From the NCBI GenBank assembly GCA_903934285.1, contig CAIZNN010000063.1:1-59181 (forward strand): 59,181 bases of DNA, in the 5' to 3' direction. A model generated the notes under the pieces. It was not told where the DNA came from. It worked only from the letters and a program-made list of their open reading frames with translations, and made no database searches. Below are positions 1 through 59,181 of this stretch, piece by piece; position 1 is the first letter of the stretch; each line of letters opens with the position of its first letter. This DNA is from Akkermansiaceae bacterium. GTDB taxonomy: Bacteria > Verrucomicrobiota > Verrucomicrobiia > Verrucomicrobiales > Akkermansiaceae. The translations under genes were made by a program, and so were the position numbers.

Positions 1-102
<102 letters not shown>

Positions 103-517
103 CCGCCTGGTCCGTCACGTCGACCGTGGTGGAAGGGGGGCCTCCTGCCAGTCAAGCCCGCCGTTCACCCGAGTTGGCGTCCCCGGCGGTGCCAACCCGC
201 CCGGCCACGAAGACGAGGTGGCGCCTCACCGTCACCGTGAATCCCAACGGACCCAGGCTGCCAACCCACACCCCGCCTGGTCTGAGGCGCCGCCTCGTTA
301 GAGCCCTCGAATCGCTGAAGTCGACTATTTCGAGCCGACTTTTTCAGGCTGCCTGGTCGTTGATATACTGACCAGTCATTGGTTTGGACGACACGTCGAG
401 GATCTAGCATATACGGGCGAAGAGAACCACTGATCACACTGAGAATCACTGAATTCACTGCAAGATCCCAAGAAATACCACCGCCTCTGCGCGGCAGGTC
501 GGAGCGCTATCGCCAAC
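103..517. other. Intergenic stretch without a recognisable gene
   Basis: I see no credible coding region here; the short open frames have low-complexity, non-conserved translations. It contains the dispersed ACCACTGAT motif at 426-460 and runs into the IS30 relic. Confidence 0.5.
426..460 (+). repeat. Dispersed ACCACTGAT-type repeat, copy 1
   Basis: ACCACTGAT at 426-434 is followed by further CACTGA-like words at irregular spacings of about 8-11 bp. Related copies lie at 21632-21695 and 34529-34552. Unlike those, this copy has no clear inverted partner. Confidence 0.5.
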
Positions 518-838
518 ATGAGGCAAGCCGGAAAGAACCAAATCGAGCTTGCGCGGGCCATCGGGTCCAGCCAGGCAACCATTAGCAAGGAACTCTCGCG
601 CATCCGCGGCCAACGCGGCTATCGGCCCGCCCAGGCCGACCGACTTGCGGCGGAACTGAAGAGCCAGAAAAGGACGCGGCCGAAGGTGATGGTCGGCATC
701 ATCAAGGACGAGGTCGAGGCGCGGTTGCGCATCAAGCACAGCCCGGATCAGATCAGCAATCCCCTTGTCCTAAAGCGCCTGAGGATCAACAGCATCACCT
801 ACGACAACGGTCTCCTTGACTACCTGCGGACGTCATGA
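518..838 (+). pseudogene. IS30-family transposase relic with internal deletion
   Basis: The 106-residue frame starts with the helix-turn-helix typical of IS30 transposases (QIELARAIGSSQATISKELS, residues about 8-27). It then runs through RGYRPAQAD and jumps directly to LKRLRINSITYDNG, which resembles the region around the second catalytic Asp of the DDE core. Complete IS30 transposases are about 320-380 residues, so most of the DDE domain is gone and the frame stops soon after. The open frame extends a few codons upstream of the ATG with transposase-like sequence (KKYHRLCAAGRSAIANMRQ), so the original N-terminus is also lost. Not functional. Confidence 0.75.
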
Positions 839-1108
839 GCGCCCCCCAGGCGGCCTTCGCGGACCTGCAAAATTCCACTCCAGGGCTCGCTCCGCCCGCC
901 CTTCCGTTCCATCCCGCAGGTCCGCGGAGGGTTTAACTAAACAATGCACCAAACCAGACGAGACCACCCCTCCCATAGATATTCGCTAACAACCTGAAAC
1001 CGCCCTTTGCGCCTTTCCTCCTTTGCACCAGAAAATTCTTACCCTGGTTGAGTGGATTGGCAGTGAGGCAGGCCGCAGTCAAAGGCGACGGGGTGTAAAG
1101 ATTGCCTC
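839..1108. other. Non-coding region carrying an interrupted palindrome
   Basis: No gene is seen. A 15-bp inverted repeat with one mismatch (854-868 and 916-930, core CGCGGACCTGC / GCAGGTCCGCG) encloses 47 bp and could form a hairpin or be the end of a small non-autonomous element. Confidence 0.6.
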
Positions 1109-1356
1109 GCGCAAAGGCGTAAAGGCGCAAAGGCGCAAAGGCGTAAAGGCGCAAAGGCGCAAAGGCGCAAAGGCGCAAAGGCGCAAAGGCGCAAAGGCGC
1201 AAAGGCGCAAAGGCGCAAAGGCGCAAAGGCGCAAAAGCACAAAGGCACAAAGGCACAAAGGCACAAAGGCGCAAAGGCGCAAAGGCGCAAAGGCGCAAAG
1301 GCACAAAGGCGCAAAGGCACAAAGGCGCAAAGGCGCAAAGGCGCAAAGGCGCAAAG
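1109..1356. repeat. Octamer tandem array, 31 copies
   Basis: Thirty-one consecutive 8-bp units of consensus GCGCAAAG, with scattered variants GCGTAAAG, GCACAAAG and GCGCAAAA, fill 248 bp exactly. Because 8 is not a multiple of 3, every frame on both strands stays open, giving spurious repetitive translations (LCAFAPLR on the minus strand, KAQRRKGA on the plus). I regard it as a non-coding microsatellite-like array. Confidence 0.95.
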
Positions 1357-1493
1357 AAAGATGAGACTCATGGTGAATCCGCAGACTCTTGATCCCTTGG
1401 TGACTTCCGAGCCGCCTCAACGAGCCGAATCCGGCCGTTCTGCCTCGCGCCGCAACCCTGTTTTCCCATTGGATCTCCACAGCTGGCTCCGCT

Positions 1494-1541
1494 CGGTTAG
1501 GACATCCTGCTGGCCGATCGGACTCCAGAATGTCCTAACCG
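1494..1541. repeat. Perfect 12-bp inverted repeat, 24-nt spacer
   Basis: CGGTTAGGACAT (1494-1505) is exactly complementary to ATGTCCTAACCG (1530-1541), and a minor CTGG/CCAG pairing lies inside the loop. It sits at the truncated end of the istA relic, so it may be a terminus of a small element or the target of a transposase. Confidence 0.7.
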
Positions 1542-2298
1542 GGCGGTCGATTCATTCCCCGGGAAGTTGCTGCCGCCAGTCGGGACTGGGATGGTTCGGC
1601 GCGGTGGTCATGTGACAGATCTGCTTCTGGCGGCAGATCGCCGCAGGTGAACTCCACGTAGGTCATGCGGCTGTGGCAGAGGACCATGACGCAGAAGGAT
1701 AGGCGGCAGCGCGTGTGGCCCGGCACGATGGTGTCGGCGCAGCCCCAGTCCACTTGTGCGGCCTCGCCGGGAACGAAGGCGAGGCTGAGGGAGGCGGGAT
1801 GGCGCACCGGGCCTACGGCTCGCACCGGGCGTACGGCCCGCACCCAGGCCGTCCCGACGCTGAAGCCGCCGGTGTAGCCCTCCTCGCCGCGCAGGCGCTG
1901 ATAGATCCGGGTGGCGCGGTACGGGTGGCGCGGTACGGGTGGCGCGGTACGGGTGGCGCGGTACGGGTGGCGCGGTACGGGTGATGCTCAGGCGAGCGGG
2001 TGATGGCGGGCTTGAAGAGGTCGAGCTTGCTGGCGGGCTTGATGCCGCGGCGGCGGGCGAAAGTGGCCAGGTTCGCGTATTTTGCCGCCGTTTGCGGGCG
2101 AATCCCCAGTTCGCTGGCGATCTGATTGGAGCTCAGGCCGCGCTGCTGAGGCAAAAGGCGGCTCTGGCAATAGGTTTGGCAATAGATCAATTCGGCACCT
2201 CCATCGTCGCACGGAAGATCTCGCCGAAGGAGCGGACCGCTGAACAGGCGGGGCACGTGCCGCAGGCGTTCGGGGCGCCGGAGTGTTTTCGTTTCCAT
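1535..2298 (-). pseudogene. istA: IS21-family transposase IstA relic
   Basis: Read on the minus strand, the N-terminal part has the IstA helix-turn-helix (RGLSSNQIASELGIRPQTAA) followed by YANLATFARRRGIKP. The downstream part, in another frame, has the start of the catalytic domain (VPGEAAQVDWGCADT...) with its first catalytic Asp in QVDWG, then MTYVEFT. The two parts are separated by a 14-bp tandem expansion that breaks the frame, and the gene stops before the remaining DDE residues. Full-length IstA is about 400-500 residues and is followed by istB, which is absent here. Confidence 0.8.
1908..1977. repeat. 14-bp tandem repeat inside the istA relic
   Basis: Five perfect head-to-tail copies of CGGGTGGCGCGGTA, followed by a partial copy. 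The unit overlaps the codons that normally encode an IstA motif resembling YSATRIYQRL, so a local slippage expansion has destroyed the reading frame. Confidence 0.9.
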
Positions 2299-3192
2299 GG
2301 TTTGGACGGGCGGGACCCCTGGGCGCCATGCGCAGGATGTGCCCGCCGCGCCTCAACAACAACCGGGCGCTCAAGGCGATGTCATCTTGTTTCTCATGGC
2401 CGGTCATAATGGAGATTAGTCCCGCCAATAGGGCGGGTTGCGGGGATCGGCAGTGTGTGTGTGTTTTGCAACGGAGGCACTTGAAGGTGGTTGGGATTGG
2501 CATCGGCCGACATGGGGCAAGCCGCCAAGGCCGCACGCGCCAGCCCCACGGCAGAGAAGAAGATCCCGCCCCACCCCACCCACCGGAAGAAGCCCCAGAA
2601 GCAGACGCAGCCCGAAGGGTTTAGTTAGAAGACCTTGAAGAAGACACATCGCAAGCGCCATGCGCCTTTCAAGCCGCCCCATTCATGCGCTTGTCAAATC
2701 GCCGCGCACAAATATTGGTGTGACCAACCCTCTGAAGTCCATCCTCCAGACTCCACAGTATGTATCGACGGGGTAGCTGTATAGTTCGCGTCCGCCGGGA
2801 TGGGCGGGAGTGTTATGGGTGGCGGTCACCACACTTGCTTGGAGCGGGCGGATTTGCCTGTTAGGCCGTCTGTCCCGCCCCCCCCCCGGCGCGCCGTTTG
2901 CCATCCCCCGTCCTGCGTCCGTCCGGCGGGATTCCGCCGCGTCGATATCGGGGCAACTCACACCTTGGAAGGGTATAATAGCATTCATAAACCGTTAATC
3001 ATCAACGCACCGTGCATGAAGCGTCGGGCTTTCTGTCGCTTGCGCGTCGCGCCCGCTTACACTTCCGGATGAATCGCGACAACTGCCACTGGTGGCCAAA
3101 ATCTGTCGCGGAGAATTGCGTGGCCACAAACTGGTGAATATCAAGAGTTTAACCACGTGGATGCAGACACAACCATTCGTCATCGAGACCTC
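2299..3192. other. Non-coding region between the IS relics and the VPDSG-CTERM gene
   Basis: No intact gene was recognised. On the minus strand around 2420-2490 there is a short FKCLRCK-type cysteine motif that may be the remnant of a small zinc-ribbon ORF often found near transposons (low confidence). The rest is C-rich and without conserved translation. Confidence 0.45.
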
Positions 3193-3208
3193 TGGCATGA
3201 TTTCTGCT
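3193..3208 (+). promoter_or_regulatory. Sigma-54-like -24/-12 promoter
   Basis: TGGCAT-GATTT-CTGCT matches the RpoN consensus (TGGCAC-N5-TTGCW) with two mismatches, and the GG and GC dinucleotides are correctly spaced. A start about 12 nt downstream of the GC would give a leader of roughly 25 nt before the ATG at 3243. No activator-binding palindrome was identified. Confidence 0.5.
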
Positions 3209-3242
3209 CGTTTAGTTATCGCAACATAACCAAAACCAAATC

Positions 3243-3950
3243 ATGAAAAAACAACTGATTAATCCACTGCTGGGAGCGAGCGCATTCGCGGCAATGATCT
3301 TCGCAGCAACACCACAGGCACAGGCGATCACAATCACCTATGATCTTAGCTATGAATTCAGCGGCGGGCAGGCCCCCGTTGGTCCGCCGACTTGGGTACA
3401 AGTTATGATCACAGACAGCGGGGTCGGGAGCGTGACGTTACAGTTCAATAACGTTGGCCTTACCCTCAACGAAAATGTTGTTTGGGCGGGCGTGAATCTG
3501 GCGGATGCATACCGGGGCGCGCTGCTATTCTCCCCGGTTACCAAATCCGGGGTGTTCGATGCGCCGATCATAGATCAGCAAACAGGAAGTCAGACTTCCG
3601 GCGCGGGCACCTACAAAGCCGATGGCGACGGCTACTTTGACGTTGCGTTCAGTTTTGCCGTTGGTGGCCGCGCGAATGAGGGTTTTGGTAGTGGCGAGAC
3701 TGCCACATTCACCATCACTTCGACTGTCGGGGGGCTTGATGCTTCTGATTTCGACCTGACGAGTGCTACCGGGGGAGCCAACGGTGTATGGCTGGCAGCT
3801 GCACATGTTCAAAACACGACTGGAGCGGGCGCTGGGGGGAGCGGTTGGATTGGTGCCACCACGGTTCCGGACGGTGGTTCCACAATCGCGCTGCTAGGGT
3901 CTGCTATGTTAGGAGCTGGCCTTCTGCGCCGCAGGTTAGGCAAAGCCTGA
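3243..3950 (+). CDS. Secreted VPDSG-CTERM sorting-domain protein
   Basis: A 235-residue exported protein. Residues 1-28 are a signal peptide (MKKQL, hydrophobic core, cleavage after QAQA). The body is rich in beta-structure and Gly/Thr/Ser and has no catalytic motif I recognise. The end carries a tripartite sorting tail: VPDGGST, a hydrophobic segment IALLGSAMLGAGLL, then the basic cluster RRRLGKA. This is the verrucomicrobial VPDSG form of PEP-CTERM, which is processed by an exosortase and normally linked to exopolysaccharide or surface display. Serine is replaced by Gly in the VPDSG core, a common variant. The gene is monocistronic, with a sigma-54-like promoter upstream; no exosortase gene is in this window. 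The molecular role of the mature protein is unknown. Confidence 0.85.
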   Translation: MKKQLINPLLGASAFAAMIFAATPQAQAITITYDLSYEFSGGQAPVGPPTWVQVMITDSGVGSVTLQFNNVGLTLNENVVWAGVNLADAYRGALLFSPVTKSGVFDAPIIDQQTGSQTSGAGTYKADGDGYFDVAFSFAVGGRANEGFGSGETATFTITSTVGGLDASDFDLTSATGGANGVWLAAAHVQNTTGAGAGGSGWIGATTVPDGGSTIALLGSAMLGAGLLRRRLGKA

Positions 3951-4695
3951 ACCACAATATCTGTTGGCACATGCCATGGTGGCGGCCCTGCGGGGACCCT
4001 GCCCGGGCTTGTGAAATGGTGGGTTTCTCCAAGCTATATCTGCGCTGCGGATGTTGCCGGGCAAGTGAGATGCCGAATTTCAGACTCACCGCCAGCGAGA
4101 TCAGCCCCGCAAGCACCAGTTAACATTCCGTGTTCCGACCGCGCCATCGTCGCGTCAGGAAAAAGCCGGATTTTCTTCAGAATTCGCCCATGTCCAGAGT
4201 ATCGCACCTTAGGTGGGTGCGAATGGCCGCCAGGCCACCTCACCCCGCACGTAGTCTGCCAAACGCCGCATGAACGCCCCTCGGACACGCTTGGGGCGCA
4301 ACCCATCAAGGCGACACGAACCGCCGGCTTGTTCACTGGCGCCGGCCACCTCCGGCGGCTTTTGAATCGCATTCCCGGTGGCCGCTGCCTGTGCCACCCT
4401 CCCCCTGCCGCCGCTCGTGCAAGTCGATATTGACTCGGTCACCACGCTCCATTGCCCATCGGGGGGGGGGGCACCACCATCGCTTGGTGTAGCCACTGCG
4501 TGGCCGCACTTCGGGGACCGCCTGAATTAATCCCCCGATCAGGAAAGATTGGAGCGCCGCGGGAAGTAATCCATCTGGCGAGGTTTCGCCTCGGACCCAA
4601 GACGACAAGACCCGAGGCGGAGGATCCTGCCTAACAACACAGTGCCGGTTTCGAGGATTCCGGGCGCCATGCCCTATCAAGACATCAAATCCCCC
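3951..4695. other. 745-bp intergenic region, no gene recognised
   Basis: No frame here has a convincing start, conserved motif or family-like translation. It contains a run of G at about 4459-4469. The leader for the following esterase/GH106 gene must lie near its right end, but no clear promoter stands out. Confidence 0.5.
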
Positions 4696-7600
4696 ATGCT
4701 CACCAAATTATGCTTACTCGCCTTGGTTGCGTCCAATCTGCTGCGCGCTGCCGCAGAATCCCTGCCGCCGCTGATAGATGGCAAGCCGCCGCAAACCTTC
4801 GAGGCGCTGTGGGCCGGGTACGACCCGCGCACAGAACCCTTGCAAACCGAGGTCTTGAAAGAGTGGGAGGAAGACGGGGTGGTGCTGCGCGTCGTCCGCT
4901 ATCAGATCGGGGTGTTCAAGGGCCAAAAAACCATGATGGCCGCCGTCTACGGCTTCCCCAAAGGCGGCCGCCAACTGCCGGGCTTGGTCCAGATCCATGG
5001 CGGCGGGCAGTTCGCAGATTATAAAGCCGCGCTCACCAATGCCAAACGCGGCTATGCCACCATCTCGCTCGCCTGGGCGGGCCGCATCAGTGCCCCCGGA
5101 TACGCAGTCAACAGTGATATAGTCAACCTCTTCATCGAAGGCAAAACCGACGACCCCGCCTACAAGGTGACCACCGACTGGCACGGCTTCAATGGCTATC
5201 ATGCCGTGGAACGCAAGAACCGGGCCCCCGCGGTTTTCCCCGAATGGAAACTCGATGAAGTCGCCGACTCGCCGCGTAACTCGACCTGGTTCATGTGGGA
5301 AATTGGCGCCCGCCGGGCGTTGACCTTTCTGGAACAGCAACCCGAAGTGAACCCGGCGAAGCTCGGCGTTTACGGTCACTCGATGGGCGGCAAGCTCACC
5401 GTCATGACTGCCGCCGCGGACCCCCGGGTGAAAGCCGCCGCCCCATCGTGCGGCGGGGTCAGCGCCCGACCGGCCCCCGGCATCGCTGCCGCGCCAATCG
5501 ATGACGGCATCTCCCTTGCCCAGATCACCTGCCCGATCATCTTCCTCAATCCGGCCAATGATTTCCACGCCCAAATCGATGACCTGCAAACGGCGCTAAC
5601 CGAAATCCACAGCCATGATTGGCGGGTCACCTGCTCGGCCCACGGCAACCACCAGGATCTGGCGGAATTCGAGGTCGCCACCCAACTTTGGTTCGACCAA
5701 TGGCTGCTAGGAACCTTCCAATTTCCCATGACTCCCGCCGCAGCGCTGGAATTGAAGACGGCCAACGCCGTGCCCTGCTTCACGGTCACCCCGGATGCTT
5801 CGAGGGACATTCATGCGGTGGATATCTATTATTCCCAGCAAGGCCGGACGGTGGGAACGAAGGCCGGCATGTTCCAAACGATGAACCGGTTCTGGCATCG
5901 CGCCAAAGCGACCCGCACCGACGCGACCTGGACGGCGGAGTTGCCCTTATTGACCATCGACAAACCCTTGTGGGTCTACGCGAATGTGCTTTATGCCTTG
6001 GACCAACCGGTCACGGGCGCGGGTTATTATTACGGAAAATATACAGCCCAGGCGTTTAATCTTTCGTCGCGTGTGACGATTGTTTCCCCCGCTGAGTTAA
6101 AAGCCGCCGGAGTCCGGCCGACGGCCAAACCATCCCTGGTCATCGAAGCCTTCGACGCCGGGTGGGAAAAAGAATGGTTCACTTATGATATGTCCAAGTG
6201 GGCCCGTTCCACTCACAAGCTCTATGATCCCCAATGGCCGGCACCGGAGGGCGCCCTGCTTGCGCTGGAGGTCCGCAGCACCCGGCCTAACAAACTGGTG
6301 GTGGGCTTGGATGATCACGCCGCCGAGGTGGCGCTCGCGGGCGGCAGCGCGTGGCAACGGGTCGAGCTATCCCCCGCTGAGTTCCGCAGCGCCAAAGGAC
6401 CGCCCCTGCCGGATTGGAAAGGCATCACAACCCTGCGCCTGGGCCCGCAGGAAACCCTCAAGGCCACGGTCGAGGGCTTGGATAAGGAAGTGAAATTCGG
6501 CGCCGAGTGGCAGGGCGCGCGCCCGGAGTTCAAGAACCTGCGGTGGCTCGAGACCAAATCGCTGACCAAGAACGAAGTATCCGAGGTGCCGGCCACGGCT
6601 GTGCCCCTCGATTTCAGTGATCCGGCGCAATCCGTGCAGGCCCCTGCAGCTGCCGCGGGCTTCCCGAGGCGGGATGGGAGTCTGGACGTTCTCCCCGGAT
6701 TCAAAACACCGCCCGTAGGCTATGGCGAAGTGCCATACTGGTGGTGGACGGGTGGCGATCTGGACGCTGACCGGATGATCTGGCAGTTGCAAGAACTGCA
6801 TAAGAAGGGGATCAGCGGGGTCCAGGTCAACTATTCCCATCATGACTCCGGCGGATGGATGACCGATCAGGACGAGCCTGCAATATTCACCGATGAATGG
6901 TGGAAGGTCTATTCAAAGGTGTCGGATGCCTGTGCCAAAATGGACATGGGCATCGGCATGAGCACCTACACCATCGACTGGCCAAACGGCGCACATAACT
7001 TGTTCTATGAACTATTTTACCGCAAGCCCGAGCTCAATGCGATCCAGCTTGAGACAGGAAAGCGACAGCGTGTGAATGGCGGTGCCGTGTTGAAGCTTGA
7101 TATCGCGCCGGGGCAATTTGCCGTGCGGGCATATCCTGTCAAGGAGGGGAAACCTCAGCGTGGCGGCGTTGATCTGACGCCGTTTGCCAAGGATGGAAAA
7201 TTGGATTGGAATGTGCCTGATGGTGAGTGGGAGATCTGGACATTCCACACCACCCGCAAGGCCGGGTCGTTCAATCCACTCATGGCAGGATCGGGAGCGA
7301 CGGTTATCAAGGGATTCTTCCAGCCATTCCAGGACCACAACCGGGGCAACTCAGCCAAAGGCTTGAACTATTTCTTTAACGACGAATTGCAGATAGGCGT
7401 GGGCAAGTTTGCCTGGAACCCTGACTTTGCGGCGGAATTCCGCGCCCGCAAGGGGTATGACCTAATGGAGGTGCTGCCTGCCATGTGGAGCGATATGGGA
7501 GACATGACTCCCAAGGTCAGGATGGATTATGCCGATGTGCGCATGGCTCTGATGGAGGAACGCTATTTCCAGCCGATCTATGCCTGGCATGTCTCACGCG

Positions 7601-10197
7601 GCATGATCTTTGCCGCCGATTCGTGTGGCCGCGGCCGTTCTCCTAACGAGTTCGGCGACTACTTCAGGGCGACCCGCTGGTATTCGGCGCCGGGACACGA
7701 CACCCCCGGCGGCAACGCCGATCTGATCAAGGGCAAGGTGTCGTCCTCTGTCGCCAATCTCTATCAACGGCCCAGGGTTTGGCTCGAGGGATATCACAGC
7801 CTCGGCTGGGGTGCCGCGCCGGAGCGCCTGATGCATGCCACACGCGAGAATTACCTCTATGGATGCACGCTCCTCAACCTGCACGGCTTCTATTACACCA
7901 CCTATGGATCGCACTGGGAGTGGGCGCCGCCTTGCTACCATTTCCGCATGCCATACTGGGCGCACATGGGCGTGTTTCTCGGGTACTTCGACCGGCTTTC
8001 CTACCTGATGAGCCAGGGGAATTTCGCCTGCGATGTCGCAGTGGTCTATCCGGTGGCTCCCTACGAGGCGGAAATGAATGGCGACAAGGCGAGAAATGCC
8101 GCGTTTGAGCTTGGCGAGCGCCTGATGGCTGCAGGGATCAACTTTGAATTCATTGACAACGACTCACTGGCCCGGGCCACTGTGGCAAATGGCCGCCTGG
8201 TTGTGAAGTCCGCGGGCGCATCCTATCAGGCACTGGTGGTTCCGGATATGGACGCCGTCCGCTGGCAGACGATCGAGAAAGCCGCGGCCTTTGCGCAAGC
8301 CGGCGGCAAGGTATATAACGTAGGGGCCATGCCTGCGGCATCTGACCATGCCGGCCGTAATGATCCTGAACTGACCGCGGTGCTGGAGCGCGCGTTCCAG
8401 CCGGATTGCCGCTTCGCAAAGAGCGACGAGGCGGTCACTGCCATCAGCAAGGCGTTCGTGCAGGATGTGCGCGGATTGACGCAGGCTGTTCGCGCGTTGC
8501 ACCGTAAGGCCGGCCCCCGCGACATCTATCTGGTGATGGATGCCAAGCCCGGCGGCGTGGTTGAATTCCGTTGCAAGGGTGCGGTCGATCTATGGGATCC
8601 CTGGTCGGGTAAAACCACGCCTTTGCGCATCCTTGCAGAGACGGCAACCGGCACCCAGGTCGAACTCCCGCTGGAATCGTATGAGGCGCAGGTCGTCGTT
8701 TTCACGCCAGGCCAGAAACATCGCAATCCGCCGCCGAAGGATGAGCGCCCGCTGGTCGAAAAGGCCCTAACTAATGAGTGGAGCGTGGCATTTGTGCCAA
8801 CCATGGACAACACCTATGGCGACTTCCGGATGCCGGTCACAACTGACAACAAGCAGATTGGCCTGGAGGCGCGCCGGTTCGCCTGGGCGCCTGAAACTGA
8901 AACCCTGGCAAAAACCGCCATGCTCCCAACCACGGATGACAGCCAATGGAAAAAGCAACTTCATGGCTACGGCCCGCAGTTTTATGTTCTCGGTCCGCTG
9001 CCTGACGATGTGGATGGGAATGCGCTGGAAGCCGGGCTTTGCAAGCTCAAGGCGGTTGATCTGTCCGTGCCGGTCCCGGCAAATGGGAAGCAATTCACTT
9101 GGCATGCGTATGAATATTCCTGGCGCATGGGTAAGGAAGGCGACCAGGGGCATCAGGGGTTTCATGGACTCAAGCGGGTGGTGACGGACGATTTCCTGTG
9201 TCTTGGGAAATCCGCAGAGGGGCACAACGAAACGCGGTATGAGGCAGAGCCGACCGGCCAGCGCTATTATCTCTGGACCTGCGCAACCGTCGCCGAGGCG
9301 ACGACGGCCACGATCCTTGTCAGTCGCGAGGAACCAGCAGATAAGAGCCATACCTCGAAGGTGATCACCCCTGCAGCCGTCTATCTGAATGGTGCGGCTG
9401 TCGCTGATATTGGCAAGCCGGTGTCGCTCAAGGCGGGTGCCAATCCGCTACTGGTCCGCTATGACCAGGCGGGCCGCGGGCACTTTGTGATGCGCAGAAA
9501 TGATTCTCCGGCAGCCAAGGCGCGCACTCCGCTGTCGATGCGCTGGAATGATGATCCAGGATTGATTCTCTTCGACGTGTCTGGCGGCGCTCAAACCCCT
9601 GAATGGTTCCGCTTTGTATCCGCGCCAGGAACCAACGCGATCACGGTTCATGCGCTGGGAACCGTGCAGGCATGGCTCAATGGTGCGCCGATGAAGGAGA
9701 TGGGCAATGGTCGCTTTGTTGCCGCCAACACATCCGCGCCCGCGGCGGCGGTGGCATTGCGTGTCATTCCGCAACCCGGCAGCAGCGGTGGCGCGGTCAT
9801 ACCCGAACCTGTCATGATCGAAACCGATGGCTCCGGCGTGATGGCGCTAGGTGATTGGTCAAAGGTCGGAATCTTGAACAACTATTCCGGCGGCACCCGC
9901 TACACCACCACCTTGAGTCTAACCAAAGATGAGGCCAAGGGCAATGTCATGCTGGATTTAGGCAGCCTTGTCGCAACCGCCGAGATCCACCTCAACGGCA
10001 ACAAGGTCGCGGTGCTGGTCGCGCCACCATGGAAAACCGACGTCACCGGTTTTCTGAGGGACGGCGAAAACAAACTCGAGGTGCTGGTCTACAATACGCT
10101 TGCCAATCATTATCAGACCATTCCCTCACGCTACAGGGGCAATCCTGTATCCGGATTGTTGGGGCCGGTGCGGCTGCTGTCACCTGATTGGAAATAG
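4696..10197 (+). CDS. Secreted acetyl-esterase / GH106-like rhamnosidase fusion
   Basis: I place the start at the ATG at 4696, which gives a clean signal peptide (MLTKLCLLALVASNLLRAAA) and 1833 residues. Residues about 30-350 form an alpha/beta hydrolase of acetyl-xylan-esterase type: nucleophile Ser229 in GHSMGG, probable Asp289 (PANDF) and His319 (GNHQD). A beta-sandwich-like linker follows. From about residue 668 (PYWWWTGGDLDADRM) the sequence is a GH106-like catalytic region, ending in a GH2-like jelly roll (EIHLNGNKVAVLVAPPW). GH106 enzymes remove terminal alpha-L-rhamnose; the esterase would strip acyl groups from the same glycan. Esterase and GH106 are usually separate genes, so this is a natural fusion or an old merger. 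It heads the rhamnosidase cluster. Confidence 0.75.
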   Translation: MLTKLCLLALVASNLLRAAAESLPPLIDGKPPQTFEALWAGYDPRTEPLQTEVLKEWEEDGVVLRVVRYQIGVFKGQKTMMAAVYGFPKGGRQLPGLVQIHGGGQFADYKAALTNAKRGYATISLAWAGRISAPGYAVNSDIVNLFIEGKTDDPAYKVTTDWHGFNGYHAVERKNRAPAVFPEWKLDEVADSPRNSTWFMWEIGARRALTFLEQQPEVNPAKLGVYGHSMGGKLTVMTAAADPRVKAAAPSCGGVSARPAPGIAAAPIDDGISLAQITCPIIFLNPANDFHAQIDDLQTALTEIHSHDWRVTCSAHGNHQDLAEFEVATQLWFDQWLLGTFQFPMTPAAALELKTANAVPCFTVTPDASRDIHAVDIYYSQQGRTVGTKAGMFQTMNRFWHRAKATRTDATWTAELPLLTIDKPLWVYANVLYALDQPVTGAGYYYGKYTAQAFNLSSRVTIVSPAELKAAGVRPTAKPSLVIEAFDAGWEKEWFTYDMSKWARSTHKLYDPQWPAPEGALLALEVRSTRPNKLVVGLDDHAAEVALAGGSAWQRVELSPAEFRSAKGPPLPDWKGITTLRLGPQETLKATVEGLDKEVKFGAEWQGARPEFKNLRWLETKSLTKNEVSEVPATAVPLDFSDPAQSVQAPAAAAGFPRRDGSLDVLPGFKTPPVGYGEVPYWWWTGGDLDADRMIWQLQELHKKGISGVQVNYSHHDSGGWMTDQDEPAIFTDEWWKVYSKVSDACAKMDMGIGMSTYTIDWPNGAHNLFYELFYRKPELNAIQLETGKRQRVNGGAVLKLDIAPGQFAVRAYPVKEGKPQRGGVDLTPFAKDGKLDWNVPDGEWEIWTFHTTRKAGSFNPLMAGSGATVIKGFFQPFQDHNRGNSAKGLNYFFNDELQIGVGKFAWNPDFAAEFRARKGYDLMEVLPAMWSDMGDMTPKVRMDYADVRMALMEERYFQPIYAWHVSRGMIFAADSCGRGRSPNEFGDYFRATRWYSAPGHDTPGGNADLIKGKVSSSVANLYQRPRVWLEGYHSLGWGAAPERLMHATRENYLYGCTLLNLHGFYYTTYGSHWEWAPPCYHFRMPYWAHMGVFLGYFDRLSYLMSQGNFACDVAVVYPVAPYEAEMNGDKARNAAFELGERLMAAGINFEFIDNDSLARATVANGRLVVKSAGASYQALVVPDMDAVRWQTIEKAAAFAQAGGKVYNVGAMPAASDHAGRNDPELTAVLERAFQPDCRFAKSDEAVTAISKAFVQDVRGLTQAVRALHRKAGPRDIYLVMDAKPGGVVEFRCKGAVDLWDPWSGKTTPLRILAETATGTQVELPLESYEAQVVVFTPGQKHRNPPPKDERPLVEKALTNEWSVAFVPTMDNTYGDFRMPVTTDNKQIGLEARRFAWAPETETLAKTAMLPTTDDSQWKKQLHGYGPQFYVLGPLPDDVDGNALEAGLCKLKAVDLSVPVPANGKQFTWHAYEYSWRMGKEGDQGHQGFHGLKRVVTDDFLCLGKSAEGHNETRYEAEPTGQRYYLWTCATVAEATTATILVSREEPADKSHTSKVITPAAVYLNGAAVADIGKPVSLKAGANPLLVRYDQAGRGHFVMRRNDSPAAKARTPLSMRWNDDPGLILFDVSGGAQTPEWFRFVSAPGTNAITVHALGTVQAWLNGAPMKEMGNGRFVAANTSAPAAAVALRVIPQPGSSGGAVIPEPVMIETDGSGVMALGDWSKVGILNNYSGGTRYTTTLSLTKDEAKGNVMLDLGSLVATAEIHLNGNKVAVLVAPPWKTDVTGFLRDGENKLEVLVYNTLANHYQTIPSRYRGNPVSGLLGPVRLLSPDWK

Positions 10198-10325
10198 CCC
10201 GGGCAGAATGTAAGGATGCCAATTCCCTCCCCTGCGGCACCGGCAAAACGGCAAAACGCCGCCCCGACCGACTTGAATGCCACAATCCAGCAAGAAATCA
10301 AGAAATCCCACGTACAGGACGGGAA

Positions 10326-13300
10326 GTGAACACGCTGCAAAAACTGAACAAGTCGATCCGCTGGTGGAGGGTCGTCGCAAAGATGATGCTACTGTCATCC
10401 CTCACGCTCGCTGCCGCCGCGGAGGTGACGGGCCTGCGCTGCGAATATCGGGGAAACCCCCGCGGGATTGATGTGGCGAAGCCCAGGCTGGGCTGGCTCA
10501 TCGAAGCGAAGGATGCAGGCGACAAGCCGGGCCCCGAACGGGGGGTTACACAACAGGCCTATCAGATACTTGTGGCCAGTTCGCGAGATCTGCTGTCGGG
10601 GGACCAGGGCGATCTGTGGGACAGCGGCAAAGTGACTTCCGACCGCCAAAACCAAATCGAATACGCGGGCAAAGCCTTGGAGTCGCGGTTGCAGTGTTGG
10701 TGGAAGGTCAGGGTGTGGGTAAGCAAAACACAAACCGGAGACGGCGCAACGCCTGACAAGGAACAAGCGTGCCAATGGAGCAAGCCAGCGGAATGGACGA
10801 TGGGGCTTCTTCGTCCGGAGGATTGGCAGGCGAAGTGGATTGGTGCAGTGGCGAAGCCGTCAGTTCCAGACGAGCGTGTTGGGTTTCATGCCGCGGAAGC
10901 AACCCGGGAGGATCAGGAGAAATGGGTGCAAGTGGACCTCGGCAAAAGCGTTCCAGTCGAAAGGATTATTCTGCATCCGTTGAACCACGATAATAAAGTG
11001 GCCTTTGGATTTCCGATCCGATTCCGGATCGATGTCTCGGACGAATCGGACTTCATCAAGGCAATACCCGTCGCAAACCACACAGATGCCGATTATCCTA
11101 ATCCCGGCCTGGTGCCAGTCTCATTCAGTGCCGGCAATGTGACGGCCCGCTATGTCCGCGTGACCGTGACGAAACTGTGGAACAGGCAGCATGGCCCGAT
11201 GCCTTACTGTTTCGCGCTCGGACAACTGGAAGTCATCTCAGACAAAAATAACCTGGCCTTGAAAGTGGCGGTGACAGCCAGGGACAGCGTCGAGACTCTA
11301 GCATGGGGCAAGGCAAATCTGACAGACGGGTTGCGAATTGCCGCGCCCAACCCTGCGGTGCCTGAAGAACCGAAGCCCTCGGCAACGATACAGCTCCGCA
11401 AAGCGTTTGCGCTGGACAAGAAAATCAAACGTGCGGAGGCGTTTATTTGCGGGCTGGGATTTTATGAACTGCGGCTGAATGGTCAGAAAGTGGGTGACCG
11501 CGTGCTCGACCCCGGTTGGACCAATTACCGCAAGACCTGCCTGTACTCGACCTACGATGTCACGGCCATGTTGACGCAGGGCAGCAATGCCATGGGGGTG
11601 ATGCTGGGCAACGGGATGTATCACATCCCGGGCGGCCGCTATACCAAATTCACAGGCTCATTCGGGCCGCCCAAGATGATAATGCAACTCCACGTCGAAT
11701 TTGCCGATGGCACGTCACAGGTGGTGTGCAGCGACGACTCGTGGACGTGGGCCCTAAGCCCCGTGGTTTTTTCCTGCATCTACGGCGGCGAGGACTACGA
11801 TGCGCGCAAGGAACTGCCGGGCTGGGACAAGCCTGGGTTCAGCGCCGACGCGTTCAAGCCGGTGCTGGTGGTGGATGGTCCCGGCGGCGCTCTCGCCTCG
11901 CAGTCCGCGCCGCCGATCAAGGTGATGGCAGAGTATAAGCCGATAAAAATCACCGAGCCCAAGCCCGGCGTCTGGGTCTATGATTTCGGCCAGAATTGCG
12001 CCTCGATGCCGCGACTGACGGTGCAAGGGACGGCCGGCGCCAAGCTGCGCATGACGCCCGGCGAGTTGTTGGGTGCCGACGGGATAGTCTCGCAGGGCAG
12101 TTCCGGTGGACCGGCGTATTATACCTATACGCTCAAAGGCGGCCCCGCCGAATCCTGGTCGCCGCGCTTCTTCTATTATGGGTCGCGCTATCTCCAGCTT
12201 GACAGCTCTGACCATCCACCGGCAGAGGCGCCAAAAATCCTTGGGCTGACATCCCAGTTTGTTCATTCCTCGGCTGCAACCGTGGGAACCTTCACCTGCG
12301 GCAATCCGCTGGTCAACCGGGTTCACGACCTGATTACCGCCGCCATCAAAAGCAATCTCCAAAGCGTGCTGACTGACTGCCCGCATCGCGAGAAACTCGG
12401 CTGGATGGAGTGCACGCATCTGTTGGCCGGCTGCCTGATGTATAATTATGATGTGCCGTCGTTCTATGCCAAGATCGCCAACGACATGGCTGAGGCGCAG
12501 CTCGACAATGGCCTGGTGCCGGATATCGCGCCCGAATTCACCGTCTTTGGCGATGGCTTCCGCGACTCCCCCGAATGGGGCAGCGCCTATATCATCGACC
12601 CGTGGCTGGTCTATCAGATGTATGGCGACTTGACCATTCTTGCCCGACATTACCAGGGAATGAAGCGTTACGCCGGTTATCTTAAAAGCAAATCCAAGGA
12701 TGGCATCATATCGCACGGCCTGAGTGATTGGTATGAAATCACGCCCGGCAGTCCCGATCCGTCGAAATTGACCCCCAAAGGGCTGACCGCGACGGCAATC
12801 TACTATCAGGATCTGGTCATCTTGAAGCAAACCGCCACGTTGCTCAACAAGCCCGATGAGGCGAGCCAATTCGACAAGGATGCCCAAGAGGTCAAGCAAG
12901 CCTTCAACCGGACTTTCTTTCATGCGGAGCAAAACCAGTATGACCGCAACACCCAGACCGCCAACGCCATGCCGCTGGTGCTCGGGTTGGTGCCGGAGGA
13001 CCGGCGTGCGGCGGTGCTGGCGGGGCTGGTCGCGCAGATCCGTGCCGGGGGCAACAAAGTCACGGCTGGAGATATCGGTTTCAACTACCTCATGCGGGCG
13101 TTGTCCGATGGCGGCCAAGGCAGCGTGTTATATGACATGCTGATCCGCGACGACGGACCGGGCTATGCCTACCAACTCAAGATGGGGGCCACCTCCCTAA
13201 CCGAAGCATGGGACACCAACCCCGGCTCGTCGCAAAATCACTGCATGCTCGGCCACATCGAGGAGTGGTTCTATCGCGGCCTCGGCGGCATCGCGTGCGA

Positions 13301-13622
13301 TCCGGCGGGCCCGGGCTTCAAAAAAATCATCATCAAGCCCCAGATGCCGGGTGACCTGGGTGGTGCCAGCGCCTGCTATGAGTCACCGTACGGCCGCATC
13401 GCCAGCAATTGGAAGCGCGAAGGCACCTCATTGACGCTGGATATCACGATTCCGCCCAATACCAGCGCGACCATTCATGTGCCGGCCAGGGAGGCCGCTG
13501 CGGTCACTGAAGGAGGCAAAGCCATGGATCATGCCACGGGCGTGAAGTTCCTGCAAATGGACAATGGCGCGGCGGTAGTTAGCGTGGGCTCGGGAGTCTA
13601 TCGGTTTTGCAGTCAGAAATAA
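10326..13622 (+). CDS. GH78 alpha-L-rhamnosidase with inserted F5/8 type C domain
   Basis: The GTG at 10326 is chosen because AGGA lies 6 nt upstream and the product then starts with a normal signal peptide (residues 1-34, ending LAAAAE). An open frame continues to 10188 but would overlap the previous gene. The 1098-residue protein begins with the GH78 N-terminal beta domain (LRCEYRGNPRGIDVAKPRLG). A discoidin-like module is inserted at about residues 195-335 (WVQVDLGKSVPVERIILHPL), before the second beta domain and the alpha6/alpha6 barrel. The acid motif is D684-C-P-H-R-E689-K, and the base lies in TEAWD (E960). It hydrolyses terminal alpha-L-rhamnose; the insert probably binds glycan. First of three GH78 genes in tandem. 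Confidence 0.85.
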   Translation: MNTLQKLNKSIRWWRVVAKMMLLSSLTLAAAAEVTGLRCEYRGNPRGIDVAKPRLGWLIEAKDAGDKPGPERGVTQQAYQILVASSRDLLSGDQGDLWDSGKVTSDRQNQIEYAGKALESRLQCWWKVRVWVSKTQTGDGATPDKEQACQWSKPAEWTMGLLRPEDWQAKWIGAVAKPSVPDERVGFHAAEATREDQEKWVQVDLGKSVPVERIILHPLNHDNKVAFGFPIRFRIDVSDESDFIKAIPVANHTDADYPNPGLVPVSFSAGNVTARYVRVTVTKLWNRQHGPMPYCFALGQLEVISDKNNLALKVAVTARDSVETLAWGKANLTDGLRIAAPNPAVPEEPKPSATIQLRKAFALDKKIKRAEAFICGLGFYELRLNGQKVGDRVLDPGWTNYRKTCLYSTYDVTAMLTQGSNAMGVMLGNGMYHIPGGRYTKFTGSFGPPKMIMQLHVEFADGTSQVVCSDDSWTWALSPVVFSCIYGGEDYDARKELPGWDKPGFSADAFKPVLVVDGPGGALASQSAPPIKVMAEYKPIKITEPKPGVWVYDFGQNCASMPRLTVQGTAGAKLRMTPGELLGADGIVSQGSSGGPAYYTYTLKGGPAESWSPRFFYYGSRYLQLDSSDHPPAEAPKILGLTSQFVHSSAATVGTFTCGNPLVNRVHDLITAAIKSNLQSVLTDCPHREKLGWMECTHLLAGCLMYNYDVPSFYAKIANDMAEAQLDNGLVPDIAPEFTVFGDGFRDSPEWGSAYIIDPWLVYQMYGDLTILARHYQGMKRYAGYLKSKSKDGIISHGLSDWYEITPGSPDPSKLTPKGLTATAIYYQDLVILKQTATLLNKPDEASQFDKDAQEVKQAFNRTFFHAEQNQYDRNTQTANAMPLVLGLVPEDRRAAVLAGLVAQIRAGGNKVTAGDIGFNYLMRALSDGGQGSVLYDMLIRDDGPGYAYQLKMGATSLTEAWDTNPGSSQNHCMLGHIEEWFYRGLGGIACDPAGPGFKKIIIKPQMPGDLGGASACYESPYGRIASNWKREGTSLTLDITIPPNTSATIHVPAREAAAVTEGGKAMDHATGVKFLQMDNGAAVVSVGSGVYRFCSQK

Positions 13623-13677
13623 TCCGCCTCGCTACGATCCTCCTCCACGCTCACGCTGACATCAAGAAACCACCCCC

Positions 13678-16467
13678 ATGCGCACCAAACTACGCCCCAG
13701 TCTCCTCGCCTGCCTGCTTGCCCTGCCGGGCACCAGCCCGGCAGCCGACGAACCCGCCACCATCGCAGTGACCCAACTGCGCTGCGAACAACTCGCCGAT
13801 CCCCTCGGCATCGACGTCACCCAACCGCGTTTGAGCTGGCAGCTGGCCTCCGAGCAACGCGGCGCCAGCCAGTCCGCCTACGAGATTGTCGTGGCCAGCA
13901 GCGAGGCAAAGCTCGCGCCAGGTGCCGCCGATTTGTGGGAGTCGGGCAAGGTCGGGTCCGCCGCGTCCATTCACGTGCGCTATGCCGGCAAGCCGCTGAC
14001 CTCGCGCCAGGCGTGTTATTGGAAAGTGCGTGTCTGGGACCAGTCCGGCAGAGTTTCCGCCTGGAGCCCGCGCGCTGCCTGGAGTCTTGGATTGTTGCAA
14101 CCCGACGACTGGCGCGGCCAGTGGATCGGCAACGACGCGGTGGTGGATGCCAAGCCGCCCGGCGTGGCGGACAACGCCCGCCGGTTAGCAGCACGGATGT
14201 TGCGCAAAGACTTCGAGGTGACCAAACCCGTCGCGCGCGCCACCGCCTACCTCAGCGGCCTGGGGCTCTCGGAGCTTTACCTCAACGGCCGGAAAGTCGG
14301 TGACCAGGTGTTGTCTCCGGCGCTGAGTGATTATTCGAAACGCGTGTTTTATGTGACCCACGATGTGACCGCGCAGCTCCAGCGCGGCCCGAACGCGCTC
14401 GGCGTGTGGCTCGGCAATGGCCGCTTTTATGCGCCTCGCACCTCGGATCCCGCGCCCACCATCAGCTACGGGTGCCCGAAATTGTTGCTGCAACTGGAAG
14501 TGGACTACGTCGATGGCACGCGCGACACGATCATCAGCGACGGTTCGTGGAAGCTCACCAGCGACGGCCCGATTCCAGCCAACAACGAATACGACGGCGA
14601 AGACTACGACGCCCGCAAGGAACTGCCGGGCTGGGCCAGCGCCGGGTTCGCCGATGCCGCGTGGGCCCCGGCGCAAGTCGTCGCCGCGCCCGGCGGCAAG
14701 CTGGTGGCACCGATGATCTATCCGATTCGCGTCACCGGCACGCTCAAGCCTGTGGCCATTACCGAGCCGAAGCCTGGGGTGTTCATCTATGATCTCGGCC
14801 AGAACATGGTCGGCTGGTGCCGGCTGCAGGTCAGTGGCCCGGCGGGCACGCGCGTGATGTTGCGCCACGCCGAGATCCTCAACCCCGATGGCACGCTCTC
14901 CCTGGCTAACATCCGCAAGGCCCTCGTCACCGACACCTACACGCTTGCCGGTCACGGCACCGAAACCTACGAGCCGCGCTTCACCTATCATGGTTTCCGC
15001 TATGTGGAAGTCACCGGTTTCCCCGGCCGGCCCACCCTCGCCGCGCTGGAGGGCCGCGTGGTCAACGACGACCTCGGGACTGCCGGCGAGTTCACCTGTT
15101 CGCAGCCGACGATCAACCAAGTTTACCGCAACATCGTCTGGGGCACGCGGGGCAACTACCGCAGCGTCCCGACCGATTGCCCGCAACGCGACGAGCGGCA
15201 GGCATGGCTTGGCGACCGTTCGGTCGAGTCCAGAGGCGAGGTTTACCTGTTTGATACCGCTGCGCTCTACGCCAAGTGGTGCCAAGACATCGCCGACTCC
15301 CAGCGCGCCAACGGCAGCATCTCCGACGTCTGCCCGGCATATTGGCAGTTCTACTCCGACAATGTCACCTGGCCCTGCAGCGTGGTCATCATCCCCGGCA
15401 CCTTGCTCGATCAATTCGGCGACACCGTCACCCTCGCGCGGGTTTACCCGGCCATGGTCAAGTGGGTGGACCTGATGAGCAGCACCGTCAAAGACGGCAT
15501 CACCACCAGCGACAACTACGGCGACTGGTGCGTGCCGCCGGAAGATCCCAAGGCGATCCTTTCCAAGGACCCCGCGCGCTTGACCTCCAAGGCGGTCCTC
15601 GCCACCAGTTATCTGCATCACTGCCTCAAGCTCATGGCGGGCTATGCCCAACTCCTCGAGCAACCGGCCGACGCCCAGCGTTTCACCGCCCTGGCTGCAA
15701 CGCTCAAAACCGCATTCAACGCCAAGCTCTATAACTCCGAAAAAGGCTATTATGACAACGGCACGCAGACTTCCTGCGTGTTGCCGCTGGCCTTTGACAT
15801 GGTGCCGCCGCAAGAACAGCCCAGGGTGTTCGCTCACCTGGTCAAAAAAATCGAAGAGGACTCCCGTGGCCACGTCGGCACCGGCCTCATCGGCGGCCAA
15901 TGGATCAACCGGGTGCTCACTGCCGGCGGCCGGCCCGACCTGGTGTACCGCCTCGCCACCAACACCGATTATCCGAGTTGGGGCTACATGGCGGCCAAAG
16001 GCGCCACCACCATCTGGGAACTCTGGAATGGCGACACCGCCAATCCGGATATGAATTCAGGCAACCACGTCATGCTGGTGGGCGATCTCGTCATCTGGCT
16101 GTATGAGGACCTCGCCGGCATCAAGTCCGACCCGGCACAACCCGGGTTCAAACACATCATCATGAAGCCCCATCCGGTCGGCGACTTGACCTTTGCCCGC
16201 GCCACCCATCGCTCGCCCTATGGCCTGATTGCCAGTGAATGGAAACGGGCCGCCGCAACGTTAGATTGGCAAATCACCGTCCCTCCTAACACCACCGCCA
16301 CCGTCCATGTGCCGACGCCGGACGCCGCCAGCGTCACCGAATCCGGCCAACCCGCCGCCACGGCATCAAACGTGAAATTCCTGCGCCAGGAGGCCGGGGC
16401 CGCCGTCTATGCGGTGGGTGCAGGCACCTATCAATTCCACTCCACGCTGCCCGGAACGGGCCGATAA
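13678..16467 (+). CDS. GH78 alpha-L-rhamnosidase
   Basis: A 929-residue exported rhamnosidase. Signal peptide residues 1-22 (LLACLLALPGTSPAA). Domain order is typical of GH78: N-terminal Ig-like domain (LRCEQLADPLGIDVTQPRLSW), lectin-like beta domain with LYLNGRKVGDQVL, linker beta domain, alpha6/alpha6 barrel, and C-terminal beta domain. The catalytic motif D500-C-P-Q-R-D-E506 contains the expected general acid, and WELWNG contains the base E781. No Shine-Dalgarno sequence is visible; the start follows a C/A-rich leader. It shares length, order and its final ~185 bp with the next gene, so the two are tandem paralogues. Likely co-transcribed with it (30-bp gap). Confidence 0.9.
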   Translation: MRTKLRPSLLACLLALPGTSPAADEPATIAVTQLRCEQLADPLGIDVTQPRLSWQLASEQRGASQSAYEIVVASSEAKLAPGAADLWESGKVGSAASIHVRYAGKPLTSRQACYWKVRVWDQSGRVSAWSPRAAWSLGLLQPDDWRGQWIGNDAVVDAKPPGVADNARRLAARMLRKDFEVTKPVARATAYLSGLGLSELYLNGRKVGDQVLSPALSDYSKRVFYVTHDVTAQLQRGPNALGVWLGNGRFYAPRTSDPAPTISYGCPKLLLQLEVDYVDGTRDTIISDGSWKLTSDGPIPANNEYDGEDYDARKELPGWASAGFADAAWAPAQVVAAPGGKLVAPMIYPIRVTGTLKPVAITEPKPGVFIYDLGQNMVGWCRLQVSGPAGTRVMLRHAEILNPDGTLSLANIRKALVTDTYTLAGHGTETYEPRFTYHGFRYVEVTGFPGRPTLAALEGRVVNDDLGTAGEFTCSQPTINQVYRNIVWGTRGNYRSVPTDCPQRDERQAWLGDRSVESRGEVYLFDTAALYAKWCQDIADSQRANGSISDVCPAYWQFYSDNVTWPCSVVIIPGTLLDQFGDTVTLARVYPAMVKWVDLMSSTVKDGITTSDNYGDWCVPPEDPKAILSKDPARLTSKAVLATSYLHHCLKLMAGYAQLLEQPADAQRFTALAATLKTAFNAKLYNSEKGYYDNGTQTSCVLPLAFDMVPPQEQPRVFAHLVKKIEEDSRGHVGTGLIGGQWINRVLTAGGRPDLVYRLATNTDYPSWGYMAAKGATTIWELWNGDTANPDMNSGNHVMLVGDLVIWLYEDLAGIKSDPAQPGFKHIIMKPHPVGDLTFARATHRSPYGLIASEWKRAAATLDWQITVPPNTTATVHVPTPDAASVTESGQPAATASNVKFLRQEAGAAVYAVGAGTYQFHSTLPGTGR
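16264..16449 (+). repeat. Near-identical tract shared by two rhamnosidase genes, copy 1
   Basis: This 3' segment aligns without gaps to 19084-19269, exactly 2820 bp away, with only about seven differences. The rest of the two genes differs at most codons. The pattern points to gene conversion or selection on the C-terminal beta domain. Confidence 0.9.
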
Positions 16468-16497
16468 CCTCCCCCCGCCCCTGCCGCAACCCATCCC

Positions 16498-19287
16498 ATG
16501 CAAACCCGTTTCAATCCCCACCGCCCTCTGCGTTTCGCCCTTGCCTGCCTCCTGGGGTTGCTGACACCCGCAACCGCGGCCGCCGCGCCGCAGGCCGAAC
16601 TGGCGAACCTGCGCTGCGAATACCGCATCGATCCGCGCGGCATCGACGTGGCCCAGCCGCGCCTGAGTTGGCTCATCACCTCCACCCAGCGCGGGGCGCG
16701 GCAAACCGCCTATCAGGTGCTGGTGGCCTCGACCCCGGAATTGCTAGGCAATAACCAGGGGGATCTCTGGGACAGCGGCAAGGTCGCATCTGACCAGCAA
16801 AATCAGATAGTATATGCCGGCCAGCCGCCCGGCTCGGGCAGGCTGTGTCACTGGAAGGTTCGCAGCTGGGACCAAGACGGCAAACCCGGCGCATGGAGCC
16901 AGCCGGCAAGTTGGTCGATGGGCTTGCTAACACCAACAGACTGGCAGGCGAAGTGGATCGGGCTGGACTTGAAGGATGCTGGCGCTGATCCGCATGATTC
17001 GGAAAAACGGCGATTGCCCGCGCGCTATCTGCGCCGGGAATTTGTCGCCGACAAACTTGTCCGGCGGGCCACGGCCTATGTCTGCGGACTGGGCTGCTTC
17101 GAGCTCCACATCAACGGCGCGAAAGTCGGTGACCATGTGATGGATCCGGTCCTGACCGAATACAACAAGCGGGCTTGTTATGTGGCCTTTGACGTCACGC
17201 AAAACATCGCAATGGGCCGCAACGCGATTGGGGTGGTGCTTGGCAACGGTCGGTTCTTTGCGCCGCGCATCAAGAACCCGGCCTCATACAAGGATTACGG
17301 GGCCCCCATGCTCATCGCCCAGATCGCAGTCGAATACGACGACGGCTCCCATGCCCAGTGGCTCAGTGACGGCCAGTGGCGCGCCACCTCCGACGGACCG
17401 ATCACCGCCAACAATGAATACGACGGCGAGGAATATGATGCCAGAAAGGAAATGCCGGGCTGGGATGCGGTTGGCTTTGATCAATCCAAGTGGCGTGACG
17501 CTTGCGTGCTGGATGGACCGAAAGGCAAGCTGGTGGCCCAGATGATGGAACCTAACAAGGTTGTGGATGTCCTCAAGCCGGTTGCACTGGCGGAACCCAA
17601 GCCGGGGGTCTGGATTGTGGACTTTGGCCAGGCATTCTACGGACAAGTGCGCATCAAGCTCAGTGGTCCGGCAGGAACCGAGATCCGGATGACTGCGGCC
17701 TACAGCCTGCAGACTGACGGAACCCTCAAGATCGTGGACAATCGGAATGCCAATTGCACGGATATCTACATTCTCAAGGGACAGGGCGAGGAGACGTGGT
17801 GCCCGTCGTTAAAAGGGCAGGGGATGCGGCGGATACAACTCACCGGTTGGCCGGGCAAGCCCACGGCGGAGCAATTCGAAGGACGGGTTGTCAGCACGGA
17901 CAATTCCACTGCGGGCACGTTCGAGTGCTCCAATCCGCTGATCAACCGGATCCACCGCAACATCTTCTGGGGCGCGCGCATGTACAAGCGGCAGGGCGTG
18001 CCGCTGGATCCCGACCGGGATGAGCGGCAAGGCTGGCTCGGTGATCCGGCGAAGGATGCGGAGAGTGATGCCTTCAATTTCAACGTGGCCGCGTTCTATT
18101 CCAAATGGCTGGGCGATCTCAGGCTGGATCAACGTGATGACGGGAGCATCGGAGACATCTCGCCCAACTTCTGGGATTGGGGCAGCGGCGTGCTGTGGCC
18201 CAGCGTGGTTACCATCATCCCTGAATGGCTGTACGATTTCTATGGCGACCGTCGCGCGGTGGCAGACAACTATGCAGCCATCAAGAAATGGATGGCGTTC
18301 CATCAGCAGCGTCTTGAACCCGATTTCACCGTAAGCAAGGACAGCTATGGTGATTGGTGCGACGCGTCAACGATGGATCAAGGCGGCAAGGCAGAGGGCA
18401 ACACAGCCATGCCCCTGCTCTCCACGGCCTACTATTTCAACAACTGCCGGATTGCGGCGCGGCTCGCCGGGTTGTTAGGAAAGCCGGACGAAGCGAAGGA
18501 ATTCCTCCTACTCGGGGAGAAGGTCAAGGATGGATTCAATCGGAAATTCCTCGATCCCGTTGCCGCAACCTATGCCGGTGACACGCAGTGCGCTTATGTT
18601 GTGGCGTTGAAATTCGGCCTGGTTCCGCCGGGCATCCGGGATGCCGTGGTTGGACGCTTCATCGACAATATTCTGGTGAAGAACAACGGGCATCTGACCG
18701 TCGGATTGATCGGCATGCAATGGCTGATGCAGACATTGACGGAAATCGGCCGGCCCGATGTCGCCTATACCATTGCCACCCAGACGACGCGGCCGAGTTG
18801 GGGCTATATGATCAGCAAGGATGCCACCACGATTTGGGAGCGCTGGGATTGCGATACCCAGGGGAGCGGCATGAACAGCGAGGCTCTTCTGATACTTTCG
18901 GGCAATCTTGACGCCTGGTTCTACCAAACCCTGGCGGGACTCAATTATGATCCGGCGCAACCTGGCTTCAAGCACGTCATCCTCAAACCCCGGCCGCTGG
19001 GCGATCTCACCTGGGCCAAGGCTCATCATGATTCCTTGTACGGCCGCATCGCCAGCGCGTGGCAGCGCACCGCCACAACCTTTGATTGGCAAATCACCGT
19101 CCCTCCTAACACCACCGCCAGCGTCCATGTGCCGACGCCGGACGCCGCCAGCGTCACCGAATCCGGCCAGCCCGCCGCCACGGCATCAAACGTGAAATTC
19201 CTGCGCCAGGAGGCCGGGGCCGCCGTCTATGCGGTGGGTGCGGGCACTTACCGGTTCCACTCCACGCTGCCGGCTTCGCCTAAATAG
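16498..19287 (+). CDS. GH78-family alpha-L-rhamnosidase, altered acid motif
   Basis: A 929-residue paralogue of the preceding gene, exported by a signal peptide (FALACLLGLLTPATAAAA). It has the same domain series: LRCEYRIDPRGIDVAQPRLS at the N-terminus, LHINGAKVGDHVM in the lectin-like domain, then the alpha6/alpha6 barrel. At the acid motif it reads L503-D-P-D-R-D-E509 where the neighbour reads D-C-P-Q-R-D-E: the general acid Glu is retained but the first Asp, normally contacting the rhamnose ring, is Leu. The base Glu in WERWD (E781) is present. Activity or specificity may therefore differ. No Shine-Dalgarno sequence; the leader is C/A-rich. Its 3' tract is nearly identical to that of its neighbour. 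Confidence 0.87.
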   Translation: MQTRFNPHRPLRFALACLLGLLTPATAAAAPQAELANLRCEYRIDPRGIDVAQPRLSWLITSTQRGARQTAYQVLVASTPELLGNNQGDLWDSGKVASDQQNQIVYAGQPPGSGRLCHWKVRSWDQDGKPGAWSQPASWSMGLLTPTDWQAKWIGLDLKDAGADPHDSEKRRLPARYLRREFVADKLVRRATAYVCGLGCFELHINGAKVGDHVMDPVLTEYNKRACYVAFDVTQNIAMGRNAIGVVLGNGRFFAPRIKNPASYKDYGAPMLIAQIAVEYDDGSHAQWLSDGQWRATSDGPITANNEYDGEEYDARKEMPGWDAVGFDQSKWRDACVLDGPKGKLVAQMMEPNKVVDVLKPVALAEPKPGVWIVDFGQAFYGQVRIKLSGPAGTEIRMTAAYSLQTDGTLKIVDNRNANCTDIYILKGQGEETWCPSLKGQGMRRIQLTGWPGKPTAEQFEGRVVSTDNSTAGTFECSNPLINRIHRNIFWGARMYKRQGVPLDPDRDERQGWLGDPAKDAESDAFNFNVAAFYSKWLGDLRLDQRDDGSIGDISPNFWDWGSGVLWPSVVTIIPEWLYDFYGDRRAVADNYAAIKKWMAFHQQRLEPDFTVSKDSYGDWCDASTMDQGGKAEGNTAMPLLSTAYYFNNCRIAARLAGLLGKPDEAKEFLLLGEKVKDGFNRKFLDPVAATYAGDTQCAYVVALKFGLVPPGIRDAVVGRFIDNILVKNNGHLTVGLIGMQWLMQTLTEIGRPDVAYTIATQTTRPSWGYMISKDATTIWERWDCDTQGSGMNSEALLILSGNLDAWFYQTLAGLNYDPAQPGFKHVILKPRPLGDLTWAKAHHDSLYGRIASAWQRTATTFDWQITVPPNTTASVHVPTPDAASVTESGQPAATASNVKFLRQEAGAAVYAVGAGTYRFHSTLPASPK
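19084..19269 (+). repeat. Near-identical tract shared by two rhamnosidase genes, copy 2
   Basis: Partner of 16264-16449; encodes the WQITVPPNTTA...VHVPTPDAAS C-terminal segment. Identity drops sharply just upstream, in codons for the preceding barrel region, and again just before the stop codon. Confidence 0.9.
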
Positions 19288-19306
19288 CAGCCAAAAGAAC
19301 ATAACG

Positions 19307-19834
19307 ATGCATCAACCCAATCTCCGTCCACTCAGCGTCGGCCTGCTCGTCGGCCTGCTGGCGATTGCCGTCAGCGCAATGGGGGCCGTGCCTGCTACCG
19401 CCAAACTGGCTAACTTGCGTTGCGAATACCTCACCAATCCTTTGGGAATCGACGCGCCTACGCCGCGGCTTTCCTGGCAGATCGACGCGCAGGGAAAACA
19501 AGACGTCAAACAAGTGGCCTATCACATTCAGGTCGCCTCGAGTGAAACGCTCTTGAACCAAGCGAAAGGCGATCTCTGGGATAGTGGAAAAGTCACCAGC
19601 GACCAGAGCACGCAGATCACGTATGCCGGCAAGCCACTCACCTCGCGCATGTGCTGCTATTGGCGGACGCAAATCTGGACCTCCGACGGTGGGATCCAGA
19701 GCGCTACGGCGATGTGGAGCATGGGACTCCCTAATCCCGACGACTGGCACGCCCAATGGATTGGTCGCCCCAACAATCCCGCGGTCAAAGACGACATGTC
19801 CCTGCCCGCCCATTATCTTGAAAGCTCCCAGTGA
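19307..19834 (+). pseudogene. Fourth GH78 rhamnosidase, 5' fragment only
   Basis: This frame starts with a signal peptide (VGLLVGLLAIAVSAMG) and continues as the GH78 N-terminal domain (LANLRCEYLTNPLGIDAPTP), closely matching the three upstream genes. It reaches the point where they read LPARYLRREF, here LPAHYL, and then runs out of homology and stops after four more residues (175 codons in total, against 929). The catalytic barrel is missing, so this is a truncated remnant of a fourth tandem paralogue. Confidence 0.85.
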
Positions 19835-20075
19835 TCTCACCGCCCATTTGGAACTCAGCACTGCAGCGCTGGTCAAAGTTTGGATGAACGGAACCCTGCT
19901 CATGGCCAAGACCAGCGAGGCGGATAAGCAGGTGTACGAGGTAAAGCTCCGCGCAGGCGATAATCCGCTGATGATCAAGGCCATTCAGATGAAGCAGGAT
20001 TCTCTGGATCTTTCCGTGCAGTTGCGCGCAACCGATGGCGGTGAACTGCGCCGCGTTTCAGCACGCGCGCGATGA
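19825..20075 (+). pseudogene. 3' fragment of an unrelated hydrolase-like gene
   Basis: In a frame shifted from the GH78 fragment, about 80 codons (DLTAHLELSTAALVKVWMNG ... VKLRAGDNPLMIKAIQ) read like the C-terminal jelly-roll or beta-sandwich found at the end of glycosidases and esterases, in which a W-M-N-G turn is followed by K-L-R-A-G-x-N-x-L-x-x-K. No start or catalytic domain exists. It is joined directly to the truncated GH78 copy. Confidence 0.6.
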
Positions 20076-20102
20076 TCCGCTGCGACCACACAGAGCATTA
20101 AC

Positions 20103-20669
20103 ATGACAACGGAACAACTAACAGGGAATCGTGTGAGGACGCTCTGCTTTTTATCAGTCACCAGGAACGAGTGGCTCAGCACCGGCCTGCTCGCCGGGCT
20201 CCTCGCCTTGCCGTGCGTCAGCCCGGCGGCCGACGAGCTCGCTACCACGTTTGGTTCGCCTCCTTTGGCGTCTGCGCCAGCGGTTTATCCGGACGGTCGA
20301 CCGAGCGCCCGGTTGCGCCTCGATGCGACCGATCAAGGCCGCATCCTCAAACACGGCGACGGGCCGAAGCAATGCGACCTACTCGGCGCCCGGGAAGCGT
20401 TGATCTTTAAAGAAGGCGGAACCTATCACCTGTTTTACGATGGGGCCGGACCAAAGGGCTGGCTGGCCTGCCTGGCCACGAGTAAGGACCTCGAAACCTG
20501 GCAAAAAAAAGGTCCGGTCCTTGAATTCGGCAAGGCGGGTGAGATGGATTCCGCCGCCGCATGTGCTCCCTGGGTTTTCCACGATGGGAAGGAATGGCAT
20601 ATGTTCTATCTGGGGACGCAGCGAGCTTCAGGAGCACCGGACCGAATCCCCTCGACCCCGTATGTAACG
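20103..20669 (+). pseudogene. GH43/GH130-like beta-propeller glycosidase fragment
   Basis: The translation has a signal-peptide-like segment (LLAGLLALPCVSPAADE) resembling that of the GH78 gene at 13678. It then shows beta-propeller features of GH43/GH32/GH130-type enzymes: AREALIFKEGGTYHLFYDG, a TSKDLETWQK blade, and PWVFHDGKEWHMFYLG. Only about two or three blades remain of the usual five. The frame then passes without a stop into the start of a GH106-like gene at 20670. Probably a dead remnant, although the frame itself is open. Confidence 0.65.
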
Positions 20670-21590
20670 ATGAAGGCGACGACCTTGCCCCTTCTACTCT
20701 CCGTGCTGTGCGCGGCATCGCTGCCACTGCAGGCGGCCCCGGATTCGCTGGTGGAGAATTTCATGACTCCGCCAGCCGCCGCCCGGCCGGGGGTTTATTG
20801 GTATTTCATGGATGGCAATCTCAACGGCAATGAGATGACCGCCGATCTGGAATCCATGAAAACCGCCGGCCTCGGCAACCTGGTTTTCCTGGAGGTCGAT
20901 GTCGAGGTGCCGGCCGGGCCGGTTAAGTTCATGAGCGAGCCGTGGCAGGAGTTGTTCGCCAAGGCGGTCCATGCGGCGGAACGGTTAGGGCTGGATATAT
21001 CGCTGGGCACCGGCCCGGGTTGGTGTGGCAGCGGCGGGCCCTGGGTCAAGCCGGAGCAATCGATGCAGCATTTGGTCTTCAGCACGGTGGCGGTCGAGGG
21101 GCCGGTCCTCTATGAGGCGGTGCTGCCGGTGCCGGAGCAGCGCAAAACGATCTGGCAACCTGGGGAAACAACAACAAGCTCCAGCTTTCGATCGAACCGT
21201 ATGACATGAACCCCACCGCAGACCTGGATCTCGGCGCGGTGGCTGATGTGCCGATGGCGAAATTCCGGAGCGTAGGTTATGGGTTTGACGTCAGTTGATC
21301 CAAAATGGGGCGGACCGGAGCAGGTCACTTTCGAGGCCTTGCAAGATTGGACGCAGCGGCCGGAGCCGGGTATTAAGTACTACTCAGGCATCGCCATCTA
21401 TCGAAAGCCCTTCGAGTTCAAGCCGCCGACCGGAACGCGGCTGTTCCTGGACCTGGGTGTCGTCAACGACATGGCGCGCGTTCGCCTCAACGGCAAGAAC
21501 CTCGGGGTGGTCTGGTGTGCGCCGTGGCGGGTGGAAATCACCGCAGCTGTCAAAGCCGGCGGTAATGAGCTTGAGATCGGGGTGGGGTAA
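20670..21590 (+). pseudogene. GH106-like rhamnosidase with large internal deletion
   Basis: From the internal ATG at 20670 there is a complete signal peptide (TLPLLLSVLCAASLPLQA) and a typical GH106 N-terminus (PGVYWYFMDGNLNGNEMTAD ... GTGPGWCGSGGPWV). Homology breaks near 21165. The C-terminal part continues in other frames: NKLQLSIEPYDMNPT at about 21168-21294, then PKWGGPEQVTFEALQDWTQR and LNGKNLGVVWCAPWRVEI up to 21590. GH106 enzymes are usually around 1000 residues; at least half, including the catalytic barrel, is deleted and two frameshifts or stops remain. Not functional. Confidence 0.8.
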
Positions 21591-21631
21591 ATTGGAGTGT
21601 CGGGATAGCTCGTGGGGAAGAAACCACTGAT

Positions 21632-21695
21632 GAAGACTGAGAAGACTGATGCCACTGATTGAAGATTTCTTCTGTGCTCAGTGGCCTCAGTGGTT
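21632..21695. repeat. ACCACTGAT-type repeat, copy 2, with inverted partner
   Basis: AACCACTGA (21632-21640) pairs with TCAGTGGTT (21687-21695). Inside it CCACTGA (21652-21658) pairs with TCAGTGG (21678-21684), around a GAAGA-TT-TCTTC core. It can fold as nested hairpins and might serve as a bidirectional terminator. Confidence 0.65.
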
Positions 21696-21760
21696 GCTTG
21701 CTCCCGATCCGCCCCACCAAGTCACCTCATCCACCCCACCCCAAGTCTTCCTCTTCAATC

Positions 21761-21810
21761 CGTGCAATCCCGTGCAATCCCGTGCAATCCGGTGCGATCT
21801 GGTGCGATCC
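21761..21810. repeat. 10-bp tandem repeat
   Basis: Three perfect copies of CGTGCAATCC and two variants (GGTGCGATCT, GGTGCGATCC) head to tail, close to one helical turn per unit. Confidence 0.9.
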
Positions 21811-21975
21811 GTGGTGGTTTCAGGCCGTCAAACCCCAACGCTTGGCGGAAGCAAGAGTACCATGTCATTTTCCGGCATGGGCGCTCAATTCCGCGTCAAT
21901 TCAAAGCCGAGGTCAGGGAGTCTGCGTTTGTGCCGGTGACCGAATGGTTGGGATGGCAGGGCAACCGGGTGCGGT

Positions 21976-23310
21976 TCATTCCTTCTCCACCCGGTAGAAG
22001 GCCTTGCCTGCCGGCGGGCTGGTGTCGATGAGCGTGTCGGTGGTGGCGGACGGCTTGAAACCACTGACGATGATGTCGGAAAACGCTAGCAGATCGGGCG
22101 AACGCGCCAACCGATAGGTGGCGGCCACGGTGACCGGGCAGTTCATGCCACCCGGCAGGTCGGCGGGAATCTGATAGGCGGTGGTTGCCGGGGCATCGCC
22201 CGAACCATTGTAGCTCTCGAATTTCTTCTCCTCCCACTCGCCGGGCGTGAGGATGGCGGCGTCGGTGAGCACCTGGGTGAACTCGTTTTGGAAGAGCCGG
22301 CCCAGCGCGTCGATGCGGATGATGAAGTGGGTGTTGTTGCGCGACCAGCGGGCCTTTGCGGCCTTGGCCTTGGTGCGGAGGGCGGGATCCAGCGGGCCGT
22401 TGGTGATGCCGTCACCGTCGTGGTTCACATCCGCCAATGCCAGCGGCATGGCTTCGTTGAGCAACTCATCGAGCCGGTTATAGGCATAGGGCCGGGTTCC
22501 GGTGCTGACGTTGTTGTAGCGGATGGGGCTGAAGCTTGCGCCGCCGGTGTTTTTATAGATATAGAGGTAATGGGCGTAATCGCCGACTAACAAGTCGGGC
22601 AGGCCATCGCCGGTGACATCGCCGAGGGTCAGGCCATAACCGTGCAGGTAAACCTCCGGCGGAAAGTAGGGTGGCTGCTCCGGGTCGGGGGCAAACCCGC
22701 GCTCGACGCCCTGGATCAGCACTTCGGCGATGAAGGTCAGCGGGCTGCCCTGCGCCTGGCGGTTGCGCCAAAGGATGATGTCGGCGGTGTCGCCCGGCAC
22801 TGCCGTGTTGACGCGTTCGCCACTGACCAGGTCGAGGTCGCCGTTGTTATCGACATCCCCGGCGGCGAGGCTCATGGGATCGAGACCGGCCACCCCGATG
22901 GTGATGCCGAGTTGTTCAAAGCCTGGGGACGGGCCCAAGCCGCTGCCTTGGAAGGTGCCATTGCCGTTGCCGAGGTAGAGGTGGAGTTGGCCCTCGTTGG
23001 CATCGGTGGCGCGGGCGAGCACGAAGTCGGCGTTGGAGTCGCCGTTGAAATCGCCGGCGACGAGTGAGTAGGCGTCGTTGTATAGCTGGTTGATCTTCAC
23101 GCCGCTGTTGGCGAAGGTGCCGCTGCCGTCGCCAAGGTAAAGGTGGATATCGCCATAGGTGTCGCCGGAAATGATGTCGGGTTTGCCATCTCCAGAATCC
23201 CCCAACCCCGGACAGGGCGCGATTGACTCTCCTCTGGAAGCAGGCGTTGGGGAAATCCTTTCCGAGGTAAGTATGACCCTAGGAAGCCACCTGCCCGGGG
23301 GCAAGTTCAT
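21976..23310 (-). CDS. FG-GAP/VCBS-repeat surface protein, N-terminally truncated
   Basis: The 444-residue product has at least five calcium-binding FG-GAP loops (SGDGKPDIISG, DFNGDSNADFV, DVDNNGDLDLV, DVTGDGLPDLL, DVNHDGDG), as in integrin-like beta-propellers that bind glycans or proteins outside the cell. It ends in the shared ...KAFYRVEKE tail. The first ~35 residues do not look like a signal peptide and homology starts abruptly mid-repeat at about 23240, so the true 5' end is missing. It lies 12 bp after the chitinase stop on the same strand and may be translated from that mRNA. Either a relic or an unexported remnant; the name is firm, function is doubtful. Confidence 0.7.
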   Translation of the reverse strand: MNLPPGRWLPRVILTSERISPTPASRGESIAPCPGLGDSGDGKPDIISGDTYGDIHLYLGDGSGTFANSGVKINQLYNDAYSLVAGDFNGDSNADFVLARATDANEGQLHLYLGNGNGTFQGSGLGPSPGFEQLGITIGVAGLDPMSLAAGDVDNNGDLDLVSGERVNTAVPGDTADIILWRNRQAQGSPLTFIAEVLIQGVERGFAPDPEQPPYFPPEVYLHGYGLTLGDVTGDGLPDLLVGDYAHYLYIYKNTGGASFSPIRYNNVSTGTRPYAYNRLDELLNEAMPLALADVNHDGDGITNGPLDPALRTKAKAAKARWSRNNTHFIIRIDALGRLFQNEFTQVLTDAAILTPGEWEEKKFESYNGSGDAPATTAYQIPADLPGGMNCPVTVAATYRLARSPDLLAFSDIIVSGFKPSATTDTLIDTSPPAGKAFYRVEKE

Positions 23311-23322
23311 TTCAAGCGCCGG

Positions 23323-24699
23323 TCAAGGGGTGACGGCGCGGTTTTCCGCAACCCGATAGAAACGCCGCGGCTGACCCGCGCCACCGGGATCGGTGACTTG
23401 AGTTGAGAGGCCGGTGGCGGTCACCCGGGTGACGGTTTCCCACGACCCGGAGCCGGGATCAGGGCTCCACTGCAGCAGGTAACTCTGGCCGATGGCGCTG
23501 CTGAAGGTGACCCGCACATCGCCGCCGACACGCTGGACTTCGGTAATCACAAAAGTATCGCGAAGCGCCTGCTTGACCGCCTGCAACAACGGGTCACGCA
23601 GACCATCAGCCTGGTCGGGCCGGTATCCGCCGCCCAGTTCGTAGATCATCACCCCTCCCAAGCCCCGCCGTGTGGCATACTGCACCTTGGCCCGGCAGGT
23701 CGCCGCATCGTCATAAGAAATGAACTTGTCGTCCGCCGAGCCTGCCTGGTCGATGCTCAGGTAGGCCGCCTGTGTGGCCGCATCCCAGGCATGGTGCTGC
23801 GGCTGATAGTAGCTGGCCATGATTTCGTGATATGCCTTGTAAGCCATGCTCGGCGCGGTGGTCCACGCCTGGCGCGGTAGCGCCGCGCCTCCGGTGGTGG
23901 TGCCGGTGCCGCCACTCCACACCCGGCCGTAAAAGTCGATGCCGACGCCCAATTTGTTTGGTGCCAGGCCGGCGGCGATGAAGCTGGCGACCATGCCCTC
24001 GGCGGACGGCAGCGGACTGCCCGTGCCGGGCAACCGGTAACCCCCATCGCTGACGGCGGAATTGAACCAGATCACCCACCCGGGCCAGGGCCCGGCCAGG
24101 TCGTAAGTCATCAGGTTGATCTGGTCGAACTGGTTTTGCAGCCCTGCCAGCAGGCCGGGTTGGGCGGCTGCGGCCGCCGTCAGCAGCGGGCGTGGCGTGT
24201 GGGCGTTGAGGGCCGTCCGAAGGCCGTTGACGAGATTGGAGAATGGCGCGGCATCCGTCGCCTGCAGCGGTTCCCAATCGAGATCCACGCCGTCATAGCC
24301 GCGGCTGCGGGCGAAGGTGACGATGTTGTTGATGAACGTGGGGAGGAATTCCGCCCGGCAGGCGGCGCGGAAAGCGGTGGCACTCCCTGCTCCGCCGACC
24401 GAGATAAGCACCTTGGTGGCGACGGCGTGGGCGTGGGTGAGCACCTCGGCCGAATGGCCGGCGGTGACGCCGTTGATGTCGCTGTCGAGCGTGCCATCGG
24501 CTTTGGGAACCACTGCGAAATGGATGACATGGGTCATTGCGCTGAAATCCACGCGTTCCGCCGGCAGGTGCTGCCACTGCGTCCAGCCGGCGTAGTAAGC
24601 CGTGTTCCACAGTCCGGCCTGTGCGGATGGCAGCATGATTGATGCCGCCGCGACGCAGGCGCGCAAGAGCATGATGCCGGGCATGTGGTTGCTGCGCAT
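23323..24699 (-). CDS. Secreted GH18 chitinase-like protein
   Basis: A 458-residue exported GH18 hydrolase. Signal peptide about residues 1-28 (LLRACVAAASIMLPSAQA). The catalytic D-x-x-D-x-D-x-E signature is complete: D136, D139, D141 and the acid E143 in YDGVDLDWEP. Other GH18 landmarks are KVLISVGG on beta-3, INLMTYDLAGPWPG on beta-6, and GGVMIYELGGGY near the end of the barrel. Residues about 385-458 form a small C-terminal beta module ending in RRFYRVAENRAV, also seen in neighbouring secreted proteins. GH18 enzymes cleave chitin or related beta-1,4-GlcNAc polymers. Divergent from the CotH operon, separated by a 175-bp region. Confidence 0.88.
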   Translation of the reverse strand: MRSNHMPGIMLLRACVAAASIMLPSAQAGLWNTAYYAGWTQWQHLPAERVDFSAMTHVIHFAVVPKADGTLDSDINGVTAGHSAEVLTHAHAVATKVLISVGGAGSATAFRAACRAEFLPTFINNIVTFARSRGYDGVDLDWEPLQATDAAPFSNLVNGLRTALNAHTPRPLLTAAAAAQPGLLAGLQNQFDQINLMTYDLAGPWPGWVIWFNSAVSDGGYRLPGTGSPLPSAEGMVASFIAAGLAPNKLGVGIDFYGRVWSGGTGTTTGGAALPRQAWTTAPSMAYKAYHEIMASYYQPQHHAWDAATQAAYLSIDQAGSADDKFISYDDAATCRAKVQYATRRGLGGVMIYELGGGYRPDQADGLRDPLLQAVKQALRDTFVITEVQRVGGDVRVTFSSAIGQSYLLQWSPDPGSGSWETVTRVTATGLSTQVTDPGGAGQPRRFYRVAENRAVTP

Positions 24700-24874
24700 G
24701 ACAGCGGCAGCCTAAGTGTGACTGCCGGCAAGCGCCAGAAAATTGCGCCGATGGTGACTGCGGAAGCACAACCCGTATTTATGGTTGCAAGGCCGGGGAG
24801 AATGACGCCCAATGCTGCGATTCGGCCGTTGCGCTTGGTGCCACAACTGCGCTGGCCGAACCTCAGACAACCCC

Positions 24875-27800
24875 ATGAACTTGCCGCCATTTTGGAGATT
24901 GCCCCCAGTGCTGTGCGCCCTGGTTCTGGGTGTCGGGTTGGTGGCGGCGTGCCGGAGTGAAGTGGTGATCGGGGAATTTGCCGCGGAAAACGACGGGCAT
25001 CTGCTCGATGTGGATGGCGAGAGTACCGATTGGCTGGAACTCTATAACAACGGCGCGGCGGCCGTCCGGCTCGGCGGGTGGTTTCTCTCCGATGACGCTC
25101 AGGAGCCGTTCCGCTGGCCCTTGCCGGACCTTGCCCTCGAGCCGGGCGCACGCCGCGTGATCTTCGCCTCGGGCAAAGACCGGCGCGACCCGGCCGCCGA
25201 ATTGCATGCCAACTTCGCCCTGTCTAACAATGCCGGCGGCTACTTGGCGCTGCGCAAACCCGACGGCTCGTATGCCACGGTGTTTGCCGGCTATCCCGAG
25301 CAGCACGCCGACATCAGCTTTGGCGAGGGCACGCTGGTGGATGGCCAGGACCTGGTGGTGGCCACCACCGCCGGCAAATGGTTGGTGCCCACCACCGCCG
25401 CGCTGGCAACGACGTGGACCGCGCCGGGCTTCAATGACGCCGGTTGGATGGCGGCGACTAGCCGCCTCGGCTATCAGGTCAACAGCCCGGGCACGGGCTT
25501 GCCCATCGTCTATTGGACCTTCGATGACACCCCGGCTAACACCGTTGCCAGCGGCCCCGAGGCCACCCTGTCCGGCCCGACTTACTCTGCCGCGGTGCCG
25601 GGTGCCATCGGCGTGGGCAAATCGCTGCATTTCACCCGCGCCTCCAACACTTATGTCATCGCCGCCCTCGATGTGTCAGAAACCGCATTCTCAAGCTCGT
25701 TGTGGTTCCGCACCACACAGGCAACGACGGGATTGTTCTGTGTTGGCGCGGGCACCCTCAGCGCGGGCGGGCATGACCGGCATGTGTTTTTGAGCGGCGG
25801 CAACATCGGCGCGCGCACCTGGAATAACGAGAGCATCGCCTCAACGGGCAAGAACTATGCCGACAACCAGTGGCACCACGTCGCCCATGTCATCGGCCCG
25901 TCCATCAACGGCCAGCGCCTCTATGTGGACGGCGTGGAGGTGGCGGCGGGCAGCAGGGCCCAATCCGACTTCACCTGGCAGGAACATGTCTATCTGGGGT
26001 TTTCGCTAGACGCGACCAACGCGACCTATCACGATGGGGAGATCGATGATGTTTCAATCTGGAGCGAGACGCTGAGCGCCGCGGCCATCACCTCGCTGGC
26101 CAGCGGCACCCCGCCTAACTTGCTGGCCGGCTTCGCCCCCTACATCAGCTGCGACACCCAGGCCGCCATGCGCAATGTCAACGCGACGGCTTATCTGCGC
26201 CTGCCATTCACGGTGGACCGCCCGACACCCTTCAACCAGGCCACCCTCAAGGTGCGCTATGACGACGGCTTCGTGGCCTATCTCGACGGCGTGGTCGTGG
26301 CGCGCCGCAACGCGCCGGCCGCGCCCACGTGGAATTCCTCCGCCACGGCGAACCGCGCCACGGGAGACGCCGGCAAGTTCGAGACCATCGACATTTCGGC
26401 GTATGCCGGCCTGCTGTCTAACGGAAATCACGTGCTCGCCATCCATGCATTGAACGATGCGGCCGGCAGTTCGGAGTTTTTGCTCAACGCGGAGCTCAGC
26501 GCGGCGACTCTCGCGCCTGGCCGCGCCATCTATCTGGATCCGCCGACCCCCGGCAGCGCCAACACGACGGGATTCCTCAGCTTCGTTGCGGAGCCGGGGT
26601 TTTCACCCAAACGCGGACTTTTCACCACGCCCCAGACGGTGACTCTCACCTGCGCCACCCCCGGCGCGACCATCGCCTACACCACCGATGGCACCGACCC
26701 GTCGCCCGCCAGCGGCACGCAGGTCGCCGCTGCCAACAGCACCACCCCGCCAGCGGTGATGCTGCCGGTGAAGGCCACGACCTATCTGCGGGCAATGGCC
26801 TACAAAAACGCCTCCAGCCTGCGCCCGACCCGGGTGGCCTCGCATACCTATATCTTCACCCCGCAGGTGCTCACCCAGTCCAACACCCAACCAGGCTATC
26901 CCGCAGCCTGGACCGGCCATGTGGCGGATTATGGCATGGACCCGGGGGTGGTCAACTCGACCCTGCCTGGCTACAGCGTCACGGAGGGTCTGCTGGCGCT
27001 GCCATCTATCAGCATCACCGCCCCGGCAGCGGCGTTTTTCGGCAGCACCACGCCGCTGGGAATCTACCATGACACCACGCAGCGCGGCGACACGGCGGAG
27101 CGCGAGGTGAGCATCGAGTGGATCAATCCCGACGGTTCGCCGGGCTGGCAGGCGCAGGCCGGGGCACGCCCGCACGGCAACAGCAGCCGCATGCAATCGT
27201 TCACGCCGAAACATCCCCTTCGGCTGTGTTTCCGCGCCGACTACGGCACGTCACGTCTGCGCGAGAACGTTTTCGGCAGCGGCGTGAGTTCGTTCGACGA
27301 GTTGTTGCTGCGGGCCTGCTCGACAGACTCGATGCCGGTAATTGACGGCGACATTTGCGATGGTGAGCAGCGCTGGAACAACGACAAGGCGACCTACATG
27401 CGCGACCAGTACCTGCGGGATGTGTTGAATGAACTGGGCCATCCGAACTGCCGCGGGGTCTACGCGCATTTCTATGTCAACGGCCTGTACTGGGGCATCT
27501 GCAATCTGAGCGAACGGCCCGTCGCCGCGTTTTTCGCCAGCACCTTCGGCGGCGCGCAAGAGGAATGGGATGTGTTGAAGGACGCCCAGGAAGTCAACGA
27601 CGGCAATGCGAGCGCATGGAACGAGTTGGTCGCCATCGTCAACGACACCACCATCAGCGACGCGGTGCGCTGCCAGAAGTTGCTAGGCAACAACCCCGAC
27701 GGCTCGCGCAATCCGGCCTATCCGATCTATCTCCATTGGCCGTCGTTCCGCGATTATATGATTGTCCACATCGCCGCCGGCTCGGAAGACTGGCCGGACC

Positions 27801-30037
27801 ATAATTACTGGGTGGGCCGCCGCCGCGGCGCATTGAGCGACGGCTTCCATTTCGTCGCCTGGGATCAGGAAATCTCCAACGACTCGCTCACCCGCCTCAG
27901 CGGGCGCGGCAGCAACGCGCCGTTCGAGTCGGTGGGCGATCCGGTAGTCGATGGTAGCTACACCTTCGGCCCGGCCATGATTTACGACAAGATGCGGCGC
28001 GCGGAGCCGTTCAAGACGCTGTTTCGCGAGCGCGTCCACGAATTGCTCTTCAACAACGGCGCGCTCACCCCCGCCGCGCAGAAGGCCCGCTGGGCCGTGC
28101 TGCAAGCCAAGCTCGACAAAGCCATCGTCGCGGAGAGCGCGCGCTGGGGCGATGCGAATGGCGAAGGCGCGAAGAAGCGCGAAACGACCTGGCTGGCCAA
28201 CATGACCTACATGAACGCCAGCGGCAGCGGCTATTGGGATGCCATCCATCCGATCGATGTGCAGCGGTTCCGCAATGTGGGGCTCTATCCGAGAATCTAC
28301 CAGCCGGCGTTCAGTCAGAACGGCGGCACGGTGGCGGCGGGCTTCAGGCTGGCCCTCACCAGCACCGAGCCGACGGTCTATTTCACCCGCGACGGCAGCG
28401 ACCCGATGGGGCCGTCCGGCGCGCCAGCGCCCGGGGCGCTGCTCTACACTGGAAGTTTCATCACCGAAACGCCCATCCCTGCCAAGGCCACCTGGAAGTA
28501 TCTCGTCACCCCGACCGCGCCTGCCTCCAGTTGGCGCTCGCTGACATTTGTCGACACCTCATGGTCATCCGGCCCCGGCCAGTTAGGATATGGCGATAGC
28601 GATGAGGCCACGCCCATCGGCTACGGCGGCAATAATTCAAACCGCTATATGACGACGTATTTCCGCAAGAACTTCACCGTCACCAACAAGTCACTGGTGC
28701 AGTTTGCCAAAGCATATATCTTGCGTGACGACGGGGCGGTGATCCACCTCAACGGGGTGGAGGTCGGGCGCAGCAACATGCCCGCCAGCGGGGCCATGGA
28801 TTATACCACCGCCGCCTTGAGCAACCCGAGTGGCGTGGACGAGAACACCTACTATGAAATACCCCTGCCCGTCGCCAACCTGCTGGAAGGCAACAATGTG
28901 CTCGCCGTCGAGATCCACAAGGTGTCGGCGGGCGATGGGGATCTGAGTTTTGACGGCCGTGTGGAGGTGTTCAAAGCCACCGGCGGGGCGTCGGCCGTCA
29001 CCCTCAACGCCTCGGGCTGGGTCAAATCCCGCGCCCGCACCGCCGCCGGCGAATGGAGCGGCCTCAACAGCGCGTATTTCACTGTGGGCGCGACGCCGCC
29101 GAGCGCCGCCAACATCGTCTTCAGTGAAGTGCATTATCACCCCGCTCCACCCACGCGACCGGCGGAACTGGCCGTCACCAGCAGCCCGGACGAATTTGAA
29201 TTCATCGAGTTGATGAATGTTGGCGAGACGACGGTGGACTTCACGGGTGCGCATCTGGCCGACGGGGTGTTGTTTGATTTTCCGGTCGGTTACTCGCTGG
29301 CGCCCGGCGGCCGCGGTGTTGTTGTTAGGAACGTGGCGGCCTTTGAAGCGCGCTACGGCAGCGGGCGCGCGGTGGCCGGCACGTTCGGTTACAATGGCAC
29401 CAACCAATCCGGCCTCAACAATGGCGGTGAAACCCTCGCCCTCACGCTCACCGCCAACGGCATCACCACGACCCTCTTCAACATGACCTATAAGGACGGC
29501 GCGCCATGGCCCGGCGCCGCGGATGGCGGCGGTTCGTCGCTGGTGCTGATAGCCCCCGCACCCAATGTGAACCACAGCCTGGCCAGCAACTGGATAGCCA
29601 GCGCCGACCAGGGCGGCACCCCCGGGCAGAGTGCCGCGCAGATGACGTTCCCGCAGTGGCGCCATGCCTATCAGGACACGCTCGACCCCAATGCGGATGA
29701 CGACGGCGACGGCATCGCCAATGTGCTGGAGTATGCGCTCGGGCTCAAGCCGTTGGTGCCTGAGAGCAACGCCCTGCCGGTAGGCCGGTTCATCGACGAG
29801 GACGGCCAGAGCTACCTGGCGATCACCTTCCGCCACCGCCCGGCCGCCGACCTAACAACAATGGTGGAGGCCAGCACCTCACTCGGCGCCTGGCGCGGAG
29901 GGCCGGCGGTGGTTTTGGTGAGCAGCACCGATGCCGGCGATGGCACGCGCACCCAGACCTGGCGCTGTGCCACCCCCACGCAGGCCGCCGGTGCCACCAG
30001 GCAATTTCTCCACATCCGCTGCGTGCTCGCGCCGTAG
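24875..30037 (+). CDS. Exported lamin-tail / LamG / CotH-kinase multidomain protein
   Basis: The ATG at 24875 gives a signal peptide (LPPVLCALVLGVGLVAACRS) and 1720 residues. In order: lamin-tail domain (about 30-150, ending in an NFALSNNAGG-type strand), a LamG-like jelly roll (about 210-430), a chitobiase C-terminal-like domain (PGATIAYTTDGTDPS), a CotH-type kinase domain (about 750-1020) and a second lamin-tail domain (about 1410-1560). It ends with DDDGDGIANVLEYALGLKPL followed by the shared C-terminal beta module. CotH proteins are atypical surface kinases; candidate active-site residues are D972 and N976 in EDWPDHNYW and D997 in AWDQE. First gene of the unit with DUF3616, VTC, DUF4956 and HlyD proteins, 23 bp from the next. 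Substrate unknown. Confidence 0.82.
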   Translation: MNLPPFWRLPPVLCALVLGVGLVAACRSEVVIGEFAAENDGHLLDVDGESTDWLELYNNGAAAVRLGGWFLSDDAQEPFRWPLPDLALEPGARRVIFASGKDRRDPAAELHANFALSNNAGGYLALRKPDGSYATVFAGYPEQHADISFGEGTLVDGQDLVVATTAGKWLVPTTAALATTWTAPGFNDAGWMAATSRLGYQVNSPGTGLPIVYWTFDDTPANTVASGPEATLSGPTYSAAVPGAIGVGKSLHFTRASNTYVIAALDVSETAFSSSLWFRTTQATTGLFCVGAGTLSAGGHDRHVFLSGGNIGARTWNNESIASTGKNYADNQWHHVAHVIGPSINGQRLYVDGVEVAAGSRAQSDFTWQEHVYLGFSLDATNATYHDGEIDDVSIWSETLSAAAITSLASGTPPNLLAGFAPYISCDTQAAMRNVNATAYLRLPFTVDRPTPFNQATLKVRYDDGFVAYLDGVVVARRNAPAAPTWNSSATANRATGDAGKFETIDISAYAGLLSNGNHVLAIHALNDAAGSSEFLLNAELSAATLAPGRAIYLDPPTPGSANTTGFLSFVAEPGFSPKRGLFTTPQTVTLTCATPGATIAYTTDGTDPSPASGTQVAAANSTTPPAVMLPVKATTYLRAMAYKNASSLRPTRVASHTYIFTPQVLTQSNTQPGYPAAWTGHVADYGMDPGVVNSTLPGYSVTEGLLALPSISITAPAAAFFGSTTPLGIYHDTTQRGDTAEREVSIEWINPDGSPGWQAQAGARPHGNSSRMQSFTPKHPLRLCFRADYGTSRLRENVFGSGVSSFDELLLRACSTDSMPVIDGDICDGEQRWNNDKATYMRDQYLRDVLNELGHPNCRGVYAHFYVNGLYWGICNLSERPVAAFFASTFGGAQEEWDVLKDAQEVNDGNASAWNELVAIVNDTTISDAVRCQKLLGNNPDGSRNPAYPIYLHWPSFRDYMIVHIAAGSEDWPDHNYWVGRRRGALSDGFHFVAWDQEISNDSLTRLSGRGSNAPFESVGDPVVDGSYTFGPAMIYDKMRRAEPFKTLFRERVHELLFNNGALTPAAQKARWAVLQAKLDKAIVAESARWGDANGEGAKKRETTWLANMTYMNASGSGYWDAIHPIDVQRFRNVGLYPRIYQPAFSQNGGTVAAGFRLALTSTEPTVYFTRDGSDPMGPSGAPAPGALLYTGSFITETPIPAKATWKYLVTPTAPASSWRSLTFVDTSWSSGPGQLGYGDSDEATPIGYGGNNSNRYMTTYFRKNFTVTNKSLVQFAKAYILRDDGAVIHLNGVEVGRSNMPASGAMDYTTAALSNPSGVDENTYYEIPLPVANLLEGNNVLAVEIHKVSAGDGDLSFDGRVEVFKATGGASAVTLNASGWVKSRARTAAGEWSGLNSAYFTVGATPPSAANIVFSEVHYHPAPPTRPAELAVTSSPDEFEFIELMNVGETTVDFTGAHLADGVLFDFPVGYSLAPGGRGVVVRNVAAFEARYGSGRAVAGTFGYNGTNQSGLNNGGETLALTLTANGITTTLFNMTYKDGAPWPGAADGGGSSLVLIAPAPNVNHSLASNWIASADQGGTPGQSAAQMTFPQWRHAYQDTLDPNADDDGDGIANVLEYALGLKPLVPESNALPVGRFIDEDGQSYLAITFRHRPAADLTTMVEASTSLGAWRGGPAVVLVSSTDAGDGTRTQTWRCATPTQAAGATRQFLHIRCVLAP

Positions 30038-30060
30038 GGCCTAATCGTTCACCGCCTCAT

Positions 30061-31320
30061 ATGAATACTGCCTATTTTCTCGCGGCCGCACTGCTCGCCC
30101 TGACGCCGGGCATTTCCAGCGCGGCAGACGCTTGGTCGCTCAGGGTACCGGGCAAGCCGCTTGAGGTCTGCGGTAAAATGCGCGATTCGTTCAATGTGAG
30201 CGGGGCGGCCAGCGTCGCCGCCGGCCGGGTGCTGTTGGTCTGCGATGAACTGAAGCACGGGGTGCAGGCCGGGCACCTCGCCGTGGCGACGGGCCGGATC
30301 ACGCTGACTGAGGGCGAGTTCACCCTGCACGCCGGCGCAGGCAAGGAACTCGATCTGGAAGCCGCAGCCGCCGACCCGCAACACCACTGCTACTACGTCT
30401 GCGGTTCCTGTGGCCCCAGCCGCAAAACGGGCGAAGCTGCGCCGGATCGCCAATGGTTGTTCCGCATCGGGACGGATCCCGCATCCGGGGCCATGATCCC
30501 AGGCGCTGTGACCAGGGTGTCGCTCGTCGAAGCGCTGCGCACGGAGGGGTTTCTCGCACAGCGCCTGAACAAGAGCGCCGCGGACATGGGCGTTGATATC
30601 GAGGGCCTTGCCTATAAGGACGGGCGGCTTTGGTTGGGGCTGCGCTGCCCGAATGTGAATGGCAACGGGCTGGTGGTGGTTGCCTCCGCTGATGATATCA
30701 TGGCCAAGAGGCCAGTGGTGTGGCAGCGCTTCGATCTTCCGTTAGGGAACGACCGCGGCCTGCGCGACCTCGTGCCGATCAAAGACGGCTTCCTGCTGCT
30801 CGCCGGGCCCACCGGCGCCCTGGATGCCAGGACGGTGCCCGCGAAACCGAAAAAGGCCAAACCCGCAGCGCAATCACAGTCGGCGGCACCGCCCGATACC
30901 GTGTGGCTGGGCGACACGGCAGATGCCCGGAGGCATGAGGCGGGCAAGATGCCCGCCCCACGGTGGCCCGGGCATCTTGCCCGGCGCCCTCTGCCGTCAA
31001 ACTGGGTTCTAGCAGAACCGTCCCGGGCGTCGCCGCCCGCGGCGGCACCGCCCGCGGCGGCCCCCCCGGAGGAGGCGTCATTCGCCCTCTACTTCTGGGC
31101 CGGCGATGCCAGCGGGCCGGTGCGGGTCGGCGAGGTGGCGCGGCCGCCGCGGTTGGCAGGCGGCATGGGTGCCAGCGGCAAGCCGGAAGGGCTGCTGGTG
31201 GTTAGCGAGACGAGCGCCAGCATCGGCCTGATCGTGCTGTGCGACGGTGCCGCCAATGGCGCGCCCATGCTCTATGAGGTGAGCCGGCCGCAGTGGCGCG
31301 AGCACCAACAAGATCGCTGA
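30061..31320 (+). CDS. Exported DUF3616-family protein with an in-frame palindromic insertion
   Basis: A 419-residue protein with signal peptide (YFLAAALLALTPGISSA). The body reads like DUF3616, a predicted beta-propeller or esterase-like fold of unknown function: AAADPQHHCYYVCGSCG, DIEGLAYKDGRLWLGLRCP, LPLGNDRGLRDLVPIKDGFL and KPEGLLVVSE near the end. Between about residues 260 and 342 the family pattern is interrupted by a Lys/Pro/Ala-rich linker and a segment encoded by a palindromic element at about 30940-30985, after which the family strand ASFALYFW resumes. The insertion keeps the frame. The gene is 23 bp downstream of the CotH gene, so it probably belongs to the same unit. Role unknown. 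Confidence 0.7.
   Translation: MNTAYFLAAALLALTPGISSAADAWSLRVPGKPLEVCGKMRDSFNVSGAASVAAGRVLLVCDELKHGVQAGHLAVATGRITLTEGEFTLHAGAGKELDLEAAAADPQHHCYYVCGSCGPSRKTGEAAPDRQWLFRIGTDPASGAMIPGAVTRVSLVEALRTEGFLAQRLNKSAADMGVDIEGLAYKDGRLWLGLRCPNVNGNGLVVVASADDIMAKRPVVWQRFDLPLGNDRGLRDLVPIKDGFLLLAGPTGALDARTVPAKPKKAKPAAQSQSAAPPDTVWLGDTADARRHEAGKMPAPRWPGHLARRPLPSNWVLAEPSRASPPAAAPPAAAPPEEASFALYFWAGDASGPVRVGEVARPPRLAGGMGASGKPEGLLVVSETSASIGLIVLCDGAANGAPMLYEVSRPQWREHQQDR
30940..30985. repeat. REP-like palindrome pair inside the DUF3616 gene
   Basis: GCGGGCA-AGA-TGCCCGC (30940-30956) is a perfect 7-bp hairpin. It is followed by GGCCCGGGCATCTTGCCCGG, which carries a related word (GGGCATCTTGCCC) in inverted orientation. 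Similar GGGCAAGATGCCC palindromes are, from general knowledge, dispersed in many PVC-group genomes. Here it is read through as protein. Confidence 0.6.
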
Positions 31321-31329
31321 ATTCCATCA

Positions 31330-31369
31330 GATTTCCCCGGATTTCCCCGGATTTCCCCAGATTTCCCCA
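31330..31369. repeat. 10-bp tandem repeat between the DUF3616 and VTC genes
   Basis: Four copies of GATTTCCCC(G/A) head to tail, with a fifth partial GATTCC. It lies just upstream of the VTC frame and may affect its expression or simply be slippage-prone spacer. Confidence 0.9.
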
Positions 31370-31377
31370 GATTCCAC

Positions 31378-32661
31378 TTGAGATGCAGCGGGGGTCTCAG
31401 TACGCTCAAGTCATCTTCGCCTGTGCGAAGCACGCCGCCTATCGTCATGAAAGCCGTTGAAAACAGTCCATGGAGGGTCGCCCAGAGATCGCTCCAGCTG
31501 TCAACGCCAACGCTTGCGACCCTCCCCTTGGCGCCGCCCTTACCCGGCAGCACGCCGCCGATCAGCGCCTTTCTAGCAAGTGTCGCGCGCGCTATCAGCC
31601 AGCTTTCGCCCCGCCTCGAGGTCACGCCCAGGTTGCTCATGCCCGTTCCGCCGGCACCAGCACCGGCCAAGCCACCAGCACCAGCACCAGCACCAGCACC
31701 AGCACCAGCACCAGCACCAGCACCGGCACCAGCACCAGCCAAGCCGCCAGCGGCGGGCAAGCTGCCGCGCGAGTGGCGGGTCATCTACCGCAAGCCGCCG
31801 ACGTTGCTAGAACGGTGGTGCGGTCAGGACCGTGAGGCCGAGGTGGGAAATGGCAACACCGAGACGCAGATCGACCGCTTCGAGATGAAATATCTGGTCC
31901 ATTCCAGCTTGGTGCCCGAGCTGCGCAAGTTCATCACTCCATTTGTTAGGCGGGACAAGCACACGGTGGGTGATCTGCCGTCCTACACGGCCACCACGCT
32001 GCAGCTCGATTCGATCAACTCAACCCTGCATTACGCCAAGCAGCGCGATGCGAATGCGCGCTTCAAGCTGCGCATCCGGACCTACGGTTGCGATGGCAAC
32101 ACGCCGTATTTTTTCGAGCTGAAGCGCAAGATCCATGGTCAGATCTACAAGAGTCGGGCGGTGGTCGCTGCCAAGGATTACTGCAAGGAACTGGTGACCC
32201 GGCCCACCCGGATGGTGTTGCTCAACGACCCCTCCGAGCAGATGAACTTGTTGGAGTTCATCCGGCTCACCAAGGTCATCGGCGCTATTCCGGCCATCTA
32301 TGTGCGCTACGAGCGGGAATGTTACGCGGCGCTGGGCAAGGACTACGCCCGGGTGACCATCGACCGCGGCATGCGCTACCGCCCGGCGATGAACTCGTGG
32401 GTGTTTCCCCTGCGGGAACCCAAGTGGTACCGGATGGATTCGGAGACCGCGCAGAACCGCGACTATTCCGGCGCGATGTTAGAACTGAAATGTGCCAGTG
32501 AGGTGCCCGACTGGATGCTGGAGTGCGTCGAGCGCTTCAACCTGGTGCCCGCCGGCCACTGCAAGTATTCCACGGCGATGAATTTGGAGGCGCTGCTGCG
32601 CGGCCACAGTTTTTCTGACGGTGCAGAGGACACCACCCCCTTTGAAAACGCCGCGGATTGA
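31378..32661 (+). CDS. VTC-domain (polyphosphate polymerase type) protein
   Basis: The conserved part begins at about residue 160 with DRFEMKYLV and shows the tunnel motifs of VTC domains: FKLRIRTYG (paired Arg), YFFELKRKI (Glu/Lys), RYEREC, RVTIDRGMRYRP and MLELKCA. In yeast Vtc4 this fold makes polyphosphate from ATP, and bacterial relatives accompany DUF4956 and CotH genes. The open frame begins at 31378, but residues 1-155 are low-complexity, including an Ala-Pro tract encoded by hexamer repeats, and may not be translated. The in-frame GTG at 31843 or ATG at 31888 would give a compact VTC protein of normal length. No signal peptide, so the domain should be cytoplasmic. Followed by DUF4956 after 18 bp. 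Confidence 0.8.
   Translation: MRCSGGLSTLKSSSPVRSTPPIVMKAVENSPWRVAQRSLQLSTPTLATLPLAPPLPGSTPPISAFLASVARAISQLSPRLEVTPRLLMPVPPAPAPAKPPAPAPAPAPAPAPAPAPAPAPAKPPAAGKLPREWRVIYRKPPTLLERWCGQDREAEVGNGNTETQIDRFEMKYLVHSSLVPELRKFITPFVRRDKHTVGDLPSYTATTLQLDSINSTLHYAKQRDANARFKLRIRTYGCDGNTPYFFELKRKIHGQIYKSRAVVAAKDYCKELVTRPTRMVLLNDPSEQMNLLEFIRLTKVIGAIPAIYVRYERECYAALGKDYARVTIDRGMRYRPAMNSWVFPLREPKWYRMDSETAQNRDYSGAMLELKCASEVPDWMLECVERFNLVPAGHCKYSTAMNLEALLRGHSFSDGAEDTTPFENAAD
31653..31740. repeat. ACCAGC hexamer array encoding Ala-Pro repeats
   Basis: About a dozen hexamers of ACCAGC or ACCGGC encode alternating Ala and Pro upstream of the VTC domain. The hexamer keeps frame, so copy-number change would alter linker length without frameshift. 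Confidence 0.85.
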
Positions 32662-32679
32662 TCCCACCCACTCATACTA

Positions 32680-33363
32680 ATGGAAGAACTGTTTAACGCG
32701 TTGGGCCCGGCCAGGGCATTTGGATTGGGCGAGGTGTTCACCAGTTTATGTTTGAGTTTTGTCATGGGCATGCTGATAGCCAAGGTCTATCGCTGGACCC
32801 ATGGCGGGTTCTCCTATTCCAGATCGTTTCTACAGACGTTGGTGCTCGGCTCGATTGTCGCCACCATCATGATTGTGGCTGTTGGCAACAATATGGCGCG
32901 CGGCCTGGGCATTCTGGGTGCCTTGGCGCTGATTCGTTTCAGAACCCCGCTGCGCGATCCGCGTGACATCATCTTTGTGTTCGCCTCGCTGGCGACGGGC
33001 ATCTCGTGTGGCGCCCAGGTCTTCACCATCGCCATCATGGGGCCGCTGTTCTTTTGCGTGGTGGCGGTTTTCCTGACATTTTCGCCGTTCACCTCGCGGC
33101 GCACCTTTGAGGGACTGCTGCGCTTCATCGTGCTGCAAGGCGCCGACGTCGAGCACACCATCCAGCACATCATGGCCACCCACACCGCCCATGTGGAACT
33201 GGTGGCGTTGCGGGAAGCGCTGCAAGCCGACGCGAGGGAATACTCCTATCAGGTGCGCCTGCTGCAGCCGTCCGGCAAAGCCGAGTTGGTGGCCGCGCTC
33301 GAGCAAGTGGCTGGCGTCGAAGATGTCAGCATGATCATGCAACGTTCAACCGTGGAAATCTGA
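32680..33363 (+). CDS. DUF4956 integral membrane protein
   Basis: A 227-residue protein with about four or five membrane segments in the first 135 residues (SLCLSFVMGMLIAKVY, LVLGSIVATIMIVAVG, LGILGALALI, FVFASLATGISCGAQVF, MGPLFFCVVAVFLTF) and a soluble C-terminal domain. The family signature ARGLGILGALALIRFRTPLR is followed directly by DPRDIIFVFASLATG; it is the hallmark of DUF4956, whose members are nearly always encoded beside VTC-domain proteins. The likely role is a membrane partner or channel for the VTC product, but this is inference from neighbourhood. The stop codon overlaps the ATG of the HlyD-like gene (TGATG), suggesting translational coupling. Confidence 0.88.
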   Translation: MEELFNALGPARAFGLGEVFTSLCLSFVMGMLIAKVYRWTHGGFSYSRSFLQTLVLGSIVATIMIVAVGNNMARGLGILGALALIRFRTPLRDPRDIIFVFASLATGISCGAQVFTIAIMGPLFFCVVAVFLTFSPFTSRRTFEGLLRFIVLQGADVEHTIQHIMATHTAHVELVALREALQADAREYSYQVRLLQPSGKAELVAALEQVAGVEDVSMIMQRSTVEI

Positions 33364-34478
33364 TGTCCAAGCTCACGCCGAATGTCCCGCGATACAAGAA
33401 GCACCATCCGCTGTTCCGGCGCCTGATGGGCGGGTGGTCGTTCCTGGTTTGGCTGGCCATGATCGTCGTCACTTATCTGTGCTATAGGGGCGGCGGGGCG
33501 TTCCTGCCGCTCAATGGCCAGGTGCAGGTCATCAAGGAAAATGTCGCGTGCCTCGAGACGGCCAGACTCAGCCAGATCAAGGTCAGTCCGGGCCAGAAAA
33601 TCAAGCGCGGCGAGCTCATCGCCTTGCTCGATACCAGCAGGATCGAGCAGCAGATTGCGCAACTCACCGCCAAGTTGCGCCAGGAACGCCAATTGGAGGA
33701 CCTCGAGGCCTTGGACCGGCAGCGCCGCCTCATGACCGATGCGCAAGACCTGCGCAAAATCATCAGCGAAACCGAAATCCAACAGGAACGCGACAAGTCG
33801 ACCCATGCCGTGCTCGCCGAGCGCTATCAAACGTTGGCCGGTTTCCTTGAAAAAGGCCTGGTCAGCAATAGCGAATATTTCAAGGTCGGCGTCGAACTGG
33901 CCGAACTGGAACCCAATCTCAAGAAATATCCCGCACTCATCGCGCAATACCAGCAGGACTTGGCGGCCGTCTTGCGCATGCAGCAGGAGACGGAAGCGGC
34001 CGGCCTGACCTTGCACCGCGACCCGCAGGGGCAGTCGCTGGAAGCCAGTATCGAGAGTGACCCGCAACTGCAGGCGCTGCGAAGCAGCAAGGAAGATCAC
34101 AGCCTGCGTGCGGCCGCCGACGGCTCGGTGGGGCTGATCTATTTCCAGCAAGGCGAGGTTGTTAGTGCGGGAGTCCCGGTGGCCGAGATCATCAAGGATG
34201 TGCCGCCGGTGGTTGAAGCCTTCGTTCCCGAAACCCTAACGGTGCACGTGTTCGTCGGCCAGCAATACCGTGTCTCCAGCCTGATGACCCCCAACCAATC
34301 CTACAGCGCGACGGTCACCGCCATCACTCCCGAAATCATCGGCCAAGTCGATGCCGCCAACAGCATGGCCAAGCGGGTCATTCGCGGCCGACGCCTGTTA
34401 TTGACTCCCAGCGGCTCAACCCACCTGTTGCCAGGTGAAAGCGTCATGATCGAAGTGGTGCGCAAATCCTGGTTTTAG
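33363..34478 (+). CDS. HlyD-type membrane fusion/adaptor protein
   Basis: A 371-residue protein with one N-terminal membrane helix (SFLVWLAMIVVTYLCYRGGG, about residues 22-41). The first half of a lipoyl-like barrel follows (VIKENVACLETARLSQIKVS ... IKRGELIALLDTS), then a long alpha-helical hairpin (residues about 100-220, with many Glu/Gln/Lys), the second lipoyl half (RAAADGSVGLIYFQQGEVVS) and a beta-barrel. This is the periplasmic adaptor architecture of type I secretion and efflux systems, but no ABC transporter or TolC gene is adjacent. Its start overlaps the DUF4956 stop by one base, so it appears to be a structural part of the VTC/DUF4956/CotH unit rather than of an efflux pump. Confidence 0.82.
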   Translation: MSKLTPNVPRYKKHHPLFRRLMGGWSFLVWLAMIVVTYLCYRGGGAFLPLNGQVQVIKENVACLETARLSQIKVSPGQKIKRGELIALLDTSRIEQQIAQLTAKLRQERQLEDLEALDRQRRLMTDAQDLRKIISETEIQQERDKSTHAVLAERYQTLAGFLEKGLVSNSEYFKVGVELAELEPNLKKYPALIAQYQQDLAAVLRMQQETEAAGLTLHRDPQGQSLEASIESDPQLQALRSSKEDHSLRAAADGSVGLIYFQQGEVVSAGVPVAEIIKDVPPVVEAFVPETLTVHVFVGQQYRVSSLMTPNQSYSATVTAITPEIIGQVDAANSMAKRVIRGRRLLLTPSGSTHLLPGESVMIEVVRKSWF

Positions 34479-34528
34479 AAAGGGCGGCCGTGGTGGGTGC
34501 TGGACTTGGGGGGGATCGGGTGAATTGA

Positions 34529-34552
34529 ACCACTGATGACTTCATCCGTGGT
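34529..34552. repeat. ACCACTGAT-type hairpin, copy 3
   Basis: ACCACTGATGA (34529-34539) pairs with TCATCCGTGGT (34542-34552), with one mismatch and a two-base loop. It stands about 50 bp after the HlyD stop and could act as a terminator-like hairpin, although no U-run follows. Confidence 0.6.
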
Positions 34553-34943
34553 CATCTGCGCCCCGCGTTATGGGCATCGTCCGGCAGGGGCTGGGATCTG
34601 ACTGCAGCAGCGCTCCGCACTAATCACAGGAAATCGGGTGCGTTGGATTTCACAATAATCCCAGGGGGCGCCATCCCCATCGGCCCTCCTGCCAGTCCAG
34701 CATCGGATCGGCGGGAGGGCACATGGGATGGGTCAATCTGGCTTCGTTCTTTTTCCCCCAACCGCCACCGGGCAACACCGCAGCGTACCTGCCCCAATTG
34801 TCGCAGCTCGCAGCGGGACTGTTGATTGCGATTCCAACCGAGACGGGCGGAAATGCATTCAATGCTAAAAATATGATGCGTTCAATCTTCAGAAAACCCC
34901 ATGATTGTCCGTAACACGCTCACGGCAAACCATTAAATAATTG

Positions 34944-34971
34944 TTGATTCGTTCAGATTACGATGCATAAT
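34944..34971 (+). promoter_or_regulatory. Sigma-70-like promoter of the HipA/YjjJ gene
   Basis: TTGATT (34944-34949) and CATAAT (34966-34971) are separated by 16 bp. The predicted start lies within a few bases of the ATG at 34982, so the mRNA would be leaderless or nearly so; there is also no Shine-Dalgarno sequence. Confidence 0.55.
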
Positions 34972-34981
34972 ACCCCTCGCC

Positions 34982-36370
34982 ATGGCTCGCCCCACACAGC
35001 TCACCCGTGAAAACCTAGCCCCCCACATTCGAGCGCGTGGGCCGGTCTCGGCGACGGAACTCGCGGCGGTTTTGCGGGTGAATCGAACGACCATCGTGCG
35101 AGCGCTGGCGGACTTCGGCGATGAGTTGGTGACGATGGGGGCAACCCGCAGCACCCGTTACGCCCTCAGGCGGCAGGTCAGGAATGCGGGGAGCCGATGG
35201 CCGATCTACGCCGTCGACGAGTCGGGTCAAGCACGGCTGCGGGCCGAGTTGGAGGCGCTGCATGAACGGCGCTGGCGCATTGTGTGGGTGGGAGCGCCAC
35301 CCGCATGGGCGGATCGATTTGGCAACCGGGAGGGACTTTGGGAAGGGTTCCCTTTTTTTCTCAGTGATGCCCGGCCACAAGGATTTCTCGGCCGGGCCAT
35401 CGCCATGCAGATATCCCGCGCGCTCCCGGTCCCCGAAGATCCAAGACGGTGGGGTGACGATGACACCCTGGTCTATTTGCAGGCGGCGAGCGAGGATTTG
35501 CCCGGCTCGCATGTGGTGGGTGACGATTGCTTGCGCCGGGCACTCGCGCGCGCGGTTTTTCCCGAGGCGGCGGATTGGATCGACGCGCCCGAGCGTGCAA
35601 CGCGCTATCCTGAAATGGCCCGGCTTGCCGCGAGTGCGCTGCCTGGCACCTCCGCCGGTGGCGAGCAACCGAAGTTCCTGACGAGCGTGCGGAGCGGTCC
35701 TGGAAATTTTCATCCGGTGCTGGTGAAGTTCTCTCCGCCCATGGATCAGGCCGCCGGTCAACGCTGGGCGGATCTATTGCTGTGCGAGTTCCATGCGCAC
35801 GAGGTGCTGGCGGAAAGCGGACTGGCTACGCCTGGTGCGCGCGTCATTGATGCGGCAGGCCGGCGGTTTTTGGAAGTGCCACGCTTCGACCGGGTGGGCG
35901 CGGGCGGCAGGCGGGGCGTGGTTTCGCTGGAATCGCTCCATGCCGCCGCAGTGGGCAGCGGAGCCCGGCGGGACTGGCCGACGGCTGCGCTGGAACTCCA
36001 ACAGCAAGGGCTGGTCGATGCCGGGGCCGTCGCCACGGCCCGGCGCTTGCATGCGTTCGGTGAACTCATCGGCAATACCGACATGCACTTTGGCAATCTC
36101 TCATTCTGGCTGGACGATACGCTGCCATTTCATGTGGCTCCCGCCTACGACATGCTGCCGATGCTGTGGGCGCCAGGCTTGCAGGGGGAAATTGTCAAGC
36201 GGACCTTCTCGCCCGCACCGCCCTTACCCGCCGCACAAGCGCAGTGGCGGGAAGCCATGGTCTGGGCGGCGGTGTTTTGGCAACGAGTCGCGGCGGATGC
36301 GCGGCTCTCGGCGGACTTCCTGAATTTCGCGAATGCAGCACGCGAGACGCTGCGCAGGCTCAACGCCTGA
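34982..36370 (+). CDS. yjjJ: YjjJ-type HipA kinase with N-terminal helix-turn-helix
   Basis: A 462-residue protein. Residues about 1-60 form a winged helix-turn-helix (SATELAAVLRVNRTTIVRAL), and the rest is a HipA-type Ser/Thr kinase. SAGGEQPKFL is the glycine-rich loop with the conserved Gln-Pro-Lys. D367-M-H-F-G-N372 is the catalytic loop (family pattern N-x-D-x-H-x-x-N) and D390 in AYDML is the metal-binding Asp. The length and fused HTH match E. coli YjjJ rather than HipA, which needs separate HipB. HipA kinases phosphorylate aminoacyl-tRNA synthetases and cause growth arrest; the targets of YjjJ-like members are less clear. Monocistronic, with no antitoxin gene adjacent. The promoter would give a leaderless mRNA. 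Confidence 0.85.
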   Translation: MARPTQLTRENLAPHIRARGPVSATELAAVLRVNRTTIVRALADFGDELVTMGATRSTRYALRRQVRNAGSRWPIYAVDESGQARLRAELEALHERRWRIVWVGAPPAWADRFGNREGLWEGFPFFLSDARPQGFLGRAIAMQISRALPVPEDPRRWGDDDTLVYLQAASEDLPGSHVVGDDCLRRALARAVFPEAADWIDAPERATRYPEMARLAASALPGTSAGGEQPKFLTSVRSGPGNFHPVLVKFSPPMDQAAGQRWADLLLCEFHAHEVLAESGLATPGARVIDAAGRRFLEVPRFDRVGAGGRRGVVSLESLHAAAVGSGARRDWPTAALELQQQGLVDAGAVATARRLHAFGELIGNTDMHFGNLSFWLDDTLPFHVAPAYDMLPMLWAPGLQGEIVKRTFSPAPPLPAAQAQWREAMVWAAVFWQRVAADARLSADFLNFANAARETLRRLNA

Positions 36371-36674
36371 GCAACGGCCCCGGCCTCAGCCCCGGCCTCG
36401 TCACCGACCCGTCCGGCAACTTCTGCGTGCTCATGGCCTGCCGCTGCGTCGCTGAGGATGCGGTGCAAGAAGCGGTGCAGGAAGCGGTGCAGGAATGGCG
36501 GGGTCGGTGTTCGAGGATGACGGATTCCAGCAGCGCAGGCCGCGCAACATTTTTCCTGTAAAAGGTTTCAGGATGGATTTGGGGGCCGATTTCAAGCGGC
36601 TGTTTGGAGTGGTTTTTGGTGTTAGATAAGCGGCTTGGCGGAGTGAGAGTGAGGCCGGCATTGCCGGTTTTTCA
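36371..36674. other. Convergent intergenic region with a 12-bp repeat
   Basis: It lies between the ends of the HipA-like gene and the minus-strand beta-strand protein. It contains three copies of GCGGTGCA(A/G)GAA at 36460-36495 and no gene. Confidence 0.7.
36460..36495. repeat. 12-bp tandem repeat, 3 copies
   Basis: GCGGTGCAAGAA followed by two copies of GCGGTGCAGGAA, head to tail. Confidence 0.9.
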
Positions 36675-39170
36675 TCACGGCGCGGCGAGCTGCACTTCCA
36701 GGCGGGTGAAGATTTGCGGGTTGCGGGCGGGTCCGGAGCCGAGGAATGCCGGCAGTGGCAGCGTCAGATAGCCGTTATCCAGCGGCGGCAGCGGGTTGGT
36801 CCGCGAGTCAAACATCACGTGCGACCAATCGCGCAGGTCGCCGGACGCCTGCACCTGCCAGATCAGATCGGATTTGGCGGGATCAAAGCGCATGCGCAAG
36901 GCCAAGCCGGACCCGGCTGGCACCAGTGCGGGGAGTTGTGCGGCGACGGCAGCCAACGGCCCGACGCCGAGGGCATAACGCATCAGGTTGCTCACCCCAT
37001 CGCCGGCTGGATTGGCCTGCGGGCCGGCGATGGCGGGGTTGGCAGCGTCAGCGGGGTTGGCGAAGCCGAGGCCCACCCATTGGCTGAATTGGCTGGCAAC
37101 GCCACCGACCCGCACCTCAAGCACCCGGCCAGCCAGCGGCCCGCCGCCGAAATCGTGGGTTTGGTCAACCACCGCCCAGGTCAGGTTGTCGGCCGGCACG
37201 GCGCTGCGGTAGTTGACCCCAAGGTGGGAGAATGTGCCGCCGGCATCAGGCACTAACAGCCGCACCTGGGTGGCGGCCAGCCCGGACGTCAGGTCGTAGG
37301 TGGCAGCCGTGAAGAACCCGCCGCGGAGCCGGTCGCCCGGCGCGCGGGTGGCCAGGTTGACAAACAGATCCAGATTCGTCGGGGCGGAGGGGAAGGGCAC
37401 GGATTGGGTGAGACGCAGCAGGCTGTTGCCGGCGAGGCCGGGGTGGGCCAGGACAAATTCGTAGGAGCCCGCCGCGGCGATCGGGGCGGTGAGGGTGGTG
37501 AGGTAGGGGGCGACGATGCCGGGACCGTAGAGCGCACCGCAGGTGCCTGCGCCGCTCAGGACGGTGGTGGTGGTGAGGTGGATGGGAGTGGCGGACCAAT
37601 TGCCATTTATTTCCACAGGGCCGTTGTCCACCACCAGCGGTCCGGCGAAGCCCGGGCTGGTGCCGGAGAGCACCAGCGTGCCGCCACCGGACTTGGTGAG
37701 GGTGCCGGCGCCGCCGAAGGTGCCTGCTAGATCGAGCGTGTTGCCCGGTCCGTCGATATGGATATCGGCGCTGGCACTGAGGCTGATGGCGGTGGTGATG
37801 CTGGCACGGTTGGTGCCGGTGGGGATGGGATCGAACCGCAGCGCTCCTAACACGCCGTTGTGATCGCTGTTGTCGATGGCCGCGCCACGGCCGTTGCCCG
37901 CCAGCACCAGGGTGCCGCCGAAGCTGTGGACCCGCGCACCGCCGACATCATTGCCGGAAATCAGGCGCAGTTGCCCGCCGGAGTGCACGCTGATGCCGGA
38001 GGTTTGACCGGGGGCCGCAGGTTGGGTGAGTTGGATCACACCTTCCTCGATTTGCAACGGTCCGGTGAATATCTTGCCGGCGCCGGTGAGGCTGGCCACG
38101 CCGAGGCCTTGTTTGATCAGGCCGCCGGGGCCATCCCAGATGCCGCGCAAGCGCATGGCGCCATGTTCGAGGTCGCCTTCGAGGTTATATGCCGCCAGGC
38201 ACAGCGCGGTGGCGAGGTAGGCGCTGCCGGGCAGATCGAACTCGATGTATCCGCTGCCGGTGCCGGCGGCGGTGAGCAGGGCGGGGTTGGCGTTGCCGTT
38301 GAAGGTGAGGACGGTGCCGGCGCTGCCGGTGATCCGGTTGCGGAAGGCGCTGGCGGCATTGTCCATCTCGAGGGTGCCAATGGTGATGGGGCCGGTGAGG
38401 GTGACCGCGCGGTCGGCGCTGGCGGGGGCGCCGATGATGGCACGCGCGCCGGCACCGTCAGGCACGGTGCCGCTGGCCCAGTTGGCGGCGATATTCCACC
38501 CGGCATCGCCACCGGATAACAACTTCGGGTTGCCGGGGAGGGCGTCGGCCTCGACTGTTAGGTCGTCGAAGCGATTGTTGCCGGTGCTGGCACCCGCGCC
38601 CTGGGCGAAGGTGATGCGGAGGCCGAAATGCAAGTTGTTGTTAGCGGCGGGGATCAGGCTGAAATCCAAGGTTTGCACCACCGGGACGAGTTCGGAGATG
38701 GTGAAGGTGGCCAGCGGGACGTAGGTGGTGCCATCCACGGTGTAGGCGAGCGACTGGGTGCCCGCGCCATTGGCCGAGCGGCGGGTTTCGTATTTGACGA
38801 GGATGTTTTGAAAGCCGGTGGTGGGAATGGCGGCGGTGACCATGGTGCCGGCGGTCAGCGGGTTGTTGACGCGGAGGTGGGAGGCTGCGGCATCGCCGTT
38901 GCGGGCGTTGAGTCCGGCGAAGCCCTCGTTGATATCTGCTAGATAGGTGCCGGCCACCGCCATGGTGCCGCCGCCAATCGTCTGAGTGGGCGTGAGCAGG
39001 GCGGCGTCATTGTTGAAATTCCAATAATGAATGAGGACGCCGGGCGGCGCGGCGCTGGCCACCGCGCACAGGGGCAGCAGCCATGCGATTGTCCACACGG
39101 CCAGGGGCCTTCGAACGCGGGCGTCCCTTTGCGGCACGTGGTTTCGACTGGGGGCGGGGAGGTGTTTCAT
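36675..39170 (-). CDS. Secreted autotransporter-associated beta-strand repeat protein
   Basis: Started at 39170, this is an 831-residue protein; an upstream in-frame ATG at 39203 is less likely. The N-terminus is a long signal sequence (basic start, then AVWTIAWLLPLCAVASAA). Residues about 25-210 resemble a jelly-roll binding domain (LIHYWNFNNDAALLTPTQTI). The middle has repeated beta-strand units typical of autotransporter-associated repeats (GGLIKQGLGVASLTGAGKIF; GTLTKSGGGTLVLSGTSPGF). Near the C-terminus comes NPAGDGVSNLMRYALGVGPL followed by a beta module ending in IFTRLEVQLAAP, instead of a classic outer-membrane barrel. Probably a surface adhesin or structural protein. It follows the oxidoreductase gene by 93 bp on the same strand. 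Confidence 0.82.
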   Translation of the reverse strand: MKHLPAPSRNHVPQRDARVRRPLAVWTIAWLLPLCAVASAAPPGVLIHYWNFNNDAALLTPTQTIGGGTMAVAGTYLADINEGFAGLNARNGDAAASHLRVNNPLTAGTMVTAAIPTTGFQNILVKYETRRSANGAGTQSLAYTVDGTTYVPLATFTISELVPVVQTLDFSLIPAANNNLHFGLRITFAQGAGASTGNNRFDDLTVEADALPGNPKLLSGGDAGWNIAANWASGTVPDGAGARAIIGAPASADRAVTLTGPITIGTLEMDNAASAFRNRITGSAGTVLTFNGNANPALLTAAGTGSGYIEFDLPGSAYLATALCLAAYNLEGDLEHGAMRLRGIWDGPGGLIKQGLGVASLTGAGKIFTGPLQIEEGVIQLTQPAAPGQTSGISVHSGGQLRLISGNDVGGARVHSFGGTLVLAGNGRGAAIDNSDHNGVLGALRFDPIPTGTNRASITTAISLSASADIHIDGPGNTLDLAGTFGGAGTLTKSGGGTLVLSGTSPGFAGPLVVDNGPVEINGNWSATPIHLTTTTVLSGAGTCGALYGPGIVAPYLTTLTAPIAAAGSYEFVLAHPGLAGNSLLRLTQSVPFPSAPTNLDLFVNLATRAPGDRLRGGFFTAATYDLTSGLAATQVRLLVPDAGGTFSHLGVNYRSAVPADNLTWAVVDQTHDFGGGPLAGRVLEVRVGGVASQFSQWVGLGFANPADAANPAIAGPQANPAGDGVSNLMRYALGVGPLAAVAAQLPALVPAGSGLALRMRFDPAKSDLIWQVQASGDLRDWSHVMFDSRTNPLPPLDNGYLTLPLPAFLGSGPARNPQIFTRLEVQLAAP

Positions 39171-39263
39171 GCGCGAAATTAGCCTCTCAGCCCCCTTTGC
39201 CAAGCAGAATCAGCCGGCAGTTTTGCCGGCTGCGGGCGGCCGGTTCTTGCACAAACCGCCAGG

Positions 39264-40634
39264 CTACCCGACCTGAGGCGGGGCGAAGCCGTCGCGGTAG
39301 GTGCGGCGGACAAGGGTTTGAGTGGCTTCCGGGCTGTTGGTGAACGCCAGCTTCGACTTGTCCCAGAGCAATTCCTGGCCGGGGAAACGCGAGGCCTTGA
39401 CGGCGAGCAAGGTGGCCTCGGTCATGCGCACGGCGTCCTTGAACGGGGTGCGCAATTCGGTTTTTTTGCCGAGGCAATTGTCCACCCAGGCGTGCCAATG
39501 ATTGAGCGGCGGAAATGCCGGCAAGCCGGGCAGGCGCAAGCCTTCTTCCACCTTGCCGTCGCGCCAGATCCTGGGCCGGCCATCGAGTTCGATGGCCAGC
39601 GTGCCCCCCTCACACACCACCACGCTCATGATGTCCTCGGTGAGCGCCGCGGGTATCCGCAGTTGCTCGGCCGTGGGCAGTTGGCTCGAACTGTAGTAAT
39701 GGATCGGAAACGTCTTGCCGGCAAACTTGTCGGAGTTGACCTCATAGACAAGGGTCGAGCGGCACGGCGTGACGTGGAACATCTTGTTAGTGGTTTGCGG
39801 GCAATCGGTTTTAACCGCCACCGGAGACATCAATTCGTCGTAGCTGAAGAACACCACATCCAGCAGGTGGCAGCCAAAATCGCCCTGGCCGTTGCTGCCG
39901 AAGTCCCACCAGCTCCGCCATTTCGCCGGGGCCAGCCCGTCATAATAGGGCATTTTGGCGCAGGGGCCGAGCCACAGGTCATAGTCGAGGGAGGCCGGCA
40001 CCAGCGGGTTTTCCTTGAGCGCCATGCCGTAGTTGACAGGCTGGTTGGGCACCGGGCCGCCGAGCCAGGCATAGGCTGCGATGGCTTTTCCGAGTTGGCC
40101 TTGGCGGAGGATTTCCACTGCGGCGCGGCGTCCGGCGCCAGCCATGCGTTGGTTGCCGAGTTGGGTGACGAGTTGTGGTCTGGCCTTGAGCGCGCGCTCG
40201 ATCATGACCAACTCCTCGAGCTGATGGACTAACGGTTTTTGGCCGTAGATATGTTTGTGGTGGTCCATCGCGGTGAGCAGGATCGGCGCGTGCGAATGGT
40301 CCGGCACGGCCACAATCACCGCGTCAAACGCGTCGGCGTGCTTGGCGAAGGCCTCGCGGTAATCGCGGCAGGTGAACGCTTTGGGATGATCCTGGGCGGC
40401 TTGCGCCAGATAGTCCGCATCGACGTCGCACAGCCCGACAATCTCGGCCATGGGATGGCCGGCGACTTGGAGGCGGTCGCTGCGACCGATGGTTCCGACC
40501 ACGCCAATGGACAGGACGCGGAGTTTGTCATTGGGCGAGGCGGCGCGGGCGCGCGGGAGGCCCAGCGCGCTGAGACCAAGGCCTGCGGCAGCGGTGGATT
40601 GGAGGAAACGACGGCGACTCTGGATGGCGTGCAT
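39264..40634 (-). CDS. Tat-exported Gfo/Idh/MocA oxidoreductase
   Basis: A 456-residue protein with a twin-arginine signal (SRRRFLQSTAAAGLGLSALG). The Rossmann fold follows (VLSIGVVGTIGRSDRL, where the usual GxGxxG is loosened), with LCDVDADY as the acidic end of beta-2, AVIVAVPDHSHAPI, and the EKPLAH-equivalent QKPLVHQ. The C-terminal half is the GFO/IDH/MocA alpha/beta domain (KWRSWWDFGSNGQGDFGCHL). Such secreted homologues are abundant in Verrucomicrobia and Planctomycetes and are presumed NAD(P)-dependent sugar dehydrogenases or glycosidases. In QKPLVHQ the usual Glu of EKP is Gln, as in its paralogue at 55741-57165. Substrate unknown. Confidence 0.85.
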   Translation of the reverse strand: MHAIQSRRRFLQSTAAAGLGLSALGLPRARAASPNDKLRVLSIGVVGTIGRSDRLQVAGHPMAEIVGLCDVDADYLAQAAQDHPKAFTCRDYREAFAKHADAFDAVIVAVPDHSHAPILLTAMDHHKHIYGQKPLVHQLEELVMIERALKARPQLVTQLGNQRMAGAGRRAAVEILRQGQLGKAIAAYAWLGGPVPNQPVNYGMALKENPLVPASLDYDLWLGPCAKMPYYDGLAPAKWRSWWDFGSNGQGDFGCHLLDVVFFSYDELMSPVAVKTDCPQTTNKMFHVTPCRSTLVYEVNSDKFAGKTFPIHYYSSSQLPTAEQLRIPAALTEDIMSVVVCEGGTLAIELDGRPRIWRDGKVEEGLRLPGLPAFPPLNHWHAWVDNCLGKKTELRTPFKDAVRMTEATLLAVKASRFPGQELLWDKSKLAFTNSPEATQTLVRRTYRDGFAPPQVG

Positions 40635-40883
40635 GGTTGCTGGCCGCTACGGGCGGGTGGCCGCGGATCTTTCCGCGAAAACTTGCGGCGCGCTGGATTG
40701 CCGCGCGCTGCAAGGCCTGCCAATGGAACTCGCCACAGCCATGCCCGCGGCCGCGTCAAAGTGCGGAGTCGGATGAAAGAACGCGGCGCATCAACCCGTA
40801 GTTTTTCGCCTTGTCGCCACCGTGGTTTCGGGATTTGTTCATTCCGCTGGCCACGCCACCAAGCGCTCACCGAAATTGACCCC

Positions 40884-41618
40884 ATGAGACCCCTGCACTC
40901 CGCCACCCTGACCAAGACCTTGCCGCATATTGCCAGCGCCCTATTGGGGTTGGTGCTCACCCTGCCCGCCGCCGAGGACGCCAAACCACCGGCCGCGGCG
41001 CTGAGCACCACCGCCGCCGCAGGCAGCCAGGCGCTGACGTTGGAGCTGCCCAAACCGTTGTTTGTCGGCACCCCCAAAAACATCAAGTCCACCAATCTGG
41101 AAAAACCACTGCCCGGCAAGCGCCCGATCTATCAGGTGCCCGGCGGCACGGTCATGCTTTCCGCTGGCACCAAAGTCACCAGTAGTGATGCCGCCCCGAT
41201 CATCGGCAGCTTGGAGCTGCTCACCGACAAGGACAAGGAGGCGGGCGATGGCAGCATTATCGAACTCGGGCCGGGCAAACAATATGTGCAGATCGATCTG
41301 GGCAAGCCGGCGCAGCTCGCCGCCTTGGTCCTCTGGCACTACCATCAGGACGCGCGGGTGTATCGCGATGTGGTGGTGCAGGTGGCGGAAGATCCCGATT
41401 TCATCCTGGGCGTGGTCACCCTGTTCAACAACGACGACGACAATTCGTCGGGCTTGGGCGCGGGCAAGGACAAGGAATATCTCGAAACCTATGAGGGCAA
41501 GCTGCTCGACGGCAAGGCTGCCAAGGGCCGCTACGTCCGCCTGTATAGCAACGGCAACACCTCTAACGACGCGAACCACTATATCGAAGTGGAGGTTTAC
41601 GGCAAGGTGGCGGAATGA
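40884..41618 (+). CDS. Secreted discoidin (F5/8 type C)-like protein
   Basis: I start at the ATG at 40884, which gives a 244-residue protein with a signal peptide (TLPHIASALLGLVLTLPAAE). The middle and end resemble a discoidin fold: GPGKQYVQIDLGKPAQLAAL, then an alpha/beta stretch, and GRYVRLYSNGN...NHYIEVEVYG as the closing strand. Such domains bind sugars or surfaces. The end overlaps the next gene by 4 bp (ATGA), suggesting coupled translation and a functional link with the Agl23-like membrane protein. Divergent from the oxidoreductase upstream. No enzyme activity is predicted. Confidence 0.7.
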   Translation: MRPLHSATLTKTLPHIASALLGLVLTLPAAEDAKPPAAALSTTAAAGSQALTLELPKPLFVGTPKNIKSTNLEKPLPGKRPIYQVPGGTVMLSAGTKVTSSDAAPIIGSLELLTDKDKEAGDGSIIELGPGKQYVQIDLGKPAQLAALVLWHYHQDARVYRDVVVQVAEDPDFILGVVTLFNNDDDNSSGLGAGKDKEYLETYEGKLLDGKAAKGRYVRLYSNGNTSNDANHYIEVEVYGKVAE

Positions 41619-43252
41619 ATGGCTGCTGCGGGGCCGGGAGTGCCGGGTGGCGGCGGCTGTGCCCGCGGCAGGGCGTGTGCGGCGTGCTGCTGGTGGTGTT
41701 GATAGCCGCCGCGGCGCTGGCATTTCGCCTGGACCGCTTGGAACTGCGGCCGCTGCACGTCGATGAGGCGGTGCAGGCGGTCAAGGCCGGCGAACTCTAT
41801 GACAGCGGGCACTATATCTATAACCCGTTCGAGTTTCACGGTCCCAGTCTGTATTACTTGACCTTGCCGGTATTGCGCCTGAGCGGGGCGCGATGTTTCG
41901 CCGACGCGGGTGAGGCGACCTTCCGGTTGGTGCCCGTGATGTTTGGGGCGGGGTTGATCCTGCTGTTGCTGTTGCTGCGCCGGGATCTCGGGTTGGCGGC
42001 GGGCCTAACATCCGCGGCGCTGCTTGCGGTGTCGCCGGCGATGGTGTTTTTCAGCAGGTATTACATCCAGGAAATGGTGTTGGTGTTTTTCGCGGCGCTG
42101 GCGTTAGGCGCGCTGTGGCGGTTTTTCCGCACGTCGCGCAAGCGTTGGGTCGTGTGGTTGGGACTGGCGCTGGGCATGATGTATGCCACCAAGGAAACCA
42201 GCGTCATTTTCGCCGGCGTGATGGCCGGCGCCTACGGCTGGCTGGTGCTGCGGCGGCGCGCCCGCGAGGGCCGCGCGCTGTGGCATGTGCGCCGCGAGCA
42301 TGCCTGGCTGATGTTGCTGGCAGTGGCGGTGGCCGCCGTGGTGGCCGGGTTGTTCTATTCGTCCTGGCTGGCCCATCCGCGCGGGCCGCTCGACTCGCTG
42401 CTGGCGTTCGGCCACTACTTCGACCGCAGCGGGGGCGATGGGAGTGCCGCCCTGCACCAGCAGCCGTGGTATTATTATTTGCAACTGCTGGCCTACACCA
42501 AAAATGCGCCCGGCCCGTGGTGGAGCGAGGGGCTTATTCTGGCGCTGGCCGGCGTTGGGTTCGGCAGTGTGTTGCGCGGGCGGTTGCCCGCTGCCATCAA
42601 TCCGGAGTTGGCGGGATTTCTGGCGGTGTATGCGCTGGGCATGACGCTGGTGTTTGCCCTGATTCCCTATAAGACCCCGTGGAACCTGCTAGGGTTTCTG
42701 CATGGCTTGATTCTGATGGCGGGGATCGGCGCCAGCGCGTTGTTCCACCGGCTCCCGCGCTGCGGCGCGCGTGTCATGTTAGCCTTGCTGTTGGTGGCGG
42801 GTGCCGGGCAGCTCGCCGCCCAGGCGGCGCGTGCCAAGGGCCGCTTCTGCGCCGATCCGCGCAACCCGTATGTCTATGCCCATTCCGGGCCCGATGTGGT
42901 CCGCCTGGCCCGCCGCATCAGCGAACTCGCCGCACTGCATGCCGATGGGGCGGCCCTGCCAATCCATATCATCAGCCCCGACTATTGGCCGCTGCCCTAT
43001 TATCTGCGCAAGTTGCAGCGGGTCGGCTATTGGACCGCAATGCCGCCGGCGCCCGACGCGCCGCTCATCGTCGTCAGCGCCGCCATGCAGGAGCAACTCG
43101 AACCTTTGCTGCGCCAACGCTATCACGCGGAATTCTACGGGCTGCGGCCCGGCGTGTTGCTCGTGCTCAATGTCGAGCAAGACCTGTGGCAACGCTATTT
43201 GCTGGAAAAATCCGCCGCCCAAGCACCGCCCAAGGCGGCACCGACGGATTAG
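41615..43252 (+). CDS. Agl23/TIGR03663-like GT-C membrane protein
   Basis: A 545-residue integral membrane protein with about ten helices (VLLVVLIAAAALAFRL, LILLLLLLRRDLGL, and so on) and a C-terminal soluble domain. The first loop contains LHVDEAVQAVKAGELYDSGH ending in YNPFEFHGPSLYY. That matches the TIGR03663 family (flippase-activity-associated protein Agl23) and has the acidic Asp-Glu pair typical of GT-C glycosyltransferases. Members are thought to act in lipid-linked sugar transfer or protein glycosylation; the donor here is unknown. The start overlaps the discoidin-like gene by four bases. The C-terminal region ends in a short Ala/Pro/Lys-rich tail. Confidence 0.8.
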   Translation: MNGCCGAGSAGWRRLCPRQGVCGVLLVVLIAAAALAFRLDRLELRPLHVDEAVQAVKAGELYDSGHYIYNPFEFHGPSLYYLTLPVLRLSGARCFADAGEATFRLVPVMFGAGLILLLLLLRRDLGLAAGLTSAALLAVSPAMVFFSRYYIQEMVLVFFAALALGALWRFFRTSRKRWVVWLGLALGMMYATKETSVIFAGVMAGAYGWLVLRRRAREGRALWHVRREHAWLMLLAVAVAAVVAGLFYSSWLAHPRGPLDSLLAFGHYFDRSGGDGSAALHQQPWYYYLQLLAYTKNAPGPWWSEGLILALAGVGFGSVLRGRLPAAINPELAGFLAVYALGMTLVFALIPYKTPWNLLGFLHGLILMAGIGASALFHRLPRCGARVMLALLLVAGAGQLAAQAARAKGRFCADPRNPYVYAHSGPDVVRLARRISELAALHADGAALPIHIISPDYWPLPYYLRKLQRVGYWTAMPPAPDAPLIVVSAAMQEQLEPLLRQRYHAEFYGLRPGVLLVLNVEQDLWQRYLLEKSAAQAPPKAAPTD

Positions 43253-43296
43253 TTAGATGGCTGGGCGGTTAGGTCAGGCGCAAGGCGGCACTGCGG

Positions 43297-44166
43297 GTGC
43301 CCGGGCACAGCGGCGCTGAGGCCCGCGCCCGGCTCGCCAAATACCGCTTCACGGGGCTTTACGCGGCGGGGAATTCGCCTAAGCTCGGGCATCAAGTCAC
43401 CGTGACGGCAGAAAAACTCGACACATTGCAGGCCGTGGAACTCGCGGAAGGGGTGGAAATCCGCTTGCGGGTGGCCGGGCCGATGCTGCGGGCCGGGGCG
43501 TATGGGCTGGACCTGTTGATTCGTGGTTTGGTGATGTTTGTCGCGGCTATCGGGCTGGCGGTGTTAGGCATCGCCATCGGCCAGCGCCTGGAGCGCGGGT
43601 TCATGATGTTGGCGTGGTTCCTGATGGAGTGGTTCTATCCGGTGCTCTTCGAGGCGGGCAGACTCGGCGCCACCCCTGGCAAGCGGCTGCTTGGCTAGCG
43701 CGTGGTGCAGGCGACCGGCTCGCCCATCACCGTGGGCCAGGCGGTGGTTAGAAACTTCCTCCGCTGGGTGGACGCGATGCCGTTTTTCACCTATGGTTTT
43801 GGCATGGCGAGTTGTCTGGCGACGCGGCGGTTTCAGCGGTTGGGTGATTTGGCCGCAGGCACGGTGGTCATCTATGAGCGGGCGGGCGAGTTGCCGGTGC
43901 TGGCCGCGCCGCCGCCGATTGTGCCGCGGCCCTTGCCGGTGGGGCTCACGGCGGATGAGACGCGCGCCTTGGTGCGGTTTCGCGAGCGCGCCGGGCTGTG
44001 GCCGGCCGCGCGCCGCGAGGAAATCGCCGATCAGGCGACGGCCCTCAGCGGTGCCTGCGGAGCGGCGGGGGTGAGCCGCTTGATGGCGATGGCACATTGG
44101 GTGCAGGAGAAAAAACAGACGGCGGGCGACGGTCGCAGCCACGGCGAACAACCTAACAATCCATGA
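43297..44166 (+). pseudogene. RDD-family membrane protein interrupted by one stop codon
   Basis: Two open segments in one frame, separated only by TAG at 43696-43698, together form a typical RDD protein. GVEIRLRVAGPMLRAGAYGL gives the R-D-D-type first helix region, then LGATPGKRLLG-stop-RVVQATGSPITVGQAVVRNF, LRWVDAMPF and FQRLGDLAAGTVV. The stop replaces what is normally a Leu codon, so a single substitution (for example TTG to TAG) explains it. The likely true start is the GTG at 43402 (VTAEKLDTLQAVELAEGVEI); sequence upstream of it lacks homology. RDD proteins are membrane proteins, often transporters or complex partners, and this one belongs to the MoxR/SpoIIM/DUF4129 cluster. Sequencing error is possible. 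Confidence 0.8.
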
Positions 44167-44173
44167 CGCGCCG

Positions 44174-45145
44174 ATGACCGTGGGGGATTTCGAGGACACC
44201 AACAAGCAGCGCTGGGCGGAGTACGAGCGTCTGGTGGCAGAGGTGGAGCGCGGCAAGCCGGGGCCGGAGGCGGGGCTATTGCCCCGGCGGTTCCGGGAGC
44301 TATGTGTGGATTTGGCGGTGGCGGAATTCCGGATGTATGGTGAGCGGCTCACCGGTGAGCTCAACGCGCGGGTGATACGCGGTTATGAGATACTCTATCG
44401 GAACCGGCAGGCCGGGTGGGTGAAGTTGGCGGAGTTTGTGGCGGTGAGGTTTCCGCAGACGGTGAGGCGGGAGTGGTGGCTGTTTTGGTTGTGCAACGCG
44501 GTGTTCTGGTTGCCGTTTGTCGCGGTGAATCTCTCCGCGAATTGGGACCTCCAATGGGTGCAGGCGATTCTGGGCGCCGACGGGATGGCCGCCATGGATC
44601 AAATGTATGGCGGGCGGCAGGATCAGATCGCACATCTGAGGGCGGCCTACGGCTCGAATTTCATGATGTTCTGCCACTACATTCAGAACAACGTCGGCAT
44701 CGACTTCAGGACCTTCGCCGGCGGCATGGCGGCCGGGGTGGGGACCGTGTTGTTCCTGCTGTTCAATGGCATCCAGATGGGCGCGGCGGCGGGCTATGTG
44801 AATCAGGCGGGCAATCCCGAATCGTTCTGGACATTTGTCAGCGGGCACGCGTCGTTTGAATTGTTAGGGATGGTGGTGGCCGGGATGGCGGGGATGCGGC
44901 TTGGGCTGGCGCTGGTGCGGCCGGGCCGGTTGCCGCGGGTGCGGGCCTTGGCGGAGGCGGCCAGGCAGGCCATGCCGTTGATTTTAGGGGCGGCGCTGCT
45001 GACCACGCTGGCGGCGGTGGTGGAGGGTTTCTGGTCGGCGCAATTGCTGCCATCGGGGTTGAAGTACGGGGTTGGGCTCGGGGGCTGGCTGTTGCTGCTG
45101 GCCTATTTCACGCTGGCGGGAAGGAGGCCGGAGCATGCGCCTTGA
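44174..45145 (+). CDS. SpoIIM/DUF95-family membrane protein
   Basis: A 323-residue protein with a cytoplasmic N-terminal helical region (residues 1-90) and five or six membrane helices, from WWLFWLCNAVFWLPFVAVNL onwards. Family landmarks are FMMFCHYIQNNVGIDFRTFA, the GVGTVLFLLFNGIQMGAAAG helix, and GHASFELLGMVVAGMAGMRL containing the conserved His and Glu. SpoIIM is named for sporulation in Bacillus, but this branch occurs in non-sporulating bacteria next to RDD, DUF4129 and MoxR genes. It begins 7 bp after the RDD stop and overlaps the next gene by 11 bp. It appears intact although its neighbours are damaged. Confidence 0.87.
   Translation: MTVGDFEDTNKQRWAEYERLVAEVERGKPGPEAGLLPRRFRELCVDLAVAEFRMYGERLTGELNARVIRGYEILYRNRQAGWVKLAEFVAVRFPQTVRREWWLFWLCNAVFWLPFVAVNLSANWDLQWVQAILGADGMAAMDQMYGGRQDQIAHLRAAYGSNFMMFCHYIQNNVGIDFRTFAGGMAAGVGTVLFLLFNGIQMGAAAGYVNQAGNPESFWTFVSGHASFELLGMVVAGMAGMRLGLALVRPGRLPRVRALAEAARQAMPLILGAALLTTLAAVVEGFWSAQLLPSGLKYGVGLGGWLLLLAYFTLAGRRPEHAP
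45121..45127 (+). promoter_or_regulatory. Strong Shine-Dalgarno sequence
   Basis: AAGGAGG, 7 nt before the ATG at 45135, lies within the 3' end of the SpoIIM gene and fixes that start. It is notable because most genes in this window lack such a site. Confidence 0.8.
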
Positions 45146-46568
45146 TGGGGTAACGGCGGAGATCCGCCCGCGCAGCGATTGGGAAGCGGTGGACCTGGGC
45201 TTGGCGCTGGTGCGGCGTGATTTCTGGCGCTGTGTGGCGGTGTGGTGGCTGGCGCTGGGCGTGCCGCTGCTGCTGGCCGGGTGGTGGTTGTGGGACGCGC
45301 CGGCCTTGCTGTTGCTGTTGTTTTGGTGGGGCAAGCCGGCGGGTTCGCGGATGGTGTTGTTGCTGCTCAGCCGGCGCCTGTTCGGCGAGCACCCCACGTG
45401 GCGCGCGATCTGGCGCGAGGTGCCGCAAGTGTGGCGGCGGCGGTTTTTCTATCGGTTCGGGTGGGCGCGCCTGTCGCCGTGGCTGCCGCTGACCCTGGCG
45501 GTGGAAGATCTGGAAGGCTTGCGCGGCAAGGCGTACGCGCAGCGGGTCGGGCAAGTGGCGCGGCGCGGCAGTGGCGCGGTGGCGTGGACCTATCTGATAG
45601 CAGAGCTCGCCGCGGGGTGGTTTGGCTTGGCGCTGTTCGGCTTGCTCGTGATGTTGGTGCCGGAGGGGCAGGCCGCGCCATGGGCCGGGGCGCTGGAGCA
45701 ATGGGATGGCAACAACCCGTTTGATATACCCGTGCTGTTGGTGCGGACGGTGGCTGCCTGCGTGATGGTGGCGATGTCCCTGGCCGACGTGTTTCTAACC
45801 GGTGCGGGCTTTGGCTTGTATGTCAACGCGCGGACCTGGATCGAAGGCTGGGACGTCGAGCTGGCCTTCAAGCGGATGGCGCAACGCCTCGGCAAGGTGC
45901 TGGGATTGCTGCTGCTGCTGGGTTGCTGGTGCCTGCCAGCGGCGGACCGGGCGGCGGCGGCGGCCACGGCGGAGCGCCCGCCGCAGGAGGTGATCCAACA
46001 AGTGAAGGCAGGCAAGGAGTTTGTGGTGCACAAGGTGCGGCTGCGGGTGCCAAAGCACCGTGGCGGGGCATCCATGATCCCGTTCGGCGGCGCGATCGGC
46101 TGGCTGTTGGCCATGGTGTTAGAGGTGGCGCTGGTGGCGCTGATCATCGGCGGCGTGGTGTGGTTGATTTGGAAGTATCGGCATCTGGTGTTGCTTGGGA
46201 GCGGCACCGCCCAACCGGCGCGGGCAGGGGCGGCGCGGGTGGTGATGGGCTTGGCGGTGACGCCACAATCGCTGCCGCAGGATATTCCCGGCATGGCATG
46301 GCGCTTGTGGCAGCATGGGCAGCGGCAGGAGGCGCTGGGCTTGCCCTATCGCGGGGCGATTTGCAGGGTCATCGAACATGGCCGGGTCGAAATTCACCAA
46401 GCGGATACGTCGAGCGGGAGACCGGCTACAAGGGCCGGGCGCGGGTCAATCCGTGGCTCGCCGCGGAACGCTTCGCACGCAACTATGATTTTGAGGTGGC
46501 CTCATTGGCGGTCGGGCGCGCGCCGGAGGTGGGGGATGCGATGTGGTTGGTGCCGGCAACCATCTTGA
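45135..46568 (+). CDS. DUF4129-type membrane protein, truncated inside the domain
   Basis: The start at 45135 is supported by AAGGAGG. The protein has about five membrane segments in residues 30-270 (VAVWWLALGVPLLLAGWWLW, LLLLLFWWG, LVLLVRT...), a positively charged loop, a further helix (IGWLLAMVLEVALVALIIGG), and then the beginning of DUF4129: PQDIPGMAWRLWQHGQRQEA, LGLPYRGAICRVIEHGRVEI. Family members continue for about another 60 residues, but homology stops at HQAD (46405). The remaining codons to the stop at 46568 are out of frame relative to the DUF4350 protein that follows. A deletion has fused the two genes, so the C-terminus of this protein is artefactual. Confidence 0.75.
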   Translation: MRLDGVTAEIRPRSDWEAVDLGLALVRRDFWRCVAVWWLALGVPLLLAGWWLWDAPALLLLLFWWGKPAGSRMVLLLLSRRLFGEHPTWRAIWREVPQVWRRRFFYRFGWARLSPWLPLTLAVEDLEGLRGKAYAQRVGQVARRGSGAVAWTYLIAELAAGWFGLALFGLLVMLVPEGQAAPWAGALEQWDGNNPFDIPVLLVRTVAACVMVAMSLADVFLTGAGFGLYVNARTWIEGWDVELAFKRMAQRLGKVLGLLLLLGCWCLPAADRAAAAATAERPPQEVIQQVKAGKEFVVHKVRLRVPKHRGGASMIPFGGAIGWLLAMVLEVALVALIIGGVVWLIWKYRHLVLLGSGTAQPARAGAARVVMGLAVTPQSLPQDIPGMAWRLWQHGQRQEALGLPYRGAICRVIEHGRVEIHQADTSSGRPATRAGRGSIRGSPRNASHATMILRWPHWRSGARRRWGMRCGWCRQPS

Positions 46569-47449
46569 ACAATGAGAGCTTCGTCCGGCGCGTGGAACAG
46601 TGGGCCGCTGCCGGCGGCCATCTGGTGGTTTTGTTGGAACACGCCGCCGCGGAAATCAACGATTGGCGGACCTTTGAGCCCGCCATGCCACTGGCGCCGG
46701 CCTTGGCAGGGATGTTGCAACGGCTCGATTTCGTGGTGAGCGACCATGAACCCAACCCCAGCGGCGAAATCCCCGTTGGCATCATCCGCTTTGCCGACGC
46801 CGAGTTCGAAGTCGCCGCCGCAGCGCATGCCTGCGTGGCGGCAGATGGCGCGCCACCCGGCGTGTTTGCCTCGGTGCGCGCCGGCGCCGGCCGGGTGTCG
46901 TTGCTCGCCGATGCGCGGCCGCTGCGCAACCGCTGGCTCGGCGACCACCAACACGTGGCGTTTTTGTTAGCCCTGCTGCGCGCGACGGAGCGGCAGGGCG
47001 CGGTGTTTTTTGTTAGAGGAAGCGGGCTTTCGTTCCCGGCGCTGGTGCGCCGGCATTTGTGGCCGGTGTTGTGCGGGCTGGCGGTGCTGTTGGGGCTGTG
47101 GCTGTGGCAGAATTTGACCCGCTTCGGGCCGCTCGAGGCGGCGACGGCGCCCTCCCCGGTGCGCGGCTACGACCATCACCTTGAGGCGCTTGGCAATTTC
47201 CATTGGCGCCTCAATCGCGCGACGGCGCTGATGGCGCCGCTGCGCGAGCAGATTGTGGAGCGCGGCCAGCGGCTCTGCGGCGGCCGGTCCGGGCGGCTCG
47301 ATGACGAGTTGTTGGAGGTGCTGGCGGCGCGCTCGGGCCTGGCCAAGGAGCGGGTGGCGCGGGCCCTGGCGGAGACCTCCCCCGCCGACAGCCAGGTTTC
47401 CACCCGCACCGTAGCCGATCTGCAAGTCCTGCTGAAAGTTCTCACCTAA
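46406..47449 (+). pseudogene. DUF4350-family protein missing its N-terminus
   Basis: From 46406 the frame reads YVERETGYKGRARVNPWLAA and continues as a DUF4350 protein: DAMWLVPATILNNESFVRRV, GGHLVVLLEHA, then a helix (LWPVLCGLAVLLGLWLWQNL) and a C-terminal helical region ending [21 protein letters not shown]4350 proteins normally start with a signal anchor and about 50 further residues, which are absent. The homology joins directly onto the broken DUF4129 gene, so the intervening ends of both genes are deleted. The first in-frame ATG, at 46541, lies inside the domain; expression is doubtful. Encoded 13 bp before moxR. Confidence 0.75.
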
Positions 47450-47462
47450 CTCCCATCCCCAC

Positions 47463-48188
47463 ATGACCGCCGCCCCCGATGCCCCGCCCGCGCCGCAACC
47501 CGCAGCCGGCCCGATGCCACTCGCCAGTCTCATTGCGCAGATGCGCGATGAAATCCGCCAGGTGATCCTGGGCCAGGAAACCGTCATCGAACAAGTGCTC
47601 GCCGCCTTCCTCGCGGGCGGGCACGTTTTGTTGGAAGGCAAGCCGGGGCTCGGCAAGACCCACCTGGTGACCACCTTGGCGCGGACCTTTGGCGGCGTGT
47701 CGGCGCGCATCCAGTTCACGCCGGACCTGATGCCCTCGGACGTGACCGGATTCCGCATGTTTGACATGAAGAGCCAGACGTTCCAATTGCGCCGCGGCCC
47801 GGTGTTCACCCACCTTTTGTTAGCCGATGAGATCAACCGGGCGCCGGCGAAGACGCAGGCGGCGTTGTTAGAGGTGATGCAGGAGCGGCAGGTCACGATT
47901 GACGGCGAGACGCTGCTGCTTGAGCCGCCGTTCATGACGCTGGCGACGCAGAACCCGGTGGAGCATGAGGGAACCTATCCGCTCCCGGAGGCGCAGCTCG
48001 ACCGCTTCATCATGAAGGTGCTCATCGATTATCCGCTGCGCGAAGCGGAGTGCGAGATCGTGGCACGGGCGGCGGTGAGAACCGCAATGGCGGCCAGCCA
48101 GCCGCGCCGCGCCCTACCAATCCGCCTCAACCAGCGTGACGGCCGGCTCGGTGGAGCGGAGCCGGGCGAGGAGCGCCGCGATGGTTAG
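47463..48188 (+). CDS. moxR: MoxR-type AAA+ ATPase, C-terminally truncated
   Basis: The 241-residue frame has the MoxR AAA core: Walker A G59-KPGLGK-T66, Walker B with D122-E123 in [20 protein letters not shown], sensor 1 [20 protein letters not shown], and the Arg-finger region [20 protein letters not shown]. MoxR proteins are about 310-340 residues, but here family sequence ends near residue 206 and the last ~35 codons are antisense to the end of folK. The helical lid domain is missing, and the DUF58 gene that usually follows MoxR is absent. MoxR works as a chaperone-like ATPase with VWA/DUF58 partners; this copy is unlikely to be active. The leader is C-rich without a Shine-Dalgarno sequence. 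Confidence 0.85.
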
Positions 48189-48620
48189 GTGATGGCCGGG
48201 CAGGATCAGATGCGGGCGGATGTCCGCCAGCGGCTGCAACACGAAGCGGCGCTGGGTGAGCCGCGGGTGGGGCAGCACCAGCTCGGCGGCGTCGCAGGTT
48301 TGGCTGCCGAAGTAGAGCAGGTCGATATCGATGGTGCGCGGGGCGTTGCGTGCGGCGCTGCGGGTGCGGCCGAGTTGGGACTCGATGGCCTGGGTGTGGG
48401 CGAGGAGTTCAAGCGGCGTGCCGTCATAGTCGAGTTCGACGACGGTGTTATAAAAGTCGGGCGAGCCGGCCGGGCAGCGCAGCGGTTTCGTCTGATAGAC
48501 CGGGGCCCGCAGCAGCGCTTCACCGGGTCGGGCGAGGCGCTGCAGCAGGTGCACGGCGGCTTGCAGCTGGGCGAGGCGCTGGCCGAGATTCGAGCCGAGG
48601 GCGATGGCGGCGCGTGGCAT
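48114..48620 (-). CDS. folK: 2-amino-4-hydroxy-6-hydroxymethyldihydropteridine pyrophosphokinase
   Basis: A 168-residue HPPK, the usual length, which transfers pyrophosphate from ATP to 6-hydroxymethyl-dihydropterin in folate synthesis. Hallmarks are [16 protein letters not shown] at the N-terminus, [14 protein letters not shown], the core signature [11 protein letters not shown] with its magnesium-binding Asp pair, and [19 protein letters not shown]. It appears complete. It begins 1 bp after the stop codon of the HtrA-like gene on the same strand, so the two are probably co-transcribed. The 3' end converges with truncated moxR; the frames overlap on opposite strands. Confidence 0.92.
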
Positions 48621-48621
48621 G

Positions 48622-50085
48622 TTAGGGCTCGAGATTGAAGAGGCGGGTGATGCCGCCGTTGTGCTGCACGCGTTGGTTGGCCTCGTCGACCTTGGCCGCG
48701 GGAATGACCACCGGCCGATTGCTGCCGCACAAATGAATCACAAAGAACTCGGGGGCCACCGGCGGGTGGAGCAGCGCATAGGCATGGGTGAGGTCACGCA
48801 CTTCGGTGCCATTGATTTTTTCCACGGCGAAGCCGGTGAATCCCTCGAGCTGGCTGGTCACCGGGTCGCTCTCGACGCGGGTGAGGATGACGATGTCCTG
48901 TTGTTTTTGGAACAAGCCTTTGGGCACGTAGTCGCTATAGAGGCGGCGGACGTTGACGTCGTCGAACTTCTGGCTGGCGAGCAGATTGGTATCGAGCGGT
49001 TGGAAAACCAGTCCGGCAAAGACGATGTAGCGAGGTTTGCTTTCATAATCGATGGCATACATGCGCGACCATTGCAACGGCTTGAGCTCGATCTGCACAT
49101 CCTGCCAGGTACCCTGGCGCAGGAGGCGCACGGCGAGGGTGTCGCCGGCGAATTTGCGTTCGATGATTTCGTTGAAGCTGACGTTTTCGCTATCGATGGA
49201 CACCATGCCCGCGCTATCGATGGCGAGGCCATTGATCGACATGAGGACGTCGCCGGGTTTGAGCAGGCCATCGGCGGAACTGGTGGGAATGACGTTGGTG
49301 ACGAGCACGCCCTTGTCATCATCGGGGCGGCCCAGCGCCTTGCGCATGGCGGGATTGAACAGCGGAAATTCGGAGATGCCCAGTTCCGCATAGTGGTCGT
49401 ATTTGCCGTCCTCGATGTCCTTGAGGAAGCGTGTCACCACCGGCGTGGGAATGATGTAGCCGGTGTTGTCGGCCTGGCGCAGCCCTTGAAACGCCACGCC
49501 GACCACCTTGCCATCCTGGATGCAGGGCCCGCCGGAGTTGCCGGGGTTGATCGCCGCGTCGATCTGCACGATGAGATGGGAATCGGCACGGGAGTGCGAG
49601 TAGGCTTGGAAGTCGATGCGCGAAACCACGCCGCGGGTCACCGACAAGCGCTCGCCACCGATGGGATAGCCGATGACGCGCACTTGGGACTCGAGCGCGG
49701 GGATGTCGCCGAATGCAAACGCCGGAAAGGCCGCAAAATCGGTGAAATCTTCCACCGAAAGCAGCGCGAGATCGCAATCATGGGCGATGAAATCGACCTT
49801 GGCCGGGTACTTTTTCGGGCTGCCATGAATGTTGATGAGGACGCGCCGGGCGTTGGAGACGACGTGCGCATTGGTTAGAATCTGGTTTTTGCCGATGATG
49901 AAACCGGTGCCGATGCCGCCGCCGAAGCGCCCGGCATTCCACGGTGTGCGGTAGTCGGGGGTTTGGGTGGCCACCTCGACGCGCAACACCGACTTGTAAA
50001 CATCCGAGGGCAGGGCCGGCTTGTCCGCGGCGAGGGCGGCAGTGGCGAGGGCAACGGACAACAGGGTGGCGCAGAGGCGGTGCAT
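48622..50085 (-). CDS. Exported HtrA/Deg-type serine protease with PDZ domains
   Basis: A 487-residue periplasmic protease. Signal peptide MHRLCATLLSVALATAALAA. The trypsin-like fold has a full triad: H74 in TNAHVV, D105 in CDLALLS, and S184 in GNSGGP. A PDZ domain follows (about 260-340, VLVTNVIPTSSADGLLKPGD then VLMSINGLAI). The C-terminal part (about 345-487) resembles a second, degenerate PDZ of the plant-Deg/DegQ-like group, ending in QHNGGITRLFNLEP. It degrades or refolds misfolded envelope proteins. Coupled to folK downstream. No Shine-Dalgarno sequence at the start. Confidence 0.9.
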   Translation of the reverse strand: MHRLCATLLSVALATAALAADKPALPSDVYKSVLRVEVATQTPDYRTPWNAGRFGGGIGTGFIIGKNQILTNAHVVSNARRVLINIHGSPKKYPAKVDFIAHDCDLALLSVEDFTDFAAFPAFAFGDIPALESQVRVIGYPIGGERLSVTRGVVSRIDFQAYSHSRADSHLIVQIDAAINPGNSGGPCIQDGKVVGVAFQGLRQADNTGYIIPTPVVTRFLKDIEDGKYDHYAELGISEFPLFNPAMRKALGRPDDDKGVLVTNVIPTSSADGLLKPGDVLMSINGLAIDSAGMVSIDSENVSFNEIIERKFAGDTLAVRLLRQGTWQDVQIELKPLQWSRMYAIDYESKPRYIVFAGLVFQPLDTNLLASQKFDDVNVRRLYSDYVPKGLFQKQQDIVILTRVESDPVTSQLEGFTGFAVEKINGTEVRDLTHAYALLHPPVAPEFFVIHLCGSNRPVVIPAAKVDEANQRVQHNGGITRLFNLEP

Positions 50086-50155
50086 GGCTGGCGCAGCATA
50101 CGGTGAATCGCCGCGACGACAAATGAAATTCCGGGCTACCCGTTAATGGGCGGAA

Positions 50156-50593
50156 TCACAGCGGATTGATCGGATTGATCCATTTCAGTCCTGGAAACCG
50201 GGCGAATCCCCGATCGGTGCTGACCAGCGTGGCGCGGTGTCCAATGGCGAGTGCCGCGAGCCAAGCGTCATTGATATCGTTGCCGCACAGCTTGAGGCCG
50301 GTAATCAAACCGGCCAGCAAGGCGTTGTGCCCGCCGCTTGCCACAAGGCGGCGGGTCCCCGGGTAGCTCCACAAATCGTTGCGCCAAAATCCGAGCATTT
50401 CATCCATCGGCACCAGTTGCAGCTTTGGGAGCGTGGGAATTCTCAGCAAGGCGACTTCCACCAACTCGCACATACCAATGGCGTCGCCGAGGTCGGCGGT
50501 TTTCGTTAGCCACTGGCGACACGGCGCATGTTCCGCGGCATCCTTGCGCAGCGCATGAATCAGGACATTCGCATCGGGAAGAAATAGGGCCAT
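50156..50593 (-). CDS. vapC: PIN-domain toxin VapC
   Basis: A 145-residue PIN ribonuclease. The four acidic residues of the metal site are visible: D7 (LPDANVLIHAL), E43 (GMCELVEVAL), D109 (NDINDAWLAALA) and D127 (LVSTDRGFARF). VapC toxins cut specific tRNAs or rRNA when the antitoxin is lost. The ATG overlaps the stop codon of the upstream RHH-type antitoxin by one base (TAATG), the classic translationally coupled layout. The gene ends 71 bp before the HtrA-like gene starts. Confidence 0.92.
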   Translation of the reverse strand: MALFLPDANVLIHALRKDAAEHAPCRQWLTKTADLGDAIGMCELVEVALLRIPTLPKLQLVPMDEMLGFWRNDLWSYPGTRRLVASGGHNALLAGLITGLKLCGNDINDAWLAALAIGHRATLVSTDRGFARFPGLKWINPINPL

Positions 50594-50865
50594 TAGGATC
50601 GGGCAGGGGTGATGCCTAGTTTGGTTAGATCGTGCTCTTCCTGCGCCAGGTCGGCCGTCCGCCGCAGTTCCTCCCAGCTACGGCGATCGGGTGAGTCGGC
50701 AGCATAGGTCCGGAACGCATGGGGAGTGGCGGATTCGTGGAGCTGCTTTTCCAAGCGCAAACGGAGGCCTTCTTCAAGAAAACGCGTCAAACTCATGCCT
50801 GCCCGTGCGGCCTCGGCCTTCGCCTCCCGATAGAGGCGGTCGTCAATGCGAAGGGTCGTTTGCAT
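50593..50865 (-). CDS. vapB: VapB-type antitoxin
   Basis: A 90-residue protein. Residues 1-45 are a ribbon-helix-helix DNA-binding domain (TTLRIDDRLYREAKAEAARA then GMSLTRFLEEGLRLRLE). Residues 50-90 form a charged tail (SWEELRRTADLAQEEHDLTK) that should wrap around the toxin. It would bind the palindrome in its own promoter and neutralise VapC. The ATG has no Shine-Dalgarno sequence, and the promoter places the transcription start near the ATG. Confidence 0.88.
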   Translation of the reverse strand: MQTTLRIDDRLYREAKAEAARAGMSLTRFLEEGLRLRLEKQLHESATPHAFRTYAADSPDRRSWEELRRTADLAQEEHDLTKLGITPARS

Positions 50866-50870
50866 GGAAG

Positions 50871-50899
50871 AAAACTATCTTCTGACAGCTTTCTGTCAA
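50871..50899 (-). promoter_or_regulatory. vapBC promoter, probably leaderless
   Basis: On the minus strand TTGACA (50899-50894) is followed after 17 bp by AGTTTT (50876-50871), a weak -10 element. The start would fall within a few bases of the vapB ATG at 50865. Confidence 0.5.
50883..50898. promoter_or_regulatory. Candidate VapB operator palindrome
   Basis: TGACAG-CTTT-CTGTCA is a perfect 6-bp inverted repeat overlapping the -35 hexamer and spacer of vapBC, the position expected for autorepression by an RHH antitoxin. Confidence 0.65.
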
Positions 50900-50966
50900 G
50901 CGTGAAGTGGCAGCGGGTCAGCAAAATCGGGCTTGCAGATGCGGGGCAAAGCCTGGAGCATGGGGC

Positions 50967-51266
50967 ATGGATCACCACGTCTATTTTTGGTTGAAGGAGG
51001 AATGCAAGAGTGCGGCGGACCGTGCGGTGTTTGAGCAGGGGCTGACCTCGTTGTTTGACATTGAGTTGGTGGGCGGCGGCCGCTGGGCGGTGCCGGCACC
51101 GGTGCAGCCGCGCCCGGTCATTGATCAATCGTGGGACTATGCCGTGACGATGCGCTTCGCCAGCATGGCCGACCACGATGCCTATCAAGAACACCGGCAC
51201 CACCTCGCCTTCATCGACACGTTCAAAGCGTGGTGGGCCAAGGTGCTGGTGATGGACTTGGCATGA
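50967..51266 (+). CDS. Dabb (stress-responsive A/B barrel) domain protein
   Basis: A 99-residue protein starting at the ATG at 50967 (MDHHVYFWLKEECKSAADRA). The pattern HHVYFWLK, a central AVTMRFASMADHDAYQEHRH, and FIDTFKAWWAKVLVMDLA fits the ferredoxin-like Dabb fold, which is dimeric. Members include olivetolic acid cyclase-like proteins and stress-responsive proteins, and most have no known activity. GGAG lies about 9 nt before the start. Only 33 bp separate it from ygiQ, so they may share a transcript. Confidence 0.75.
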   Translation: MDHHVYFWLKEECKSAADRAVFEQGLTSLFDIELVGGGRWAVPAPVQPRPVIDQSWDYAVTMRFASMADHDAYQEHRHHLAFIDTFKAWWAKVLVMDLA

Positions 51267-51299
51267 GCCGGTTGCCGGCACTTCCCCCGAGTTGATCCG

Positions 51300-53066
51300 A
51301 TGTCCGGAAAACCCACACCCAAGGTGGCGCCGTCCGCGGCGTTTTTGCCGATGTCGCGGGCCGGCATGGACGCGCGCGGGTGGCGGCAACTCGATGTGCT
51401 GCTCATCACCGGCGATGCCTATGTGGATCATCCGTCGTTTGGCGCGGCGATGATCGGCCGGGTGTTAGAGGCGGATGGCTTGCGCGTCGGCATCGTCGCC
51501 CAGCCGGATTGGAAACAGCCGGAGGCACTCCGGGTCATGGGCGCGCCGCGCTTGTTTGTCGGGGTCACGGCGGGCAATCTCGATTCGATGGTGTCGAATT
51601 ACACCGTGGCGCGGCACAAGCGCAAGCTCGATGTGTACAGCGCCGGCGGCGTGCCGGGGCGGCGGCCGAATCACGCGGCGGTGGTGTATGCCCAATTGTC
51701 GCGCCGGGCGTTTCCCGGCGTGCCGGTGGTGCTCGGCGGCATGGAGGCGAGCATGCGGCGGGTGGCCCACTACGACTATTGGGAGGACAAGCTGCGGCCG
51801 TCCATTCTCAGCGATTCCAAGGCGGATATTGTGGTCTATGGCATGGGCGAGCGCGCGGTGCGCGAGATCGCCAGGCGCCTGCGCGACGGGGTGGGGGACT
51901 TGGGCGGCATTCCGGGCACGGCGGTTTTGTTAGGCGCGAAGGCAACCGCGGCGGCGGATTTTTCCGGCTGCCTCGTGCTGCCGTCGTGGGAGGAGCTGCA
52001 GGCGGATGTTAGATTGTTGCTGGCTCTGACCAAAGTGACCGAGGCGCAACAGACGCCATACTGCGGCAAGCGGCTGGTGCAGATGCACGGCACGCGGGCG
52101 GTGGTGATGGAAGCGCCGGCATTGCCGGTGGATGGGCCGGAGTTGGATGAGCTGCATGAATATCCATTCCAGCGTGCGGCGCACCCGTCCTATCAGGATC
52201 CGGTGCCGGGCTTTGCCACCATCAAGGACGCGGTGATCGTGTCGCGCGGGTGTGCGGGGGGCTGCACGTTTTGCGGGCTGGGCCTGCATCAGGGGAAGTT
52301 TCTATCAAGCCGCAGCGTGGAGTCGGTGTTGCGGGAGGTGCGCCGCTTAGGCGAGCTGCCATCGTTCCGCGGCACGGTGTCCGACCTGGGCGGGCCGACG
52401 GCGAACTTGTTTGGCGCGAGGAATGGTCACGTGGCGGCGTGCCGGGGTTGCCATCGGCCGAGTTGTTTGTGGCCGGGCATCTGCCCGCATTTTGAGATCA
52501 ACGAGCAGCCGGGCCTGGAGATGTTGCGCGGGGCGCGCGGGGTGCCCGGGGTGAAGCATGTGTTTGTGCAGAGCGGGATCCGGATGGATGTGGCCTTGCG
52601 CACCCCGGAGTATCTGCGCGAATTGGTGCAACACCATGTCTCGGGACACATGAAGGTGGCGCCCGAACACCTGCATCCAGACGTGCTGCGGCGGATGCGC
52701 AAACCCGCCGCGGATTTCCCCGCGTTCATGGACAAATTCGCCGAACTCAGCGCCGCTGTCGGCAAGCAACAATATCTGGTGCCGTATTTCATCTCCAGTT
52801 TCCCCGGTTGCACCGAAACGGAAATGGGCGTGGTCGAGCAGTTCCTCAAACAACAGCACTGGAATCTCCAACAGGTGCAGGATTTTATCCCGCTGCCCAT
52901 GACCGCCTCCACCGCCATGTATGTCACCGGCCTGGATATCAACACCGGCAAGCCGATCCCGGTGGTCCGCAACGCCGGCGAGCGGGAAAAACAAAAAAAC
53001 ATGCTGCGGCCGAACCCGCCCGCCACGGGGCGAAACGCCGGACCGGCTTTGGATGCGGTGGATTGA
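51300..53066 (+). CDS. ygiQ: YgiQ-family radical SAM protein
   Basis: A 588-residue protein. An N-terminal cobalamin-type/DUF3362-associated fold (LDVLLITGDAYVDHPSFGAA; VVLGGMEASMRRVAHYDYWE) is followed by a radical SAM core whose cluster ligands are C318, C322 and C325 (CAGGCTFC, pattern CxxxCxxC). Further landmarks are GGPTANLFG, a cysteine-rich segment CRGCHRPSCLWPGICPHFE, and the YgiQ C-terminal motif YLVPYFISSFPGCTETEMG ahead of DFIPLPMTAST. YgiQ proteins are widespread but their reaction is unknown. It appears complete. No Shine-Dalgarno sequence. Confidence 0.92.
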   Translation: MSGKPTPKVAPSAAFLPMSRAGMDARGWRQLDVLLITGDAYVDHPSFGAAMIGRVLEADGLRVGIVAQPDWKQPEALRVMGAPRLFVGVTAGNLDSMVSNYTVARHKRKLDVYSAGGVPGRRPNHAAVVYAQLSRRAFPGVPVVLGGMEASMRRVAHYDYWEDKLRPSILSDSKADIVVYGMGERAVREIARRLRDGVGDLGGIPGTAVLLGAKATAAADFSGCLVLPSWEELQADVRLLLALTKVTEAQQTPYCGKRLVQMHGTRAVVMEAPALPVDGPELDELHEYPFQRAAHPSYQDPVPGFATIKDAVIVSRGCAGGCTFCGLGLHQGKFLSSRSVESVLREVRRLGELPSFRGTVSDLGGPTANLFGARNGHVAACRGCHRPSCLWPGICPHFEINEQPGLEMLRGARGVPGVKHVFVQSGIRMDVALRTPEYLRELVQHHVSGHMKVAPEHLHPDVLRRMRKPAADFPAFMDKFAELSAAVGKQQYLVPYFISSFPGCTETEMGVVEQFLKQQHWNLQQVQDFIPLPMTASTAMYVTGLDINTGKPIPVVRNAGEREKQKNMLRPNPPATGRNAGPALDAVD

Positions 53067-53357
53067 TATCGTCAGCCCAAAGAGGCGCTCGATGATGGCC
53101 GATTGATGATTGATGATCGGGCGGCCTATGGCGGCCTGTCTCGCGCCGCTCGGCCGGGGCTTCGGCGGGCCTGGAGACCTTGAAACACCGAATGTGTTGT
53201 TGTTAGGTCAGATTTCTTCGTCTTGCGTCTTGCGTCTAGGGTCTTGGGGTCTGAGGCGCAGCCTCGCTAGTCGAACCGCGCGCCGAACACCCGGGATGCA
53301 ACACCAAGAAGTTGACCTGACGACAACACCCCGCCGGTTGCAAGGGCTCCGGTTCGC
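53067..53357. other. Convergent intergenic region without a gene
   Basis: Between the ygiQ stop and the end of the minus-strand thioredoxin-like gene. It contains short direct repeats (ATTGATG twice near 53104; TCTTGCG twice near 53221). No strong terminator hairpin with a T-run was seen. Confidence 0.5.
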
Positions 53358-54359
53358 CTACTTGGCGCCGGCCTTGGCAGCGGCGTCTTGCTCTAACTTC
53401 TTTTTCTGGCTGGTGGCCTGGTTTTTGACGTTGGTGGCGCCGCCGGCCAGCGCGCTGGCGGGGTCGAGGGCGATGATTTCGTCCATCAGCTTGATGACAG
53501 GATCGCAATCGGCAGCCGATGAGGTGTTGAAGCGTTCCAGCTTGAGCATCTGGATTTCCTGGGCGGCCACGCCGTTGAGTTTGTTGTCGGCGATGTAGGT
53601 GTCCACCAGCTTGAAGGCCGCCGCCCGGTCGGTGTCCTTGATGGCCTCGCGCAGATTGACCAGCTTGGCTTTGGCCGCGTAATTCTTTTTGGCGATGCCG
53701 GTGGTGTCCTGCGGATCGAGCGCCTGGATTTCGGCCACCATGGTCAGGTAATTGCGTGTGACCAGGTCGTCGTCGATGGTGGCGAGGCCATCGGCGAGGG
53801 CTTGGGCCTTGGCCACCCCGCTGGCGATTTTCGCCTTGTTCCAGGCGGCGTCGCGTTTGTCGCGGATCGAGGTTCTCAGCTCGGCCAGATGTTTCAGATA
53901 GGCCGGCGCGCCGCCCTTCAGGTAGCCGGTCTTGGCGTAGGGCCGCGCCTTGCTGTCGAGGAGCACGATGGTGGGGAAACTGGTCAGCCCGTATTGCCGG
54001 CGCAGCGCCACGTTTTGGTTTCTAACGACCTCGGGGATCTGCTGCCAATTTTTCGGGAAGTCACATTTCACCAGCACCAGGTTGCTCTTGGCGAAATCCT
54101 GGAACTCCGCCTGGCTGAACACCTCGCGCTCGAGGGTGACGCACCAGCCGCACCAGTCCGAGCCGGTGAAATTGACCAGGATCTCCTTGTTGTCCTTGGC
54201 CGCCTGTTCCCGGGCCGCCGCGAAATCGGTTAGCCACGGGGCGTCCGCAGCGCGGGCCGCGCCGACCAGGGCATCGGTCCCGGCCAGGACGGCCATGGTT
54301 GCCATCAGGGCGAAGCGTTGCATTCTCATTGTGGTTGCCAGATGCATGGATGAATTCAT
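53358..54359 (-). CDS. Exported thioredoxin-like protein
   Basis: A 333-residue protein with a signal sequence (RFALMATMAVLAGTDALVGA) and a thioredoxin fold at about residues 40-160. The redox motif C70-G-W-C73 lies in VNFTGSDWCGWCVTLE, and cis-Pro is in YGLTSFPTIVLLD. The rest is helical with a Lys/Ala/Gln-rich tail, typical of verrucomicrobial and planctomycetal DsbD-gamma-like proteins. It probably reduces or isomerises disulfides in the periplasm. It lies 19 bp downstream of the S1C protease gene on the same strand, so they form an operon. Confidence 0.85.
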   Translation of the reverse strand: MNSSMHLATTMRMQRFALMATMAVLAGTDALVGAARAADAPWLTDFAAAREQAAKDNKEILVNFTGSDWCGWCVTLEREVFSQAEFQDFAKSNLVLVKCDFPKNWQQIPEVVRNQNVALRRQYGLTSFPTIVLLDSKARPYAKTGYLKGGAPAYLKHLAELRTSIRDKRDAAWNKAKIASGVAKAQALADGLATIDDDLVTRNYLTMVAEIQALDPQDTTGIAKKNYAAKAKLVNLREAIKDTDRAAAFKLVDTYIADNKLNGVAAQEIQMLKLERFNTSSAADCDPVIKLMDEIIALDPASALAGGATNVKNQATSQKKKLEQDAAAKAGAK

Positions 54360-54378
54360 TTTTTTTGGGGGGGTGGGG

Positions 54379-55551
54379 TTATTTAGGGGATTCGATCAGG
54401 CGGCGGATCGACTGCACCGGGATGCATTGCCGGAACACCATGCCCTTGCCATTTTGCACAATGGTGGAAACGATGCCCGCCACCGAGCCATCCGGCGCAA
54501 ACGCCGGCCCGCCACTCGAGCCGGGCATGAACTCGGCGCTCACCTCCATATACACCCGCTCTTCGCCGGCATACATCGCCCGGCTGTAGCGGCAGATGCC
54601 CCCGTCGGTCAGAAACCAGAAACGTTGGTCGGGATGGGCGATGATGCTCACCGGCGTGCCGACCGGCTCGCCGCGCGAGAGCGCCGCGTGCGGCAGGTTG
54701 TCGGCATCGATGCGCACGATTGCAAGGTCGTTGGCGCGGTCCGCTGCCAGCACTTCGCGCACCGCCACGACGCGGCCATCGGCCAGCATGGCACCGATCA
54801 GATCAGTCAGATCGGCTTGCTCGGTCACCACGTGGTAGTTGGTCACCACGATGCCGCCGGCGCCGATGATCACGCCGGTGGCGGGTATAATCTGCGACAT
54901 TTTACCCAATTTGGCCATGATCACCACGGCGGGCTTGCATTGCTGATAGATTTGGGCCGGGGTCAAGGATTGGGCGGGCGCGGCGGGCAACGCCAGTGTG
55001 CAGCGGCTGCGCTGCAACTGTGTCATGAGTTCGGGAATCGGGGTGAAGCGCTGCTGGCGGCGCAGCTCGATGAGTTGCGCCAGCAGCCGCGCCTTGATCG
55101 CCGGGTCGTTGACCACCTCGGCGCTGAAATCGCTGAAGTCCGTCGGCGCTTGGTAGCCGCTGCCTTCGGCGAACGACGTCTGCTTGAGTCGGGTGTAGGC
55201 GGCCGGGACCCTGAGCTTGAGCCCCTTGGTCCGCTCCCGGTTGAGCGGAATCGTGATTTGGCCGGTCCAAAGCACGGATACCTCCTGTGTCCCACCGTCC
55301 CACAGCGCGGTGACTTTGGCATTGACGAGGCAGGTGTCATTGGCGTCGCGCACGATCATTTCGAGCGGCACGTCGGGCAAGCCCGTCTTCATCGCCGTGT
55401 CGACCAGTTCTGCCAAGCGCTCGGCGCTGATGCCCGTGGCCTGGCTGAAATCAATCTCATGGGTCGGCGGTTCCTCCGCCACACCCACCCCGGCGGAAAA
55501 TAACAGCGTCAGACAACAGGCAAGAAAAAACGATCTAACAGAGGTGTGCAT
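54379..55551 (-). CDS. Exported trypsin-like (S1C) serine protease
   Basis: From the ATG at 55551 the protein has 390 residues with a signal peptide (SFFLACCLTLLFSAGVGVA). Residues 30-200 are an extra N-terminal domain with no clear homology. Residues about 200-385 form a trypsin-like fold with H240 (TNYHVV), D275 (ANDLAIV) and S346 (PGSSGGPA). No PDZ domain follows, unlike the HtrA-type gene at 48622. It likely acts in the periplasm with the thioredoxin-like protein encoded next to it. An upstream in-frame ATG at 55623 would add a Pro-rich stretch without signal-peptide character. Confidence 0.82.
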   Translation of the reverse strand: MHTSVRSFFLACCLTLLFSAGVGVAEEPPTHEIDFSQATGISAERLAELVDTAMKTGLPDVPLEMIVRDANDTCLVNAKVTALWDGGTQEVSVLWTGQITIPLNRERTKGLKLRVPAAYTRLKQTSFAEGSGYQAPTDFSDFSAEVVNDPAIKARLLAQLIELRRQQRFTPIPELMTQLQRSRCTLALPAAPAQSLTPAQIYQQCKPAVVIMAKLGKMSQIIPATGVIIGAGGIVVTNYHVVTEQADLTDLIGAMLADGRVVAVREVLAADRANDLAIVRIDADNLPHAALSRGEPVGTPVSIIAHPDQRFWFLTDGGICRYSRAMYAGEERVYMEVSAEFMPGSSGGPAFAPDGSVAGIVSTIVQNGKGMVFRQCIPVQSIRRLIESPK

Positions 55552-55740
55552 GGCGGGGGCGGGCGGGGGCGGGGGCTTGAGGGCCGGCGACTCGGGGAGT
55601 GGCTCGCGGCGCGGTGGCGGCATGAGGACCGCCTGGCGCGACCATAACCGGCCGCAGTCCGAGTGCCAGCCCTTAATTGTGAAAATTGATTGACTGTTTC
55701 GCGTAGCCCAGCTGGCCTCAAATCCCCCCTGCCGGGCGAA

Positions 55741-57165
55741 CTAGCCGGGCGGGGTCAAGCCGGCGGATGGCGCGGGGCGGGGCGGGCCGAATCCGTCGCG
55801 GTAGTCGCGGTGCACGAGCGTCTGGGTGGCCAGCGGATGGTTGGTGAAGGCGAGCTTGGCTTTGTCCCAGAGCAATTGCTGGCCGGGAAAACGGCTGGCC
55901 TTGACTGCCAGCAACACCGGTTCGGTGATGCGGACGGCGTCCTTGAACGGGGTGAGAAGCGCGGTTTTTTTGCCGATGCAATTGTCGACCCAGGCGTGCC
56001 AATGGTTGAGCGGCTCAAACTCCGGCAGCCCGGGTAGCTGCAGCCCCTCCTCCATCTTGCCATCCCGCCAGATCCTGAGCCGGCCCTCGACTTCGAGGGT
56101 CAGCGTGCCGTGTTCGCACACGACGACGGTCATGGTGTTGTCGGCGATGGCTTCGGGTAGCCGCAGTTGCTGCGGGCTCGGCCGCTGGTTCGAGTCGTAG
56201 AGGTGGATCGGAAAGGTCTGGCCGGCGAACCGGGCGGAGTTCACCTGATAGATGACGGTCGATTTGCATGGGTTGACATGGAAATACTTGCCGGCGGGCT
56301 CCGCGCAAGTGGTGCTGACCGCCACCGGCGAGCTCAATTCGTCGTAGGCCAGCAAGATCACGTCGAGCACGTGGCAGCCCCAGTCGCCGAGCCCATTGCC
56401 GCCGAAGTCCCACCACGAGCGCCATCGTAGCGGCACCAACAGCTCATGATAGGGCATTGCGGCGCAGGGGCCCAGCCACAAGTCCCAGGCGAGATGTGGT
56501 GGCACCACCGGGTTTGGGCGGAGGATCTTCTGGTGATTGAAATATTCGTTCACATTGGGCGAATTGAACCAGCAGTACGCTTCGATGGCCTTGCCGAGTT
56601 GCCCGTGGCGGAGGATTTCCACGGCGGCGCGGCGGCCGGGTTTGGCCATGCGTTGGTTGCCGAGTTGAGTGACGAGGTGCGGCTTGGCTTGGAGCGCTTG
56701 CTCGACCATCACGAGTTCGGCGAGTTGATGGACCAAGGGTTTTTGGCCGTAGACGTGTTTGTCGTGGGCCAGCGCGGTAAGCAGGATGGGGGCGTGCGAG
56801 TGGTCGGGCACCGCGACTATGACGGCATCGAACTTACCGGCGTGCGTGGCGAAGGCGTCGCGGTAATCGCGGCAGGTGAATGCGTGTGGATGGTCCGTGG
56901 CGGCTTGCGCGAGGGCGTTCGCGTCCACGTCGCACAGCCCGCTGATCTCCACCGCGGGATGGCTGGCAACATTGAGTCGGTCGGCAATGCCAATGGCACC
57001 GACCACGCCAATGGACAGGACGCGCAGCTTGCCATTGGGCGAGGCGGCAGCGCCACGCGAGCTGCCCAGGCTGGCCAGGCTGGCCAGGCCCACGCCGGCG
57101 GTGGCGGTGGCGGTGGCGTGGAGGAATTGGCGGCGATTCAGGGCGGGGTTGGCGGCAGGTTTCAT
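55741..57165 (-). CDS. Tat-exported Gfo/Idh/MocA oxidoreductase, second copy
   Basis: A 474-residue paralogue of the protein at 39264-40634, with a twin-arginine signal (NRRQFLHATATATAGVGLAS). The Rossmann region reads VLSIGVVGAIGIADRLNVAS and is followed by LCDVDANAL, VPDHSHAPILLTAL and GQKPLVHQ. The C-terminal domain includes RWRSWWDFGGNGLGDWGCHV and the shared end motif TLVHRDYRDGFGPP. The two copies agree along most of their length, differing chiefly in the variable loop YCWFNSPNVNEYFNHQ. Presumed NAD(P)-dependent sugar dehydrogenase or glycosidase acting in the periplasm. Divergent from the RAYT gene. Confidence 0.85.
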   Translation of the reverse strand: MKPAANPALNRRQFLHATATATAGVGLASLASLGSSRGAAASPNGKLRVLSIGVVGAIGIADRLNVASHPAVEISGLCDVDANALAQAATDHPHAFTCRDYRDAFATHAGKFDAVIVAVPDHSHAPILLTALAHDKHVYGQKPLVHQLAELVMVEQALQAKPHLVTQLGNQRMAKPGRRAAVEILRHGQLGKAIEAYCWFNSPNVNEYFNHQKILRPNPVVPPHLAWDLWLGPCAAMPYHELLVPLRWRSWWDFGGNGLGDWGCHVLDVILLAYDELSSPVAVSTTCAEPAGKYFHVNPCKSTVIYQVNSARFAGQTFPIHLYDSNQRPSPQQLRLPEAIADNTMTVVVCEHGTLTLEVEGRLRIWRDGKMEEGLQLPGLPEFEPLNHWHAWVDNCIGKKTALLTPFKDAVRITEPVLLAVKASRFPGQQLLWDKAKLAFTNHPLATQTLVHRDYRDGFGPPRPAPSAGLTPPG

Positions 57166-57378
57166 GGAGGGGGGGACATGCGGCCATCACTCCGGACGTC
57201 CAGCCGCATTGTAGGCCCAGCCGGCACGCTTGTCATTGCCCGCTTGTGTGAAATGGGTTTTTTTTGCCCGCCGTCCACCCGGCACGGCAAGCGGCGATTT
57301 GGCGACCTGGCCGGCGTTAAACATAATGCCAGCCATTTTCTAATTGACAGCTACGGCTGGATCCGGTTTCCTTACTAA
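57166..57378. other. Divergent intergenic region with an inverted repeat at its right edge
   Basis: Lies between the oxidoreductase start and the RAYT start. TTGACA at 57344-57349 could be a -35 element for RAYT, but no good -10 follows. GATCCGG (57360-57366) pairs with CCGGATC (57388-57394) across the RAYT start codon. Confidence 0.5.
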
Positions 57379-58713
57379 ATGAAAACGCCGGATCGTTGGT
57401 TGGGAGTGCTGGATTCCGGGTCTGATAGCAGGTCTGGTGGCGGCGGGACGAGGAGGCGTGGCGCGGCGGCGCTGGCGGCGGGCAGGAAGGCGGAGGTGGA
57501 GGCGGAGGCGGGCGAAGCGGCGGCAGTGGTGGCGGTGGTGGAGGGAATGGATGCGCCGATGGCACCCAAGCCACGAGTGGTCTCGCCCTTGGAGCGGATT
57601 GAATTGCCGACGGGAGCCAGCCTTGGCCGGGTGTTCGCACGGGGCTGGAAGGGCGGGCGCCAGCGGATCGTGCTGAGTGCGGCGGAAGGGGCTAGCTATC
57701 ACATCATGAGCCGCACTGCGGGCGGCGAACGCTTGCTCGGGGAGACAGAGAAAGAAGCTCTGCGCCGCCTGATGTGGCGGTTGGCGCGCTTCGCCGGGGT
57801 GGAAATTCACACCTATGCGGTCATGGACAACCATTTTCATATCCTCGCGCGGGTGCCGGCCCACGACGAGTTCGTGGCGCAATTCGCCGGCCCGGGCGGC
57901 GAGGAACGCTTGCTCGACCACCTGCTCCTGCTGTATTCGCGACACTATGTGGCGGCGTTGCGTGCGGAGTTGGCAGACCTGCGGAAACGCGGGATGCCGG
58001 AGGAGGCGGACGCGCTCATCGCGGGCTATCTGCGGCGGATGTGCAATCTGCCGGTGTTTGTGAAGGAACTGAAGGAGAGGTTCTCGCACTGGTACAACAG
58101 GCACCGGGGTCGGCGCGGGACGCTGTGGATGGAACGCTTTAAAAGCGTGCTGGTGGAGGACGGCGAGGCGCTGCGCACGATGGCCGCCTACATCGACCTC
58201 AACCCGGTGCGGGCAGGGATGGTGAAAGACCCGAAGGATTACCGGTGGTGCGGCTACGGCGAAGCGATGGGCGGCGGCAAGGCAGCCCGCCTCGGGCTGT
58301 GCCAGGTGGCCGGTCACGGCGAGCGCGGCGAGACGGCTTGGAACACCCCCGCCACCGCCAAAGGCATGAGCGCAGCGGAAGTGTACCGGTGTTGGTTGTT
58401 TGAGGATGGGAAGACCCGCGAGACGCGCCAGACCCGCGGGGACAAGGCAACCAGGGGCGGGTTTGCCACCGAGGTTGCGGAGGTGGAGAAAAAGCGGAAG
58501 GGGAAATTGAGCCGCGCCGCGTTGTTGCGCTGCCGGGTGCGGTATTTTTCCGACGGGTTGGTGCTGGGCACGAAATCGTATGTGGACGGGGTGTTTGAGG
58601 CCTATCGCGGGCATTTCGGGCCGAAGCGAACGAGCGGCGCGCGAGCCCTGCCCGAAGACGCCCAAGGCAGCCTGTTCACCGCACGCCAGTTGTCAGTGAG
58701 AACGGTGGGGTGA
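57379..58713 (+). CDS. REP-associated tyrosine transposase (RAYT, IS200/IS605-like)
   Basis: A 444-residue protein. After a low-complexity N-terminus (residues 1-85) comes a Y1-transposase core: SYHIMSRTAGGERLLGE, the HUH motif H152-F-H154 in MDNHFHILARVP, and the catalytic Y239 in SHWYNRHRGRRGTLWMERFK. AAYIDLNPVRAGMV and DPKDYRWCGYGEA are hallmarks of RAYTs. The C-terminal ~120 residues (AEVEKKRKGKLSRAALLRCR, YFSDGLVLGTKSYVDGVFE) match the extended verrucomicrobial type. RAYTs are single-copy domesticated relatives of IS200 transposases that mobilise REP palindromes. Its own start is flanked by an inverted repeat and a hairpin lies downstream. Confidence 0.9.
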   Translation: MKTPDRWLGVLDSGSDSRSGGGGTRRRGAAALAAGRKAEVEAEAGEAAAVVAVVEGMDAPMAPKPRVVSPLERIELPTGASLGRVFARGWKGGRQRIVLSAAEGASYHIMSRTAGGERLLGETEKEALRRLMWRLARFAGVEIHTYAVMDNHFHILARVPAHDEFVAQFAGPGGEERLLDHLLLLYSRHYVAALRAELADLRKRGMPEEADALIAGYLRRMCNLPVFVKELKERFSHWYNRHRGRRGTLWMERFKSVLVEDGEALRTMAAYIDLNPVRAGMVKDPKDYRWCGYGEAMGGGKAARLGLCQVAGHGERGETAWNTPATAKGMSAAEVYRCWLFEDGKTRETRQTRGDKATRGGFATEVAEVEKKRKGKLSRAALLRCRVRYFSDGLVLGTKSYVDGVFEAYRGHFGPKRTSGARALPEDAQGSLFTARQLSVRTVG

Positions 58714-59057
58714 TGACCTCAGAACTCGGCAAACGACCTCCGAAGAGCCACTGAGTCGAGCGACTTCAGGGAATTCAACTGGCTTGACAGCGTGGCTGTT
58801 TTGAGGTCGGGCACTGGGTTCGGGTCCTGATGTTCAAGCACGGCGATTGGCTGATTAAGCCAATCGCCCCGGCCCTGCCGTCCGCGGCATAGGCCCCGCC
58901 CCACCGGTAATAAATATATATACAAAATCTCACTTTAGGACTTGACGGCCGCGGCGCAATCCGGCAATTGGTGGAGTGTCTGCTAGATCTGAGTCTAGTC
59001 GACCATCCTGTCATCATCTAACATCCCAACCCATCCCAATCCAACCCAAGCCAACCG
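58714..59057. other. Intergenic region with hairpin and AT-rich promoter-like stretch
   Basis: No gene. It contains the 11-bp hairpin at 58842-58868, a TA-rich tract at 58905-58930 that could be a promoter for the last gene, and a small inverted repeat CTAGA...TCTAG (58983-58998). A C/A-rich leader precedes the ATG at 59058. Confidence 0.6.
58842..58868. terminator. Perfect 11-bp hairpin downstream of RAYT
   Basis: GGCGATTGGCT, a GATTA loop, and AGCCAATCGCC form a perfect 11-bp stem. No T-run follows, so it is either a factor-dependent terminator or a REP-like palindrome associated with the upstream RAYT gene. Confidence 0.55.
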
Positions 59058-59181
59058 ATGAAACCTAGCAAGCAATCCACATTCCGCCGCTCCAGTTCGC
59101 TGCTAATCGCCGTGAGCTTTGCCATGTCGCTGACCGCCGCCCACGCCACGTCCCTGACCTGGGATGGCAACGGGGCCACCG
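59058..59181 (+). CDS. Secreted autotransporter-associated beta-strand protein, N-terminus only
   Basis: The window ends 41 codons into this gene. It opens with a signal peptide (SSSLLIAVSFAMSLTAAHA) and begins the mature part with TSLTWDGNGAT, the motif with which verrucomicrobial beta-strand-repeat (autotransporter-associated) proteins usually start. The ATG follows an A/C-rich leader with no Shine-Dalgarno sequence. The rest lies beyond the window, so length and C-terminus are unknown. It would be the second protein of this type here, after the one at 36675-39170. Confidence 0.7.
   Translation, partial: MKPSKQSTFRRSSSLLIAVSFAMSLTAAHATSLTWDGNGAT

Follow-up and report, generated by a model that had tools for sequence, protein, structure and literature searches.

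The window, by which we mean the whole 59,181-nucleotide stretch of DNA that was analysed, contains two adjacent genes in the same orientation, here called A and B, that are diverged over most of their length and nearly identical at their 3' ends, and the question is how such diverged neighbours came to share one tail. Each carries all five rhamnosidase domains (PF17389, PF08531, PF05592, PF17390 and PF25788; Pfam, above curated cut-offs), and the best match to B among solved structures is PDB 6i60, named an alpha-rhamnosidase. Both are predicted to be GH78 alpha-L-rhamnosidases, the CAZy number being assigned from these Pfam families. The initial annotation had reported about seven differences among 186 sites at an offset of 2820 bp; the count is exactly seven (positions 16301, 16350, 16422, 16428, 16431, 16433 and 16434), and the 2820 bp offset is both the start-to-start and the stop-to-stop distance, because the two reading frames are each 929 codons long. 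Coordinates of the genes, the tract and the neighbouring features are given in Table 1.

Table 1. Features of the rhamnosidase gene array and of the exchanged segment (positions in the window).
Feature	Coordinates	Strand	Basis
Third tandem GH78 gene, 1144 aa, also with an F5/8 type C domain, outside the island	10188..13622	+	ORF, Pfam, tail comparison with A
Gene A, GH78-type alpha-L-rhamnosidase (predicted), 929 aa, most likely tract donor	13678..16467	+	ORF, five Pfam rhamnosidase domains, orthologue G086:C197
5' breakpoint interval of the exchange	16226..16250 in A (19046-19070 in B)	+	Change point, 651 orthologue-informative sites
Tract copy in A, near-identical 3' end	16264..16449	+	7/186 differences from 19084-19269
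Tract core, 158 bp with 2 differences and a longest identical stretch of 71 bp (16351-16421)	16264..16421	+	Site comparison
Gene B, GH78-type alpha-L-rhamnosidase (predicted), 929 aa, most likely tract recipient	16498..19287	+	ORF, Pfam, PDB 6i60, orthologues L052/L053
Tract copy in B, near-identical 3' end	19084..19269	+	7/186 differences from 16264-16449
Truncated GH78 head, Ig_Rha78A_N only, remnant 3' of B	19307..19834	+	ORF, Pfam

Outside the tract, A and B are 0.40-0.73 identical per 30-codon window, so that high identity does not extend along the whole genes, in agreement with the sharp island first described; in a codon alignment the last three windows, which comprise the tract and the diverged last codons, score 0.88, 0.99 and 0.73. 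In a segment scan of the whole genes the A/B island reaches 103 bits, and the maximum among 1815 column shuffles of same-genome pairs is 23.6 bits. Unbroken identity on the 3' side stops at 16451, 13 bp ahead of the stop codon, and five of the seven tract differences are clustered in 16422-16434. Searched with the tract, the draft genome (4.8 Mb in 282 contigs) yielded only the A and B copies and no third near-identical one, and with just two copies there a dispersed repeat was rejected; a wider query also found a 70% match in a third gene, C244.

The two genes belong to a larger array. The tail of the third tandem GH78 gene is only 0.58 identical in nucleotides to that of A. Immediately behind B (19307-20100), a GH78 head comprising a leader and an Ig_Rha78A_N domain ends after about 175 aa and is followed by a second ORF fragment, and together these look like a decayed array member. 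The next ORF (20103-21209) looks like a composite, in which a leader resembling that of gene A (69 bp, 77%; 13694-13762 compared with 20179-20247) precedes an N-terminal piece of a GH106 rhamnosidase. Elsewhere in the window there are two GFO_IDH_MocA oxidoreductase genes (39277-40565 and 55781-57069) that are 76% identical over 1.3 kb and lie 16.5 kb apart, and a short head-to-tail repeat array of caaaggcg-like units (1109-1356).

Orthologues of A and B in related genomes reveal the separate histories of the two parts of B. The orthologue of A (G086:C197, 84% amino acid identity) has an A-type tail. Two orthologues of B carry another tail: L052, taken to be G075:C26 (79-80% amino acid identity, from a Lake Pavin MAG), and L053, taken to be G019:C249 (76-77%). 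No B orthologue was seen in G086, where the best match to B is G086:C197 itself, at 50%. Trees were built from codons 467-845 (core) and 858-922 (tail), each with 19 genes chosen from the surveyed loci. In the core tree A groups with G086 (support 100/100) and B with G075:C26 and G019:C249 (100/99), and a grouping of A with B is rejected (p-AU 3.7e-7). In the tail tree A and B are joined (92/93) and then G086 (86/77), and placing B with its orthologues is rejected (p-AU 7e-54); the joining branches are moderately supported, with a bootstrap that had not settled, and a grouping of A with G086 that leaves out B is not rejected (p 0.298). Tract and flanks thus have conflicting phylogenies.

The position of the switch was mapped with 651 informative sites, at which A and G086 share one base and the two orthologues of B share a different one (0 mapping errors in the verified map). 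Of these sites, 635 lie at or before 16226, and there B matches its orthologues 530 times, A 55 times and neither of them 50 times; from 16250 onwards it is A-like at 16 of 16. The change point between 16226 and 16250 has a z of 11.6, compared with at most 5.2 in 2000 permutations. The island as originally delimited is confirmed, but its start at 16264 is not, as by these sites the exchanged segment begins 14-38 bp further upstream. Because the core of B groups with its orthologues, its tail groups with the A lineage, and the sites switch at 16226-16250, A is the better-supported donor and B the recipient, and most likely the tail of A was copied onto B. A keeps the tail of its lineage, as in G086, and the 3' flanks of A and B differ, so that the flanks were not exchanged. 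Lost similarity to the B orthologues would by itself be weak evidence, because the tail evolves fast between those two orthologues as well (L052 and L053 are 0.84 identical in nucleotides in the catalytic domain and 0.69 in the tail, compared with 0.85 and 0.65 for B and L052); it is the match of B's tail to the A lineage that carries the argument for direction.

Could selection, and not copying, have kept the two tails alike? The GH78 tail is relatively conserved, such that in pairs with catalytic nucleotide identity below 0.5 the tail is on average 0.09-0.14 more identical (0.09 being the mean over 3950 between-genome pairs, and 0.14 that over 425 same-genome non-tandem pairs), but purifying constraint on the C-terminal segment is a scarcely credible account of the tract. 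Where A and B encode the same residue, the codons are identical at 49 of 50 positions in the tract (codons 863-914) and at only 54 of 122 in the catalytic domain, a comparison made with 21 alignment rows minus L065 and G026C34, whose reading ran past the gene. Third positions agree between A and B at 51/52 sites in codons 863-914 and at 342/811 in codons 30-846, the corresponding values for A and its G086 orthologue being 35/52 and 592/811; B and G075:C26 agree at 26/52 in the tract codons, and thus both orthologous pairs vary freely where A and B do not. Within the tract A resembles B far more than it resembles its own orthologue, and from these third-position identities the conversion is younger than the split between A and G086. 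The initial annotation had also considered an ancestral tract under strong constraint, which does not agree with B's two nearest orthologues having a different tail and B's tail lying with the A lineage. Copying in the reverse direction, from B to A, or from an unsampled third gene into both, would accommodate several differences between A and B that are derived in A relative to G086, as well as the tail-tree topology with A and G086 but without B noted above. We consider either unlikely, as the tail of A groups with its own orthologue and that of B does not, and a third donor is further disfavoured by the lack of any third near-identical copy in the draft genome.

The process that very probably produced the tract is gene conversion by ectopic, non-reciprocal homologous recombination between two diverged GH78 genes in direct repeat, from the 3' end of A into B. 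Approximately 200 bp of A's 3' end would have been copied over the matching end of B, replacing the end of the C-terminal beta-sandwich domain and the tail, a segment that starts near codon 850-858 and ends near codon 924, presumably through RecA-type recombination between neighbouring or sister copies. With the genes lying as direct repeats at a spacing of 2820 bp, the simplest route is conversion between the neighbours or between sister chromosomes. Recent conversion or unequal recombination had been proposed at the outset, and of these conversion better explains the tract in the window. Unequal crossing-over between A and B in a single step, or recent duplication of a tail together with its flank, has precedents in relatives, in that G029:C907 follows the first of two tandem G019:C50 genes to about codon 847 and the second thereafter, and a 539-bp alignment (86%) of two GH78 gene ends in G086 extends past the stop codon. 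Here, however, one crossover would bring the 3' flank of A behind the tail of B, and instead the unbroken identity stops 13 bp before the stop codon and the sequence behind B differs from that behind A; two switch points are therefore needed, conversion is preferred, and we regard crossover or duplication as very unlikely. An assembly artefact, in which B was wrongly joined to the tail of an A allele or strain variant, is conceivable in a draft, metagenome-like assembly of 282 contigs. It is nevertheless highly improbable, as there are 7 differences between the tails in 186 sites, five of them with B in the G086 state, and the 3' flanks of the two copies are distinct, where one would expect a strain variant of A to run on into the flank of A. 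The A/B tract is a real, well-polarised and ordinary case of ectopic gene conversion.

The differences that remain between the two copies are unevenly spread. Within the exchanged segment there are 2 in the 158 bp of the centre and 8 in the 44 bp of the edges (16250-16263 and 16422-16451; p 9e-5), and at four of the five clustered 3' sites B matches G086 and A does not. A broader edge count (2/153 compared with 22/84, p 2.4e-9) was dropped, as it took in sites that possibly lie outside the exchanged segment. Because of this uneven spread, one event from the present-day A does not explain every site; there could have been two rounds of conversion, the donor could have changed since, or the last codons could share a family-wide likeness.

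Related exchanges at GH78 gene ends are found in relatives of this bacterium. From its start, contig G029:C907 (reversed) is 93-99% identical to G019:C50 for 1.8 kb, after which a stretch of approximately 0.4 kb leading up to its GH78 gene finds no match. The gene then tracks the first of the two tandem G019:C50 genes at 82-95% per 300-bp chunk. At codons 847-849 its match shifts to the tail of the second, apart from a single reverse site at 852, and continues for approximately 2.2 kb at 88-95% to the end of the C50 contig. This arrangement is what unequal crossing-over would be expected to produce, as a fusion in G029 or, in reverse, a duplication in G019. The 5' edges of the exchanges lie close together, at codons 850-858 for A/B, 847-849 for G029/G019, 850/851 for the G086 genes on contigs C171 and C197, and 846/847 for a tandem pair in G076, with the island of the G075:C265 tandem pair beginning later, at codon 868. 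A clustered 5' breakpoint is a hypothesis at this stage, four cases being few. In these copies the breakpoint stretch encodes a G-x-I-A/V-S-x-W motif. No peak of nucleotide conservation was found there as a reason for a recurrent breakpoint, windows around codons 847-858 scoring 0.55-0.59 when other parts of the C-terminal region score 0.64 and 0.66.

The wider occurrence of such islands was examined in a partial survey of 111 GH78 genes, at loci hand-picked from the results of similarity searches. The segment scan covered the 6017 pairs that share 250 codons or more and have a background no higher than 0.8, and its best islands reach 144, 113, 103 (A/B) and 96 bits, with same-genome column shuffles at or below 23.6. 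The centres of the 249 islands above 24 bits fall in codons 812-929 (101), codons 1-215 (101), the catalytic domain (38) and between these (9); protein conservation may account for many of the weaker islands. All 249 were tested for synonymous excess. Eight have an excess at p<1e-6, six of them C-terminal, two N-terminal and none between, and at p<1e-4 there are 27 (10 C-terminal, 15 N-terminal, 2 catalytic). Three of these eight strongest islands are in tandem pairs (of which there were 12), three in other pairs within one genome (593) and two in between-genome pairs (5412), with a Fisher p of 1.2e-4 for tandem against other same-genome pairs. These survey p values are optimistic, since segments were chosen for identity, pairs are non-independent and the survey is not exhaustive.

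A second test compared synonymous identity in the tail with that in the catalytic domain, using the 104 GH78 domains that had 200 or more core codons and 45 or more tail codons (5268 pairs). Three pairs pass Bonferroni correction: A/B, G086 C171/C197, and G019:C50 with G029:C907. Among nine tandem pairs, four have a tail that is more identical than the catalytic domain by over 0.25, and five do not, including the third GH78 gene with A. Islands in relatives comprise the G086 C171/C197 pair, whose alignment extends beyond the stop and reaches the beginning of the following ORF on C171, and the tandem pairs of G076 C238, G075 C265 and G075 C528, the last at the 5' end.

Several other arrangements of GH78 ends were noted in the surveyed genomes. 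A small ORF in G075 (L220, G075:C16:44426-44563) joins a signal-peptide-like leader to a 46-aa match to a GH78 tail, with the core missing, and further isolated heads and tails are present in that genome (12.6 Mb, with 84 matches to B); the isolated heads and tails, at eight places, are taken as remnants. At L058 (AM_bin-2963, 6001-11984) there is a tandem pair in reverse order, B-like and then A-like, in which the A-like gene has a B-like C domain. This pair is suggestive of an older exchange in the other direction; the corresponding clade is absent from the tail tree, yet is not rejected (p 0.155).

A plausible if tentative proposal is that the 5' and 3' ends of GH78 genes are shared recombination modules in this verrucomicrobial genus, whose rhamnosidase families are expanded, and are repeatedly homogenised or swapped between neighbours as the cores stay diverged, with a preferred 5' switch point for the 3' end at about codons 847-858 and with hybrid enzymes, in which a core is paired with a new end, arising by both conversion and unequal crossing-over. 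If this pattern is true, it would offer polysaccharide-degrading bacteria a route to remodel large enzyme families. The A/B tract itself provides a cleanly polarised example, from an uncultured bacterium, of conversion between tandem glycosidase genes that have diverged, and it illustrates that whole-gene GH78 trees can mix two histories. Among the papers listed in literature searches, none was by its title on this case, and no report of GH78 end exchange was seen there.

Compared with known GH78 alpha-L-rhamnosidases, as represented by the five Pfam families and 6i60, A and B share the domain set and no difference in domain order was seen; what differs is that here a tail has been swapped between paralogues. 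Ectopic gene conversion between paralogues occurs in bacterial multigene families, and the A/B tract resembles such cases in its short island of near-identity, its identity at the codon level, the incongruent trees, and the adjacency of donor and recipient. It departs from them in that only the 3' end of the glycosidase genes is involved, that end islands recur in related genomes, and that in four cases the 5' edges lie within about 12 codons of each other.
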